Shown one piece after another: positions 1-42,132 of a stretch of DNA of 42,132 bases (position 1 is its first letter; each line of letters starts with the position of its first letter). Both the position numbers and the translations under genes were made by a program. The notes under the pieces are model-generated. The model saw only the letters and a program-made list of their open reading frames with translations. It had not been told where the DNA came from and did not search any database. This DNA is from a virus. The stretch lies in the IMG/VR virus record IMGVR_UViG_3300042868_001958, positions 1-42,132 of that record. One strand, given 5' to 3'.

Positions 1-141
1 TTCTGCTTGATGTTTATGCAACGATGTGATAAACTAGTTGTTCTTAAGTTTGATGGATGGAAAGAGTCAGGTGGAGTTCAAGCAGAGATTAGATTTGCTG
101 AAGAGAACGGGATGCCTATCGAGTACATCGATGTTCAGTAG
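1..141 (+). CDS. C-terminal fragment, DUF1937 / nucleoside deoxyribosyltransferase-like protein
   Basis: The window opens inside a gene read in frame 1; its last 46 residues are visible and it stops with TAG at 139-141. The tail has the pattern CDKLVVLKFDGWKESGGVQ followed by AEIRFAEENGMPIEYI, which resembles the C-terminal strand-helix-strand of the DUF1937/DUF4406 proteins related to nucleoside 2-deoxyribosyltransferases (a conserved D..VVL..GW..S.GV..EI..A...G.P pattern). The start and the catalytic part lie outside the window, so activity cannot be judged. The last base of the stop codon is the first base of the following tRNA-His, so the two are probably co-transcribed and the mRNA end is made by tRNA processing. 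Confidence 0.6.
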   Translation, partial: FCLMFMQRCDKLVVLKFDGWKESGGVQAEIRFAEENGMPIEYIDVQ

Positions 142-214
142 TGACTTTAGCATATATGGTAATGCCCCTGACTGTGAATCAGAAGAACAGGGTTCGATCC
201 CCGAAGTCACCCCA
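141..214 (+). tRNA. tRNA-His (GTG)
   Basis: Acceptor 141-147 pairs perfectly with 204-210. The anticodon loop at 172-178 carries GTG at 174-176. The discriminator is C211, the base typical of tRNA-His, and CCA is encoded at 212-214. The base before position 1 is A, not the usual encoded G-1, and the T-stem has imperfect pairs, so this is a slightly degenerate copy. It overlaps the upstream stop codon by one base and lies before the array promoter. Confidence 0.82.
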
Positions 215-311
215 AGAATACAATCCTGCAGAGGAAGAAGGGTCGCAACAACTGCAGGTATTGCCGAGCAAGCAGCGGACGGAATTTAATTCCAGGCGAG
301 GCATGTATAGC

Positions 312-339
312 TTGACAACTAAGAATGTCATGCTATAAT
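312..339 (+). promoter_or_regulatory. Consensus sigma70 promoter with extended -10, driving the tRNA array
   Basis: TTGACA (312-317) and TATAAT (334-339) are both perfect consensus hexamers, separated by 16 bp, with TG at 331-332 giving an extended -10 (TGCTATAAT). Transcription would begin near 346-348, just before tRNA-Gly at 350, so the first tRNA would have almost no leader. The 95 bases between tRNA-His and this promoter hold no gene I can recognise. Confidence 0.88.
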
Positions 340-349
340 AGATACAAAT

Positions 350-425
350 GCTTCCAAGCACACGGGTTGTGTCGCCGGCCTTCCAAGCCGTGCAGGGTAG
401 GGTTCGATTCCCTCTGGACGCTCCA
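350..425 (+). tRNA. tRNA-Gly (TCC)
   Basis: 76 nt. Acceptor 350-356 pairs with 415-421 except for one T-C mismatch. The anticodon loop 380-386 contains TCC at 382-384 after the invariant T33. The T-arm is at 398-414 and CCA at 423-425. It reads GGA/GGG codons. It is the first tRNA downstream of the strong promoter. Confidence 0.88.
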
Positions 426-467
426 GAAAGCAAAGCTTTCGCAGAGGTTTCTGCGAAACGCTCCAGA
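418..467 (+). repeat. 10-bp direct repeat (copy of tRNA-Gly 3' end) flanking hairpins
   Basis: The last bases of tRNA-Gly, ACGCTCCAGA at 418-427, recur exactly at 458-467. Between them is a perfect 8-bp hairpin (TTTCGCAG 437-444, CTGCGAAA 451-458, 6-nt loop). The second copy has no tRNA body. It looks like a partial duplication or a small inserted element that regenerated the tRNA end; a processing signal is also possible. Confidence 0.6.
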
Positions 468-471
468 TAAA

Positions 472-547
472 GCATACTTGGATGATTGGTTTAGTCACCA
501 TCCTTACAAGATGATCGAGGTAGGTTCGAATCCTACAGTATGCACCA
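472..547 (+). tRNA. tRNA-Val (TAC)
   Basis: 76 nt. Acceptor 472-478 pairs perfectly with 537-543. The anticodon loop 503-509 has TAC at 505-507. The T-arm is a clean 5-bp stem with loop TTCGAAT, the discriminator is A544, and CCA is at 545-547. Confidence 0.93.
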
Positions 548-549
548 AT

Positions 550-579
550 TTCGCTTTGCTAGTTAGGTAAAGCACCGAA
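550..579 (+). pseudogene. tRNA D-arm-like relic / repeated hairpin, copy 1
   Basis: TTCGCTTTGC-TAGTTAG-GTAAAGCACCGAA folds as a D-arm-like hairpin with the GG of a D-loop, but no anticodon arm or T-arm follows before the next tRNA starts at 580. A near-identical sequence occurs at 2251-2283, with G in copy 1 and A in copy 2 at a position that keeps the stem paired (G-T versus A-T). It is either a tRNA relic or a structured processing element. Confidence 0.5.
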
Positions 580-670
580 GCTCTTTTCGCATAGTTGGTC
601 GATTGCACCTGCCTTGTAAGCAGGAATAACGAAAGTAACATCGTAGGTTCGAATCCTACAGGGAGCACCA
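580..670 (+). tRNA. tRNA-Thr (TGT) with long variable region
   Basis: 91 nt. Acceptor 580-586 pairs with 660-666 (two G-T pairs), starting with G1-C72 and C2-G71, both threonine identity pairs in E. coli. The anticodon stem CCTGC/GCAGG encloses TGT at 615-617. The T-stem 643-647/655-659 is perfect, the discriminator is A667, and CCA is at 668-670. The variable region 625-642 is 18 nt, far longer than the 4-5 nt normal for Thr, with only a weak internal stem. Confidence 0.85.
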
Positions 671-682
671 AATATTTACAAC

Positions 683-759
683 GGTCGGGAAGCTTAAGTG
701 GCATAAGCAACGTCTTGATAAGGCGAAGATAGTGGGTTCAAATCCCTCACTGACTACCA
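683..759 (+). tRNA. tRNA-Ile (GAT)
   Basis: 77 nt. Acceptor 683-689 pairs with 749-755 apart from one G-A mismatch and two G-T pairs. The anticodon is GAT at 717-719 in the loop TTGATAA, the T-loop is TTCAAAT, the discriminator is A756, and CCA is at 757-759. Confidence 0.88.
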
Positions 760-762
760 AAC

Positions 763-837
763 TACTTTATGGTCGAGTGGTTTAGGCAGGGGATTGCAAA
801 TCCTCGTAGGTCGGTTCGATTCCGACTAAAGTATCCA
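763..837 (+). tRNA. tRNA-Cys (GCA)
   Basis: 75 nt. Acceptor TACTTTA at 763-769 pairs perfectly with 827-833. The anticodon GCA is at 796-798 in loop TTGCAAA. The T-stem is perfect, the discriminator is T834 (U73 is the cysteine identity base), and CCA is at 835-837. Confidence 0.93.
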
Positions 838-839
838 AT

Positions 840-913
840 TTATACAACAAGAAACAGTTGAGTCGTTTCGAATTGCAGGAGAGCCTTGCGCTGACTTAGT
901 AAAGGTTGTATAA
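840..913 (+). other. tRNA-sized inverted-repeat element, possible structured RNA
   Basis: A 9-bp terminal inverted repeat (TTATACAAC 840-848, GTTGTATAA 905-913) encloses 56 nt. Inside are a 5-bp hairpin (GAAAC 851-855 with GTTTC 865-869) and a second stem near 873-889 (GCAGG with CCTTGC, one bulge). It has no T-loop, anticodon loop or CCA, so it is not a recognisable tRNA. A similar-sized element lies at 3397-3473. Confidence 0.45.
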
Positions 914-914
914 T
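886..914 (+). promoter_or_regulatory. Candidate promoter before tRNA-Gln
   Basis: TATAAT at 909-914 is a perfect -10; TTGCGC at 886-891, 17 bp upstream, matches only half of the -35 consensus. The -10 overlaps the right arm of the inverted repeat at 840-913. Initiation near 921 would give a very short leader before tRNA-Gln at 926. The weak -35 keeps confidence low. Confidence 0.4.
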
Positions 915-925
915 TCAGTTTCAGT

Positions 926-1001
926 TGGGGGTTAGCTCAGTTGGTAGAGCACTGGACTTTGACTCCAGGTGTCGCTGGTTCGAATCCAGCATCCCCTGCC
1001 A
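926..1001 (+). tRNA. tRNA-Gln (TTG)
   Basis: 76 nt. The D-arm TAGCTCAGTTGGTAGAGC is canonical. The anticodon TTG is at 959-961, the T-stem 974-978/986-990 is perfect, and CCA is at 999-1001. Position 1 is T926 opposite T997, so the first pair is open; G998 is the discriminator. An open or weak U1 pair plus G73 are glutamine identity elements in E. coli, so the mismatch fits. Confidence 0.93.
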
Positions 1002-1016
1002 GAATAAAGGAGTTTT

Positions 1017-1295
1017 ATGATTTTTCTAGTTGTTGCAAAAGATCGAAAACTTCTAGTTGACAAGTTTCAACAAACAACAGTAGAATTGACACAACATAAT
1101 CCGGTTATAAGAAATAGAACGTTTCAAATTGAAACTGACTATGATCTTTACCAGTTTATTCATTACAAAGATAAGTTTTCAGTAATGGGTAAAACCTGTC
1201 ATTGCTGTGTAATATTAGACTTGAAAGATTTCGACTTAGAAGAAATCTCTTATTGTCTAAGCAGAGAAAGATTATTTGATGGAGTTGACAAATGA
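1017..1295 (+). CDS. Hypothetical protein, 92 aa, in tRNA array
   Basis: ATG at 1017 follows a good ribosome site (AAAGGAG at 1006-1012). The product begins MIFLVVAKDRKLL, looks like a small alpha/beta protein, and has a close Cys-His-Cys-Cys group (KTCHCCVILDL, around residues 60-64) that could bind a metal or form a disulfide. I do not recognise the family. It is coupled to the next tiny gene by an ATGA overlap and sits between tRNA-Gln and tRNA-Met, so its mRNA ends are probably set by tRNA processing. Confidence 0.7.
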   Translation: MIFLVVAKDRKLLVDKFQQTTVELTQHNPVIRNRTFQIETDYDLYQFIHYKDKFSVMGKTCHCCVILDLKDFDLEEISYCLSRERLFDGVDK

Positions 1296-1414
1296 AAGAT
1301 AACAGACTAAAATACAATGATATCTGGAATGAAGCCGATTTCAGCTCAAAATACAGAGGAAGACGTAACATGCGTAAGTTCGAAAGAGATTTGCGCAGGA
1401 TTACGCAAGAATAA
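1292..1414 (+). CDS. Small basic hypothetical protein, 40 aa
   Basis: ATG overlaps the stop of the preceding gene as ATGA (1292-1295), typical of translational coupling. The 40-residue product is highly charged, with an Arg-rich second half (YRGRRNMRKFERDLRRITQE) that could bind nucleic acid. The stop at 1412-1414 is one base before tRNA-Met. No family is recognised; the overlap and tight packing are the main reasons to think it is real. Confidence 0.55.
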   Translation: MKDNRLKYNDIWNEADFSSKYRGRRNMRKFERDLRRITQE

Positions 1415-1415
1415 A

Positions 1416-1493
1416 TGCGAGGTAGCTTAGGTGGACTAAAGCAGTGGGCTCATATCCCACCCATCGTCGGTTCGAATCCGACCTTCGCAACCA
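1416..1493 (+). tRNA. tRNA-Met (CAT), some initiator-like features
   Basis: 78 nt. Acceptor TGCGAGG 1416-1422 pairs with 1483-1489 (one G-T). The anticodon CAT is at 1451-1453, and CCA at 1491-1493 follows A1490. The anticodon stem GTGGG/CCCAC has three consecutive G-C pairs next to the loop, a hallmark of initiator tRNA, and the first pair is a weak T-A. The D-stem has C11-G24, however, which is elongator-like. A CAT tRNA could also be the Ile2 type if C34 is modified. Confidence 0.9.
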
Positions 1494-1541
1494 AATGACC
1501 GTAATCTCATACATTAGTGACTTACGGACTGCGATTAAGGT

Positions 1542-1562
1542 TAACTTCCAAGGAGGAAGTTA
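1542..1562 (+). other. 8-bp hairpin between tRNA-Met and the next CDS
   Basis: TAACTTCC (1542-1549) and GGAAGTTA (1555-1562) form a perfect stem with a 5-nt loop. No T-run follows, so it is unlikely to be a terminator. The flanking 1494-1640 also holds a 6-bp CCGTAA/TTACGG pair (1499-1504, 1522-1527) and a 7-bp TTTTACA/TGTAAAA pair just before the next gene. No gene is visible there. Confidence 0.5.
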
Positions 1563-1640
1563 GTAAATTCAGGGCATGCACTCCTTGATACCGTTTTACA
1601 AAACAAAGCCTGTAAAATGGCTTTACAAACAGGAGACTGT

Positions 1641-1901
1641 ATGAAATTCGTAACAAATGACAGTTGGATTGGTAAGGATAAGAACCTTCATCTAATTGGT
1701 TGTCTTGTAGCTACATTCGGTGTAGCTGCGTTTTCACAGGTTCTCCTGTATGGAGTAATTGCAGGAGTTACACTTGCACTATTGAAAGATGTAGTGTATG
1801 ATGGACTCCTAGGTAAAGGGACATTCTCTTTACAAGATATTGTAGTTTCTTTTGTCGGCGTAGGTTTAGGTGCCCTTGGGTACTACGCGCTGATGATGTG
1901 A
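1641..1901 (+). CDS. Small YfiM-like membrane protein, 86 aa
   Basis: An ATG exists at 1617, but AGGAG at 1631-1635 places the start at 1641 (MKFVTNDSWIGKDKNLH). The protein has two hydrophobic segments (about residues 20-45 and 66-85). The pattern KDKNLHLIG, then LLKDVVYDGLLGKG, then D.V..FVG.GLGALG resembles the YfiM/DUF2279-type small membrane or lipoprotein fold with its conserved Lys-His, Lys-Asp and Tyr-Asp positions. The role in phage is unknown. It is flanked by tRNA-Met and tRNA-Glu. Confidence 0.6.
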   Translation: MKFVTNDSWIGKDKNLHLIGCLVATFGVAAFSQVLLYGVIAGVTLALLKDVVYDGLLGKGTFSLQDIVVSFVGVGLGALGYYALMM

Positions 1902-1905
1902 TAAT

Positions 1906-1981
1906 GCCCTTGTAGTTTAGTAGGTTAGAACACATCCCTTTCAAGGATAAGAGTCGGGTTCGATCCCCGATGAGGGTACCA
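1906..1981 (+). tRNA. tRNA-Glu (TTC)
   Basis: 76 nt. Acceptor 1906-1912 pairs with 1971-1977 through three G-T wobbles. The anticodon TTC is at 1940-1942 in loop CTTTCAA. The T-stem 1954-1958/1966-1970 is perfect, the discriminator is A1978, and CCA is at 1979-1981. Confidence 0.9.
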
Positions 1982-1996
1982 AATTCAGTACAGGAA

Positions 1997-2082
1997 GATT
2001 CGGTTCGAAACCGTGCCCTAGATAAAACTAAAAATCTTATCTTTGGATAGTGTAATTGGTTGCACTGCCTGTCATAAGCAAT
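1997..2082 (+). pseudogene. tRNA debris: T-arm-like piece, then a 5'-half-like piece
   Basis: A T-arm-like CGGTTCGAAACCG lies near 2000-2013 with no tRNA body before it. From about 2041 a D-arm-like sequence (GTGT-AATTGGTT-GCAC) is followed by CTGTCAT, which could be an Asp-type anticodon loop, but the flanking stem does not pair and no T-arm follows before tRNA-Asn begins at 2083. Between them is a 6-bp AGATAA/TTATCT hairpin. An intact tRNA-Asp is present at 3038, so these are best read as relics. Confidence 0.4.
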
Positions 2083-2161
2083 ACCGTAGAACCCGAGCAA
2101 GGCGCATGGGCTTGACTGTTAATCAATGGATAGCGGGGTTCGATTCCTCGGTACGGTGCCA
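2083..2161 (+). tRNA. tRNA-Asn (GTT)
   Basis: 79 nt. Acceptor 2083-2089 pairs with 2151-2157 except for a G-G at the last pair. The anticodon GTT is at 2118-2120 in loop CTGTTAA, the T-arm is 2134-2150, the discriminator is G2158 (usual for Asn), and CCA is at 2159-2161. The D-loop is a little longer than usual. Confidence 0.85.
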
Positions 2162-2173
2162 GAACAAATAAAT

Positions 2174-2249
2174 GCCGAGATAGCTCATCTGGTAGAGCGG
2201 AACCCTGAAAAGGTTTGCGTGGGAGGTTCAAATCCTTCTCTTGGCACCA
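2174..2249 (+). tRNA. tRNA-Phe (GAA)
   Basis: 76 nt. Acceptor 2174-2180 pairs fully with 2239-2245. It has a canonical D-arm, anticodon GAA at 2207-2209 in loop CTGAAAA, T-loop TTCAAAT, A2246 as discriminator, and CCA at 2247-2249. Confidence 0.94.
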
Positions 2250-2250
2250 A

Positions 2251-2321
2251 ATTCGCTTTACTAGTTAGGTAAAGCACCGAAGCAAATTCCGGACGGAGGT
2301 TCGACCCCTCCCCAATGACCA
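2251..2321 (+). pseudogene. Degenerate tRNA: D-arm and T-arm without a proper anticodon loop
   Basis: The D-arm-like hairpin GCTTTAC-TAGTTAG-GTAAAGC (2255-2275) is the second copy of the element at 550-579. It is followed by a disrupted anticodon region (CCGAA-GCAAA-TTCCGG, loop too small) and a perfect T-arm (2295-2299/2307-2311, loop TTCGACC) ending in CCA at 2319-2321. No 5' acceptor strand pairs with the 3' strand. It is probably a decayed tRNA gene; identity cannot be read. Confidence 0.5.
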
Positions 2322-2333
2322 TAACGATAAAAA

Positions 2334-2375
2334 GGGCTGGTAGGTAGTTTAGTGGTAGAACACGGAAAACTATAA
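2334..2375 (+). pseudogene. tRNA 5'-half relic before tRNA-Ser
   Basis: A D-arm (GTTT-AGTGGTA-GAAC, 2347-2361) preceded by a possible acceptor strand is followed by a sequence lacking T33 and anticodon pairing. tRNA-Ser begins immediately at 2376. No T-arm belongs to this piece. The same arrangement, a D-arm relic directly 5' of an intact tRNA, is seen at 550 and 2041. Confidence 0.4.
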
Positions 2376-2465
2376 GGGTAATTGGCAGAGAGGCCGATTG
2401 CAGAAGGTTGCTAACCTTTAGAATCAGCAATGGTTCCGTAGGTTCGAATCCTACATTACCCGCCA
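2376..2465 (+). tRNA. tRNA-Ser (GCT), class II
   Basis: 90 nt. Acceptor GGGTAAT 2376-2382 pairs perfectly with 2455-2461. The anticodon GCT is at 2410-2412. The long variable arm and discriminator G2462 are as expected for serine, and CCA is at 2463-2465. It reads AGC/AGT codons. Confidence 0.94.
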
Positions 2466-2473
2466 CAAACAAT

Positions 2474-2548
2474 GTTTCTCTGTTCTAACGGCATGATGCT
2501 GGGCTCCAAACCCATGCGGTCAGGGTTCGAATCCTTGGGGGAACGCCA
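2474..2548 (+). tRNA. tRNA-Trp (CCA)
   Basis: 75 nt. Acceptor 2474-2480 pairs with 2538-2544 with two G-T wobbles. The anticodon CCA is at 2506-2508 in loop CTCCAAA, the discriminator is G2545 (usual for Trp), and the encoded CCA end is at 2546-2548. Confidence 0.92.
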
Positions 2549-2563
2549 AATAAGGAGTACAAC

Positions 2564-2932
2564 ATGACAGTACAAACAGCAGGTGATTCAATCGTAATGA
2601 CAGCTGCAGATTTTCAGGCTACAATCGACGGTGTAACCTGGGGAATCAAGTGCAGAGACGTAGCTGGTATCCAGTTTGTCATGATTGTAGAAAAGCAAGG
2701 TTCAACTTGGGTTTCAGTAGCTACTCTTGATGATGCCTTTGATACTCGTGGAGGTCAATATACAGATATGCTAGTTTACATCAGAGAATATTTGATCCCT
2801 AAGATCAACGCTTGGCTTAAGGCTAAATTCGGTCCAAACAAGGTATTGACAAAGTTCGAACAAGTTGATAAACTTCTACTTGGTTTGAAGTTGCAAACAG
2901 ATGCACAAGGTAACTACTTTGTGAGTATCTGA
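2564..2932 (+). CDS. Hypothetical protein, 122 aa
   Basis: ATG at 2564 is preceded by AAGGAG (2552-2557). The product (start MTVQTAGDSIVMTAADFQ) looks like a soluble alpha/beta protein with a C-terminal helical part (YIREYLIPKINAWLKAKFG). No catalytic motif or membrane segment is visible and I do not recognise the family. It lies between tRNA-Trp and a 29-residue ORF, within the tRNA array. Confidence 0.8.
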   Translation: MTVQTAGDSIVMTAADFQATIDGVTWGIKCRDVAGIQFVMIVEKQGSTWVSVATLDDAFDTRGGQYTDMLVYIREYLIPKINAWLKAKFGPNKVLTKFEQVDKLLLGLKLQTDAQGNYFVSI

Positions 2933-2943
2933 AAGGAGTAGTC

Positions 2944-3033
2944 ATGGGATTACTGAGATACGGAAATACTTATAAAAACAAGATCGTTAGAGAACAGTTA
3001 ATGTTTGCTCTCTACGGGATCAAGTTAAACTAA
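2944..3033 (+). CDS. Very small basic protein, 29 aa
   Basis: ATG at 2944 lies 5 bases after a strong AAAGGAG site that overlaps the end of the previous gene. It encodes a 29-residue basic peptide (MGLLRYGNTYKNKIVREQL...). It stops four bases before tRNA-Asp. The good ribosome site is the only support; the function is unknown. Confidence 0.45.
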   Translation: MGLLRYGNTYKNKIVREQLMFALYGIKLN

Positions 3034-3037
3034 CAAT

Positions 3038-3117
3038 GGTGAATGGGACTGCTTGGTTGTGGTCACCGGCTTGTCACGCCGGATAACAGATGGGTTCGAT
3101 CCCCATATTCATCGCCA
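3038..3117 (+). tRNA. tRNA-Asp (GTC)
   Basis: 80 nt. Acceptor 3038-3044 pairs with 3107-3113 (one G-T). The anticodon stem CCGGC/GCCGG encloses GTC at 3073-3075, the T-stem is perfect, G3114 is the expected Asp discriminator, and CCA is at 3115-3117. The extra length is in the D-arm region. Confidence 0.92.
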
Positions 3118-3177
3118 AGACGTTAAGAGTGAATAAGGTTTGAACTCTCGATCAGGTGAGAAGCCTGTCCAAATATT

Positions 3178-3266
3178 GGGTTTTGTTCCCTGTCGGCGGC
3201 TGTAACCCGCTGGGCATTGTTTTGCAGGGTGGATGCTAAATGGTTCGATTCCTTCAAAACCCACCA
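3178..3266 (+). tRNA. tRNA-Tyr (GTA), class II
   Basis: 89 nt. Acceptor GGGTTTT 3178-3184 pairs perfectly with 3256-3262. The anticodon GTA is at 3202-3204 in loop CTGTAAC. The variable arm is long, as in bacterial tRNA-Tyr, the discriminator is A3263, and CCA is at 3264-3266. The T-stem has two mismatches. The 60 bases before it hold no recognisable gene. Confidence 0.9.
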
Positions 3267-3316
3267 AATATACCCTCGCGGAAGCAGAGGGAGCAGTGAA
3301 AGTCTGCAACTAATAC

Positions 3317-3393
3317 GGGTCACTAGCTCAATTGGGAGAGCAATTCCCTTGCAAGGAAAAGGTTATGGGTTCGATTCCCATGTGTATCCACCA
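3317..3393 (+). tRNA. tRNA-Ala (TGC) with bulged acceptor stem
   Basis: 77 nt. It has a canonical D-arm, anticodon TGC at 3350-3352, perfect T-stem 3365-3369/3377-3381, A3390 and CCA 3391-3393. The acceptor strands pair seven of seven (3317-3323 with 3382-3384 and 3386-3389) only if T3385 is bulged out. In that register G3319 pairs with T3387 as G3-U70, the alanine identity pair, which supports it. Confidence 0.88.
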
Positions 3394-3396
3394 AGT

Positions 3397-3473
3397 TTTC
3401 TCAATTTCATACCCTGGCAAATATCCGGTAGCCAAAAGACGTTTAACGGTAAGGTACTCCGTCAATTGAGAAA
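3397..3473 (+). other. Second tRNA-sized inverted-repeat element
   Basis: A perfect 10-bp terminal inverted repeat (TTTCTCAATT 3397-3406, AATTGAGAAA 3464-3473) encloses 57 nt that can form inner hairpins (TGGC/GCCA near 3415-3433 and ACGG/CCGT near 3446-3462). It has no tRNA consensus loops. Its size and design match the element at 840-913, although the sequences differ. Confidence 0.45.
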
Positions 3474-3482
3474 TTTATTTTC

Positions 3483-3565
3483 GCCCCGGTGACTTATGTA
3501 AATCGGCACAGCTACTCGCCTTAGAAGCGAGGTTTTTGGGAGTTCGAGTCTCCCCTGGGGCACCA
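3483..3565 (+). tRNA. tRNA-Leu (TAG) with short variable loop
   Basis: 83 nt. Acceptor 3483-3489 pairs with 3555-3561. The anticodon stem CTCGC/GCGAG encloses TAG at 3522-3524, the T-stem is perfect, A3562 is the Leu discriminator, and CCA is at 3563-3565. The variable region is only 6 nt (3532-3537), unlike the long arm of bacterial Leu tRNAs, while the D-arm region is extended and poorly paired. Confidence 0.85.
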
Positions 3566-3574
3566 TCAAACAAT

Positions 3575-3650
3575 ATCTCGTTAATTCAGTGAAAAGAATA
3601 CTTGACTACGAATCAAGAGGTCGGAGGTTTGAATCCTTCACGAGATACCA
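3575..3650 (+). tRNA. tRNA-Arg (ACG) with A19-T56 change
   Basis: 76 nt. Acceptor ATCTCGT 3575-3581 pairs perfectly with 3640-3646. The D-stem ATTC/GAAT and anticodon stem CTTGA/TCAAG are perfect, the anticodon is ACG at 3608-3610, the discriminator is A3647, and CCA is at 3648-3650. The D-loop has G18-A19 and the T-loop is TTTGAAT (T56), replacing the nearly universal G19-C56 pair by A-T. Decoding CGT/CGC/CGA would need A34 changed to inosine by the host TadA. Confidence 0.9.
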
Positions 3651-3654
3651 ACAA

Positions 3655-3691
3655 GGCTGGAAACCCTCGGGTTATCCGGCTATTTCTATTT
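3655..3691 (+). terminator. Candidate terminator at the end of the tRNA array
   Basis: GGCTGGA (3655-3661) pairs with TCCGGCT (3675-3681) and AACCC with GGGTT inside it, giving an about 11-bp stem with one bulge and a tight CTCG-type loop. A T-rich but interrupted tail (ATTTCTATTTC) follows. It sits just after the last tRNA, where transcription would be expected to end or be reduced. Confidence 0.5.
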
Positions 3692-3711
3692 CTAGTTAGG
3701 AATTAAAATCA

Positions 3712-3906
3712 ATGTCAACTTGTGCAACATGCGGTGCGTACTATCGCCTGACCTCTTTTCACAAAGATAATATCAATTGTGAAGATTGTGCTTATATCCT
3801 TCCTAAGTCTACGATTGACGAAGAAGAAGAATACGAGATTCATCAAATCTTGCATCCTGGCTCCAAGACAGAACCAGTGCGATATTACGATGATGATTTA
3901 GGTTAA
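3712..3906 (+). CDS. Small zinc-ribbon-like protein, 64 aa
   Basis: The product has two CxxC pairs, C4-C7 (CATC) and C23-C26 (CEDC), a zinc-ribbon layout, followed by an acidic tail (IDEEEEYEIHQ). Such small phage proteins are usually of unknown role; binding to nucleic acid or RNA polymerase is possible. The ribosome site is weak (AGG at 3698-3700, 11 bases upstream). It lies between the tRNA array terminator and a homing-type nuclease gene. Confidence 0.7.
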   Translation: MSTCATCGAYYRLTSFHKDNINCEDCAYILPKSTIDEEEEYEIHQILHPGSKTEPVRYYDDDLG

Positions 3907-3924
3907 ATATCAGTCGATGCTGAT

Positions 3925-4224
3925 ATGCGCAATTACTCATTGTACTGGATCAGATCACCCTGGCACAGATGCATCTTCTCAGAGGGGTACATAGGAATCA
4001 CTACAGATTTCAGACGCAGGTTGAATGAGCACGCTAGAAACAAGAGAATAACAACTTTTACTAAAATGATTAGCTACTACGGCTGGGACAATTTAGTAAA
4101 GGACGTACTAGTATCCAATCTAACAGAATCTCAAGCTCTCGTACTTGAAGAAATGCTTAGACCTTCTCCTTTCATTGGGTGGAATACCCTTAAAGGTGCA
4201 AAAGTTAATTATATAAGGAAATGA
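3925..4224 (+). CDS. Small GIY-YIG nuclease-like protein, 99 aa
   Basis: The N-terminus has LYWIRSP and then EGYIGIT (residues 5-25), a GIY-YIG core, followed by the RRRLNEH region with the expected catalytic Arg and a downstream VLEEMLRP with the expected Glu. It is only the catalytic domain; no separate DNA-binding domain is visible. It shares the LYWI..P...EGYIGI and LE..LRP signatures with the nuclease at 18346, so the two are one subfamily. It ends two bases before the terminase small subunit, a typical spot for a free-standing homing endonuclease. Its ribosome site is poor. Confidence 0.72.
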   Translation: MRNYSLYWIRSPWHRCIFSEGYIGITTDFRRRLNEHARNKRITTFTKMISYYGWDNLVKDVLVSNLTESQALVLEEMLRPSPFIGWNTLKGAKVNYIRK

Positions 4225-4225
4225 T

Positions 4226-4579
4226 ATGCCGTTTGTAGCTGGTGACCCAAATATCAACCGTGAAGGTAGAATCGATAAGAAGAGAGACAAACTCACTAAT
4301 CGTGATCTGAAAGAACGTGAATTACTAATGCTTCTACGTAAGATTAAGCCACATGTAGCGGAAAGTATTCTTACTGCAGCAAAGATTATGAAGAATGAAA
4401 AGGCTACTGAAGCTGGTAAACTTCGTGCTGCTGCTATGCTCTTAGATAACTACAGAAAACTATCTCTAGACCTATATGGCGGAGAAGATGAAGCAGAGGA
4501 CGCTGCTACCGAAGTACAAGAAGAAAATAATACTCCGATGTTGTCTCTAAGAGTCCTTGATTCTCCTGACAATTCATGA
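4226..4579 (+). CDS. terS: Probable terminase small subunit, 117 aa
   Basis: Assigned mainly from position directly upstream of the large subunit and from size. It starts MPFVAGDPNINREGRIDKK, like the GNPN..GR leader common in small terminase and ParB-like packaging proteins, followed by a helical region (LKERELLMLLRKIKPHVAES) and an acidic tail. Its role would be to bind phage DNA and regulate packaging by TerL. AAGGA at 4215-4219 is the ribosome site. No classic HTH is obvious by eye. Confidence 0.65.
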   Translation: MPFVAGDPNINREGRIDKKRDKLTNRDLKERELLMLLRKIKPHVAESILTAAKIMKNEKATEAGKLRAAAMLLDNYRKLSLDLYGGEDEAEDAATEVQEENNTPMLSLRVLDSPDNS

Positions 4580-4583
4580 TATA

Positions 4584-6065
4584 ATGAGTAATCTGATTTT
4601 AGCACCTGCTAGTAAAAAGCAGGAATTATTTTTGAACAGTGACACAGATATTACTCTGTGCGGCGGTGCCGCCGGTTCAGGTAAAACCTATACTTCACTT
4701 TTAATTGCGTTGCGATTCATGCAACACCCTAGAGCTACTGGAGTTATCTTCCGTAGAACTAGTAAGATGATTACTGCTCCAGGTTCAATCTGGCACGAAG
4801 CAGTGAATATGTACACAAGCATTTATAAGACAGGTCTTCGTATCCGTCACAGAGAGAATGAGATTGTGTTTCCCAACGGAGCACTACTTAAGTTCTCTCA
4901 CATGCAACATGCTTCCGATATGTATTCCCACAAGGGTGGACAATATTCTTTCGTAGCTTTTGACGAAGCTACCGACTTTACTGAAGACATGGTGGTTTAC
5001 TTGCTATCTCGTATGCGTAATGCTTATGTAGATTATAGACCACAGATGTTCTTGATGACTAACCCTGATTATCACTCATTCCTGAGAATGTGGATTCAAG
5101 ACTTCTATCTTGATCCGATGACTGGAATTCCTAAAGATGAACTCGCTGGTGTCAAGCGATACTTCTTCCGTCAGAGCAATAGTATGCTCTGGTACAATTC
5201 ACTGGAAGAAGCTGAAGCTGTTCACGGTAAGGGTGCAGAGTCTGGTATTTCTTCATTTACATTCATCCCTGCTACTTGTAAGGATAATCCTCCACTGCTT
5301 AAGGCTCAACCAGACTATATTAGCCGTCTAATGTCTATGCCTCGCGTAGAAATGGAACGACTGCTACTTGGTTCTTGGTTTGCAAGACCTGAAGCTTCTG
5401 GACTATTCAAGCGAGATTGGGTAAAGGAAGTTCCGCATCCTAACATTCACGCAAAGAAGAGAATTCGTGCATGGGACTTGGCTTTCTCTAAGCCTTCAGA
5501 ACAATATCCTAATCCTGACTGGACTAGAGGGGTTCTGATTTCCAAGGATGAAAAGACTAAGATTTACACTGTAGAAGATGTAGTAGGTCTAAGGGACAGA
5601 GTACACGAAGTAGAACAACTAATCTTCAAGACTGCCTTGATGGATGGAATGGACGTTACGATTTCTATTCCTCAAGACCCTAACGCTGCTGCTGCGGCTT
5701 ATGCTCGTGATCTACAGCGTAGATTAGCAGAAATGGGTTACTTGTGCAAGCTGCAGAAGCCTGTCAAATCTAAGGTAACTCGATTTGCTCCTTTTGCTAG
5801 TGTAGCACAGGCAGGTTTCGTGCATGTAGTTGAAGGTCACTGGAATAAGGATTTCTATGATGAACTGGAAATCTTCGATGGTTCAGGTAAGACAAAAGAT
5901 GACCAAGTTGACTGTGTAAGCGACTGTTTTACGTTGCTGAATAAAGACTTGATTATCCCTACTTTTAACCTTGCAGATTTCTCAAGCTCTTCACCTGTTG
6001 ATCGTCTATCATCTGGTGTAACTATACCGACTTCAGGATTAGCTTTACCTGACATTACTGATTAA
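4584..6065 (+). CDS. terL: Terminase large subunit, 493 aa
   Basis: This is the packaging motor ATPase and nuclease. With the start at 4584 (MSNLILAPASKKQELF), Walker A is GGAAGSGKT at residues 27-35 and Walker B is SFVAFDEAT with Asp127-Glu128. LMTNPD is the coupling motif. The C-terminal RNase-H-like nuclease shows RAWDLAFSKP and, near the end, DDQVDCVSD, supplying acidic metal ligands. A TTG at 4557 would add nine residues, but 4584 starts at the conserved region. It overlaps nothing essential and follows terS by four bases. Length is normal for the family. Confidence 0.95.
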   Translation: MSNLILAPASKKQELFLNSDTDITLCGGAAGSGKTYTSLLIALRFMQHPRATGVIFRRTSKMITAPGSIWHEAVNMYTSIYKTGLRIRHRENEIVFPNGALLKFSHMQHASDMYSHKGGQYSFVAFDEATDFTEDMVVYLLSRMRNAYVDYRPQMFLMTNPDYHSFLRMWIQDFYLDPMTGIPKDELAGVKRYFFRQSNSMLWYNSLEEAEAVHGKGAESGISSFTFIPATCKDNPPLLKAQPDYISRLMSMPRVEMERLLLGSWFARPEASGLFKRDWVKEVPHPNIHAKKRIRAWDLAFSKPSEQYPNPDWTRGVLISKDEKTKIYTVEDVVGLRDRVHEVEQLIFKTALMDGMDVTISIPQDPNAAAAAYARDLQRRLAEMGYLCKLQKPVKSKVTRFAPFASVAQAGFVHVVEGHWNKDFYDELEIFDGSGKTKDDQVDCVSDCFTLLNKDLIIPTFNLADFSSSSPVDRLSSGVTIPTSGLALPDITD

Positions 6066-6076
6066 GGAGTGCCTTC

Positions 6077-7561
6077 ATGGCTAGAAAAAGAACTGAAACT
6101 GTAGAAAAAGCGATTGCACCAGAAGATCAACCAGAACGTTTTCGTATTGGTGAAATTGGCTACTCAGGTCTTTCGATCTTTGACGGTGTAACTAATGAAG
6201 AAATTAAGCGAGAGCTAAACTTCCCCTATAACATTAAGACTTACCGAGAAATGAGTTACCACACAAGTGTCAACGCTTGTCTGCAACTCTATGAGAATCT
6301 TATTTCAAAGGTAACTTGGAGAATTGTACCTCCTAAGAATGCAACGGAAGAAGAAAAGAAACAAGCTGAGTTCGTAGAGGAATGTCTACATGACATGGAC
6401 GTTCCTTTCCGACAAGTAATCAAAGATGCATTGTCTTCTAATATTTACGGATTTGCTGTACTTGAAAAGGTATACCGCAGACGAAATACTAACAGTGGTA
6501 GCATGTATTCAGACAACAAGATTGCTCTGAAGAAGATTGCACTGAGAAGTCAAGAAACTATTGAGAAGTTTATCTTTGATGACAGCGGAAATGAAATTCT
6601 AGGTGTTAAGCAGAATCTGACTAACGTACAGAATGGAAAGCTCTACGGTAACCGCAGCAAACAAGAACTAGAAGTTGTTCTTCCTCGTTCTAAGGTAATG
6701 CTTGTAACCACAGGGAGAAACAGAAATGATCCATACGGTAAATCTCCGCTTCGTGACGTTTACCTTGCGTGGCGATACCTTACAGTCATTCAGGAAATTG
6801 AAGCGGCTGGTGTTGCGCGCGATTTGCAAGGTATGCCTGTCCTAAAGATTCCTGCGCAGTATATGTCTGATGATGCTAGTCCAGATCAGAAGGCTATCTA
6901 CGAGAACTTTAAGAACATCATTCGTAATATTCAAAACAACAGTCAATCTGGTGTTATTCTACCTTCTCAGACCGATCCTGAAACAAGACAGGCTCTGTTT
7001 GATCTTACTCTATTGAGTACGGAAGGTGGTAAGAAGAACTTTGACACTGGTAAGGTGAAAGAGTACTACCAGAACATGATTTACACAGGATTGTTTGCTG
7101 ACGTTCTGATTCTAGGTCAAGGTGGTGTAGGTTCCTTTGCTCTAGGTCAAATCAAGAACAGTCTAACAGGTTCTGCTGTAGAGTCAATGCTTGACAACAT
7201 CGTAGAGGTTTTCAACCGCGATGTGATCCGTCAATTGTATGAGCTAAATGGTTGGAATGTAGCCAGAAGTTCAACTCTGGACTACGAAGGTCTACATGCT
7301 GTTGATCTGGAAACTCTAAGCAAATACTGGCAACGTGTTACTTCCGTTGGTCTTGTTGAGAAAGATCGTCCTGTGCTTAACGCAGTTAGAACTGCTGCTG
7401 GCCTTGATCCTATTGCGGAAGATGTAGAACCGAGAGAGGAATATCTATCTGATGCAACTTCTCGTTCTGGCGACGGAATGGAAAAGGGATCAGGTAACGG
7501 TACTTCTGACAAAGTAGCCGGTGAAGATAATTCATCTGATAATCTAGATAACAAAGCATAG
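6077..7561 (+). CDS. Portal protein, 494 aa
   Basis: It follows terL by 11 bases with ribosome site AAGGAG (6064-6069) and has the size and order of a portal. The middle (KVTWRIVPPKNATEEEKKQA, then FVEECLHDMDVPFRQVIKDA, then SSNIYGFAVLEKVYRRR) is like DUF935-type portals, in which two chain segments flank an alpha-helical wing. The portal ring is the packaging channel and docks TerL and connectors. The C-terminal 50 residues are polar and low in complexity (Gly, Ser, Asp, Asn). Confidence 0.85.
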   Translation: MARKRTETVEKAIAPEDQPERFRIGEIGYSGLSIFDGVTNEEIKRELNFPYNIKTYREMSYHTSVNACLQLYENLISKVTWRIVPPKNATEEEKKQAEFVEECLHDMDVPFRQVIKDALSSNIYGFAVLEKVYRRRNTNSGSMYSDNKIALKKIALRSQETIEKFIFDDSGNEILGVKQNLTNVQNGKLYGNRSKQELEVVLPRSKVMLVTTGRNRNDPYGKSPLRDVYLAWRYLTVIQEIEAAGVARDLQGMPVLKIPAQYMSDDASPDQKAIYENFKNIIRNIQNNSQSGVILPSQTDPETRQALFDLTLLSTEGGKKNFDTGKVKEYYQNMIYTGLFADVLILGQGGVGSFALGQIKNSLTGSAVESMLDNIVEVFNRDVIRQLYELNGWNVARSSTLDYEGLHAVDLETLSKYWQRVTSVGLVEKDRPVLNAVRTAAGLDPIAEDVEPREEYLSDATSRSGDGMEKGSGNGTSDKVAGEDNSSDNLDNKA

Positions 7562-7568
7562 GTGAATC

Positions 7569-7883
7569 ATGAAAACTCAATGGCACGCGCAAGTAACGTC
7601 ATTGACTCTTAGACTATATAGAAGCCCCGATAGCTACGAAAACAAAGATTCGTACATCGGGGTTATTCAAGTTGAGCTATTGGGGGATAACACTGCATAT
7701 TTACATGCAGCGTTGAAATCTGACGGTGAAAGTATAACCTTTGAGGAATGGTGCAAAGTAGCTAAGTTGTTGCACGATGATTATGGTGTTCTGTACGGAA
7801 GACTTGAACGAAACGGAAGAGAGATTGTCCTTGATGCCAAGCGTTTAATCAGAAAGTTGGAACATGAAAAATCATCTGCTTGA
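7569..7883 (+). CDS. Hypothetical protein, 104 aa
   Basis: A soluble alpha/beta protein beginning MKTQWHAQVTSLTLRLYR, ending in a basic helix (DAKRLIRKLEHEKSSA). No family recognised. It starts 7 bases after the portal stop and overlaps the next gene by 20 bp, so it belongs to the same transcription unit. The sequence YIGVIQVELLGDNTAYLHAA suggests a beta-rich core. Confidence 0.75.
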   Translation: MKTQWHAQVTSLTLRLYRSPDSYENKDSYIGVIQVELLGDNTAYLHAALKSDGESITFEEWCKVAKLLHDDYGVLYGRLERNGREIVLDAKRLIRKLEHEKSSA

Positions 7884-8202
7884 AATTGAACAAGGTATTC
7901 CTTTCGAACAAGGATTTCTTGTAAGAAACGAAAATCTTAGTCCTAAAGACTTGTCAGGTTTTAACGCTAGGATGCACTTCAGGATCGCTTACTCTAGTCT
8001 AAAAGTAGAGTTAGAGTCTAGTACTTACAACGGTAGAATTTCAATCGTTGGGTCTACTGTTTACTTGAATCTCTCGGAAGAAGAGACTAGAAATTTGAAG
8101 TATGCTGAATACTACTACGATCTTGAATTGTTAGATGCATCGGATGAACCAGTGAGACTACTTGAAGGAAAAGTTCAGGTTAGTCCTGAAGTTACAAGAT
8201 AA
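7864..8202 (+). CDS. Small beta-rich virion-type protein, 112 aa, paralog A1
   Basis: It shares with the gene at 10252 the frame EIEQGIPF...FLVRNE, a central ARMHFR, then YDLELLD and a C-terminal EVTR, so the two are paralogs. Proteins with this YDLEL...G.V.VS.EVTR pattern are common beggar-known proteins beside phage tail or head adhesin genes, sometimes compared with BppU N-domains; the exact role is not known to me. The gene overlaps its upstream neighbour by 20 bp and is followed by an AAGGA site for the next gene. Confidence 0.75.
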   Translation: MKNHLLEIEQGIPFEQGFLVRNENLSPKDLSGFNARMHFRIAYSSLKVELESSTYNGRISIVGSTVYLNLSEEETRNLKYAEYYYDLELLDASDEPVRLLEGKVQVSPEVTR

Positions 8203-8210
8203 GGATTTAT

Positions 8211-9044
8211 ATGACTATTTCAACTCGTGATGCACTGATTGATGCGCTGGCTAATAATAGCAGTCGTCTTGTTATTGATAAAGCTTCCATTGCTTCACAA
8301 GCAGCTGGTACGTATGTATCTCTTTGGAGAGCCACAGGTCAACCAGGGCAAGGTGCTATTCCTGCTGCGGCAGCTGTCTGTAACAACAGCTTATTGGGTA
8401 CTTTCAACTTTACCCAGCAAACGAATCCAGCAACGTCATATCTAGCTTGGGCAAATGCTGTTTGTTCTAACTCAGCTGCGGTGATTGAGTTTCATGATAG
8501 ACTGATGCACATGGGTGGTTTAAATGGTACTCTAACTACTGCTCAAACAGTAAACGTTGATCTTAACGCAAACCTAGCAACCGACAATCTGACTAATAGA
8601 ATTGGTGATGCTAACTATTCTGATGTACAGTGGTGGTTAGAATGGTATACTGCAACAGGTGGTACTGCTGTTACAGCTACAGTAGCCGTTACATTTAACG
8701 ATGGTACAACAGCTAACTTGAGTGCTTCTCTTACCGCTACCCGTCCTGCTTCGTTCATGCTTCCATTAAATGGCTTGAATGCTGCCAATCCTGGTAAGTT
8801 TATTCGTGCTGTAAACACAGTACAGCTATCAGCAACCACTGGAACCGCAGGTAGTTTCGGAGTTACAGCAACTCGACCTAGAACTCTACTATCTTTGAAT
8901 GTTGCGAATAAGACAGAAACGGCAGATTGGGCTCAACTTGGTTTACCGAATGTACCTAACTCATCAGCACTATTCATGATCCAATTAACTTCTACTACTA
9001 GTACAGGAACTGTAAGGGGTGGTGGTAAACTAGCTCACGGATAA
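8211..9044 (+). CDS. Putative virion structural protein, 277 aa
   Basis: Rich in Ala, Thr, Asn and Ser, with beta-strand patterns such as TATVAVTFNDGTTANLSASL in the second half, typical of a virion surface protein. The first half (RDALIDALANNSSRLVIDKA) is helical. AAGGA lies 7 bases before ATG at 8211. It ends three bases before the repeat protein at 9048, which suggests the two are made and perhaps assembled together. No enzymatic motif is seen. Confidence 0.75.
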   Translation: MTISTRDALIDALANNSSRLVIDKASIASQAAGTYVSLWRATGQPGQGAIPAAAAVCNNSLLGTFNFTQQTNPATSYLAWANAVCSNSAAVIEFHDRLMHMGGLNGTLTTAQTVNVDLNANLATDNLTNRIGDANYSDVQWWLEWYTATGGTAVTATVAVTFNDGTTANLSASLTATRPASFMLPLNGLNAANPGKFIRAVNTVQLSATTGTAGSFGVTATRPRTLLSLNVANKTETADWAQLGLPNVPNSSALFMIQLTSTTSTGTVRGGGKLAHG

Positions 9045-9047
9045 AAT

Positions 9048-10265
9048 ATGGTAAAACATCCAGAAACAGATAGACCAATAAAGTTCTCAGGTGGTTCTGA
9101 TTTCTGGGATACCCCTGCTGGTTTAATTGCATCTGCTGATTATTTTGAGATCACACAGAGTTTAATCCAAGTATCAGCTTCATCTTCAGCAAACTGGAAT
9201 ACAAGAACTTCAGTTTCTAGAAACTTAGCATATAACTACAGTGCCAGATCAGAAGTTCAGTCTGCAATTTCTGCGAACTTTCAGATTAGAACGCAACAGA
9301 GTTCATCAGATTCCTTCTCATATTCTGCATATACCTCTGTTACAAACTCTGCGTCTGTAAATTACGCGATTAGACAGCAAGTACAAAACACCAGATCAAT
9401 TTCATATGGTGTGTCTGGTTTTGTATCAAATGTACAAAATGTAAGTTATTCAGTTCGAACTTCAGTATCTAACACAAGAAACCAGTCTTACACCGTAAGA
9501 ACAAGTTTGTCAAGTGCAGATGCATTTGCTTATTCTGTACTTTCAGTTCTTGCTGCAACAACATCCCCTTCTTACTTGATCCGACAGGTATCGACTGGAA
9601 CCAATACTCCGTCTTATGTCGTAAGAACTTCTGTGTATAGAGATAATTCTGGTTCTTATATAGTACGAGGATTCTCTGTAACATTACAGAGTGGAAGCTA
9701 CAACATTCGTCAGAGTGTTTCAAAAAGTGGAAGCAAGTCTTATTTTGTAAGACTATCTACGTTACAGACCAGTGGATTGTCCTATTTAGTTAGACAATCT
9801 AGTTCGTCAAATACTTCTGCTGGCTACAACATTAGAACTTTCACGGGTAAAGACCAGTCATTTGAATATGACATTCTGAACTCGCTGATTGCAGTTAATC
9901 AGTACTCAGCATCTTGGTTTGTTCGTAGTTCAGTATCTGATAGTAGAACTTCTCTCTATAACATAAGAGAGTTGAGTCAGAATTCTCTACCTAGTTCATA
10001 CTTGGTTAGAGTTTCTGCTACAAATCCTGGATTATATAGTTATTCTGTTCGCCAAAGTGTAGAAAAACAGATAAATCTGTGGTATAATGTTGAATTGTCT
10101 TCGGTAATTTACCGACAGGTTTCGTTTACTTATAACGTACTTGGAGAAATCGATGATACGGCAGTCACTATTACCTTGTCAACTAATCCTTCAAGCACCG
10201 TATATCTGTTACCTAAACAGTTAATCTCTGTTATCTATAAGAAAGACAATTATGGCCGCAACTAA
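9048..10265 (+). CDS. 14-residue tandem-repeat fibre-like protein A, 405 aa
   Basis: From residue 50 to 362 the protein is 23 tandem repeats of about SYxVRTSVSxxxxx. Conserved aromatic residues fall exactly 14 apart for 16 consecutive intervals (50 to 274), then one 16-residue unit (274 to 290), four more 14-residue intervals, and a last 16-residue unit to 362. Each unit has one alternating beta-strand (Tyr-x-Val/Ile-Arg-x-Ser) and a Ser/Thr/Asn turn, as in a beta-solenoid or stacked-strand fibre. The unique N-terminus (1-49) and C-terminal cap (363-405) would be the ends. The gene at 15197 has the same plan. The role is inferred as a virion surface fibre or spacer. Confidence 0.85.
   Translation: MVKHPETDRPIKFSGGSDFWDTPAGLIASADYFEITQSLIQVSASSSANWNTRTSVSRNLAYNYSARSEVQSAISANFQIRTQQSSSDSFSYSAYTSVTNSASVNYAIRQQVQNTRSISYGVSGFVSNVQNVSYSVRTSVSNTRNQSYTVRTSLSSADAFAYSVLSVLAATTSPSYLIRQVSTGTNTPSYVVRTSVYRDNSGSYIVRGFSVTLQSGSYNIRQSVSKSGSKSYFVRLSTLQTSGLSYLVRQSSSSNTSAGYNIRTFTGKDQSFEYDILNSLIAVNQYSASWFVRSSVSDSRTSLYNIRELSQNSLPSSYLVRVSATNPGLYSYSVRQSVEKQINLWYNVELSSVIYRQVSFTYNVLGEIDDTAVTITLSTNPSSTVYLLPKQLISVIYKKDNYGRN
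9195..10133 (+). repeat. Coding repeat block, 23 x about 42 bp
   Basis: DNA encoding the 14-residue repeats of protein A. Units are 42 bp (48 bp for the two long ones) and differ strongly at nucleotide level while keeping the Tyr, Val/Ile, Arg and Ser codons. The repeats are therefore old and under protein-level selection, not recent slippage products. Confidence 0.85.
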
Positions 10266-10605
10266 ATTCGATCTGGAAATCGAACAAGGGATTCCATATA
10301 ATAAAAAATTCCTCGTAAGAAATGAGGATAATTCCCTACCTATCATGACGGGTTGGACTGCCAGAATGCAGTTTAGACCGTATGTTAGTAGTAGTCAAGT
10401 AGCTGTTGACGCAAGTACTGCAAACGGTAAGCTGATTATTGACACTGGAACATCTTCTGTTGAAATCAACTTGTCTGAAGCAGACACAACAGCATTTACT
10501 TCTATGAAGTATGTGTACGATCTAGAACTACTAGATTCTCTATCAAAACCTATTCGACTGCTGCAGGGAAGTGTCTCTGTGAGTCAGGAAGTCACTCGTA
10601 ACTAA
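10252..10605 (+). CDS. Small beta-rich virion-type protein, 117 aa, paralog A2
   Basis: Paralog of the 7864 product: LEIEQGIPYNKKFLVRNED, ARMQFR, YVYDLELLDS, QEVTR align in order. It starts within the end of protein A (14-bp overlap), so it is translationally coupled to the repeat protein. In both copies the gene neighbours an adhesin-like protein, which suggests a linker, chaperone or collar function; this is inference. AAGGA follows for the next gene. Confidence 0.75.
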   Translation: MAATKFDLEIEQGIPYNKKFLVRNEDNSLPIMTGWTARMQFRPYVSSSQVAVDASTANGKLIIDTGTSSVEINLSEADTTAFTSMKYVYDLELLDSLSKPIRLLQGSVSVSQEVTRN

Positions 10606-10614
10606 GGAAATAAA

Positions 10615-11109
10615 ATGCCGATTCTATCTACCGATATCAAATACTACTTCTCTGGTGGTGCTGGTAATGCCAACCCTAATGCTTCTTTGGGTGGTGTAAT
10701 TTCTACAACAGAAACAACTGCAAGTCTTTTTGACGATGTTCCAAGTGCTGAAGCTACGGCTGGTACGGTTGAATATCGTTGTATCTATGTAAAGAATACC
10801 AACGGTACTCTAACTCTGATTGCTCCGAAGGTATTCATCCAGACGAATACTCCTTCTGCTACAACTACTGTAGCTATTGGTCTAGGTACTGCTGCAATCA
10901 ACGCTACAGAACAAACTGTTGCTAACGAAACAACTGCTCCCGCTGGTGTTACGTTCTCTGAACCTGCTAACTTTGCTGCTGGTCTTTCAATTGGTGATTT
11001 AGCTGTTGGTGCAACTAAGTCCATCTGGATTCGTCGTACTGTTAACGCTGGTACTGCTGCTGTAGCTGATTCATTCACTATTGCTGTTCAAGGCGATAGC
11101 AACCCTTAA
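10615..11109 (+). CDS. Putative virion structural protein, 164 aa
   Basis: Pattern KYYFSGGAGNANPNASLGG, then YRCIYVKN, then IWIRRTVNAGTAA resembles a family of phage structural proteins of unknown exact position (SGGA.N...SLGG...YRCIYV.N...W.RRTV). Predominantly beta-strand and Ala/Thr-rich. It follows paralog A2 by 9 bases and belongs to the same operon. No enzymatic motif. Confidence 0.75.
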   Translation: MPILSTDIKYYFSGGAGNANPNASLGGVISTTETTASLFDDVPSAEATAGTVEYRCIYVKNTNGTLTLIAPKVFIQTNTPSATTTVAIGLGTAAINATEQTVANETTAPAGVTFSEPANFAAGLSIGDLAVGATKSIWIRRTVNAGTAAVADSFTIAVQGDSNP

Positions 11110-11134
11110 TTGACAATTAGAATAAGGAGATACC

Positions 11135-11563
11135 ATGTCTCTATGGAATGAAATTCAAACAAAATGCTCTGCTGAAATGCTGGCTCGTAGAAACATGCAT
11201 GAAATTGCTGCGTTTCTAAACATTGGTCGTACAAAGACAGTACAGACGCTAATGGGTGAGCGTGGAATTCTAGCAAAGTATCCTACGGGACCAGTTGAGG
11301 CTGATGCTGTACTTACTAAGCTTGAAGTATTTTCACAAACTGCACATCCGATGGCTAGCTTAGTTAAGCGAGCAGTTCGTTTTCTAGGTACTACAGAAGG
11401 TATCGACCTTGGCGATCCTGCTACTCAACTTCTGTTGGATCAATTGGCTGCTGGTGGAGCAATTACGGTAAGTGAAGCTGCAAACCTAAAAGGTCTAGCT
11501 TCTGTTCCTGATACAGTAGATTGGTCACAAGTTCAAGCAGCTTTTGACGAACAGGGAGTTTAA
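11135..11563 (+). CDS. Conserved phage protein, 142 aa
   Basis: Mostly helical: an N-terminal helix-turn-like region (HEIAAFLNIGRTKTVQTLMG) and a C-terminal part with ITVSEAANLKGLASVPD, a pattern often seen in uncharacterised phage head-region proteins. I cannot assign a role. AAGGAGA (11124-11130) is a strong ribosome site, and the gene is followed after 2 bases by the next one. Confidence 0.75.
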   Translation: MSLWNEIQTKCSAEMLARRNMHEIAAFLNIGRTKTVQTLMGERGILAKYPTGPVEADAVLTKLEVFSQTAHPMASLVKRAVRFLGTTEGIDLGDPATQLLLDQLAAGGAITVSEAANLKGLASVPDTVDWSQVQAAFDEQGV

Positions 11564-11565
11564 TA

Positions 11566-12051
11566 ATGGCAATTCAAAGAAGTAATCCTGCTGCTGTTAA
11601 CTTGGGTACGGCTGTAAACAGCTTGGCTTCAAGCGCAACCGCAGCGGCACAATCAAATGAAGTGATTAGCTCTACTACAAACAATGTTACAGACATTACA
11701 GTAAACGTTGGTGTAGTTTGTGGTGCTCACACTCAATCCGCTAGTACTCTAGTTACTGTATTCGTATGGGGTACTAATGACGATAACAGTTATCCTGGTG
11801 CTACTGGTACGGTAGAAGTTGTTACTGGAACGGCTGGTGCAATTACACTAGGTTCCTTTGGTAACATCGCTCTAAAGTGGCTACAATCTGTATCTGCAGT
11901 TCCTAGCCAAACAAATAAACTAGAAGGTAGTGTTGTTGGTGCTCTAGGTTTCGTACCTCGCAAGTGGGGTATTGTTATCGTAAATCAGACTGGTGCTGCT
12001 CTAGCTGCTTCTGGTCATTACGCAGAGTACGTAGAAACATACTACAACTAA
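11566..12051 (+). CDS. Putative virion structural protein, 161 aa
   Basis: Beta-rich and Ala/Thr/Val-rich (SSTTNNVTDITVNVGVVCG, then LVTVFVWGTND), ending with a GALGFVPRKWGIVIVNQTGA pattern. It has the look of a small capsid- or tail-associated beta-sandwich. Family not recognised. It is tightly linked to the preceding gene (2-base gap). Confidence 0.72.
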   Translation: MAIQRSNPAAVNLGTAVNSLASSATAAAQSNEVISSTTNNVTDITVNVGVVCGAHTQSASTLVTVFVWGTNDDNSYPGATGTVEVVTGTAGAITLGSFGNIALKWLQSVSAVPSQTNKLEGSVVGALGFVPRKWGIVIVNQTGAALAASGHYAEYVETYYN

Positions 12052-12089
12052 TTGCGATAGGTAACCAAAGATAATTCAAGGAGAAATTT

Positions 12090-14354
12090 ATGGGTCAACT
12101 TTGGTTGCCAAATACAGTTTGGGATAAACAACCTGTCACAAAGGCAGGTATTACTGACGATAACTTATCAAACGAACTCGACTTTGCTTTCTATTGCACT
12201 TCTACTGGGGTGTTTGACGCAAAGAATGGAAATGATGTTGCGTTTGTAAACGATCAGACTGTTGTATCTACACCAGAAGGATTTGCTTTTGTTGGACAGT
12301 CTTCAGGTATAAAGCAAGCTTTTACGTTGAAGTCTAGAATGACCTCAAACAGAGCCTTCACCTTGATGTTTATCAGACGCTCTGGTGGATTCTACAGTGG
12401 TTTATCTGGTGCTGGCAAAATCTTCGAATTAACATGGGGTGGTTCTGGTCACAATATATATCTTCGTGGCCCCGACCTTGATAACTTTAGAAGATGGTAT
12501 ACTTCTGTATATGGTTCTTCTGTATTTCAAACCCCTACATTTGGACCAGTAGATCGAATTTTTGATAAGCAATCTACGGTTGTTATCTTCAGATACATTC
12601 CTGGTACAAGCATTACACTGATTGATAAGTACGGAAGAACTACTGTTCCTATCACTGAAGGTAGTCAAGGCTCCGTACAAGCAACTCCTATTGACGCTCA
12701 GTTCTTCACAGATTTTAACTCTCACATGATCCCTCTTGGTGCAGGATGGACAAGAGCGTTGAATGACAATGAATGTGAAAGATTGATGGAGAATCCTTGG
12801 AGCTTGTTTAGCAAGTCTTCAACCGTAACGATGATTCCTGAGTATGTGGCTTGCACTAAGCAGCCGCAGGGTGTTGCTGAGATTGATCGAATGGGCCTCG
12901 GTAAAGGTATGCAGATGCTGCTCATGCAGCGTGGAGGTAGATTAGTAGACATTGTGAATCCATCTGTCGCGTGGAACCCTATAAACGGTGCTACTTCTGG
13001 TATATCTCCTTCAGGTGCTGTCTCAAGATTCAATGGTTCAACAAGTGGAGTTTTTCAAGCCACAGGCTACGCCAGCATGGGCGACGTCAATGGCACGTTT
13101 TTTGTTTGGATGCCGCGCTTTGGTGCGTATGACAGCGCTGGCTCGATTTTTCTTTCAACGCCTAGCGCCGACCTGTACCTTCAGATTACGTCTGATGGTC
13201 GAGTTTTTGTTACCCAAGCGCAGGCCCCAGGCGCTCCAAGTATTGCCAATTCGCGCAATAGGAGCGTTGTTTTTAGTAGTAGGGCGGCCAAAACCGCCGT
13301 GATGTTTGATGGCGTGGCGCGCGTCTCCAACGTGGACAACCGGGTGATGTGGCCCGGCACGAAGACGCTGAATTTTGGCGGGTATACAGGCGGAGCAGAA
13401 TGGGATACGGACGCTGATATTGTCATCGCCGGGTACACGAGCGAGTCATGGACTGAGGCTCAAGCTAAAGCGTTTCATGATAACCCCTGGCAACTTTTCC
13501 GTCAAAAGGTTAACTTGCCTCTTGATGCTACCATCAAAGAAAACAGAAAGCCTGTAATCAGGGAATCTAATCTGTTGGGTACGTCTAAGAGGAAGTTGAG
13601 TGATGTGAATGTGACAAACACAGTGTCTGGTGCGGTTAAGAAGGTCTTGAATCGACAACCAGCCGGTGCATCTTCAGTTGAAATAGCTTGGTCAAATCCA
13701 ATTACAAGATCGTTATTTGACTTATTCACCCCGCCTTACGTTGGTCACGCTGATGTAAAAGGAATGTTGGGTAAAATCTCTCAGCCAACAAGTGAACGAT
13801 CTACAAGTCTCACAAACAATGTGGGTGCAAAGCCAACACCAATGGGACTAGCATACACGGCCTTTAACCTCAATTGTGGCGTTGGTTTCGTAAATACGGG
13901 AGCTTCTGTTTTCACGAGCTATTGCCGAATGAAATTAAATTCATTTACAAGCGGTGATTGTAACTTCTTGGGTGATGCTTTTAATCTCGGTGTCGGATTA
14001 TATGCCGGTACTGGTGCAACTTTCTACGTTGAACTTTATACAGGAACTTTCATCAAGACTCCGATTGCTCTTACTGCAGAACTAGGAAAGTATTACGACA
14101 TTGTTACAGTAACTTCTGCAACTAATGTAAAACTGTATATTGATGGCGTTCTAATGTTTGATCAAGCTCCTAGCTACTGGAACGGTCAAGGTCGGCATGG
14201 AATCTTAGTTACAGGTCTAGTGACAATTGGTGCTATAGATTTTGTTACTGTGGCAGGATGGACTAGAGCTTTGAGTTTTGCAGAAGTTCAGTCTATCAGC
14301 AGAAACCCCTGGCAACTCTTCAAGAACCAATCCCAACTAATCCTTCCGAAGTGA
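12090..14354 (+). CDS. Three-module LamG-like lectin protein, 754 aa
   Basis: Built of three concanavalin/LamG-type jelly-roll modules, each ending in an A.WTRAL....E...I..NPWQLF motif: about residues 1-240 (WTRALNDNECERLMENPWSL), 257-468 (SWTEAQAKAFHDNPWQLF) and 530-745 (AWTRALSFAEVQSISRNPWQ). Such modules usually bind carbohydrate, so the protein is a candidate surface adhesin or receptor-binding protein. Module 2 opens with KQPQGVAEIDR, as does the product of the next gene. Module 2 DNA (about 13055-13480) is visibly richer in GC (55-62% in sampled lines against about 40% nearby), pointing to acquisition by recombination. GGAG lies before ATG at 12090. Confidence 0.8.
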   Translation: MGQLWLPNTVWDKQPVTKAGITDDNLSNELDFAFYCTSTGVFDAKNGNDVAFVNDQTVVSTPEGFAFVGQSSGIKQAFTLKSRMTSNRAFTLMFIRRSGGFYSGLSGAGKIFELTWGGSGHNIYLRGPDLDNFRRWYTSVYGSSVFQTPTFGPVDRIFDKQSTVVIFRYIPGTSITLIDKYGRTTVPITEGSQGSVQATPIDAQFFTDFNSHMIPLGAGWTRALNDNECERLMENPWSLFSKSSTVTMIPEYVACTKQPQGVAEIDRMGLGKGMQMLLMQRGGRLVDIVNPSVAWNPINGATSGISPSGAVSRFNGSTSGVFQATGYASMGDVNGTFFVWMPRFGAYDSAGSIFLSTPSADLYLQITSDGRVFVTQAQAPGAPSIANSRNRSVVFSSRAAKTAVMFDGVARVSNVDNRVMWPGTKTLNFGGYTGGAEWDTDADIVIAGYTSESWTEAQAKAFHDNPWQLFRQKVNLPLDATIKENRKPVIRESNLLGTSKRKLSDVNVTNTVSGAVKKVLNRQPAGASSVEIAWSNPITRSLFDLFTPPYVGHADVKGMLGKISQPTSERSTSLTNNVGAKPTPMGLAYTAFNLNCGVGFVNTGASVFTSYCRMKLNSFTSGDCNFLGDAFNLGVGLYAGTGATFYVELYTGTFIKTPIALTAELGKYYDIVTVTSATNVKLYIDGVLMFDQAPSYWNGQGRHGILVTGLVTIGAIDFVTVAGWTRALSFAEVQSISRNPWQLFKNQSQLILPK

Positions 14355-14361
14355 GGTAGAT

Positions 14362-15189
14362 ATGCATAAAAATGAAGTATTTACCTCGCAGCCGCAGGGG
14401 AACTTTGAGATTGATCGTGGAAGTCCAATTACTAGGGGGTTTTTCGGAGGATTTATGGGTCCGAGGAGCCCAGACCTTCGGTTCTCAAGACAGTCTAGTG
14501 GGAATCTCCCAATGTCCATTGGTGTTGCTGGTATAGAGTGGAAAAGTCAATCATCGACGGAGATTGCTACCTATACAGGAGGTTATTCTCCACAGACTAC
14601 AGGTTTAACAGTTCTTGTTGTTGCACGGCGCGATGGGGTGCAGCCAGATTCTGGCTTTGCATTGGCTGTCACGCTGACGCAGGTTAGCGGGGCGCAAGAT
14701 CCATTCCAGCTCTTCATCAAGGATTCTGGAGAGCGAATTCGGGTCAACACGACAACGACTGACAACACACTGAGTGTGGAGACGGCTACAGATTGGCCTG
14801 TTGGTGTCATGCAAGTCGGCGTCTACTCATGGTCGAGTGGATCGGTCCCAGAGGCATACCGCAACGGCATCAAGCAGGTGCTATCTAATAACTACTATGG
14901 GTCCAACATCCCGACAGGGGTACTGAAGCCTGCCCAGTCTTTGCGCGTCAACTTGCCTAGTCTGCGACTCAACGGGGCCGTCGCTGCGGTGCTAATCTGG
15001 GACAGAAAGCTGTCAGACGCCGAAGTCGCCAGCATCAGCGCCAACCCCTGGCAAATCTTCCGCCGATTCTCTCGTCCACTCTTCACCCCAACAGGTGAAT
15101 CAGGAGTTCTAATCCCTGACCTAACCTCTCCAGGTGTTATCGACATAACCGCCAATACAGCTAAACCAGAACTAAACGTACAATACTGA
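14362..15189 (+). CDS. Single-module LamG-like lectin protein, 275 aa
   Basis: One LamG-like module, starting with TSQPQGNFEIDR and ending IWDRKLSDAEVASISANPWQ, the same module signature as in the preceding gene. A Pro-rich tail (LFTPTGESGVLIPDL) follows. The body of the gene (about 14620-15075) is GC-rich (about 62% in one sampled line) while both ends match the composition of the neighbours, as in module 2 of the previous gene. It is probably a carbohydrate-binding surface protein; the ligand is unknown. Confidence 0.75.
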   Translation: MHKNEVFTSQPQGNFEIDRGSPITRGFFGGFMGPRSPDLRFSRQSSGNLPMSIGVAGIEWKSQSSTEIATYTGGYSPQTTGLTVLVVARRDGVQPDSGFALAVTLTQVSGAQDPFQLFIKDSGERIRVNTTTTDNTLSVETATDWPVGVMQVGVYSWSSGSVPEAYRNGIKQVLSNNYYGSNIPTGVLKPAQSLRVNLPSLRLNGAVAAVLIWDRKLSDAEVASISANPWQIFRRFSRPLFTPTGESGVLIPDLTSPGVIDITANTAKPELNVQY

Positions 15190-15196
15190 GGTTAAG

Positions 15197-16516
15197 ATGC
15201 TAGGAACTATCTATTCAATTATTGCACCGGCTGCAGGCTGGTACACTCCTAGTGCTAACAACGTTATCGCTGGTTTAGCTCCAAATGGTTCCGCTGCGAC
15301 TTGGGCAGGTAATACCCCTGATCCGAATACCAGCGGACAATTTGATTGGCCTACTGCTGCAAGTGGATTGACCGCAAGTACAGACTACAAGATTGCTTTT
15401 GTTTGGTCTGACGGAACAAGCTATTCTTCAGTCGTTGAAGCTAGTTTCAGTACTCTTGCCGGTGGAGGATTAACTCAGGTTACATCACTGCTAAATGCTT
15501 TGTTTGGAATCCAAGGTCTAGTATCAAGATCAGTGTCTGGTTCTTACAACATTCTAGAACTTATTGTTTCAAATAGATCAGTTAGTTTTACTATCAGAAC
15601 TTCGGCAACTAATCAAACTAGCGCTTCATACTTGGTACGCACTCAGATTAACAAATCGATTGCTGCTGCGTATGGTGTTGCTGGGTTAGTGGCAGGCTCT
15701 AATTCTGCTTCTTATAATGTAAGAACTTCTGCTCAACAAAGTAGAAACTCGACCTACAATGTAAGATCAGAATTGACAAGAGCTTCTGCTGGTAACTATT
15801 TCGTAAGAACTTCAGTTACTGAATCAGATGGTTCTTCTTACGTAGTTCGGTCTGCTACTCTGAATACTTCTGCAAGCGGATATTCTATCCGAGCAGAGGT
15901 ACAAAGAACTGCTTCACCGAATTATTCTGTACGAACATCTGTTCAGGAAACGGATTCTGCGAGCTATTTTGTAAGAACTTCAGTAAGTGAATCAGATGTT
16001 CTATCTTATTTGATCCGAGGTTCAGCTTCAAGAAATCAATCTGTAAGCTACAACATTAGAACAAGCACTCTTGCTAGTACCGATGTAGTTTATAACATCT
16101 TGAATGCAACGGGAGTAATTACTTCCTACAGTGTCTCATACAAGGTTAGAACTCAAGTAAACACAACGAATGGTATCTCTTACAGTATTCTGCAGAGTGT
16201 AAATAGTTCTGCAGGTGTTAACTATGTGATTCAAGCACAGGTTGGCAATAACCAACCTCAGACTTACACAGTAAGACAAGCCAGTAGTTCTACACTGACG
16301 GAAGAATTCAAGGTTCGCTTTGGATTAACTTCTTCACGTTCTTGTACATACTTGATTCAAGGGTTGACGCAGGTTACTTCTGATATCGACTTCTTGTACT
16401 TCGTTCTTGCTGAGATAATGCCGGATGCAGAAGTTGTGTACATCGGACCTAATACAGACTCAACTATCTACCTGAATACTGAAGACATTACTACTGTATT
16501 CATCAAACCGTATTGA
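15197..16516 (+). CDS. 14-residue tandem-repeat fibre-like protein B, 439 aa
   Basis: Residues 1-90 look like a fibronectin-III-type beta-sandwich (ending SYSSVVEASFST). From residue 117 to 401 there are 21 repeats of the same SYxVRTSVS type as in protein A: aromatic residues every 14 up to 299, a 16-residue unit (299 to 315), five 14-residue intervals, and a 16-residue last unit (385 to 401). The C-terminal cap, IGPNTDSTIYLNTEDITTVF, matches the cap of protein A (LSTNPSSTVYLLPKQLISVI). A and B are thus paralogs with different N-terminal domains, probably two versions of one fibre or stalk. Confidence 0.82.
   Translation: MLGTIYSIIAPAAGWYTPSANNVIAGLAPNGSAATWAGNTPDPNTSGQFDWPTAASGLTASTDYKIAFVWSDGTSYSSVVEASFSTLAGGGLTQVTSLLNALFGIQGLVSRSVSGSYNILELIVSNRSVSFTIRTSATNQTSASYLVRTQINKSIAAAYGVAGLVAGSNSASYNVRTSAQQSRNSTYNVRSELTRASAGNYFVRTSVTESDGSSYVVRSATLNTSASGYSIRAEVQRTASPNYSVRTSVQETDSASYFVRTSVSESDVLSYLIRGSASRNQSVSYNIRTSTLASTDVVYNILNATGVITSYSVSYKVRTQVNTTNGISYSILQSVNSSAGVNYVIQAQVGNNQPQTYTVRQASSSTLTEEFKVRFGLTSSRSCTYLIQGLTQVTSDIDFLYFVLAEIMPDAEVVYIGPNTDSTIYLNTEDITTVFIKPY
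15545..16397 (+). repeat. Coding repeat block, 21 x about 42 bp
   Basis: DNA of the 14-residue repeats of protein B. It has the same period and the same placing of a single 48-bp unit six repeats before the end as in the 9195-10133 block. Nucleotide identity between units is low, and protein-level spacing is strictly kept. Confidence 0.82.
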
Positions 16517-16521
16517 TTACC

Positions 16522-16550
16522 TTGACATTACCATTAAACTGTGATATAAT
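16522..16550 (+). promoter_or_regulatory. Sigma70-type promoter for the head assembly genes
   Basis: TTGACA (16522-16527), 17-bp spacer, TATAAT (16545-16550): both perfect. The start would be near 16557, with AAGGAG about 20 bases later before the protease ATG at 16584. The bases CTTGACATTACCA are identical to those of the promoter at 23188, so the extended -35 context is a repeated phage motif. Confidence 0.88.
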
Positions 16551-16583
16551 TTCTTATATTGCGCTTACTCTAAAAGGAGCGTT

Positions 16584-16970
16584 ATGACAAAACGTACAAA
16601 GATTGCGAAAGCTGTGAATGAAGAACTAAAGCAGGCCACTTACATTGTATTGGTTCCTGACGAAGTTGATGCTCACGGAGATACTATTTCTGAAGATGAA
16701 GTGCGTAAAGCATGTCATAACTTCAATAAATTCTCGATGCAAGCTAACTTGTTTCACCTAGTAGAATCCGAATCATTTGAATTCGTAGAATCATATGTCT
16801 GTCCAACAGACTTTATTCTAGGTGACAAGGAAGTTAAGAAAGGTACTTGGCTAGCTACAGTACAGGCTCTAGATGATAATCTATGGGAACTGATGAAGTC
16901 AGGTGAAATTAACGGACTATCAATCGGCGCTTTGGCTGCTGTTGAAACACTGGAAGGTGAAGAAGAATGA
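16584..16970 (+). CDS. XkdF-like prohead protease, 128 aa
   Basis: Resembles the PBSX XkdF serine protease family: YIVLVPDEVDAHGDTISEDE, then LFHLVESESFEFVESYV with the likely catalytic His, and GLSIGA with the likely catalytic Ser. It would cleave scaffold and head proteins during maturation. It ends with an ATGA overlap (16967-16970) with the next gene, and the two together match proteins that are sometimes one chain. Strong AAAAGGAG ribosome site. Confidence 0.75.
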   Translation: MTKRTKIAKAVNEELKQATYIVLVPDEVDAHGDTISEDEVRKACHNFNKFSMQANLFHLVESESFEFVESYVCPTDFILGDKEVKKGTWLATVQALDDNLWELMKSGEINGLSIGALAAVETLEGEEE

Positions 16971-17932
16971 CAACTAAAGCAAAACGAAAGCTATCTGACA
17001 TTAGTTTCCAACACGAAGGTGCTCACGTAGCTCTAGTAAGCAAGCAACAAGGTGGGCCAGCAAATGGTCATGACTACGCTCTTGTAATGAAAGCTACAGG
17101 ATTCTCTCAAGAATTCGTAACCAAGATGCAACAAGTCCGAGTTACTATGGAACTTCCTGAGTTCTTGCGTAAATTCTTCAACGTTTATTACGAAGATGCT
17201 GAAGTACTTGCGCGCATGATGGGTTACGTTGAAGTAGAAGATGAAGTTGAAGATACTGACAGTTACGAAGATTGGTATGAAAATCGTATCCAAGAACGTC
17301 TGGATCAGTTCGAAGTATTGAAGTCACTTAATGAATCAAAGGATATCGCTGCTGATATTCTTGCACTAGGTGAAGATAAATATCTGAAAGTACTCAAGTC
17401 ACAATCTAAGCTTGAGAAAGTACTTGCTAAGATCGAAAAGAATTCTGCCAAAGCTGCAAAAGCTAAAGCTGAAGAAGGCTCAACCGAAGCCGTAGCGCAA
17501 GCTAAACAATCGGATGAAACACAAACGAAGGTTGAACCTTCTGAGAATGTTAACAAAGGAAAAAATTACATGGATGAACTAGAAGAAGTCAAGAAGGCAA
17601 GCGAAGCTACTAAGGCTGAACTCGCTAAAGCTCTTGAGCAACTCAATGTATTTAAGGCTGAGAAGCAAGAAATGATTCGTAAGGCTCGTTTCGATAAGCT
17701 ACTAGCCGCTGTTAAGGACGAAGCTAAAGCAGAATCTCTATTCAAGGCTCTTTCTCTTCTAGAAAGTGATGCTGAATTTGATGCTTCAGTCGAAGTGCTA
17801 GCAGGAATGCAGGCTATCGTAGAGAAGTCAGAAATGTTCAAGGAAACTGGTGCTACTGTTGACGTTGAAGATACTCCCGTTGCGGAATCTCAAGTATCAA
17901 AAGTACTCAAGGCTAAATACGCACAGAAATAA
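16967..17932 (+). CDS. Head scaffold-type protein, 321 aa
   Basis: N-terminal part begins MTTKAKRKLSDISFQHEGAH followed by VALVSKQQGGPANG, a pattern common directly after or fused to XkdF-type proteases. The second half is strongly charged, Ala/Lys/Glu-rich and predicted coiled coil (SKLEKVLAKIEKNSAKAAKA and DELEEVKKASEATKAEL), as in capsid scaffolds. A Met at 17570 with its own AAAGGA site probably yields a separate short scaffold. It overlaps the protease gene by 4 bp and precedes the decoration protein, the usual order. Confidence 0.72.
   Translation: MTTKAKRKLSDISFQHEGAHVALVSKQQGGPANGHDYALVMKATGFSQEFVTKMQQVRVTMELPEFLRKFFNVYYEDAEVLARMMGYVEVEDEVEDTDSYEDWYENRIQERLDQFEVLKSLNESKDIAADILALGEDKYLKVLKSQSKLEKVLAKIEKNSAKAAKAKAEEGSTEAVAQAKQSDETQTKVEPSENVNKGKNYMDELEEVKKASEATKAELAKALEQLNVFKAEKQEMIRKARFDKLLAAVKDEAKAESLFKALSLLESDAEFDASVEVLAGMQAIVEKSEMFKETGATVDVEDTPVAESQVSKVLKAKYAQK
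17570..17932 (+). CDS. Nested internal start: candidate short scaffold, 120 aa
   Basis: In-frame ATG at 17570 (MDELEEVKKASEATKAELAK) lies 9 bases after AAAGGA at 17555-17560, and this is exactly where the coiled-coil C-terminal half begins. The arrangement is like lambda C/Nu3, where a scaffold is made from an internal start in the protease gene. It would give a pure scaffold in excess over the full-length protein. Supported by sequence context only. Confidence 0.5.
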   Translation: MDELEEVKKASEATKAELAKALEQLNVFKAEKQEMIRKARFDKLLAAVKDEAKAESLFKALSLLESDAEFDASVEVLAGMQAIVEKSEMFKETGATVDVEDTPVAESQVSKVLKAKYAQK

Positions 17933-17944
17933 AGGAAAAATAAA

Positions 17945-18343
17945 ATGGCTATTGCATTCGCAACTGAAAACAAGCGCCTGAGCAACATGCTTAAGGACGA
18001 GTTCTGGGCTAATCACGGTTTCTGCCGTGCTGTTGTAACTTACAATGGTACTGCTGGTGATCTGAAGATTGGTACAGTTCTGGGTAAGGTTACCGCAAGT
18101 GGTAAGTACAAGATTCCCGTACAAGGTGCCGCTGACGGTTCACTGGTAGCTGACGCTATCCTGATGGAAGACGTTACTGCTGCTCTGAACACCGACAAGA
18201 AAGTGATGGTTCTGATCAAGGGTCCAGCTATCGTTTCTAAGGGCGCTCTGATTCTTGACGCTACTCAAGACCTGCAAGCTGAAAAGGATGCTATCTACGC
18301 ATCACTGGAAGCCAAGGGTATTCAGGTAAATGATACGGTCTAA
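17945..18343 (+). CDS. Head decoration protein, gpD-like, 132 aa
   Basis: Small protein before the capsid gene, with the pattern VVTYNGTAGDLKIGTVLGKV, then GKYKIPVQGAADGSLVADAI, then VMVLIKGPAIVSKGAL, matching the lambda gpD/head-decoration family, which forms trimers that stabilise the expanded capsid. AAAGGAA precedes ATG at 17945. A homing-type nuclease gene follows and separates it from the major capsid gene. Confidence 0.85.
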   Translation: MAIAFATENKRLSNMLKDEFWANHGFCRAVVTYNGTAGDLKIGTVLGKVTASGKYKIPVQGAADGSLVADAILMEDVTAALNTDKKVMVLIKGPAIVSKGALILDATQDLQAEKDAIYASLEAKGIQVNDTV

Positions 18344-18345
18344 AA

Positions 18346-19056
18346 TTGACTGACGTTTGTTATCTATACTGGATACATCGCCCTAGTGATACGAATCTAC
18401 TAGAAGAGGGTTATATTGGAATTTCAATTAATCCAGACTCAAGGTGGAAACATCATTTGTATACTAAAGAAAGCAAGAAGAAAAATCATAGACTCTATAA
18501 CGCGATGCGAAAGTATGATGATTATAGAATGACTATTCTTCTTATTGGTTCATCTGAATATTGTCTTGACTTAGAGAAATCTTTGCGACCAAAGGTAAAT
18601 ATCGGATTGAATCACTCAGTTGGTGGCAAGCATGATTCGAATACAACTAGGGAACATTTCACCGATAGCATCAAAATGAAAATTAGTCTTGGACTAAAGA
18701 AAAAGTATGCTGAAGATGAAACGTATAGAGAAAAGTTCAAGACTTTGAACAGAGGTAGAGTTGCATCGGAAGTAACCAAGGGTAAACAGCGTCTTGCTAA
18801 ATTAAATAAAGGACTTGCTTGGGAGAATTCTAGAGCAAATCTAACTTTATGGGAGAAAGCAGATGTTTACTTCAACAGTTTTGAACAGATGTTAACAATG
18901 TGCGCAAATTCTAGGCACAAAATATCAATTAAAGTGTTTTGTGAGTTAACGGGACTAACCCCTGGAAATTCACAATCACTAATCAAAATGTTTAGGTCTG
19001 GATGGAATCCAAGTCTAGATAACAATTGGAAAACAAAATTTAATAAGGAAAATTAA
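18346..19056 (+). CDS. GIY-YIG homing endonuclease-like protein, 236 aa
   Basis: TTG start at 18346, 2 bases after the decoration gene. N-terminal GIY-YIG domain: YLYWIHRPSD then EGYIGIS (residues 6-27), DSRWKHHLY with the catalytic Arg and DLEKSLRP with the catalytic Glu. The middle is Lys-rich (KMKISLGLKKKYAEDE), followed by a C-terminal DNA-binding-like segment with ISIKVFCELTGLTPGNSQSL. It lies between the decoration and capsid genes without disturbing either, typical of a free-standing mobile endonuclease. It shares signatures with the 3925 product. Confidence 0.8.
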   Translation: MTDVCYLYWIHRPSDTNLLEEGYIGISINPDSRWKHHLYTKESKKKNHRLYNAMRKYDDYRMTILLIGSSEYCLDLEKSLRPKVNIGLNHSVGGKHDSNTTREHFTDSIKMKISLGLKKKYAEDETYREKFKTLNRGRVASEVTKGKQRLAKLNKGLAWENSRANLTLWEKADVYFNSFEQMLTMCANSRHKISIKVFCELTGLTPGNSQSLIKMFRSGWNPSLDNNWKTKFNKEN

Positions 19057-19057
19057 C

Positions 19058-20071
19058 GTGGCTATTATCAGATCATTTGACCGTCCATACGAAATGGTGG
19101 ACCTAACCGAAGAACTGAATCTTATCCCTAACACATGGGGTCTGATTAACGAACTCGGTCTTTTCCGTAGTGAGTCAGTAACTCAGCACACTATCAACGT
19201 TGAAGTAACTTCTGGTACTCTAAGCGTTATCGGTGATACTGTACGTGGTGCTCGTAACCTTGTTAGCAAGGACGATGGCCGTCAGATTCACGCCTTCAGC
19301 ATTCCTCACTTCACGCTAGATGACGCTGTAACTCCGCAAGACCTACAAGGTAAGCGTGCTTACGGTTCAGACAACGTTGATCAAGAGGCTGCTGTCGTTG
19401 CTCGTAAGCTAGAGCGTATTCGTCGTAACCACGCTGTTACGATGGAAGCTGCTAAGGCTTATGCTCTGACTAACGGTGCTGTATACGCTCCTAACGGAAC
19501 TGTTGTAGATAACTACTACACTTCTTTCGGTATTACTCGTAAGGAAGTTGACTTCGTACTAGGTACGACTACAACTAACCTAACTGCTAAGATTGAAGAA
19601 ATCGTAGCTCACATCCAAGACAATCAACTGTCTGGTGATGTTATGACTGGTGTTACTTTCATCTGTTCACCTACTTTCTTCGCAAAGCTGATTGACCACG
19701 CTACCATCAAGGAAGCGTACAAGTACTACGCTAGCACACAAGAGCCTCTACGTCAACGTCTAGGTTCAGGTCTATATCGTCGTTTCATGCACGGTGGTGT
19801 AGAGTTCATTGAATACCGTGGTTCATACAACGGTAGCGCTCTGATCCCTGCTGGTGATGCTTATGCATTCCCAACTGGTACTCAGGATACGTTCGTAAGC
19901 TACTTCTCACCAGCTAACAAGCTTTCACTTGTTAACACACTGGGTCAAGAAGCCTATGCGTTCCAATACCGTGATCCAAAGGATGAAGGTCTGATTCTAC
20001 AAACCGAATCTAACCAACTGCACCTAGTGCGTCGTCCTGCTACGATCTGCCGCGTATTTAGCAGCAACTAA
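19058..20071 (+). CDS. Major capsid protein, lambda gpE family, 337 aa
   Basis: GTG start at 19058 after AAGGAAAA. Pattern LIPNTWGLINELGLFRSESV, then FSIPHFTLDDAVTPQDLQGK, then YGSDNVDQEAAVVARKLE, typical of the phage capsid E family (an HK97-fold shell protein). The length is normal. It is followed directly by a strong terminator with a TTCG tetraloop, which would set the level of transcript reaching the connector genes. Confidence 0.93.
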   Translation: MAIIRSFDRPYEMVDLTEELNLIPNTWGLINELGLFRSESVTQHTINVEVTSGTLSVIGDTVRGARNLVSKDDGRQIHAFSIPHFTLDDAVTPQDLQGKRAYGSDNVDQEAAVVARKLERIRRNHAVTMEAAKAYALTNGAVYAPNGTVVDNYYTSFGITRKEVDFVLGTTTTNLTAKIEEIVAHIQDNQLSGDVMTGVTFICSPTFFAKLIDHATIKEAYKYYASTQEPLRQRLGSGLYRRFMHGGVEFIEYRGSYNGSALIPAGDAYAFPTGTQDTFVSYFSPANKLSLVNTLGQEAYAFQYRDPKDEGLILQTESNQLHLVRRPATICRVFSSN

Positions 20072-20077
20072 TAACTT

Positions 20078-20104
20078 GGGAACCTTCGGGTTCCCTTGTT
20101 TTCT
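20078..20104 (+). terminator. Rho-independent terminator with TTCG tetraloop
   Basis: GGGAACC (20078-20084), loop TTCG, GGTTCCC (20089-20095), then TTGTTTTC. The C-TTCG-G loop is exceptionally stable. It lies just after the capsid stop codon. Confidence 0.88.
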
Positions 20105-20147
20105 AAGTGCATATGATGTGTATTTAGCAAACAATAAAGGATAAAAC

Positions 20148-20558
20148 ATGCTAACTCCAATTCAAGAAGTAAGAGTCGCTGTTGGCGATGTTGATGTGCA
20201 ATTTCCTATTCTGGATGATAGCACATATGAATATTTCCTGTCAAAGAATAATGACTCAGTTCGTCGTGCATCGATGGATGCTGCCAAGTCAATCTTGATG
20301 CAGCTTTCAATGCGTGGTGACCAAACCATTGATATCTTTACTGTCAAGGGTGGTAAGTCCGCAGAGCAATACAGAATGTCTCTACAGATGTTCTTACGTG
20401 ATCCTAACATGAATCCTGTCTTGTCGCTAGCCAACGGTTACGCTGGTGGCATCAGCAAGTCCGACATGCTTGCGAACAATTCTAACGCAGATACAAACTT
20501 TGTCAATACCCCAGGACTAGAAATTAACATTGCAACTTCTGATCCTTTCTCAGCGTAA
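20148..20558 (+). CDS. Probable head-tail adaptor, 136 aa
   Basis: First gene after the capsid, with a pattern typical of adaptor (gp6/gp15-like) proteins that dock under the portal: VRVAVGDVDVQFPILDDSTY, then EYFLSKNNDSVRRASMDAAK, a helical bundle with an N-terminal VGD..P..DD segment. AAAGGA precedes ATG at 20148. The function is inferred from the pattern and position. Confidence 0.65.
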   Translation: MLTPIQEVRVAVGDVDVQFPILDDSTYEYFLSKNNDSVRRASMDAAKSILMQLSMRGDQTIDIFTVKGGKSAEQYRMSLQMFLRDPNMNPVLSLANGYAGGISKSDMLANNSNADTNFVNTPGLEINIATSDPFSA

Positions 20559-20567
20559 GGAGACTGT

Positions 20568-20915
20568 ATGTTTAAACAATCTGTTGAATACATTTTGAGT
20601 AGACAAGGTATCCTTTCAACGTATACGAGAGTAGTCGAAGGTGTATATGACGTTGAGACTTCTTCTGTTACAAACACAAGTACAAACTATACTGTAAAGA
20701 TGTACATGAAGCACCAACGTGCTAATCAGTATAACTTTCCAAACTTAATCGGTAAAGAAGTCGGACTGTTCTATATTAGTGCTGCTTCTCTACCTTTCAC
20801 TCCTGAACCTCAAGACTTGATTACATTCAACGGTAAGGTTTACAAGATTGATTCTGTCCAATCACACAGTGCAGATGGACAAGTTATCTTACACAGAATC
20901 CTCGGGGTGATCTAA
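20568..20915 (+). CDS. Probable head-closure (stopper) protein, 115 aa
   Basis: Small beta-rich protein (LITFNGKVYKIDSVQSHSAD is typical of closure or stopper proteins, with the strand pattern D.I...G..Y.I..V). It is in the standard position between adaptor and neck genes. AAGGAGA lies before ATG at 20568. Its stop shares a base with the next start (TAATG). Confidence 0.65.
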   Translation: MFKQSVEYILSRQGILSTYTRVVEGVYDVETSSVTNTSTNYTVKMYMKHQRANQYNFPNLIGKEVGLFYISAASLPFTPEPQDLITFNGKVYKIDSVQSHSADGQVILHRILGVI

Positions 20916-21460
20916 TGTTTGTAAGTTCAAATTCTGACCAAGTTGCAAAAGAACTACAAGAACTTGTCAACAAGATGGAATTTGCACTTGGACACATGGT
21001 GGTTAGTTTCGCTGGTGATATCGCACAGATTGCTTCTAATAAGACAAAGTTAGGTAGTGCAGAAAGCTTGCAGTACGGTGAAGACAATCCCGGAACAATG
21101 GAAGCTGCGTACTTTAACATGTACAAGAATCGTTTCAACCAACACGGTATTAACATTCAAGTAGGTTTCCACAAGGGTTCTTGGACAACGAATACAACAC
21201 CTAGTTTCGACTTCGATAGAAATATCTATGAGAATGAAACAGTAGAAACAAGAGCTACAGAGAAAGCCAGATCAACTTATACTCTAGGTGAAACATTTTG
21301 GGTAGGTGCTAACGGTCCTGGTTTCAGTATGCTAAACGATGTATCTGCAAAAGGTAATCCTGGTTGGAGTTTAGGTGACGAAGCTATCGAAGCTATCATG
21401 GAAATCTATGCAGGTACTCCTAGACTAAAACAATACTTTGACGAGGCTATGGAACGATGA
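20915..21460 (+). CDS. Probable neck / minor tail protein, gp10-like, 181 aa
   Basis: An N-terminal helix (VAKELQELVNKMEFALGHMV) and a loop with TYTLGETFWVGANGPGFSML fit the HK97-gp10 / lambda-Z type tail completion proteins. Position between stopper and tail terminator supports this. The overlap with the next gene is ATGA at 21457-21460, so translation is coupled. Confidence 0.65.
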   Translation: MFVSSNSDQVAKELQELVNKMEFALGHMVVSFAGDIAQIASNKTKLGSAESLQYGEDNPGTMEAAYFNMYKNRFNQHGINIQVGFHKGSWTTNTTPSFDFDRNIYENETVETRATEKARSTYTLGETFWVGANGPGFSMLNDVSAKGNPGWSLGDEAIEAIMEIYAGTPRLKQYFDEAMER

Positions 21461-21858
21461 TCGAAAATACAAAGAAAGCTCTGGAGAAACATCTTAGTGC
21501 TTTAACGCCTAGCTTGTCAACAGCATATGAGGGAGTTTCTTTCTCCCCTATAAACGGTACACCTTATCAACGAGTTCAACTCGTCCCAAGTAGACCGGAA
21601 AATCCAACTCTAGGTGATGATTACTTCAGAGATAATGGTGAGTTTCAAGTTTTCCTACTTTATCCCAGTAATAAAGGTACAGGTGAAGTGTTAGGAAGGG
21701 CAGAAGCGTTAAGAAGTCACTTCAAGAGAGGTACAACTTTAACCGAAGGGAATAGCGTAGTGCAGATTATGCGAACTCCGTACATTTCAGGATGCACTAT
21801 CATTGGGGATAGGGTAATTGTTCCTGTTTTAATCAGATATTCTGTAGAGGCTATCTAA
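21457..21858 (+). CDS. Tail terminator, DUF4128/gpU-like, 133 aa
   Basis: Sequence YQRVQLVPSRPENPTLGDDY, then FRDNGEFQVFLLYPSNKGTG, then EVLGRAEALRSHFKRGTTL fits the DUF4128 tail terminator family, which caps the tail tube at the length set by the tape measure. Size and position (before the tube gene) are as expected. Confidence 0.8.
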   Translation: MIENTKKALEKHLSALTPSLSTAYEGVSFSPINGTPYQRVQLVPSRPENPTLGDDYFRDNGEFQVFLLYPSNKGTGEVLGRAEALRSHFKRGTTLTEGNSVVQIMRTPYISGCTIIGDRVIVPVLIRYSVEAI

Positions 21859-21901
21859 GTCTCTTGGGATAAGTAAATAGCAATAACTTAAAGGAAAATA
21901 T

Positions 21902-23131
21902 ATGCCATTAGCTCAAGGCGTAAGCAAAGTAGTAGCTTACAAGAAAGAAGGTGCAGGTCAATGGGGAACTGCGGCTGCAGGCGGTGCTGGCGCAAAAGCA
22001 ATGCGTCGTGTTACTGCTGCGTTTAACCTATCAAAAGAAACATATCAGTCAGAAGAACTACGTACTGACTATCAAATCTCAGACATGCGCCACGGTGTAC
22101 GTTCTGCTGAAGGGTCACTAAATGGTGAACTTTCTGCTGGTTCATACGCAGACTTTATGGCTGCTGTTCTTACTCGTGATTTCACAGCTGGTGCTACTGC
22201 TGCTCACGCTGGTACAGGTAACCTGACTGTAGGTGCTGCAGTATCCGGTGTATATCCTCTTACTCGTGTAACTGGTAGCTGGATTACTGACGGATTCCGT
22301 ATCGGTGACGTAATGCGTATTAGCGCAGGTACTGGTCTAAATGCTGACGTACTGAATAAGAACTTGCTTATCGTTGCTCTGACAGCTACTGTAGCAAGTG
22401 TCGTTGTTGTAAACGGTTCTACTATCACTCCTAGCTCTTCAAGTGCAGCTACTGCCATCGCTGTAGTTGGTAAGAAGACTTGGGTTCCTCAGACTGGTCA
22501 CACTAACGATTCTTTCACTGTTGAAGAATGGTTTGCTAACATTGCTCAGTCAGAAGTTTATACTGGTGTTAAGGTAAATACTCTAGGTATCTCTCTACCT
22601 GCTACTGGTATGGCTACGGTCGATATCGGTTTCATGGGTAAGGACTTGGCTCTAACTTCAACATCACAATACTTCACTAGCCCAACACAAGGTACTGGTG
22701 GTGTATTCGCTGGTGTTAACGGTGTAGTTATCTTCAACGGTACTCCTGTAGCGGTTATTACCGATGCTTCAATTAACGTCAACCGTAACCTAAGCAACGC
22801 TACCGTTCTAGGTTCAAACAGTATTGCTGAAGTTTTCACTGGTCGTGCTGCTGTAGATGGTTCACTATCTGTTTACTTCACTGATGCCGTTGCTCGTAAC
22901 GCATTTAAGGACGAAACAGAAGTATCACTGATCTTCACACTGACAGCTTCAAACGCTGCAACTGCTGACGTTATCAGTATTACCCTACCTCGCGTTAAGC
23001 TAAACAGCTTTACTCGTGATGACACTGAAACAGCGATTACTGCTTCAATGGACTTCCAAGCTCTATTGAACGCTAGCAACGCTACTGGTGGTGAAGTAAC
23101 AACTATCACTATCCAAGACAGTCAGGCTTAA
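21902..23131 (+). CDS. Major tail tube protein, 409 aa
   Basis: Pattern QWGTAAAGGAGAKAMRRVTA, then FNLSKETYQSEELRTDYQIS, then GVRSAEGSLNGELSAGSYAD is that of the Phage_tube_2 family, the tube-forming protein of long non-contractile tails. The extended C-terminal half (Ig-like, Thr/Val-rich) makes it larger than lambda V. AAAGGAAAA precedes ATG at 21902, and a strong terminator follows. Confidence 0.85.
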   Translation: MPLAQGVSKVVAYKKEGAGQWGTAAAGGAGAKAMRRVTAAFNLSKETYQSEELRTDYQISDMRHGVRSAEGSLNGELSAGSYADFMAAVLTRDFTAGATAAHAGTGNLTVGAAVSGVYPLTRVTGSWITDGFRIGDVMRISAGTGLNADVLNKNLLIVALTATVASVVVVNGSTITPSSSSAATAIAVVGKKTWVPQTGHTNDSFTVEEWFANIAQSEVYTGVKVNTLGISLPATGMATVDIGFMGKDLALTSTSQYFTSPTQGTGGVFAGVNGVVIFNGTPVAVITDASINVNRNLSNATVLGSNSIAEVFTGRAAVDGSLSVYFTDAVARNAFKDETEVSLIFTLTASNAATADVISITLPRVKLNSFTRDDTETAITASMDFQALLNASNATGGEVTTITIQDSQA

Positions 23132-23144
23132 TAGCTAAAGAATT

Positions 23145-23171
23145 CCCCTCGGTTAATCCCGAGGGGTTTTT
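23145..23171 (+). terminator. Rho-independent terminator after the tail tube gene
   Basis: CCCCTCGG (23145-23152), 6-nt loop TTAATC, CCGAGGGG (23159-23166), then TTTTT. A strong intrinsic terminator, placed directly before a new promoter. Confidence 0.93.
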
Positions 23172-23187
23172 ATTTTGTCTTTCAATC

Positions 23188-23216
23188 TTGACATTACCAG
23201 CATTTCATGTTACAAT
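23188..23216 (+). promoter_or_regulatory. Sigma70-type promoter for the tail assembly genes
   Basis: TTGACA (23188-23193), 17-bp spacer, TACAAT (23211-23216). It shares CTTGACATTACCA with the promoter at 16522. It starts a unit containing chaperones, tape measure and probably the genes after them, isolated from the tail tube unit by the preceding terminator. Confidence 0.85.
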
Positions 23217-23268
23217 AGGAACTCCACAGGCATTATAGCCTTCGATTAACAACAAGAAAGGAAATGAA

Positions 23269-23673
23269 ATGTTTGACATTCAAAAACAAGACTTCTCAAA
23301 ATCAGCTGAAGTAGGCTACACATTTGAACTGAAGCTACCCACTGGTGCATCATCTGGCGCTAAGTTGACAATCATCGGTGATCTTTCACCTACTGTCAAG
23401 CAGTATGGTCGCCGCAAGTTCCAAGAATTCCAACAACGCCAAGCGATTGCCAAGCGTAAGAATCGTGAAGATGAGCTAGACCTGGATGAAGCCGAAGATA
23501 TGGCCGTAGAATCTGCCCTGGTACGTCTAATCGGATGGGAAGGTATTACCGAGAATGGCAAGGAAGTTCCTTTCAGCAAGGAAAAGGCCGCTGAAGTACT
23601 GAAGGTTCACCCTTGGATTCGTGAAGAAATTACCAAAGAAGCTGGTGACATTCTGAACTTTCAACCAAAGTGA
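23269..23673 (+). CDS. Tail assembly chaperone, gpG-like, 134 aa
   Basis: Small charged protein in the usual place between tail tube and tape measure. It has a beta-rich N-terminus, an acidic/basic helix (RKNREDELDLDEAEDMAVES) and a helical C-terminus (HPWIREEITKEAGDI). It would keep the tape measure soluble. AAGGAAAT precedes ATG. The next reading frame overlaps its end in the +1 frame (open from 23657), consistent with a frameshifted longer chaperone. Confidence 0.72.
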   Translation: MFDIQKQDFSKSAEVGYTFELKLPTGASSGAKLTIIGDLSPTVKQYGRRKFQEFQQRQAIAKRKNREDELDLDEAEDMAVESALVRLIGWEGITENGKEVPFSKEKAAEVLKVHPWIREEITKEAGDILNFQPK

Positions 23674-23713
23674 TCTAGAACAACTTCTAGAATTTGCTAC
23701 TCAGGAGTTTAAA

Positions 23714-24049
23714 TTGGGGCGTGGTCCCAACTCCTTGAGAGCTAAACTGGAAGCAGCGGCTAGACAAACAGGTAAAGCTATCGAAGAACTAGAAGATTTA
23801 GTTGAGCTACCTGACACGATGACCTTTGTTTGGAGATACTTCATTGACCTGCATAACTCCCGTACAGCAGGAGCATTTGGTATTAACCCAATAACATTTT
23901 CTGATATCAAGGCTTACTTTGATCTAAATAATGTTGTTCCGATGGACTGGGAAATTTCTGCAATCAAACAGTTGGATGGAATTGCTCTGCGAGTACATGC
24001 TGAAGAAGCAGAAAAAGAATCCAAGAAGAAGACGAAAACAAAGAAGTAA
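23714..24049 (+). CDS. Second tail chaperone (gpT-like half), 111 aa
   Basis: TTG start at 23714 with AGGAG 6 bases upstream; the same frame is open back to 23657 and overlaps the previous gene in the +1 frame. So it may be made alone, or as an extension of gpG by +1 frameshift, or both. Pattern TMTFVWRYFIDLHNSRTAG, then ITFSDIKAYFDLNNVVPMDW is typical of the T half of tail chaperones. Lys-rich tail. A terminator follows. Confidence 0.7.
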   Translation: MGRGPNSLRAKLEAAARQTGKAIEELEDLVELPDTMTFVWRYFIDLHNSRTAGAFGINPITFSDIKAYFDLNNVVPMDWEISAIKQLDGIALRVHAEEAEKESKKKTKTKK

Positions 24050-24053
24050 TCAG

Positions 24054-24076
24054 CCCTCGTTGATCGAGGGTTTTTT
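24054..24076 (+). terminator. Rho-independent terminator before the tape measure
   Basis: CCCTCG (24054-24059), loop TTGAT, CGAGGG (24065-24070), TTTTTT (24071-24076). It begins 5 bases after the second chaperone stop. It probably reduces but does not stop transcription into the tape measure gene, since no promoter is visible in the 70 bases after it. Confidence 0.85.
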
Positions 24077-24140
24077 ATTTGGATTACTGACGAATTGATT
24101 TAAATAAAAAGCAAAAAGCTGATAACCAATAGAGGTAAAT

Positions 24141-27100
24141 ATGGAATTAAGCACCCTCAGTTTTAAGGTAGAAACTACCGAAGTAAAGCAAGCAGCGGAT
24201 GATCTAAACAACCTAGCTACTGCGATGCAAAAAGTAAACTCTTCTAGCACAGGTAAAGGGCTAGGAGACTTAGGGAAAGGTGCGTCTGCAGCGGCTACTG
24301 GATTAGAGGAAGCTGCACAAGGTGCTGAAAGACTGAATAAACCTCTCGCTGGTGATCTACCGAAGAATCTAGATCGAGTATCCAAGATGATTCAACACCA
24401 ATCAGATGTGTTGAAGTTCCTGCGTAACGATCAAAAGTATATTGAAGACGGATTCACAAAGAGTCAAGCTGGAATGATGGCTACTGCTACTGCTGCAGGA
24501 GCTACTTCTGATCAACTGCAAGCACTTGCTAATGTATTTAAAGATATCAGTAAGGTAACAGGTAAGAATCCTTTTGACCAAAGCGCATCTGGATTAGGTC
24601 AACTGAAACAGAAAGCTATGGAAATGTCAAATGCTGCAGAGTATTTGGCTAAGGGTTTCAACCTAACAAGCGAACAAGTTAGACTGTTGACTCGTGATCA
24701 GATTCGTTTGTCAGACTCAATGAAGCAACAAGGGTCTTCCCAGGAAGCTATTGCTGCTGCTTTGGCAAAACTGGAAAGAGAATATCTACAGGTAGCAGGT
24801 AGCGTAAATAACTACGTTGCTGCAGCCAAGGAACTAGAAAAGCAAAACAAGCTACAGAACAAACAACTTGCTGAAAACATCACTATGATGGATACTGCAG
24901 TTGCTCAGTTCCGTAAGCTGGAACAAGAGAAGGCCGATGCTGCTGCTCGTGCTTCACAAAAGATTATCGACGCAAACCAAGCCGCTATCGACTCAGCTGA
25001 AAGATTGGCTAAGATTTCCAAGCTAGTTGCCGGTGGTATGTCTCAAGGTGAAGCTACAAAGCGTACCGACATGGCTGCATCTGGTGTTGAACTGGCTAAT
25101 ATCGAGAAACTGATTGCTGCTGAAAAGCAACTAGCTGCTGCAAAGCAGAATGTTACAGGTTCAAGTGTAAAGCAGTCAGGTGCGATGAGTGAAGCTGCCA
25201 AGGCTGCTGAATGGTTAGACCGTGAAATTCGAAGAGCAGATAATGCACTTGTAGGTTTTAATGATGAATTGAAAGTTTCATCATCAAACCGTCTTTTTAG
25301 ATTTAGTGAGCAACTTCGTAAAGCTGGTATTTCTGGTGATGAAGCAACTGCTATGATGGAAAAGTATCGCAGTACAATCATTGCAGGTCAGAAAAAGACT
25401 AACGAAGAAATGGATAAAGACCTTCGTAACCTAGCTAGAGCAGTATCTGTTCAAATGGGTGACGTTGCTGTTTCTCTTGCTGGTGGTATGAATCCTTTCA
25501 TGATCATGATCCAGCAGGGTGACCAGTTGAGAGCTGCATTCCAACTCGCAAAGAAAGATGCGGTAGATACTGGCGCGGCAATGAGAGTTGCTGCAGCAAT
25601 GATTGCGGAGTCATTTATCGATACTGGTAAAAACATCGGTATTTTCGTTGGTGGTGCATTTAAGTCTCTGTATGACGCAGTTGGTAATTTGGGTGCTAGA
25701 TTCTCAGGTCCGTTTGGCGGTGATGCGATTCGCAGATGGAGAACCGAACTAGAACTTGCAGAAGCGATCAGTGGTAAAACAACAGGTGCTCTGACAGTAA
25801 TGAATGGTATCATTGCTGTGATGACAACAACAGTGACTGCCATTACTCTAGCTTTCGGTGCTTTCAGTTTAGCATACGGTGTTGCTTTTTTCAAGGCATC
25901 TAAAGAAGCTGATGAACTAAGTAAAGCACTTATTCTGACTGGTGGATCACTCGGTCTTACTAAAAATGCAGCGATTGATTTTGCGGCTAGTTTTGAACAA
26001 GTTGGAATGAACGTAAGTTCAGCGGTTCAGTACATAACTGAATTTGCTAAAGCGGGTAATTTTACTAAGCAAGAACTGCAACTTCTAGTTCCAGTCGCAA
26101 AGCAAATGTCTGAACAACTTGGCATTTCCGCCGAAGATGCTGTCAAATCTTTTGCCAAGTTCAAAAAGGAACCTGTAGAGGCTCTAATTGAATTGGCAAA
26201 AGCTACGGGTATGGTATCACAAGAAACCCTTCAGATGGCTATTCAAATGGAGGATTCCGGACGCAAGACAGAAGCTCAGACAATTGCAATGAATGAAGCC
26301 GCAAGAGTTAATCAGGTAGCTGTTGATCGAATGAAACAAGATTATAGTACGCTTGGTACAATTCTTGTTGAAACAGGAAAGGCTTTCTCTGATTTATGGT
26401 CTGGAATCAAGAGTTTGATTTACAATCCAAACGCTACTCAGAAACTTGAAAAGGATATTGCAGCTTTACAAGAAAGAATCGCAGGGCGTGAAAATAGTTT
26501 CGGTCCTGTTAACAAGCAAGCTTTAGCTGCCGACAAAGAAAAGCTTCAAATTCTTCGTGATCAGTTGAATTATAAGATTCTTCAAGAAGAAGCTGATAAA
26601 GACATGATGGCTACACAAGCTGCTCAAGCTCGTGCAACTGAAGCTACCAGAAGATTGAATAAATCTATTCAAGATGATCTTGATAAGTTGACAATGAAGG
26701 AAATGACTCGTACAGAGTTCGTCCAGAAATTCATTGATAAAAAACTAGAAGAAGCGAAGATTGTTGGTAATCAAACAGCGCTGAATCAAGTTCAAATGAA
26801 AGACCTTGAAAAGTTAGCTGAGTTAGAGTGGAAGAAAACTAAGACGGCTAAAGACGGTGCCAAAGAGCAACTTAAGATCGATAATGCTTACAACGCTGCA
26901 ATTCAGAGGTTTATTACTCTAAGAGAAGAAGCTGCAGGTAAGACAAGAGAACTTACTAAAGCTGAAATTGCTTACAATGAAATCAAAGCGTCTAGTAACT
27001 GGGATAAGTTCTCAAGCAAAAGACAGGAAGAACTTGCTCTGGAAAGAGACAAAGCTGTTAACGCCGAGAAACTACAGGCTTTCCAAAAAGAAGAACTTAG

Positions 27101-30100
27101 ACTAAAGAAAGAACTTCTGAAGTATGAAGATAAGATTTACGAACTGAGAAGTTCTCTAGCTCTAGATTACGAAAAGCAAGTTGAATCAATCAACAAAGAA
27201 AACGACAGTCTGAATCTTAGAATGCAAGTACTAGGTAAGACCGAAGAGCAGACAAAAGTTATCACTCGTGAAGTAACTCGTCAAGCAAAGATTCGTCAAG
27301 CCGACGCTGAGTTTGCAATCGAACAGATGCGAATTTGGAAGAAATTTGTCGATGCTCAAGGTAATACTGAAGGTGCTGAGTTCGATATTGAAGGTTATCT
27401 AAAAGCTGTTTCAGATGCTGATCGCGTTCGTAAAGAAAAGCAATTAGTTGCAAATCGGGAAGTCGCAGTATCAGCAGCAGAAGATTTCATGAAAGAATTT
27501 AACAGAATTCAAGATGGAATCTCAGACGCAATCGTAACAGCATTGTTCGAAGGTGGTAAAGCTGGTAAGAAGAAGTTACGCGATGTAATTGTCGCTGAAC
27601 TACGTAAGCCTATTACACTATTTGTAAACGCTGTAGTTAAGGATATCACTGGTGGATTTGTAAACTCTGTACTCGGAAACGTTACAGGAAGTGCAACTGG
27701 GTCCGCTGCTGGTTCTGCAGGCAGTGGTATGCTTGGTTCAGTACTAGGTTCTGGTGTAAGTATGTCTTCTATGGGATCATACTTTGCTACTGGAGCGATG
27801 AACACTGTAGCCGGTACAGGAATGAGCGCAGGTATGACAGCAGGTTCTGCGGTTGGTGGTGCTAACGGAATTGCTATGCAATTAGGTGCTGCTGCTCCTT
27901 ATATCGCTGCTGCTCTTGCACTTTACGCAATCTACAAGAAACTAGATGACTCTGGTACACCGCATACTGGTGCTAGCGCTTCCTACAGTGCTGGTTCTGG
28001 TTCAAAGACAGGTATGGGAGTCTACGGTGTAGGTTCCGATAAGGGATTCTACAGCAAGGATGTAGAAACTTCAATGGCTGCAATGTCTAAGGGTATCGTT
28101 GATATTCTAGATCAAACGGCTTTGAACTTCGGTAAGACTGCTGGTTATGAAGCCGCTGTAGCATTCGCAGATGATTCGTCTAAGGATGGCGCTTGGGGTT
28201 CTCTAATGATTGGTAAGCTAGGTGAAAACCTAGCAGGATTCGGTTCTGAAGGTAACGGTCGCTGGCCTGGGAAGTCATTCTCAGACGGTGAAGCCGGTCT
28301 AAAGGAATTCAATGCTGCTGTAGCTGCTGACGTTAAGAAAGCTCTGGAATCTATTGGATTACCTGAGTGGGCAACTAGTATGTTGGATAGTTTGGGCGAT
28401 GCTCCTACTGTTGAACAACTTGGTGCTGTAGTTGACAGAATCAACGCTACTCAGAATGCTCTAGAGAATCTAGGTTCAGTAATGCCAATGTTCGCTAACC
28501 TAACTGGTGAAGCGGTAAGTTCATTACTGGGTGCTTTCGGTAGTATCGAGAATCTATCTGGTGTTGCTAGTGGTTTCTATCAGAACTTCTATAACGACAG
28601 TGAGAAAGCTAATGCTGCTACTGCTGCTTTGTCTAAAGAGTTTGAGAAGCTAGGAATTGCGGTTCCTGCCGACAGACTAAAGTACAGAGTAGAAGTAGAG
28701 AAGGCTCTTGCTGCTGGTAACGAAGACCTCGCTGCTAAACTAATGATGCTGAGTGGTGCCTTTGCAGAACTAAACCCTTGGGCGGAAGCTACAGGGCGTA
28801 CTGCACAAGATATTGCTGAGAGTCTAGCTAACATGAAAGACGAAGGTAGGCAACTTGCTATTCAGTTACTAGAACTTCAAGGCAAGACTGCCGAAGCTAA
28901 TGCAGCTACTCGACTTCTTGCTATCGAAGGTATGACAGAACTGGAGATTGCAGCTTACGACATGAATCAGGCTATGAAGGCTCAGATTGCCGATCTAAAT
29001 GTACGAAACAAACTGGAAGATGAGTTGTTCAAACTAACTCACAGTACAGCAGAAATTCGTGCAAAAGAACTGGCAACATTGAGTCCTGCAAACCAGGAAC
29101 TTCAGAAGTTAATTTGGGCAGAGGAAGCGCTGAAAGAAGAAAGAGAAAAAGCTGCTGCTAAAGCTAAGGAACTACAAGCTGCCGAACAGCGCCTTGTGGA
29201 TCAAAGAGCTTCGCTGCAGGAACAACTCTTCCAACTAACTGCCGATACTGCAGCAAAGCAACAAGCTATTCTGGTTAAACTAGCGGATGCAGAAAGTCAA
29301 CGTCTTCAGAAACAAATCTGGGAAGTTGAAGCTGCACAGAAAGCCGCATCGGAAGCCGCTGACAAAAAGAAGCAAGTTGAATCTGAAGCATATAACTTAG
29401 AAACTAAGCGTCTGCAGTTGATCGGTGATACTAAGACTCTTCGTGAACGCGAACTGGCTCTAATTGATCCTGCAAATCGAGAAGCTCAGAAGAATATCTG
29501 GGCAATTGAAGATAAGATTGCAGCCGACAAGATCGCGGCTGCTGCTGCGGAGGAAGCAGCTAGAGCACAAGCGCAAGCTGCGGAGGAAGCAGCTAGAGCA
29601 GCGCAACAGATCAAAGACGCATGGAAATCCATTACAGATTCCATCTTCGAAGAGGTTGCTCGCATTCGAGGTTTAGTTTCTGGTCAAGGTCCGAGTAGTC
29701 TAGCACAAGCTCAGTCTGCATTTGATAGTGCAACCGCAAGGGCTCTAAACGGTGATCAAGAAGCAGCGAAGTCCCTACCAGAATTGAGTAGAGCTTTGTT
29801 GGATATTGCTGGTGAACAAGCCAGAAGTATGATTGAACTCCGCAGAATCCAAATGCTGACAGCCGCAAGTCTAGAAGCTACAGGTACAAGAATCAATACT
29901 AACTACGGTCTAGCAATCCCTGCTTACGCAGATGGAGGAAACTATGCTGGTGGTGTTGCTCTTGTAGGTGAAAACGGTCCAGAGTTGATTAACTTCAATT
30001 CATCAGGTCGTGTTTACGATGCTAAGACTACTGCTGGAATGCTAGGTTCTGGTTCTAATCTAGAAGCTTTGGTTGAGAAACTAAACGCAAATGTCGAAGG

Positions 30101-30209
30101 TCTACGTTACGAAGTTCGTGCTGGGGTAACTCACACAAGCAAAGTAGCTAAGATTCTAGAACGAGTAACACCTGACGGTGATGCTGTTGCAACTAGAACT
30201 GTTGTTTAA
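24141..30209 (+). CDS. Tape measure protein, 2022 aa
   Basis: Sets tail length and is ejected at infection. The N-terminus STLSFKVETTEVKQAADDL and the later DVAVSLAGGMNPFMIMIQQG segment are typical of TMP_2-type tape measures. Long coiled-coil stretches dominate. A hydrophobic segment near residues 555-590 (VTAITLAFGAFSLAYGVAFF) and another near 1250 (GAAAPYIAAALALYAI) could insert in membrane. Around residues 1620-1820 a unit of the LFKLTHSTAEIRAKELATL type recurs three times. The C-terminus has GGVALVGENGPELINF, a tape-measure end signature. At 0.15 nm per residue the tail would be about 300 nm, very long. A weak ribosome site lies before ATG (AGAGGTAAAT). Confidence 0.95.
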   Translation: MELSTLSFKVETTEVKQAADDLNNLATAMQKVNSSSTGKGLGDLGKGASAAATGLEEAAQGAERLNKPLAGDLPKNLDRVSKMIQHQSDVLKFLRNDQKYIEDGFTKSQAGMMATATAAGATSDQLQALANVFKDISKVTGKNPFDQSASGLGQLKQKAMEMSNAAEYLAKGFNLTSEQVRLLTRDQIRLSDSMKQQGSSQEAIAAALAKLEREYLQVAGSVNNYVAAAKELEKQNKLQNKQLAENITMMDTAVAQFRKLEQEKADAAARASQKIIDANQAAIDSAERLAKISKLVAGGMSQGEATKRTDMAASGVELANIEKLIAAEKQLAAAKQNVTGSSVKQSGAMSEAAKAAEWLDREIRRADNALVGFNDELKVSSSNRLFRFSEQLRKAGISGDEATAMMEKYRSTIIAGQKKTNEEMDKDLRNLARAVSVQMGDVAVSLAGGMNPFMIMIQQGDQLRAAFQLAKKDAVDTGAAMRVAAAMIAESFIDTGKNIGIFVGGAFKSLYDAVGNLGARFSGPFGGDAIRRWRTELELAEAISGKTTGALTVMNGIIAVMTTTVTAITLAFGAFSLAYGVAFFKASKEADELSKALILTGGSLGLTKNAAIDFAASFEQVGMNVSSAVQYITEFAKAGNFTKQELQLLVPVAKQMSEQLGISAEDAVKSFAKFKKEPVEALIELAKATGMVSQETLQMAIQMEDSGRKTEAQTIAMNEAARVNQVAVDRMKQDYSTLGTILVETGKAFSDLWSGIKSLIYNPNATQKLEKDIAALQERIAGRENSFGPVNKQALAADKEKLQILRDQLNYKILQEEADKDMMATQAAQARATEATRRLNKSIQDDLDKLTMKEMTRTEFVQKFIDKKLEEAKIVGNQTALNQVQMKDLEKLAELEWKKTKTAKDGAKEQLKIDNAYNAAIQRFITLREEAAGKTRELTKAEIAYNEIKASSNWDKFSSKRQEELALERDKAVNAEKLQAFQKEELRLKKELLKYEDKIYELRSSLALDYEKQVESINKENDSLNLRMQVLGKTEEQTKVITREVTRQAKIRQADAEFAIEQMRIWKKFVDAQGNTEGAEFDIEGYLKAVSDADRVRKEKQLVANREVAVSAAEDFMKEFNRIQDGISDAIVTALFEGGKAGKKKLRDVIVAELRKPITLFVNAVVKDITGGFVNSVLGNVTGSATGSAAGSAGSGMLGSVLGSGVSMSSMGSYFATGAMNTVAGTGMSAGMTAGSAVGGANGIAMQLGAAAPYIAAALALYAIYKKLDDSGTPHTGASASYSAGSGSKTGMGVYGVGSDKGFYSKDVETSMAAMSKGIVDILDQTALNFGKTAGYEAAVAFADDSSKDGAWGSLMIGKLGENLAGFGSEGNGRWPGKSFSDGEAGLKEFNAAVAADVKKALESIGLPEWATSMLDSLGDAPTVEQLGAVVDRINATQNALENLGSVMPMFANLTGEAVSSLLGAFGSIENLSGVASGFYQNFYNDSEKANAATAALSKEFEKLGIAVPADRLKYRVEVEKALAAGNEDLAAKLMMLSGAFAELNPWAEATGRTAQDIAESLANMKDEGRQLAIQLLELQGKTAEANAATRLLAIEGMTELEIAAYDMNQAMKAQIADLNVRNKLEDELFKLTHSTAEIRAKELATLSPANQELQKLIWAEEALKEEREKAAAKAKELQAAEQRLVDQRASLQEQLFQLTADTAAKQQAILVKLADAESQRLQKQIWEVEAAQKAASEAADKKKQVESEAYNLETKRLQLIGDTKTLRERELALIDPANREAQKNIWAIEDKIAADKIAAAAAEEAARAQAQAAEEAARAAQQIKDAWKSITDSIFEEVARIRGLVSGQGPSSLAQAQSAFDSATARALNGDQEAAKSLPELSRALLDIAGEQARSMIELRRIQMLTAASLEATGTRINTNYGLAIPAYADGGNYAGGVALVGENGPELINFNSSGRVYDAKTTAGMLGSGSNLEALVEKLNANVEGLRYEVRAGVTHTSKVAKILERVTPDGDAVATRTVV

Positions 30210-30213
30210 CAAT

Positions 30214-30241
30214 GAGGGGATGGAATACTCCCCTCTTTCTT
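30214..30241 (+). terminator. Candidate terminator after the tape measure gene
   Basis: GAGGGGA (30214-30220), 8-nt loop, TCCCCTC (30229-30235), then TTTCTTT. The interrupted T-run makes it weaker than the ones at 23145 and 24054, so it may attenuate expression of the following tail genes. Confidence 0.7.
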
Positions 30242-30254
30242 TAGATGGATATAC

Positions 30255-31154
30255 ATGAAGGTTATTAGTCCAAAAGCATTTCAATCTAGCATGTTGTTAT
30301 CATCTACTGCTAGTGAATCTAACCCTACATGGTCTTCTGCTACAACATACGCAAAGGATGCCATTGTAGTTTACGGCATGAGGCGATATATCAGCCTACA
30401 AGCATCTAACACAAATAGACAACCCGATGCAACTACTAGTGCAGCGTGGTGGTCAGATTACGGTCCTGCAAATAGATATGCCATGTTCGACAGAACGATT
30501 TCGGCAGCTACAACAGCAGGTACAACTTTGACGGTGGTAATTTCACCGGGTGCAGCGATTGATTCGCTTGCATTGATTAACTTAAACGCAGATGTTGCGA
30601 AACTAACTGTACGGAATGGTGCCGGTGGCCCTATCGTATATGAATACACAGGTGGTCTGAGTGGAGCTACAGTTACCGACTGGTATCAGTACTTCTTCTA
30701 CGATCCTCTGCTGAAACGTACTCAGTTAGTATTCTCAAACATTCCTCCGTATGTAAACTGCCATATTACTTTGGAATTTACATCAAGTACAAATATTTCC
30801 GTAGGTGAATGTATCTTCGGAACACTAACAGAAATTGGTATGACTCAATTTGGAGCAACAGCCGGTATCATCGACTTCTCTAAGAAGAATACTGACGATT
30901 TCGGTAATGTTACTTTCATTGAGAGAGCATACAGCAAGAGATTAAGTACTCAGGTTATTGTGAAGAATCCACAACTAAATCGAGTACAACAGTTACTATA
31001 TTCACTTCGCGCTTCTCCTTCAGTTTGGATTGCTTCAGATAATCCGACATACGAAGAAGCCTTAATTGTCTACGGATTTTATAAAGATTTTTCTATGGAT
31101 ATTGCATACCCTGAATATGCTGTATGTAGTATTGAAATCGAAGGCTTGGTATGA
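30255..31154 (+). CDS. Distal tail protein with carbohydrate-binding-like N-terminus, 299 aa
   Basis: First gene after the tape measure, so probably a tail tip or distal tail protein. Residues about 25-70 (TWSSATTYAKDAIVVYGMRR, then YISLQASNTNRQPDA, then SAAWWSDYG) look like a small chitin-binding (CBM5/12-type) module: W..G..Y..gdvV.y....Y.......N..P.....W. The rest is beta-rich with no catalytic motif. Its stop overlaps the nuclease gene that follows (ATGA), so the tail gene and nuclease are translationally linked. Confidence 0.7.
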   Translation: MKVISPKAFQSSMLLSSTASESNPTWSSATTYAKDAIVVYGMRRYISLQASNTNRQPDATTSAAWWSDYGPANRYAMFDRTISAATTAGTTLTVVISPGAAIDSLALINLNADVAKLTVRNGAGGPIVYEYTGGLSGATVTDWYQYFFYDPLLKRTQLVFSNIPPYVNCHITLEFTSSTNISVGECIFGTLTEIGMTQFGATAGIIDFSKKNTDDFGNVTFIERAYSKRLSTQVIVKNPQLNRVQQLLYSLRASPSVWIASDNPTYEEALIVYGFYKDFSMDIAYPEYAVCSIEIEGLV

Positions 31155-32014
31155 ACGATTATTATGTTTATCTCCACCGAAGAAAAGATACCAATGAAGT
31201 TTTTTACGTTGGTAAGGGTGTTGGGAATAGGTTGATTACAAAGCATAACAGAAGCGTCAAATGGAATAGTATTGTTTCGGAATCAGGTGGTTATCTAATC
31301 GAGAAATATGTCGAGAATGTGAGTGAAGAGGAAGCACTTTCAATCGAGAGAAAACTAATAGATAATCCTCCTGTTGATTGGAAACTGGTTAATAGTAAAC
31401 TTTCTATGGAAACCAAGATTATTTGCCCAGAAGAATTTAGTAAATATTTTTACATCGATGAAAGTAGTCCTTCTGGGTTGCGCTGGAAAGTAGATATTTA
31501 TTCTGGAACCAAAAATAACGTGTTGAGTGCAAGAAAAGATGGTGTAGCGGGAAACAAGTATTTTCGTACCAACGGGAAACCGAAGTGCTGGCGAATCGTG
31601 TTGAAAGGTAGAACGTATTATTGTCACAGAGTTATCATGGCGATTTCAAACCAAGACTTCAATGAAAAATGGATTGTAAATCATATAGATACTAATCCTT
31701 TTAATAATTCACTATCAAATCTTGAACTATCTACGCCTGCTCTTAATTCCAGAAAAACTAATAAGCACATAAATAACGATTCCATTGGAGTCGTAAAAAT
31801 TACTGTGCCAAACGGTAGTAGGACAGGAACCTTAGATTACTATTGCGCCACTTGGTACGATTTGAATAGAAAGCAACACACAGTTAGATTTAGCTGCAAG
31901 AAATTAGGTGAATCTGAAGCCTTAAAGCTTGCAACGGAAAGAAGGAATATGGAGATTAACAAATTAAATGAAGATAATGCGGGATACCCCGTTAAGGAGT
32001 CAACATGCCGATAA
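31151..32014 (+). CDS. GIY-YIG + HNH + AP2-like homing endonuclease, 287 aa
   Basis: Three domains in one chain. Residues 4-70: GIY-YIG core (YYVYLHRRKD, FYVGKG, Arg27 in GNR, Glu66 in IERKL). Residues 155-203: HNH motif (CHRVIMAISN, then WIVNHIDTNPFNNSLSNLEL, with His159, Asn177, His178, Asn182, Asn186). Residues 212-268: AP2-like DNA-binding segment (YCATWYDLNRKQHTVRF, then SEALKLATERR). Such fusions of two nuclease folds are rare in my knowledge. It overlaps the genes on both sides by 4 and 10 bp, so it could be inserted without breaking either. The 35688 product has the same plan. Confidence 0.85.
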   Translation: MNDYYVYLHRRKDTNEVFYVGKGVGNRLITKHNRSVKWNSIVSESGGYLIEKYVENVSEEEALSIERKLIDNPPVDWKLVNSKLSMETKIICPEEFSKYFYIDESSPSGLRWKVDIYSGTKNNVLSARKDGVAGNKYFRTNGKPKCWRIVLKGRTYYCHRVIMAISNQDFNEKWIVNHIDTNPFNNSLSNLELSTPALNSRKTNKHINNDSIGVVKITVPNGSRTGTLDYYCATWYDLNRKQHTVRFSCKKLGESEALKLATERRNMEINKLNEDNAGYPVKESTCR

Positions 32015-32670
32015 GTGCCCTACCGACCCCACCAAGTAGGTCGAATCCTTCTGCGTTTGCTAACGAAGCAGACGCTTTCCTTAGCGCATTACCTACATTT
32101 GCAACCGAAGCTAATGCTTTGGCGACAGATGTAAACAACAGTCAAATCGCAGCGGCAGATAGCGAAGATGCTGCACTGACATATGCAAACAATGCTCAAG
32201 CAAGTGCAAATGCTGCACAAGCTAGTGCTGTATCTGCAAGCAATGCTTCAAGCGCTCCTAAGTGGGTCTCTGGAACTAACTACACGGAAGGTCAGTGTAC
32301 TTGGAGTCCTACTAGCTTCCTAACGTATAGGGCAAAGTCTAATATCACTGGTTCCGTAGTTGATCCTGCGCTGACAACAGCCTGGGAACTATTGAACGGT
32401 GAAATTGCTAAGGAAACTACAAGTTCTTTGGCATTTACTGCTCTGCATAACTGGCACTATATTCTAACAGGTGCTGGCGACGTAAACGTAACACTGCCAA
32501 CTCCTTCAAACTATATGAAGGTTAGAATTACGGTAGCGAATAACAGAGATACCAATAATGTCCTTCGTGGCGCAGCAACTATCATGGGTCTTGCTGAGAA
32601 CTGCAGACTTGATAATAAGAATGCTACCGCTACGTTTGAGTATCTAAATAACACATGGAGAATTACATAA
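32005..32670 (+). CDS. Tail fibre-like protein with CBM-like module, 221 aa
   Basis: An Ala-rich helical N-terminus (NAQASANAAQASAVSASNAS, residues about 65-85) of the type seen in trimeric fibre stalks, then WVSGTNYTEGQCTWSPTS and FLTYRAK...W, resembling a small CBM5/12-type carbohydrate-binding module like that in the 30255 product, and a C-terminal beta domain. The pair of modules in neighbouring genes suggests that they work together at the tail tip. Ribosome site AAGGAG overlaps the end of the upstream nuclease gene. Confidence 0.65.
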   Translation: MPISALPTPPSRSNPSAFANEADAFLSALPTFATEANALATDVNNSQIAAADSEDAALTYANNAQASANAAQASAVSASNASSAPKWVSGTNYTEGQCTWSPTSFLTYRAKSNITGSVVDPALTTAWELLNGEIAKETTSSLAFTALHNWHYILTGAGDVNVTLPTPSNYMKVRITVANNRDTNNVLRGAATIMGLAENCRLDNKNATATFEYLNNTWRIT

Positions 32671-33968
32671 TGAGTGTACTAAGTCAATTTATGGGTGGAG
32701 ACGGTACTGAGATTGGTCAGGTGATCCCGACAACGGGTGCTATGAATTACTTCGTAAGTGGTTCTAAAGAATATCTGAGAACTGGTTTCCTTAGATCGTA
32801 TAGTGCCTCTTACAGCGCTCTAAAGGATAGAGCACCTTATGCTTGCTGGGTAGATTTAAGTGTAACAAATGCTTCCCCAGCTTTCGGTTCACTCACCATT
32901 GGAAGTAATGCCAGAATCTGGCACGATGGTACAAGATATTGGTTGATCCGTGCTGACGGATCAGCATCGACCAATCAAGCTTATACTTCAACCGATTTAT
33001 CTGCGTGGACTTCCGGGCTAGCAGGTTCTGTTAGAGTTTTGGATAGTACACGAGTTGGTACGGGTACTAATATCGTCGCAGTAGGTGGTGATGGTACAGG
33101 AACGAGTGCATTCTCATCACAAGGTACAGGATTGTTAACTGGAGTCTCTACCCCTTTTTCCAACCAACTTATTTCTGTCGCAAGTAATACCACTGGTAAT
33201 TTAATTGTAGCGATTACTAGTCAAAATTCGAACGATGGTTCTGCAAATATCTTAACCTCTACCACAGGAAACGCTTGGACAAGTCGAATTGGAACTGGTG
33301 GAAACAACTTCGTAATGCAAGCTGTTACTTGGTCCCCATGTTCAAGTGCTTTCTTTATCATCGGAGGAAGTACAGTCAGTATCTCCATGAATAAGACAAC
33401 AGATGGTTTTACTCAGACTGCAGTATGGAATGCAGATACAACCGCTGGTGGAATTGATAGTTCATTCTTCGCATCATCTGAAATGTTCATTGCTCACTCG
33501 CCCACTGCTACCATTATTTCACAAACAGGTGGAAGACTTCGCAGGACAACTGATGGAACAACTTGGTCTGTTATCGATCTGAATACTGTAAATGGTGCAA
33601 GTTTACTTTCACAAGGTGGAACACCGGGTGCTTACAAGATTTTCTATGATTCAGTTAATTCCAGGTTCATTTGTTTTACGGAAGCTACTGGCAATGGAAT
33701 TCAAGGCACTTACACCCTGCATTCAACGGACAACGGAGCGACTTGGTTCCCTTACTTTGGTTATAGATTAACAGGGACTCCCAAGCCTTACATCATTTGT
33801 TCAGCAAATAACCAGACACTAGTGTTAAACTATACAACAACTGGTCCTGCGTCTAATATCTCTAATGCAACTAACGATATTGCGCAAGCTAATCCTGATT
33901 GGATTGGTTCTATATCAGTAGTGTATGGTTCAGGAAGTACCGTTGCAACTCACATGAGGATTCTATAA
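32670..33968 (+). CDS. BNR/sialidase-type beta-propeller tail protein, 432 aa
   Basis: Start chosen at 32670 (TAATG overlap with the previous gene and GGAG nine bases upstream); an ATG at 32655 would add five residues. Several BNR-like repeats are visible: YTSTDLSAWTSGL, LTSTTGNAWTSRI, RRTTDGTTWSVI, HSTDNGATWFP, each S/T-x-D-x-G-x-x-W. This suggests a propeller like sialidases or structural photosystem-type BNR proteins. Enzymatic residues cannot be judged by eye. It is probably a receptor-binding or glycan-processing tail protein. Confidence 0.7.
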   Translation: MSVLSQFMGGDGTEIGQVIPTTGAMNYFVSGSKEYLRTGFLRSYSASYSALKDRAPYACWVDLSVTNASPAFGSLTIGSNARIWHDGTRYWLIRADGSASTNQAYTSTDLSAWTSGLAGSVRVLDSTRVGTGTNIVAVGGDGTGTSAFSSQGTGLLTGVSTPFSNQLISVASNTTGNLIVAITSQNSNDGSANILTSTTGNAWTSRIGTGGNNFVMQAVTWSPCSSAFFIIGGSTVSISMNKTTDGFTQTAVWNADTTAGGIDSSFFASSEMFIAHSPTATIISQTGGRLRRTTDGTTWSVIDLNTVNGASLLSQGGTPGAYKIFYDSVNSRFICFTEATGNGIQGTYTLHSTDNGATWFPYFGYRLTGTPKPYIICSANNQTLVLNYTTTGPASNISNATNDIAQANPDWIGSISVVYGSGSTVATHMRIL

Positions 33969-34231
33969 TGTTTACAACAATGATTGATATTCGACCAAAG
34001 CACCTATCCGTAGGTTCTTTCTTCGATAGATTCGGTGCTTTCAAGTACCCGATCCTTGCTTCAACTAACGTAGGTGTACAGGCTCTAATCAAGGATTGCT
34101 CCGTAAGGACTTTCATTGATCTAGATCGTCCTGACCTCCCTGTTGCTCTGCAGATGATTGTTGACGCGGGGTTTGCAATTGATGTAAACTCAATCCTTAC
34201 TTCTCCTATCCTGGATAGCGAAAGACCATAA
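33968..34231 (+). CDS. Hypothetical protein, 87 aa
   Basis: Start at 33968 (MFTTMIDIRPKHLSV) overlaps the preceding stop by one base and ends overlapping the next gene. The 110-residue reading from 33899 runs inside the propeller gene and is less likely. The product is soluble with no known motif; LDRPDLPVALQMIVDAGFAI is a helical end. First gene of the region leading to lysis. Confidence 0.65.
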   Translation: MFTTMIDIRPKHLSVGSFFDRFGAFKYPILASTNVGVQALIKDCSVRTFIDLDRPDLPVALQMIVDAGFAIDVNSILTSPILDSERP

Positions 34232-34485
34232 TGAAACGAATATTTGATTACTTCCTACAGATTCTTGTAGCAATCGATCAGGTATTCAATGCATTGCTCG
34301 GTGGCATGGCAGATGAAACATTATCTAGTCGTGCTTACCGTGCTGAACAAAAGGGTAAAATCTTCGGTAAGATTTTTAGACCACTGATTGATGCCCTGCT
34401 GTTCTTTGACAAAGCCCACTGCTTCGGGTCATACTTGAGTGAGAAATCCAGGAAGCAGTTCCCGATTGACCTCAGAGATGTGTGA
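34231..34485 (+). CDS. Conserved phage protein near lysis genes, 84 aa
   Basis: MKRIFDYFLQILVAIDQVFN, then LGGMADETLSSRAYRAEQKG and KIFRPLIDALLFFDKAHCF: a pattern seen in small phage proteins lying next to holin and endolysin genes. Mostly helical with an amphipathic N-terminus and a basic C-terminus. Its exact role is unknown to me. Confidence 0.7.
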   Translation: MKRIFDYFLQILVAIDQVFNALLGGMADETLSSRAYRAEQKGKIFGKIFRPLIDALLFFDKAHCFGSYLSEKSRKQFPIDLRDV

Positions 34486-34492
34486 GGATTTT

Positions 34493-34858
34493 ATGTCATG
34501 CAAATGGAAGAATCTATTACCTGACGATACTCGTATCGTTGAACTGGCTAGTGCAATTGCGATATTCATTAGTGCAGTATTAATGTTCTTTGGTTTCGGT
34601 GCAGATCATACTGAGTATACCAGTGTACTAGTATTTTCTGCCATCGTTGGTTTTTTACAACTATTAGCCCTCGTGGTATTAGACAATGCTGAACCTCTAA
34701 GGGTTTACGCTTCTCTTGTCATGGGTGGACTAATGATTTATTTGGGTATTGTACATTCAGATTCAATATCAGTATTTAATTATGTGATAATGTTCACACT
34801 GGGAATAGCTAATCTCTATGCATTCTTGGTAAATAATCAGAGGTTAGTATGGAAGTGA
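34493..34858 (+). CDS. Membrane protein with four predicted TM helices, 121 aa
   Basis: Start at 34493 after GAGGA; an upstream ATG at 34439 lacks this and overlaps the previous gene. Four hydrophobic segments are apparent: about residues 15-35 (SAIAIFISAVLMFFGFG), 41-62, 68-86 (YASLVMGGLMIYLGIV) and 92-112. Location in the lysis region suggests a holin or anti-holin role; this is inference. It overlaps the next gene by 10 bp. Confidence 0.7.
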   Translation: MSCKWKNLLPDDTRIVELASAIAIFISAVLMFFGFGADHTEYTSVLVFSAIVGFLQLLALVVLDNAEPLRVYASLVMGGLMIYLGIVHSDSISVFNYVIMFTLGIANLYAFLVNNQRLVWK

Positions 34859-35166
34859 CAGCCATTTTAGAATTGATGAAGGGAGTTCCAGAAGGAACCA
34901 CAGCTTTCGTTGTGATTGTGTTTCTCATCGGTTCATTCTTTCTCAAAAAGAAAGACGTAGACTTAACACAAGTAACTTCGATTAGTAAGCTTCAAACAGA
35001 TCAACTTACTACATTGATCGAACAAAACAAACTTCTAGCCGGTGAATTACACGCAGTACGTAAAGAACTTACTGAAGCGTACAAAATCATGGATGATATG
35101 CGCCAGCGTATTACTGAACTGGAAGAAATGCTAAGGGATAGTAGAATCCCTGATGCGGAAACATGA
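34849..35166 (+). CDS. Single-TM coiled-coil protein, i-spanin-like, 105 aa
   Basis: One N-terminal TM segment (TTAFVVIVFLIGSFFL, residues about 17-33) followed by KKK and a long coiled coil (SISKLQTDQLTTLIEQNKLL, then KELTEAYKIMDDMRQRITEL). This is the layout of an inner-membrane spanin subunit, though an outer-membrane lipoprotein partner is not identified in the window. It could instead be another small lysis or accessory membrane protein. Confidence 0.55.
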   Translation: MEVTAILELMKGVPEGTTAFVVIVFLIGSFFLKKKDVDLTQVTSISKLQTDQLTTLIEQNKLLAGELHAVRKELTEAYKIMDDMRQRITELEEMLRDSRIPDAET

Positions 35167-35174
35167 GGTAAATT

Positions 35175-35672
35175 ATGAACGACTTAATTGGACTTGCTGG
35201 GAGCGGTGTAATTGGTAGTCTCTTTGGGGGATTATTTAGGCTTGCACCTGAGATTTTAAAATTCATGGATCGTAAGAACGAGCGCAATCACGAGTTACGC
35301 ATGTTCACGGAACAGTGCAAACTTGAACAACTCAAGGGTGAACTTAAGGTTGAAGAGAGATACGTAGATTTTAGCGTAGCTCAGATGAAGGCGATTGAGG
35401 CTGCAAATGAAGCTGAAGGTAAAGTAGCTGCTCAAAGTTATAAATGGGTATCAGCTTTATCGGCATCGGTAAGACCTGTAATTAGCCTTACAATCTTTTT
35501 ATTCTATATCATTGTCAAAATTACATTCATCGCTAATGGTTTCCACATGGGCATGGACTGGAATACAGTTGTTACTCAAAGTTGGACTAATGACGACTTC
35601 ATGATTTTGATGCTAATTCTTACTTTCCACTATGTCGGTAGACCTCTAGAGAAATACCAATCAAATCGCTAA
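35175..35672 (+). CDS. Holin-like protein, GTA_holin_3TM type, 165 aa
   Basis: Three hydrophobic segments: residues about 5-28 (GSGVIGSLFGGLFRLA), 92-120 (SASVRPVISLTIFLFYIIV) and 143-158 (FMILMLILTFHYVG). Between the first and second is a long charged helix (NERNHELRMFTEQCKLEQLK). This fits three-TM holins of the gene-transfer-agent/phage family, including the conserved SxRPxIS start of TM2. It would time release of the lysozyme. Start after GAGG at 35165-35168. Confidence 0.7.
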   Translation: MNDLIGLAGSGVIGSLFGGLFRLAPEILKFMDRKNERNHELRMFTEQCKLEQLKGELKVEERYVDFSVAQMKAIEAANEAEGKVAAQSYKWVSALSASVRPVISLTIFLFYIIVKITFIANGFHMGMDWNTVVTQSWTNDDFMILMLILTFHYVGRPLEKYQSNR

Positions 35673-35687
35673 CAAGGGAGAAATATC

Positions 35688-36455
35688 TTGAGTTACTGTG
35701 TTTATGTTCATAAGCGTAGAGATACGTTTAAAGTTTTCTACGTAGGAATGGCGGCTAACAAACGCCGCCCAACTTCAGGAGGATCGTTTAAAACTAAAAA
35801 TTGGAAAAACATTAATGATGAAGCAGGTGGACACAGTGTTGAGATACTCCATGATAATTTAACTAGACAGGAGGCTTTGGATATTGAAAATAAATATCTT
35901 GAAGCCCCTCCTGTTGATTGGGAATTGGTGAATGTAGCGGGTCCACGAGGACCACTGAAATATGACAAGATCGAATGGAATCAATTCTTTACATACGATC
36001 CCTCTGTGAGGGGTTGTTTACGTTGGAAGAATGGGGATGTGGCAGGAAATTTCAATGCGAAAGGTAGACATCGTGTTAGATTCAAAAACAGATATTACCT
36101 TGGGTATCGAATTGTATTTGCAATGTTTAACGAAAACTTTGACACAAATCTACTTGTAAATCATATTGATGGTGATACTTATAACAGTAAAATTGAAAAT
36201 TTAGAACTGGTAAGTTTTGGAGAGAACGTTGATAGAGGTACAATTTTCAAGGGCAATCTTGCCAAGCACAATTCAAGCGGGCATACCAACATCCGAGAAA
36301 TAAGACGCAGAGGTGGATGGTATTTGTTACTTCAATACAAGACAGAAACCGGAGTCAAGAGTAAGCAGTTTAATCTTAAAATACTGGAATATCCTAAAGC
36401 TCTTGATTTGGCACTTGATTTTCAGAGGAAACACGATGTTAGATTTACTGAATAA
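35688..36455 (+). CDS. GIY-YIG + HNH + AP2-like homing endonuclease, 255 aa
   Basis: TTG start 7 bases after AAGGGAG. Same three-part plan as the 31151 product: GIY-YIG (YCVYVHKRRD, FYVGMA, IENKYL with Glu67), HNH-like (GYRIVFAMFNENF, then LLVNHIDGDTYNSKIENLEL) and AP2-like tail (GGWYLLLQYKTETGVKSKQF). At the position of the first HNH His (CHRVI in the paralog) this copy has Tyr (GYRIV), and Asn-Asn is replaced by Asn-Ser, so the HNH site may be inactive while the GIY-YIG core is kept. It overlaps the lysozyme start by 20 bp. Confidence 0.82.
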   Translation: MSYCVYVHKRRDTFKVFYVGMAANKRRPTSGGSFKTKNWKNINDEAGGHSVEILHDNLTRQEALDIENKYLEAPPVDWELVNVAGPRGPLKYDKIEWNQFFTYDPSVRGCLRWKNGDVAGNFNAKGRHRVRFKNRYYLGYRIVFAMFNENFDTNLLVNHIDGDTYNSKIENLELVSFGENVDRGTIFKGNLAKHNSSGHTNIREIRRRGGWYLLLQYKTETGVKSKQFNLKILEYPKALDLALDFQRKHDVRFTE

Positions 36456-36927
36456 AGCAATCGATATTTCCATGAGTAACCTATTGATTCCGTTCGAAGG
36501 TTATGCTATAGAGTTACCAAACGGAGACTGTACGGCATATGCCGACCCAGCAACGAAAGCGGAACCTTACACCATTGGTTACGGAAGTACCTACGACGAA
36601 TTTGGTATTAAAGTAAAACTCGGGGATGTTTGGACGAAGGAGAAGGCTGTCAGAGTGAAAGAATCCGTCACTCGTTCTTTTGCGATGAGAGTATTGCACC
36701 ATTCTCCTAATCTTATAAATTACCCATATAAGTTTGCCGCGATAATTTCGTTTTGCTATAATGTTGGGACTGGTTCATACAGAATTAGTACATTAAAAAA
36801 ACGAATAAACCAGGAAGACTGGGAAGGGGCAGCTATAGAAATAAGAAAGTGGGATCGTGCTAACGGTAAAAAAATGCGAGGACTTACTTTAAGACGGCTT
36901 GCTGAATCTAAATTCCTATCCAAATGA
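36436..36927 (+). CDS. Endolysin: T4-type lysozyme (GH24), 163 aa
   Basis: Start at 36436 (MLDLLNKAIDISMSN) after AGAGGAAA; a longer reading from 36313 runs inside the nuclease gene. Residues FEGYAIEL with Glu21, then CTAYADPA with Asp37, then YTIGYGST with Thr46 give the Glu/Asp/Thr catalytic set of GH24 muramidases; spacing is wider than in T4 lysozyme. The rest (AAIISFCYNVGTGSYRISTL, then KWDRANGKKMRGLTLRR) is typical of the fold. No signal peptide is evident, so it needs a holin for access to the wall. Confidence 0.85.
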   Translation: MLDLLNKAIDISMSNLLIPFEGYAIELPNGDCTAYADPATKAEPYTIGYGSTYDEFGIKVKLGDVWTKEKAVRVKESVTRSFAMRVLHHSPNLINYPYKFAAIISFCYNVGTGSYRISTLKKRINQEDWEGAAIEIRKWDRANGKKMRGLTLRRLAESKFLSK

Positions 36928-36932
36928 CGAAA

Positions 36933-36966
36933 CCCCTCCCGGCGCAAGCTAGGAGGGGATTTCTTT
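36933..36966. terminator. Bidirectional terminator between convergent blocks
   Basis: CCCCTCC (36933-36939) pairs with GGAGGGG (36952-36958) around a 12-nt loop. On the plus strand ATTTCTTTTT follows; on the minus strand the stem ends with TTTCG, a poor T-run. It lies between the lysozyme stop and the stop of the minus-strand thioredoxin gene, so it probably stops both. Confidence 0.82.
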
Positions 36967-37221
36967 TTAGTCACCGATAAATTGAATCAGTTGCTCTTTC
37001 GTCAGAGAACCAGATGTACGACGAACTTCTGAACCATCTTCGTATAGAATCAACGTAGGAATTCCACGGATACCATACTCATATGCAAAGTCTGGATTTT
37101 CATCGATATCAATCAGTTGAATTTCATCTACGTTTAATTCCGTAGAATCAATTACGTTCTGTAGATTCTTACAGGGTTGGCACCATGATGCTGATGCTTT
37201 TAGTAGTACTTTATTTGGCAT
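36967..37221 (-). CDS. Thioredoxin-like protein, 84 aa
   Basis: Thioredoxin core with WCQPC active site (Cys14 and Cys17) and the cis-Pro loop IRGIPTLILY (conserved Ile-Pro-Thr). Shorter than host thioredoxin, as in phage versions. Its likely job is to reduce the NrdA active site encoded upstream in the same operon. It overlaps the neighbouring gene by 11 bp and is the last gene before the two-way terminator. Confidence 0.9.
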   Translation of the reverse strand: MPNKVLLKASASWCQPCKNLQNVIDSTELNVDEIQLIDIDENPDFAYEYGIRGIPTLILYEDGSEVRRTSGSLTKEQLIQFIGD

Positions 37222-37438
37222 AGATTTCCTTTAGTGTTTTATTAACGAAATACTCTTTGTAGTCATAGAACTTACTTCCGTGTTTAATTTCATCTTCTAT
37301 AAAAGCATTGATATCTTCATCTAGCCAAGCAACGAAATGATGAATCATTCTGTTTCCTTTGGCATCAATTCGAATACATCGCCAAGCGCGCAATATCTCT
37401 TTTACAAAATCATAATCACTCTGTTTAGTAGTTGTCAT
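37211..37438 (-). CDS. Hypothetical protein, 75 aa
   Basis: Start chosen at 37438 (MTTTKQSDYDFVKEI). The reading frame is open further upstream, but that part lies over the preceding Gly/Ser-rich gene in another frame and has no ribosome site. The product is small, charged, with a pattern ILRAWRCIRIDAKGNRMIHH and a helical end. No family recognised. It overlaps thioredoxin by 11 bp. Confidence 0.65.
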   Translation of the reverse strand: MTTTKQSDYDFVKEILRAWRCIRIDAKGNRMIHHFVAWLDEDINAFIEDEIKHGSKFYDYKEYFVNKTLKEIYAK

Positions 37439-37874
37439 TTGATGACCCGCTATCACTGCTTGAGCTACCTGAATCCCATGATCCAGATGCACCGCCACCA
37501 CCGTAATCTCCACCACCACCCGAAGAGAATTTCTCAGGTTCTGGTGCTGGGCAGGAATACGAAGGGCTGGTTTGTGACTGCATCATATACGCAACAACTA
37601 GCGGTGTCAACAAGTCAACATCTGATGAACTTTCGACTCTGGTTTCGGTACGATACTCACGAGTAATATTTCCAATTGGTGCAGGTTGCGGAGGTACATA
37701 CTTAGGCTTTGGTCTAGCACTCACGTTAAGGTGACTTCGTACAGCTTGCTTGTATTGTACATTGGATGCCACACTCGATACAGGTGTGAGTCGTTTTGGT
37801 ACAGCTGCTGGTACAGAAGATGCAACAATAGGCTTCCGACGAAACTTAGCAATTAGTTTTTGTAACCAGTTCAT
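37425..37874 (-). CDS. Gly/Ser-rich low-complexity protein, 149 aa
   Basis: Start at 37874 (MNWLQKLIAKFRRKP) with AAAGGAGAG just upstream on the minus strand. An amphipathic basic N-terminus is followed by a Pro/Ala-rich linker, a short helix (DVDLLTPLVVAYMMQSQTS) and a C-terminal tail rich in Gly, Ser and Asp (KFSSGGGGDYGGGGASGSWD). No known fold. Odd among enzyme genes; possibly a membrane-associated or disordered accessory protein. It sits between nrdA and the small genes. Confidence 0.75.
   Translation of the reverse strand: MNWLQKLIAKFRRKPIVASSVPAAVPKRLTPVSSVASNVQYKQAVRSHLNVSARPKPKYVPPQPAPIGNITREYRTETRVESSSDVDLLTPLVVAYMMQSQTSPSYSCPAPEPEKFSSGGGGDYGGGGASGSWDSGSSSSDSGSSNDNY
37582..37610 (-). 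promoter_or_regulatory. Candidate internal promoter for the thioredoxin end of the operon
   Basis: On the minus strand TTGACA (37610-37605) and TATGAT (37587-37582) are separated by 17 bp: a perfect -35 and a 5-of-6 -10. It lies inside the Gly/Ser-rich gene and would transcribe the 75-aa gene and thioredoxin. It could be a chance match in coding sequence. Confidence 0.35.
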
Positions 37875-37890
37875 ATCTCTCCTTTCGAAT

Positions 37891-37912
37891 GAGAAGGGAT
37901 TTCTCCCTTCTC
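37891..37912 (-). other. 9-bp hairpin with GAAA tetraloop after nrdA
   Basis: On the minus-strand transcript GAGAAGGGA-GAAA-TCCCTTCTC forms a perfect stem with a stable GNRA loop, a few bases after the nrdA stop and before the ribosome site of the Gly/Ser-rich gene. No T-run follows, so it is more likely a stability, processing or translation-control element than a terminator. Confidence 0.75.
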
Positions 37913-37915
37913 GGT

Positions 37916-39631
37916 TTATTGGCAAGCTTCGCACTCACCTTTACTAGCTTGAACACCAGCTTGAGTATACACATAGTACATCCCAAGAATACCTTCGTCA
38001 AGGAAAGCTTCACGATGTACTTCAGCAATCCAAGCAGGGTCTTCATCTGCAGCAAAGAAACCGTTCAACGATTGCCATTGATCGATGTACTTACCGCGAG
38101 CAGAAGCCATGCGCAAGATAGCTTTCTGGTTAATTTCAAAGGCAGTCTTGAATACTTCCTTTTCTTTGTCAGATAGCCAGCTTACATGCTGAACACTTCC
38201 TTGAGCATCCTGGACTTCCTTAATGTGTTTCGGAGAGTATACACCCTTCTTCTTCATCAAGTCAAGTAGTACTGGATTGATTCGGTCAACTTCTCCTGCG
38301 GCTGTTGTCTGATTGTAAGCCATCGCTGGATCAGGATTGATACCTTCAGAGATTCCACCCATCAGTAAGGCAGTACTCTTTGTCGGCGCAATAGCAATTC
38401 GATGACTATTACGAAGACCTGTTCCTTGGCACCACTCAGGTTCACCTAGCCATTCAGCCATCCAGCGACTAGCTCTTTCTGATTCATTCCAGATGTGAGC
38501 AGCAATCTCTTGACTCAGCATGTGAGCTTCGAATGACTCAAAAGGAATTCCTTCAGATTGTAGCAGAGTATGGAAACCACACTGACCTAATCCTAGTGCT
38601 CTACCCTTCTGAGTAAATCTTACAGCTTTCTCTAGACCTTTGATTCCCTTGGCTTTCTGAATGAAGTCTTCAGCTACGCAATCCAGGAATACCGTAGCCC
38701 AAAATACAGCGTCAGTGCCTTTCATCAGTCTGTACTTATATACGTTCATTGAAGAAAGTACACAAGTAAAGGTATGTTCTTCATCTGAGAACAATGTGAT
38801 TTCGTCACACAGATTAGATGAACGCACGTACAGATTATGATTTACGTAAGATACCGGACGCTTACGATTGATCTTGTCGATAAAGCAGAAGTAGCCTTTG
38901 CCGAGAATCATCTTCATCTTCATTGCCTTCTGGAATCTACGAATGTAATCCAGGTTATTTGCTTCTAGACCCTGAATGAATTCATCAGTAACAATCCATC
39001 CGATATTGGCATCATCGGGTTCCGCCATGATGTGATCTACAAGTTCATCGAAATCATTGTGTGTGATTTCAATGTAACCTGCCCATGCGCCTCTACGGGC
39101 AGTACCTTGTGCAATATTACGCATCGCGTTAACGTAGTCCTTGAATACTGGTAGAACACCTGAAGCTTTTCCACCTACGCTGATAGGAGAACCACGAGGA
39201 CGGATATCACCTAGATAAGCAGATGTACCGAATCCGTACTTGGTCAGTAGAGCAGTTTCATGCAGAGTTTCATAGAAACCTCCTACAGAATCTTCGATAT
39301 ATCCGCCACTACAGGATACAGACATTCCCCGGTTAGTACCCATGTTCGCAAGTACTGGTGTACTCGGAGACAGTAAACCAGACCATAGCAAACTGAAGAA
39401 TTCCGCTTCTGCTTGATCTGCATATGTATCCAGCTTTGTACCACGAAGATGATCCGCTGCAGTCTTTGCGATTCGTTCAAATTGACCTCGTACCGAACGA
39501 CCTTTAGTGTCATACTCGTACTTATCCTTGAACATTTGATACGCGCCTGTAGAATACCAAGAAGGGACTAAGCCCTTCTCCTGTAGTTCTTTTCGTTCTT
39601 GACTTAGTTTCTTATATAGATTGTCACCCAT
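37916..39631 (-). CDS. nrdA: Ribonucleotide reductase class I, large subunit, 571 aa
   Basis: Start at 39631 (MGDNLYKKLSQERKE); a longer reading from 39748 lies within nrdB in another frame. It lacks an N-terminal ATP-cone, so allosteric activity control by dATP is probably absent. Catalytic features: MSVSCSGGYIEDS (first redox Cys), SSNLCDEI (thiyl-radical Cys and Glu), and the C-terminal GECEACQ with the CxxC that is reduced by thioredoxin. It reduces NDPs to dNDPs with NrdB, encoded next to it with an 8-bp overlap. No intein or intron. Confidence 0.95.
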   Translation of the reverse strand: MGDNLYKKLSQERKELQEKGLVPSWYSTGAYQMFKDKYEYDTKGRSVRGQFERIAKTAADHLRGTKLDTYADQAEAEFFSLLWSGLLSPSTPVLANMGTNRGMSVSCSGGYIEDSVGGFYETLHETALLTKYGFGTSAYLGDIRPRGSPISVGGKASGVLPVFKDYVNAMRNIAQGTARRGAWAGYIEITHNDFDELVDHIMAEPDDANIGWIVTDEFIQGLEANNLDYIRRFQKAMKMKMILGKGYFCFIDKINRKRPVSYVNHNLYVRSSNLCDEITLFSDEEHTFTCVLSSMNVYKYRLMKGTDAVFWATVFLDCVAEDFIQKAKGIKGLEKAVRFTQKGRALGLGQCGFHTLLQSEGIPFESFEAHMLSQEIAAHIWNESERASRWMAEWLGEPEWCQGTGLRNSHRIAIAPTKSTALLMGGISEGINPDPAMAYNQTTAAGEVDRINPVLLDLMKKKGVYSPKHIKEVQDAQGSVQHVSWLSDKEKEVFKTAFEINQKAILRMASARGKYIDQWQSLNGFFAADEDPAWIAEVHREAFLDEGILGMYYVYTQAGVQASKGECEACQ

Positions 39632-40616
39632 TGCTTGTTCCCCATGTAAAAGCACTCTCGTCCCAATTGCGGTTATATTCTCTACCTTGCCCTGAGAAGA
39701 AGTCATTGAATTGATAGTTATTGATACCCTTGTAGAACCAGTCGGCAATCGGATTGTATTTCACATCGTATTTCTTCTCAAGACCTAATTGTTTTCTGCA
39801 TTCGTTTACACGACTACGGACAAACTGCTTGAGTTGATGTGAAGTAATACCTGGGATATCACCCTTCTCAAAAATCTTGTCGATGATAGCATCTTCGTGT
39901 TCCACCAGCAAGTCTTCAGCTTGATGAATCTTAGCTAGTACTATTTGCTTCTGAAACTCTACATCGTATCCCTTACTCTTCCAATATTCTTCTTTCTGTT
40001 TCATCTTAAGTTTAAATGCCCATGCACCAGCCATTGAATGCAGATTCTCGTCACGTACAGAAAAGTTGATACCTCTCACAACGTTCATTAGCTTGTTCTT
40101 ACCTTCAGATTGGTAGTGCTTTAGGTAAGCAAATGAACTGTACAGAATTACACCTTCAACCATTGAGAAAGCAGCAAGAGATACTAGATCACTGTGATGA
40201 TCGATAATCTCACCAAGATGTTCTACACGAGCTTTCAATACTTCGTCTTGCTGGTATGAATTGTAGAATTCAGGAGTATTGATATGCAGTAGTTCATTGA
40301 TCTTGTTATAGAACGGTGCATGCACAGCAAGTTCAAACATACTAAAGACGGATGCCATTCTATGGAATTCTGCACCATCAAACATGTCCTTGAATCGCTT
40401 ACCCCAGTATTCGTCACCAGCGTGAGTTTCGTAGATACTGAATAGCTTTAGTACTGAGATAACAGCATGCTTTTCAGATTCAGTGAAATTCACAAGAACA
40501 TCTTGGATATCCTTTTCTACTTTAATCTCGTCAGGTAGCCAGAAGATTTTTAGTTGCTGATTCGCAAATTCAATTGGTTCTTTATATTCTTCAACAGGTA
40601 GTAAATGTTTTTCCAT
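39624..40616 (-). CDS. nrdB: Ribonucleotide reductase class I, beta subunit, 330 aa
   Basis: Start at 40616 (MEKHLLPVEEYKEPI). Ferritin-like helical protein that makes the radical for NrdA. Second ligand pair is the usual ExxH (DENLH near residue 200), with Glu in MVEGVIL before it. The first pair region reads MFELAVHAPFYNKI: a Tyr four residues after the His, as for the radical Tyr122 of E. coli, but the Glu-His spacing is ExxxH rather than ExxH. It overlaps nrdA by 8 bp. Confidence 0.93.
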   Translation of the reverse strand: MEKHLLPVEEYKEPIEFANQQLKIFWLPDEIKVEKDIQDVLVNFTESEKHAVISVLKLFSIYETHAGDEYWGKRFKDMFDGAEFHRMASVFSMFELAVHAPFYNKINELLHINTPEFYNSYQQDEVLKARVEHLGEIIDHHSDLVSLAAFSMVEGVILYSSFAYLKHYQSEGKNKLMNVVRGINFSVRDENLHSMAGAWAFKLKMKQKEEYWKSKGYDVEFQKQIVLAKIHQAEDLLVEHEDAIIDKIFEKGDIPGITSHQLKQFVRSRVNECRKQLGLEKKYDVKYNPIADWFYKGINNYQFNDFFSGQGREYNRNWDESAFTWGTSNG

Positions 40617-40617
40617 A

Positions 40618-41037
40618 TTATTCCCAGTTACTTTCGTCAATTACGGTATGTTTATCTCGATCTTCCAGAATGTTCTGTGCATCTACGGTCAGATTACGTG
40701 AACGATACAAGTCTTCTAGAATACGATTGCCTGAGTACTTATCTCTAGCTTCCCTGCTGGCATAACCAGAGTTAATCCATTCTTCGTCTTGTCGTTCTTC
40801 TCCTAGCCAGCGATCACAGACAACAACTTGATTCATTCGATTGCGATGCTTTAATCCTTTTTGTTTTGCTACGGGTAGATTGGTGTCTACCCCTAACTCA
40901 TACAACCATTGTTTAAATGCAGTAGGATTTTTATCTTCATATCCAGAGTAGAACTCAGGCTTGGCAACCTTCAGTTCAGATTCAGATACGAATACACTGG
41001 CTACGATCATTGAGTCACGAGTTAGTTTGAATGTCAT
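40618..41037 (-). CDS. Hypothetical protein, 139 aa
   Basis: Starts with an ATGA overlap with the upstream gene's stop and a GGTGGAAAA site; ends just before nrdB. Beta-rich N-terminus (DSMIVASVFVSESELKVAKP), then a basic middle and an acidic C-terminus. Position between pyrophosphohydrolase-like genes and nrdB suggests a role in nucleotide supply, but I recognise no motif. Confidence 0.75.
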   Translation of the reverse strand: MTFKLTRDSMIVASVFVSESELKVAKPEFYSGYEDKNPTAFKQWLYELGVDTNLPVAKQKGLKHRNRMNQVVVCDRWLGEERQDEEWINSGYASREARDKYSGNRILEDLYRSRNLTVDAQNILEDRDKHTVIDESNWE

Positions 41038-41555
41038 TTTTCCACCTTATTCAGTTCTGTTACATGCTTAGGATTCTTGTCAGAATACTTGTCAAGAATA
41101 TCTGAACATGCAGCGTTTAGTCTTGGATAAAAAGGTACAGATTTCGGTGGTCTATCATCTGTCCAATTCTCTTGCATCATGCTATCACGAAGTACTACCA
41201 GCGCAGAGATTGTCTTTGTAATGTGCGAGATAGTATTGGCAGTATCAGGATCAAGGTCTTCACCTTCCCACCACGCCATCAAATGTCGCATGGCAGCATC
41301 GTAATAAACACTAGCTCTTACTCCGACTTCTCGGTAATTGTGTCTACCGTACTTACTAGCACCTTCCATCAGAGCAGCAGCAACTTCGGCTAATACATTT
41401 GCGGGTACAACCGACATTGGTACTTTACGAATTCCGATGGAATCTTTTGGATTACTTGGCTTGTTGGTATCTTCGAATACTTCTTGTAAAACTTCCTGAA
41501 TAGCAGGATAATCACTTTCCCTACGAAGAGGGTGAGCTATACCTTTGGCAATCAT
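41034..41555 (-). CDS. dATP/dGTP diphosphohydrolase-type (DUF5664) protein, 173 aa
   Basis: Start at 41555 (MIAKGIAHPLRRES) because GGAGG lies 5 bases upstream and it forms an ATGA overlap with the previous gene. Pattern NPKDSIGIRKVPMSVVPANV, then AALMEGASKYGRHNYREVGV, then YYDAAMRHLMAWWEGEDLDP matches the domain annotated as dATP/dGTP diphosphohydrolase N-terminal (DUF5664), with the conserved NPKD, KYGRHNYR and RHLMAWWEGE blocks. It presumably acts on or binds deoxynucleotides; in-vivo substrate unknown. Confidence 0.75.
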   Translation of the reverse strand: MIAKGIAHPLRRESDYPAIQEVLQEVFEDTNKPSNPKDSIGIRKVPMSVVPANVLAEVAAALMEGASKYGRHNYREVGVRASVYYDAAMRHLMAWWEGEDLDPDTANTISHITKTISALVVLRDSMMQENWTDDRPPKSVPFYPRLNAACSDILDKYSDKNPKHVTELNKVEK

Positions 41556-42028
41556 TCTAACCTCCATGTATCTGGTACGAAATGCACAAGGGAATTAGCT
41601 ACATATCCTGCTGGCTTCCGTACCTTATTGTTAGCATCCTTGAAAACAATCATGTCATACGTACTGTTGTAGATTGCCTGTACTTTAACGTCTGGATAAA
41701 GGGCAAGAGTGTCGTTGACAACGTTATCGTTAGGACGAGGGAATTTTGTCATGTTGTTATCTGCAGTAGCATGCAGTGCAGCGCGTACAGGAACGTTCAG
41801 TGCTTCTAGCATCTGACCGAATCCAACTACGGTTACCATCATGTCAGTGTAACCGTCAAGCACGCCTTCTCGGTTATTTGCTTCTAGATCGTCAATAGTT
41901 TCCTTGACTTCTTCCAGAATAATCTTCATTTGATTTATTAGGTCTTGCTTTGTCGGAACTTTGTCTTTACCTGCGACAGTGTTAAATGTCCGTACCTTAT
42001 CTGCGAATTGATCGTAAGTATAATCCAT
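41552..42028 (-). CDS. MazG-like NTP pyrophosphohydrolase, 158 aa
   Basis: All-alpha NTP-pyrophosphatase pattern: INQMKIILEEVKETIDDLEA gives the metal-binding ExxE-type pair (EEVKE), and VLDGYTDMMVTVVGFGQML the second acidic set (DGYTD). NMTKFPRPND is a common ending of such MazG-like domains. It probably hydrolyses a (d)NTP to the NMP, helping to shape the nucleotide pool. It overlaps both neighbours (TAATG and ATGA). Confidence 0.72.
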   Translation of the reverse strand: MDYTYDQFADKVRTFNTVAGKDKVPTKQDLINQMKIILEEVKETIDDLEANNREGVLDGYTDMMVTVVGFGQMLEALNVPVRAALHATADNNMTKFPRPNDNVVNDTLALYPDVKVQAIYNSTYDMIVFKDANNKVRKPAGYVANSLVHFVPDTWRLE

Positions 42029-42132
42029 TAGTCTTCCTTTACTTCTACGTTAATCTCTGCTGTGACCGCTATATGGTGATCACCATTAAACGCGCACTTG
42101 TTAATCCTTTTGGCTTTGTTAACTGCATCCCC
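42028..42132 (-). CDS. C-terminal fragment of an unknown protein
   Basis: The last 34 residues of a minus-strand gene, ending at 42028-42030 with a TAATG overlap with the MazG-like start. The tail reads CAFNGDHHIAVTAEINVEVK. Too short to assign; its tight coupling puts it in the same operon as the nucleotide-metabolism genes. Confidence 0.6.
   Translation of the reverse strand, partial: GDAVNKAKRINKCAFNGDHHIAVTAEINVEVKED

Follow-up and report, generated by a model that had tools for sequence, protein, structure and literature searches.

Between the portal and protease genes of a freshwater bacterial virus, two genes lying near each other encode proteins built from short tandem repeats, which raises the question of what these proteins are and where in the particle they belong. 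The window analyzed here is the whole 42,132-nucleotide stretch of the viral record; repeat proteins A and B are listed in Table 1 together with their neighbors. The coordinates and reading frames that a preliminary description had given for both genes were checked and are correct, and the portal and protease matches confirm the proposed location between these two genes.

Table 1. Features of the portal-protease slot (window coordinates)
Feature	Coordinates	Strand	Details
Portal protein, left edge of slot	6077..7561	+	PDB 9c39_A (Sf14 portal), E 9e-95
Module 1 opener, small, phrog_1084/LtfC/BppU_N-like	7864..8202	+	52% identity to 10252-10605 product
Middle gene of module 1, 277-aa product	8211..9044	+	
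Repeat protein A (P0001)	9048..10265	+	405 aa; closes module 1
A, 14-residue repeat array	9186..10130	+	residues 47-361
A, 16-residue unit YDILNSLIAVNQYSAS	9867..9914	+	residues 274-289; lacks Arg at position 4
A, terminal unit, 16 residues, YNVELSSVIYRQVSFT	10083..10130	+	
A, C-terminal cap	10131..10262	+	common to A, B and L021
Module 2 opener, phrog_1084/LtfC/BppU_N-like	10252..10605	+	PDB 26dk_M, E 2e-4
phrog_13135 protein	10615..11109	+	precedes repeat gene, order kept in several relatives
Small cassette protein	11135..11563	+	homologues in L027, L018
Small cassette protein	11566..12051	+	upstream of LamG genes
LamG (concanavalin-like) protein	12090..14354	+	754 aa; PF13385, E 1.8e-6
LamG-like protein	14362..15189	+	275 aa; PF13385, E 1.1e-5
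Repeat protein B (P0002)	15197..16516	+	439 aa; closes module 2, adjoins protease gene
B, N-terminal Fn3-like domain	15197..15472	+	residues 1-92
B, 14-residue repeat array	15494..16396	+	residues 100-400
B, 16-residue unit YNILNATGVITSYSVS	16091..16138	+	residues 299-314
B, terminal unit, 16 residues, YLIQGLTQVTSDIDFL	16349..16396	+	
B, C-terminal cap	16397..16513	+	
XkdF-type protease, right edge of slot	16584..16970	+	PF14550, E 2.8e-27

At the level of the repeat, a count of positions reproduces the 23 and 21 tandem units with 14-residue aromatic spacing first described for A and B, respectively. The aromatics of A extend from residue 50 to 362 and are 14 residues apart except at 274 to 290 and 346 to 362, where the step is 16. 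Those of B begin at Y117, or at the degenerate F103 if this is counted as a 22nd unit, and reach residue 401 with the same spacing, again except for two steps of 16 (299 to 315 and 385 to 401), the last of which has a neighboring Phe at +14 and the Tyr of YxVL at +16. The single 16-residue interruption and the 16-residue last unit reported for both proteins are therefore confirmed, as is their common type of cap (FxYxVLxEI..DxAV....N..ST.YL in each). The word "exact" applied to the repeats holds for their spacing, but not for their sequence, which varies. By sequence comparison, the two arrays are relatives of each other (30% identity over 374 aa, E 3e-36 with low-complexity masking off; 37% identity in the best segment). 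The longest unbroken run of 14-spaced aromatics is 17 in A and 15 in B, against maxima of 8 and 7 in 20,000 shuffles of each protein, and a low-threshold search detected no tandem repeat in the DNA. Since the shuffles never come close and the DNA lacks a detectable tandem repeat, the register is maintained by selection at the protein level.

The unit follows the consensus [YFW]-x-[VI]-R-x-x-[VA]-x-x-[DST]-x-x-x-x, with Arg conserved at position 4 and Asp/Ser/Thr at position 10, and A and B show the pattern by which the family is defined here, aromatic-x-[VIL] at 14-residue spacing over at least six units. Arg-4 is present family-wide in 151 of the 186 14-mers and in none of the 28 longer units, a contrast matched by 0 of 100,000 within-protein permutations; the absence of Arg-4 from longer units (15-17 residues) is a rule that holds across the family. 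Gly does not exceed 18%, nor Pro about 4%, at any position of the 186 units, and Pro or Gly adjoins the aromatic in the Aeromonas variants.

Searches with both proteins as queries found no relatives of the repeat in Pfam, PHROGs or PDB sequences, nor did a profile of the repeat family retrieve any relative from the PDB. As the preliminary description had anticipated in stating that no fold or function was described, no family emerged from the Pfam, PHROGs, PDB and BFVD searches, and the 14-residue repeat is, as far as sequence tells, undescribed in family libraries. In BFVD, the one match that is strong by E-value (A0A6J5NPS6) has a TM of 0.25, so a shared fold cannot be claimed. Fn3 domains make up most of the best 50 matches in the PDB fold search, none of them at E <= 0.001. 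For the Fn3-like N-terminus previously proposed for B, a low-confidence model gives many Fn3 matches of high Foldseek probability but E>0.05, and Pfam contains no match. This domain is homologous to one in the repeat protein of L007, and the layout of L101 is similar.

Regarding secondary structure, for which alone the AlphaFold2 models were taken as evidence, the two monomer models contradict each other and are both of low confidence. In that of B, each repeat contributes a single strand some 10 residues long (mean pLDDT 51), whereas that of an Ala-rich relative, L290, is one broken helix (pLDDT 64, pTM 0.26) interrupted at the 16-residue unit. The composition of A and B favors beta over helix propensity. 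The regular beta structure proposed earlier thus agrees with the strands of B and the beta-leaning composition, but not with the helical L290 model, at low confidence throughout. Because the unit would consist of a 10-residue strand and a 4-residue turn, a solenoid with one repeat per coil would fit poorly; better candidates would be an oligomeric stalk of intertwined chains or a meander of antiparallel strands.

With respect to their genomic context, A and B are the last genes of two modules that are parallel in gene order and that both begin with an LtfC/BppU_N-like gene. The PDB match of the module 2 opener is a phage structural protein, and the 277-aa protein of module 1 has no family match in Pfam or PHROGs. 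Against the curated PF13385 cut-off of 27.6 bits, the 754-aa protein scores 28.6 and qualifies as a LamG partner, while the 275-aa protein falls slightly below with 26.0. In relatives, too, the cassette runs from the opener through phrog_13135, small genes, LamG and repeat protein to the protease.

As the consensus tblastn against phages and plasmids gave no match, the repeat was sought in other genomes with codon-spaced DNA patterns. Many of the matches were false and were sorted out by reading frame and composition; rejected in this way were, among others, L009 and L269, wrong-frame readings of other repeats, and the bacterial contigs L059 and L081, whose repeats are at the nucleotide level. 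Aligning overlapping windows of the repeat gave nothing usable, identical stretches having slid onto one another. The pattern scans placed the repeat in at least a dozen unrelated viruses, including siphoviruses, podovirus-like contigs and Aeromonas phages, of which BUCT552 and PhAER-6 are available as isolates. It is fused to LamG (L008, L027, L035, L045, L052, L018), to an Fn3-like domain (L101), to a beta-helix-like domain (L320), to the head-tail adaptor phrog_442 (L288 and L289, E about 1e-18) and to tail-tip proteins, and in Aeromonas phages it is joined C-terminally to a tail protein (L005, L006). LamG and repeats share one gene in L027 and occupy separate genes in the window. Unit number differs, 16 versus 21, between tail proteins that are 93% identical.

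Several relatives have no genes, or next to none, in the slot itself: Rheinheimera Barba9A has no slot genes, and in Pseudomonas Baskent_P3_3B and KIL2 a methyltransferase-like gene alone separates the portal from the structural gene that follows. In Shigella phage Sf14, by contrast, the slot holds neck whiskers, the order portal gp29, whisker gp30 and whisker gp31 being supported by cryo-EM and MS (PMC11821841) and also present in Sf17. Like A and B, the whisker genes (gp30/gp31, PDB 9C39) are accessory genes between a homologous portal gene and the protease gene and are missing from several related phages. Unlike A and B, the whiskers are small proteins (in Sf17, of 166 and 110 aa) devoid of 14-residue repeats. 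BLASTP and phmmer found no homology between gp30/gp31 and the slot proteins of the window, and a relationship of gp30 to the LtfC-like openers, plausible by eye, was not supported (hhalign probability 0.1%). Because whisker homology is undetectable and Sf14 is a myovirus while the lineage of A and B is siphoviral, assignment to the neck rests on gene position. Two other repeats of related phages, different from the 14-mer in length and sequence, have comparable surroundings: one of about 23 residues in P26059A (6296-7480), in the same slot, upstream of the protease gene and separated from it by no more than two tiny annotated ORFs, and one of about 20 residues in L007, with LamG genes upstream and terminase and portal genes beside it.

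Taken together, we give a probability of about 0.6 to A and B being elongated accessory virion arms, probably of beta structure, which present glycan-binding domains and have the neck as favored site. Since the repeat recurs in unrelated viruses fused to sticky or virion-structural domains, it would serve tailed-phage virions as a modular stalk or spacer of a kind not described before. A unit would most likely comprise a single amphipathic beta strand, some 10 residues long, and a short turn, and arrays of 3-30 units would build an arm that is the longer the more units it contains. A and B would then be two related arms from an accessory slot, probably attached to the virion by the opener of each module, while the module 2 LamG proteins and the Fn3-like domain of B would probably bind glycans and provide a weak first contact with the host or the surroundings. 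Exposure of the repeat proteins on the virion surface, as initially suggested, is probable in view of the adaptor and tail-tip fusions, the LamG partners and the slot comparison. More tentatively, the repeat may represent a fibrous fold of a new kind, probably a beta stalk that is oligomeric and that unrelated tailed phages use as an interchangeable extension arm; its units of 15-17 residues without Arg-4 would then act as joints or switch the register, and the number of units would tune length.

Other locations have to be weighed against the neck. It is rather unlikely that the arms are tail side fibers or baseplate-attached adhesins whose genes are simply located in the head module. The LtfC and BppU_N families are linked to tail fiber and baseplate, the module 2 opener also matches phrog_3304 ("L-shaped tail fiber protein assembly") and the Aeromonas repeats prolong a tail protein, a fusion indicating that one repeat family need not imply one virion location. 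Yet the virus has separate tail-tip genes past the tape measure, including 32005-32670 with a weak tail-fiber match, and both the adaptor fusions of L288/L289 and the comparison with Sf14 point away from the tail. Still less likely are capsid decoration fibers that, in the manner of T4 Hoc, emerge from hexamers or vertices and make the particle sticky. T4 Hoc and Hoc-like proteins are, as proposed here for A and B, elongated arms of beta domains presumed to be adhesive, made in T4 Hoc of Ig domains of about 100 residues instead of 14-residue units; the neighboring genes are head genes, Hoc-like proteins use extracellular beta domains too, and whiskers and a Hoc-like protein coexist in Sf14 (PMC11821841). 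Nevertheless, the Hoc-like gp20 of Sf14 is encoded outside the slot, no capsid-binding domain is recognized in A or B, and the adaptor fusion favors the neck.

A helical repeat, with 14 residues as two heptads of a coiled-coil-like rod, is improbable: the L290 helix, broken at its 16-residue unit, would suit it, but its pTM is low, the B model and the propensities of both proteins are beta, Arg-4 and Ser/Asp would fill heptad a/d positions, and Pro or Gly flanks the Aeromonas aromatics. Least probable are internal head or core proteins, ejected with the DNA or cleaved. Gene position would allow them, given that the portal-protease interval of T4-like KVP40 contains gene 67, for the prohead core, and gene 68. 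The LamG and Fn3-like partners, the LtfC-like openers and the tail-protein fusion argue against such a role, for which 16967-17932, following the protease and with a charged C-terminal half, seems a better scaffold candidate.

Among known fibers, the shafts of adenovirus and reovirus are triple beta-spiral stalks of repeats of about 15 residues with hydrophobic alternation, and A and B resemble them in being long proteins made of short repeats. Neither protein matches a shaft family in Pfam at E<=0.1, and their units differ from the triple beta-spiral in lacking a conserved Gly/Pro turn and in having Arg-4 and, at position 10, Asp, Ser or Thr instead. The openers 7864-8202 and 10252-10605 lie in or near the superfamily of T5 LtfC and lactococcal phage BppU_N, a likeness that concerns the partners of the repeat proteins and not the repeat. 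Phage appendages determine what particles stick to and which hosts they meet, and most of their building blocks lack annotation. The 14-residue repeat is recognizable from sequence across several phage types and marks proteins that are probably exposed on the virion, and the relation between Arg-4 and unit length constitutes a concrete structural prediction. If the fold is new, a tunable and highly regular stalk would join the known viral fibers.

The preliminary description placed two proteins built from 14-residue units, A (405 aa) and B (439 aa), between the portal and protease genes, and both gene positions and this location, within a slot of about 9 kb, were confirmed. A contains 23 units and B 21, or 22 if a degenerate first unit is counted. 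The step from one aromatic residue (unit position 1) to the next is 14 residues in both, the only exceptions in each protein being a single internal unit and the last unit, both 16 residues long, as had been claimed. The longest unbroken runs of 14-spaced aromatics, 17 for A and 15 for B, compare with shuffled maxima of 8 and 7, respectively (20,000 shuffles each). Tandem Repeats Finder detected no DNA tandem repeats in either gene, even at low threshold, which argues for old units that have since diverged and for a register held by selection at the protein level.

Plain tblastn is nearly blind to this repeat, yielding only the Aeromonas phages PhAER-6 and BUCT552, and the family was instead gathered with DNA patterns spaced by 14 codons (see table). 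In the two Aeromonas phages, a tail protein carries a C-terminal array of the type PYNLRSTVQAELLA; since these proteins are 93% identical ahead of arrays of 16 and 21 units, unit number changes quickly. More divergent 14-residue arrays (L016, L028, L033, L034 and L282) may be relatives, and L282 gives one weak-to-moderate match to B. L009 and about 10 similar loci come from large viral contigs, each contig with several ORFs that read as Cys/Trp/Gly/Ser-rich 14-spaced repeats; probably these represent another repeat protein read on the wrong strand or in the wrong frame.

Coordinates and architecture of the repeat proteins and neighbouring features
Locus	Positions	Feature
Window	9048-10265	A
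Window	15197-16516	B
Window	7864-8202	LtfC/BppU_N-like opener of module 1, followed by a 277-aa protein and A
Window	10252-10605	LtfC/BppU_N-like opener of module 2, followed by phrog_13135, two small and two LamG proteins, and B
Window	24141-30209	Tape measure protein, 2022 aa
Window	18346-19056; 31151-32014	GIY-YIG-type and HNH-type homing endonucleases, inserted among the structural genes
L005, L006 (Aeromonas phages)	8344-12606; 8161-12591	Tail proteins with C-terminal array
L008, L018, L027, L035, L045, L052		LamG-type domain, NPWQLF-like end in most, then repeats (14-codon pattern)
L021		Repeats and cap (shared C-terminal segment) as in B (14-codon pattern)
L101 (Burkholderiales metagenome-assembled genome)		Fn3-like domain and repeats (14-codon pattern)
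L290, L291, L041		Repeats alone (14-codon pattern)
L320		Beta-helix-like region and repeats (14-codon pattern)
L288, L289		Family members; a few units, then head-tail adaptor phrog_442 (E about 1e-18)
L033	12643-14727	Divergent 14-residue repeat, DIRWDIFNEIQDTL, in more than 20 units
L007	4795-7305	Fn3-like domain homologous to that of B, third type of repeat, about 20 residues long (GTSAVTFAPSATLTGRGAL), EDRVYTVAAEDR-like units at end
L287 (P26059A)	6296-7480	Tandem repeat of another kind, about 23 residues long, KGTLxxTExxDSFSAxAKVxV, in the slot, ahead of the protease

The longer units noticed in A and B have counterparts across the family. In 12 proteins, Arg occupies position 4 in 151 of 186 14-residue units but in 0 of 28 units of 15-17 residues, a split reproduced in 0 of 100,000 trials when Arg was shuffled among units inside each protein. 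Because the longer units lack this Arg, follow a separate consensus (roughly [YF]-x-[IV]-[LIQD]-x-[AS]-x-x-V) and line up across the family close to the C-terminal end, they form a distinct structural element, a joint or turn being the obvious guess.

In agreement with the earlier statement that the repeat had no described fold or function, no relatives of A or B were found in Pfam, PHROGs or PDB sequences, the family profile retrieved no relative from the PDB, and a text search of the open-access literature for 14-residue or 14-amino-acid repeats in phages returned no relevant paper. For the proposed regular beta structure, the predictions disagree. The AlphaFold2 model of B (12-row alignment) gives each unit one strand, about 10 residues long, and a short turn, with a mean pLDDT of 51, and composition favours beta for A and B; however, an Ala-rich relative, ambiguous in composition, was modelled as a helix with a break in the 16-residue unit (pLDDT 64, pTM 0.26; other four models 43-50). 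On these predictions, a regular beta structure is the likelier fold. Most of the best PDB fold matches of the B model are Fn3 domains, about 80 residues long; we read them as corresponding to its N-terminus.

By gene content, the window is a siphovirus-like contig: it encodes TerL, portal, XkdF protease, a lambda-D-like decoration protein, major capsid, tail terminator and a Phage_tube_2-family tail tube, and no sheath gene was recognised in it. Its kin are Limnohabitans phage DC31 and Curvibacter phage P26059A, described in the literature as a siphovirus (PMC5964084), and genes related to its head genes occur in Felix-O1-like and Pakpunavirus myoviruses. At the customary 1.5 angstrom per residue, the tape measure protein would correspond to a tail of roughly 300 nm; tails of cultured relatives measure 153 and 203 nm (PMC5964084, PMC12195039).

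The slot holds no gene in Barba9A, one methyltransferase-like gene ahead of the next structural gene in Baskent_P3_3B and KIL2, and two genes in Sf17, as in published Sf14, where cryo-EM and mass spectrometry identified both products as neck whiskers. Whiskers of this kind are absent from a Pakpunavirus (PMC12846349, 2025). In the nearest repeat-bearing relatives, L311 and L312, the repeat protein is last before the protease or nearly so (a small ORF intervenes in L311), and upstream lie an LtfC-like opener, phrog_13135 and then LamG or Gly-rich proteins. In P26059A, the position ahead of the protease is taken by a protein with a different, 23-residue repeat. Such variation among relatives marks the slot as a site for accessory genes that can be exchanged and that most likely encode appendages.

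In the window, the module itself seems to have been duplicated, as suggested by the identity between its two openers (52%) and between A and B (about 30%), and by the single opener of L311, which is closer to the module 2 opener (60%) than to that of module 1 (45%). Of seven members of the opener family, two matched LtfC (best E 2e-5) and one matched BppU_N (E 0.003); the module 2 opener gave no such match when queried alone. The openers also match a phage protein of 197 aa, labelled 'structural protein', in PDB 26dk, and the opener domain is present in KPP25 ORF087 (197 aa, annotated structural).

The repeat, its family, the fusions, the slot and the duplication are the established steps from which the arrays of A and B can most likely be read as an elongated, length-adjustable arm outside the virion, probably beta-structured and presumably located at the neck. 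This arm would be fixed to the virion through the LtfC/BppU_N-like protein and would carry LamG or Fn3-like domains, whose putative glycan contacts would keep the particle near host surfaces. As far as the tools used reach, the 14-residue repeat is real, widespread and undescribed, and the kind of object is recognisable as a modular phage appendage.
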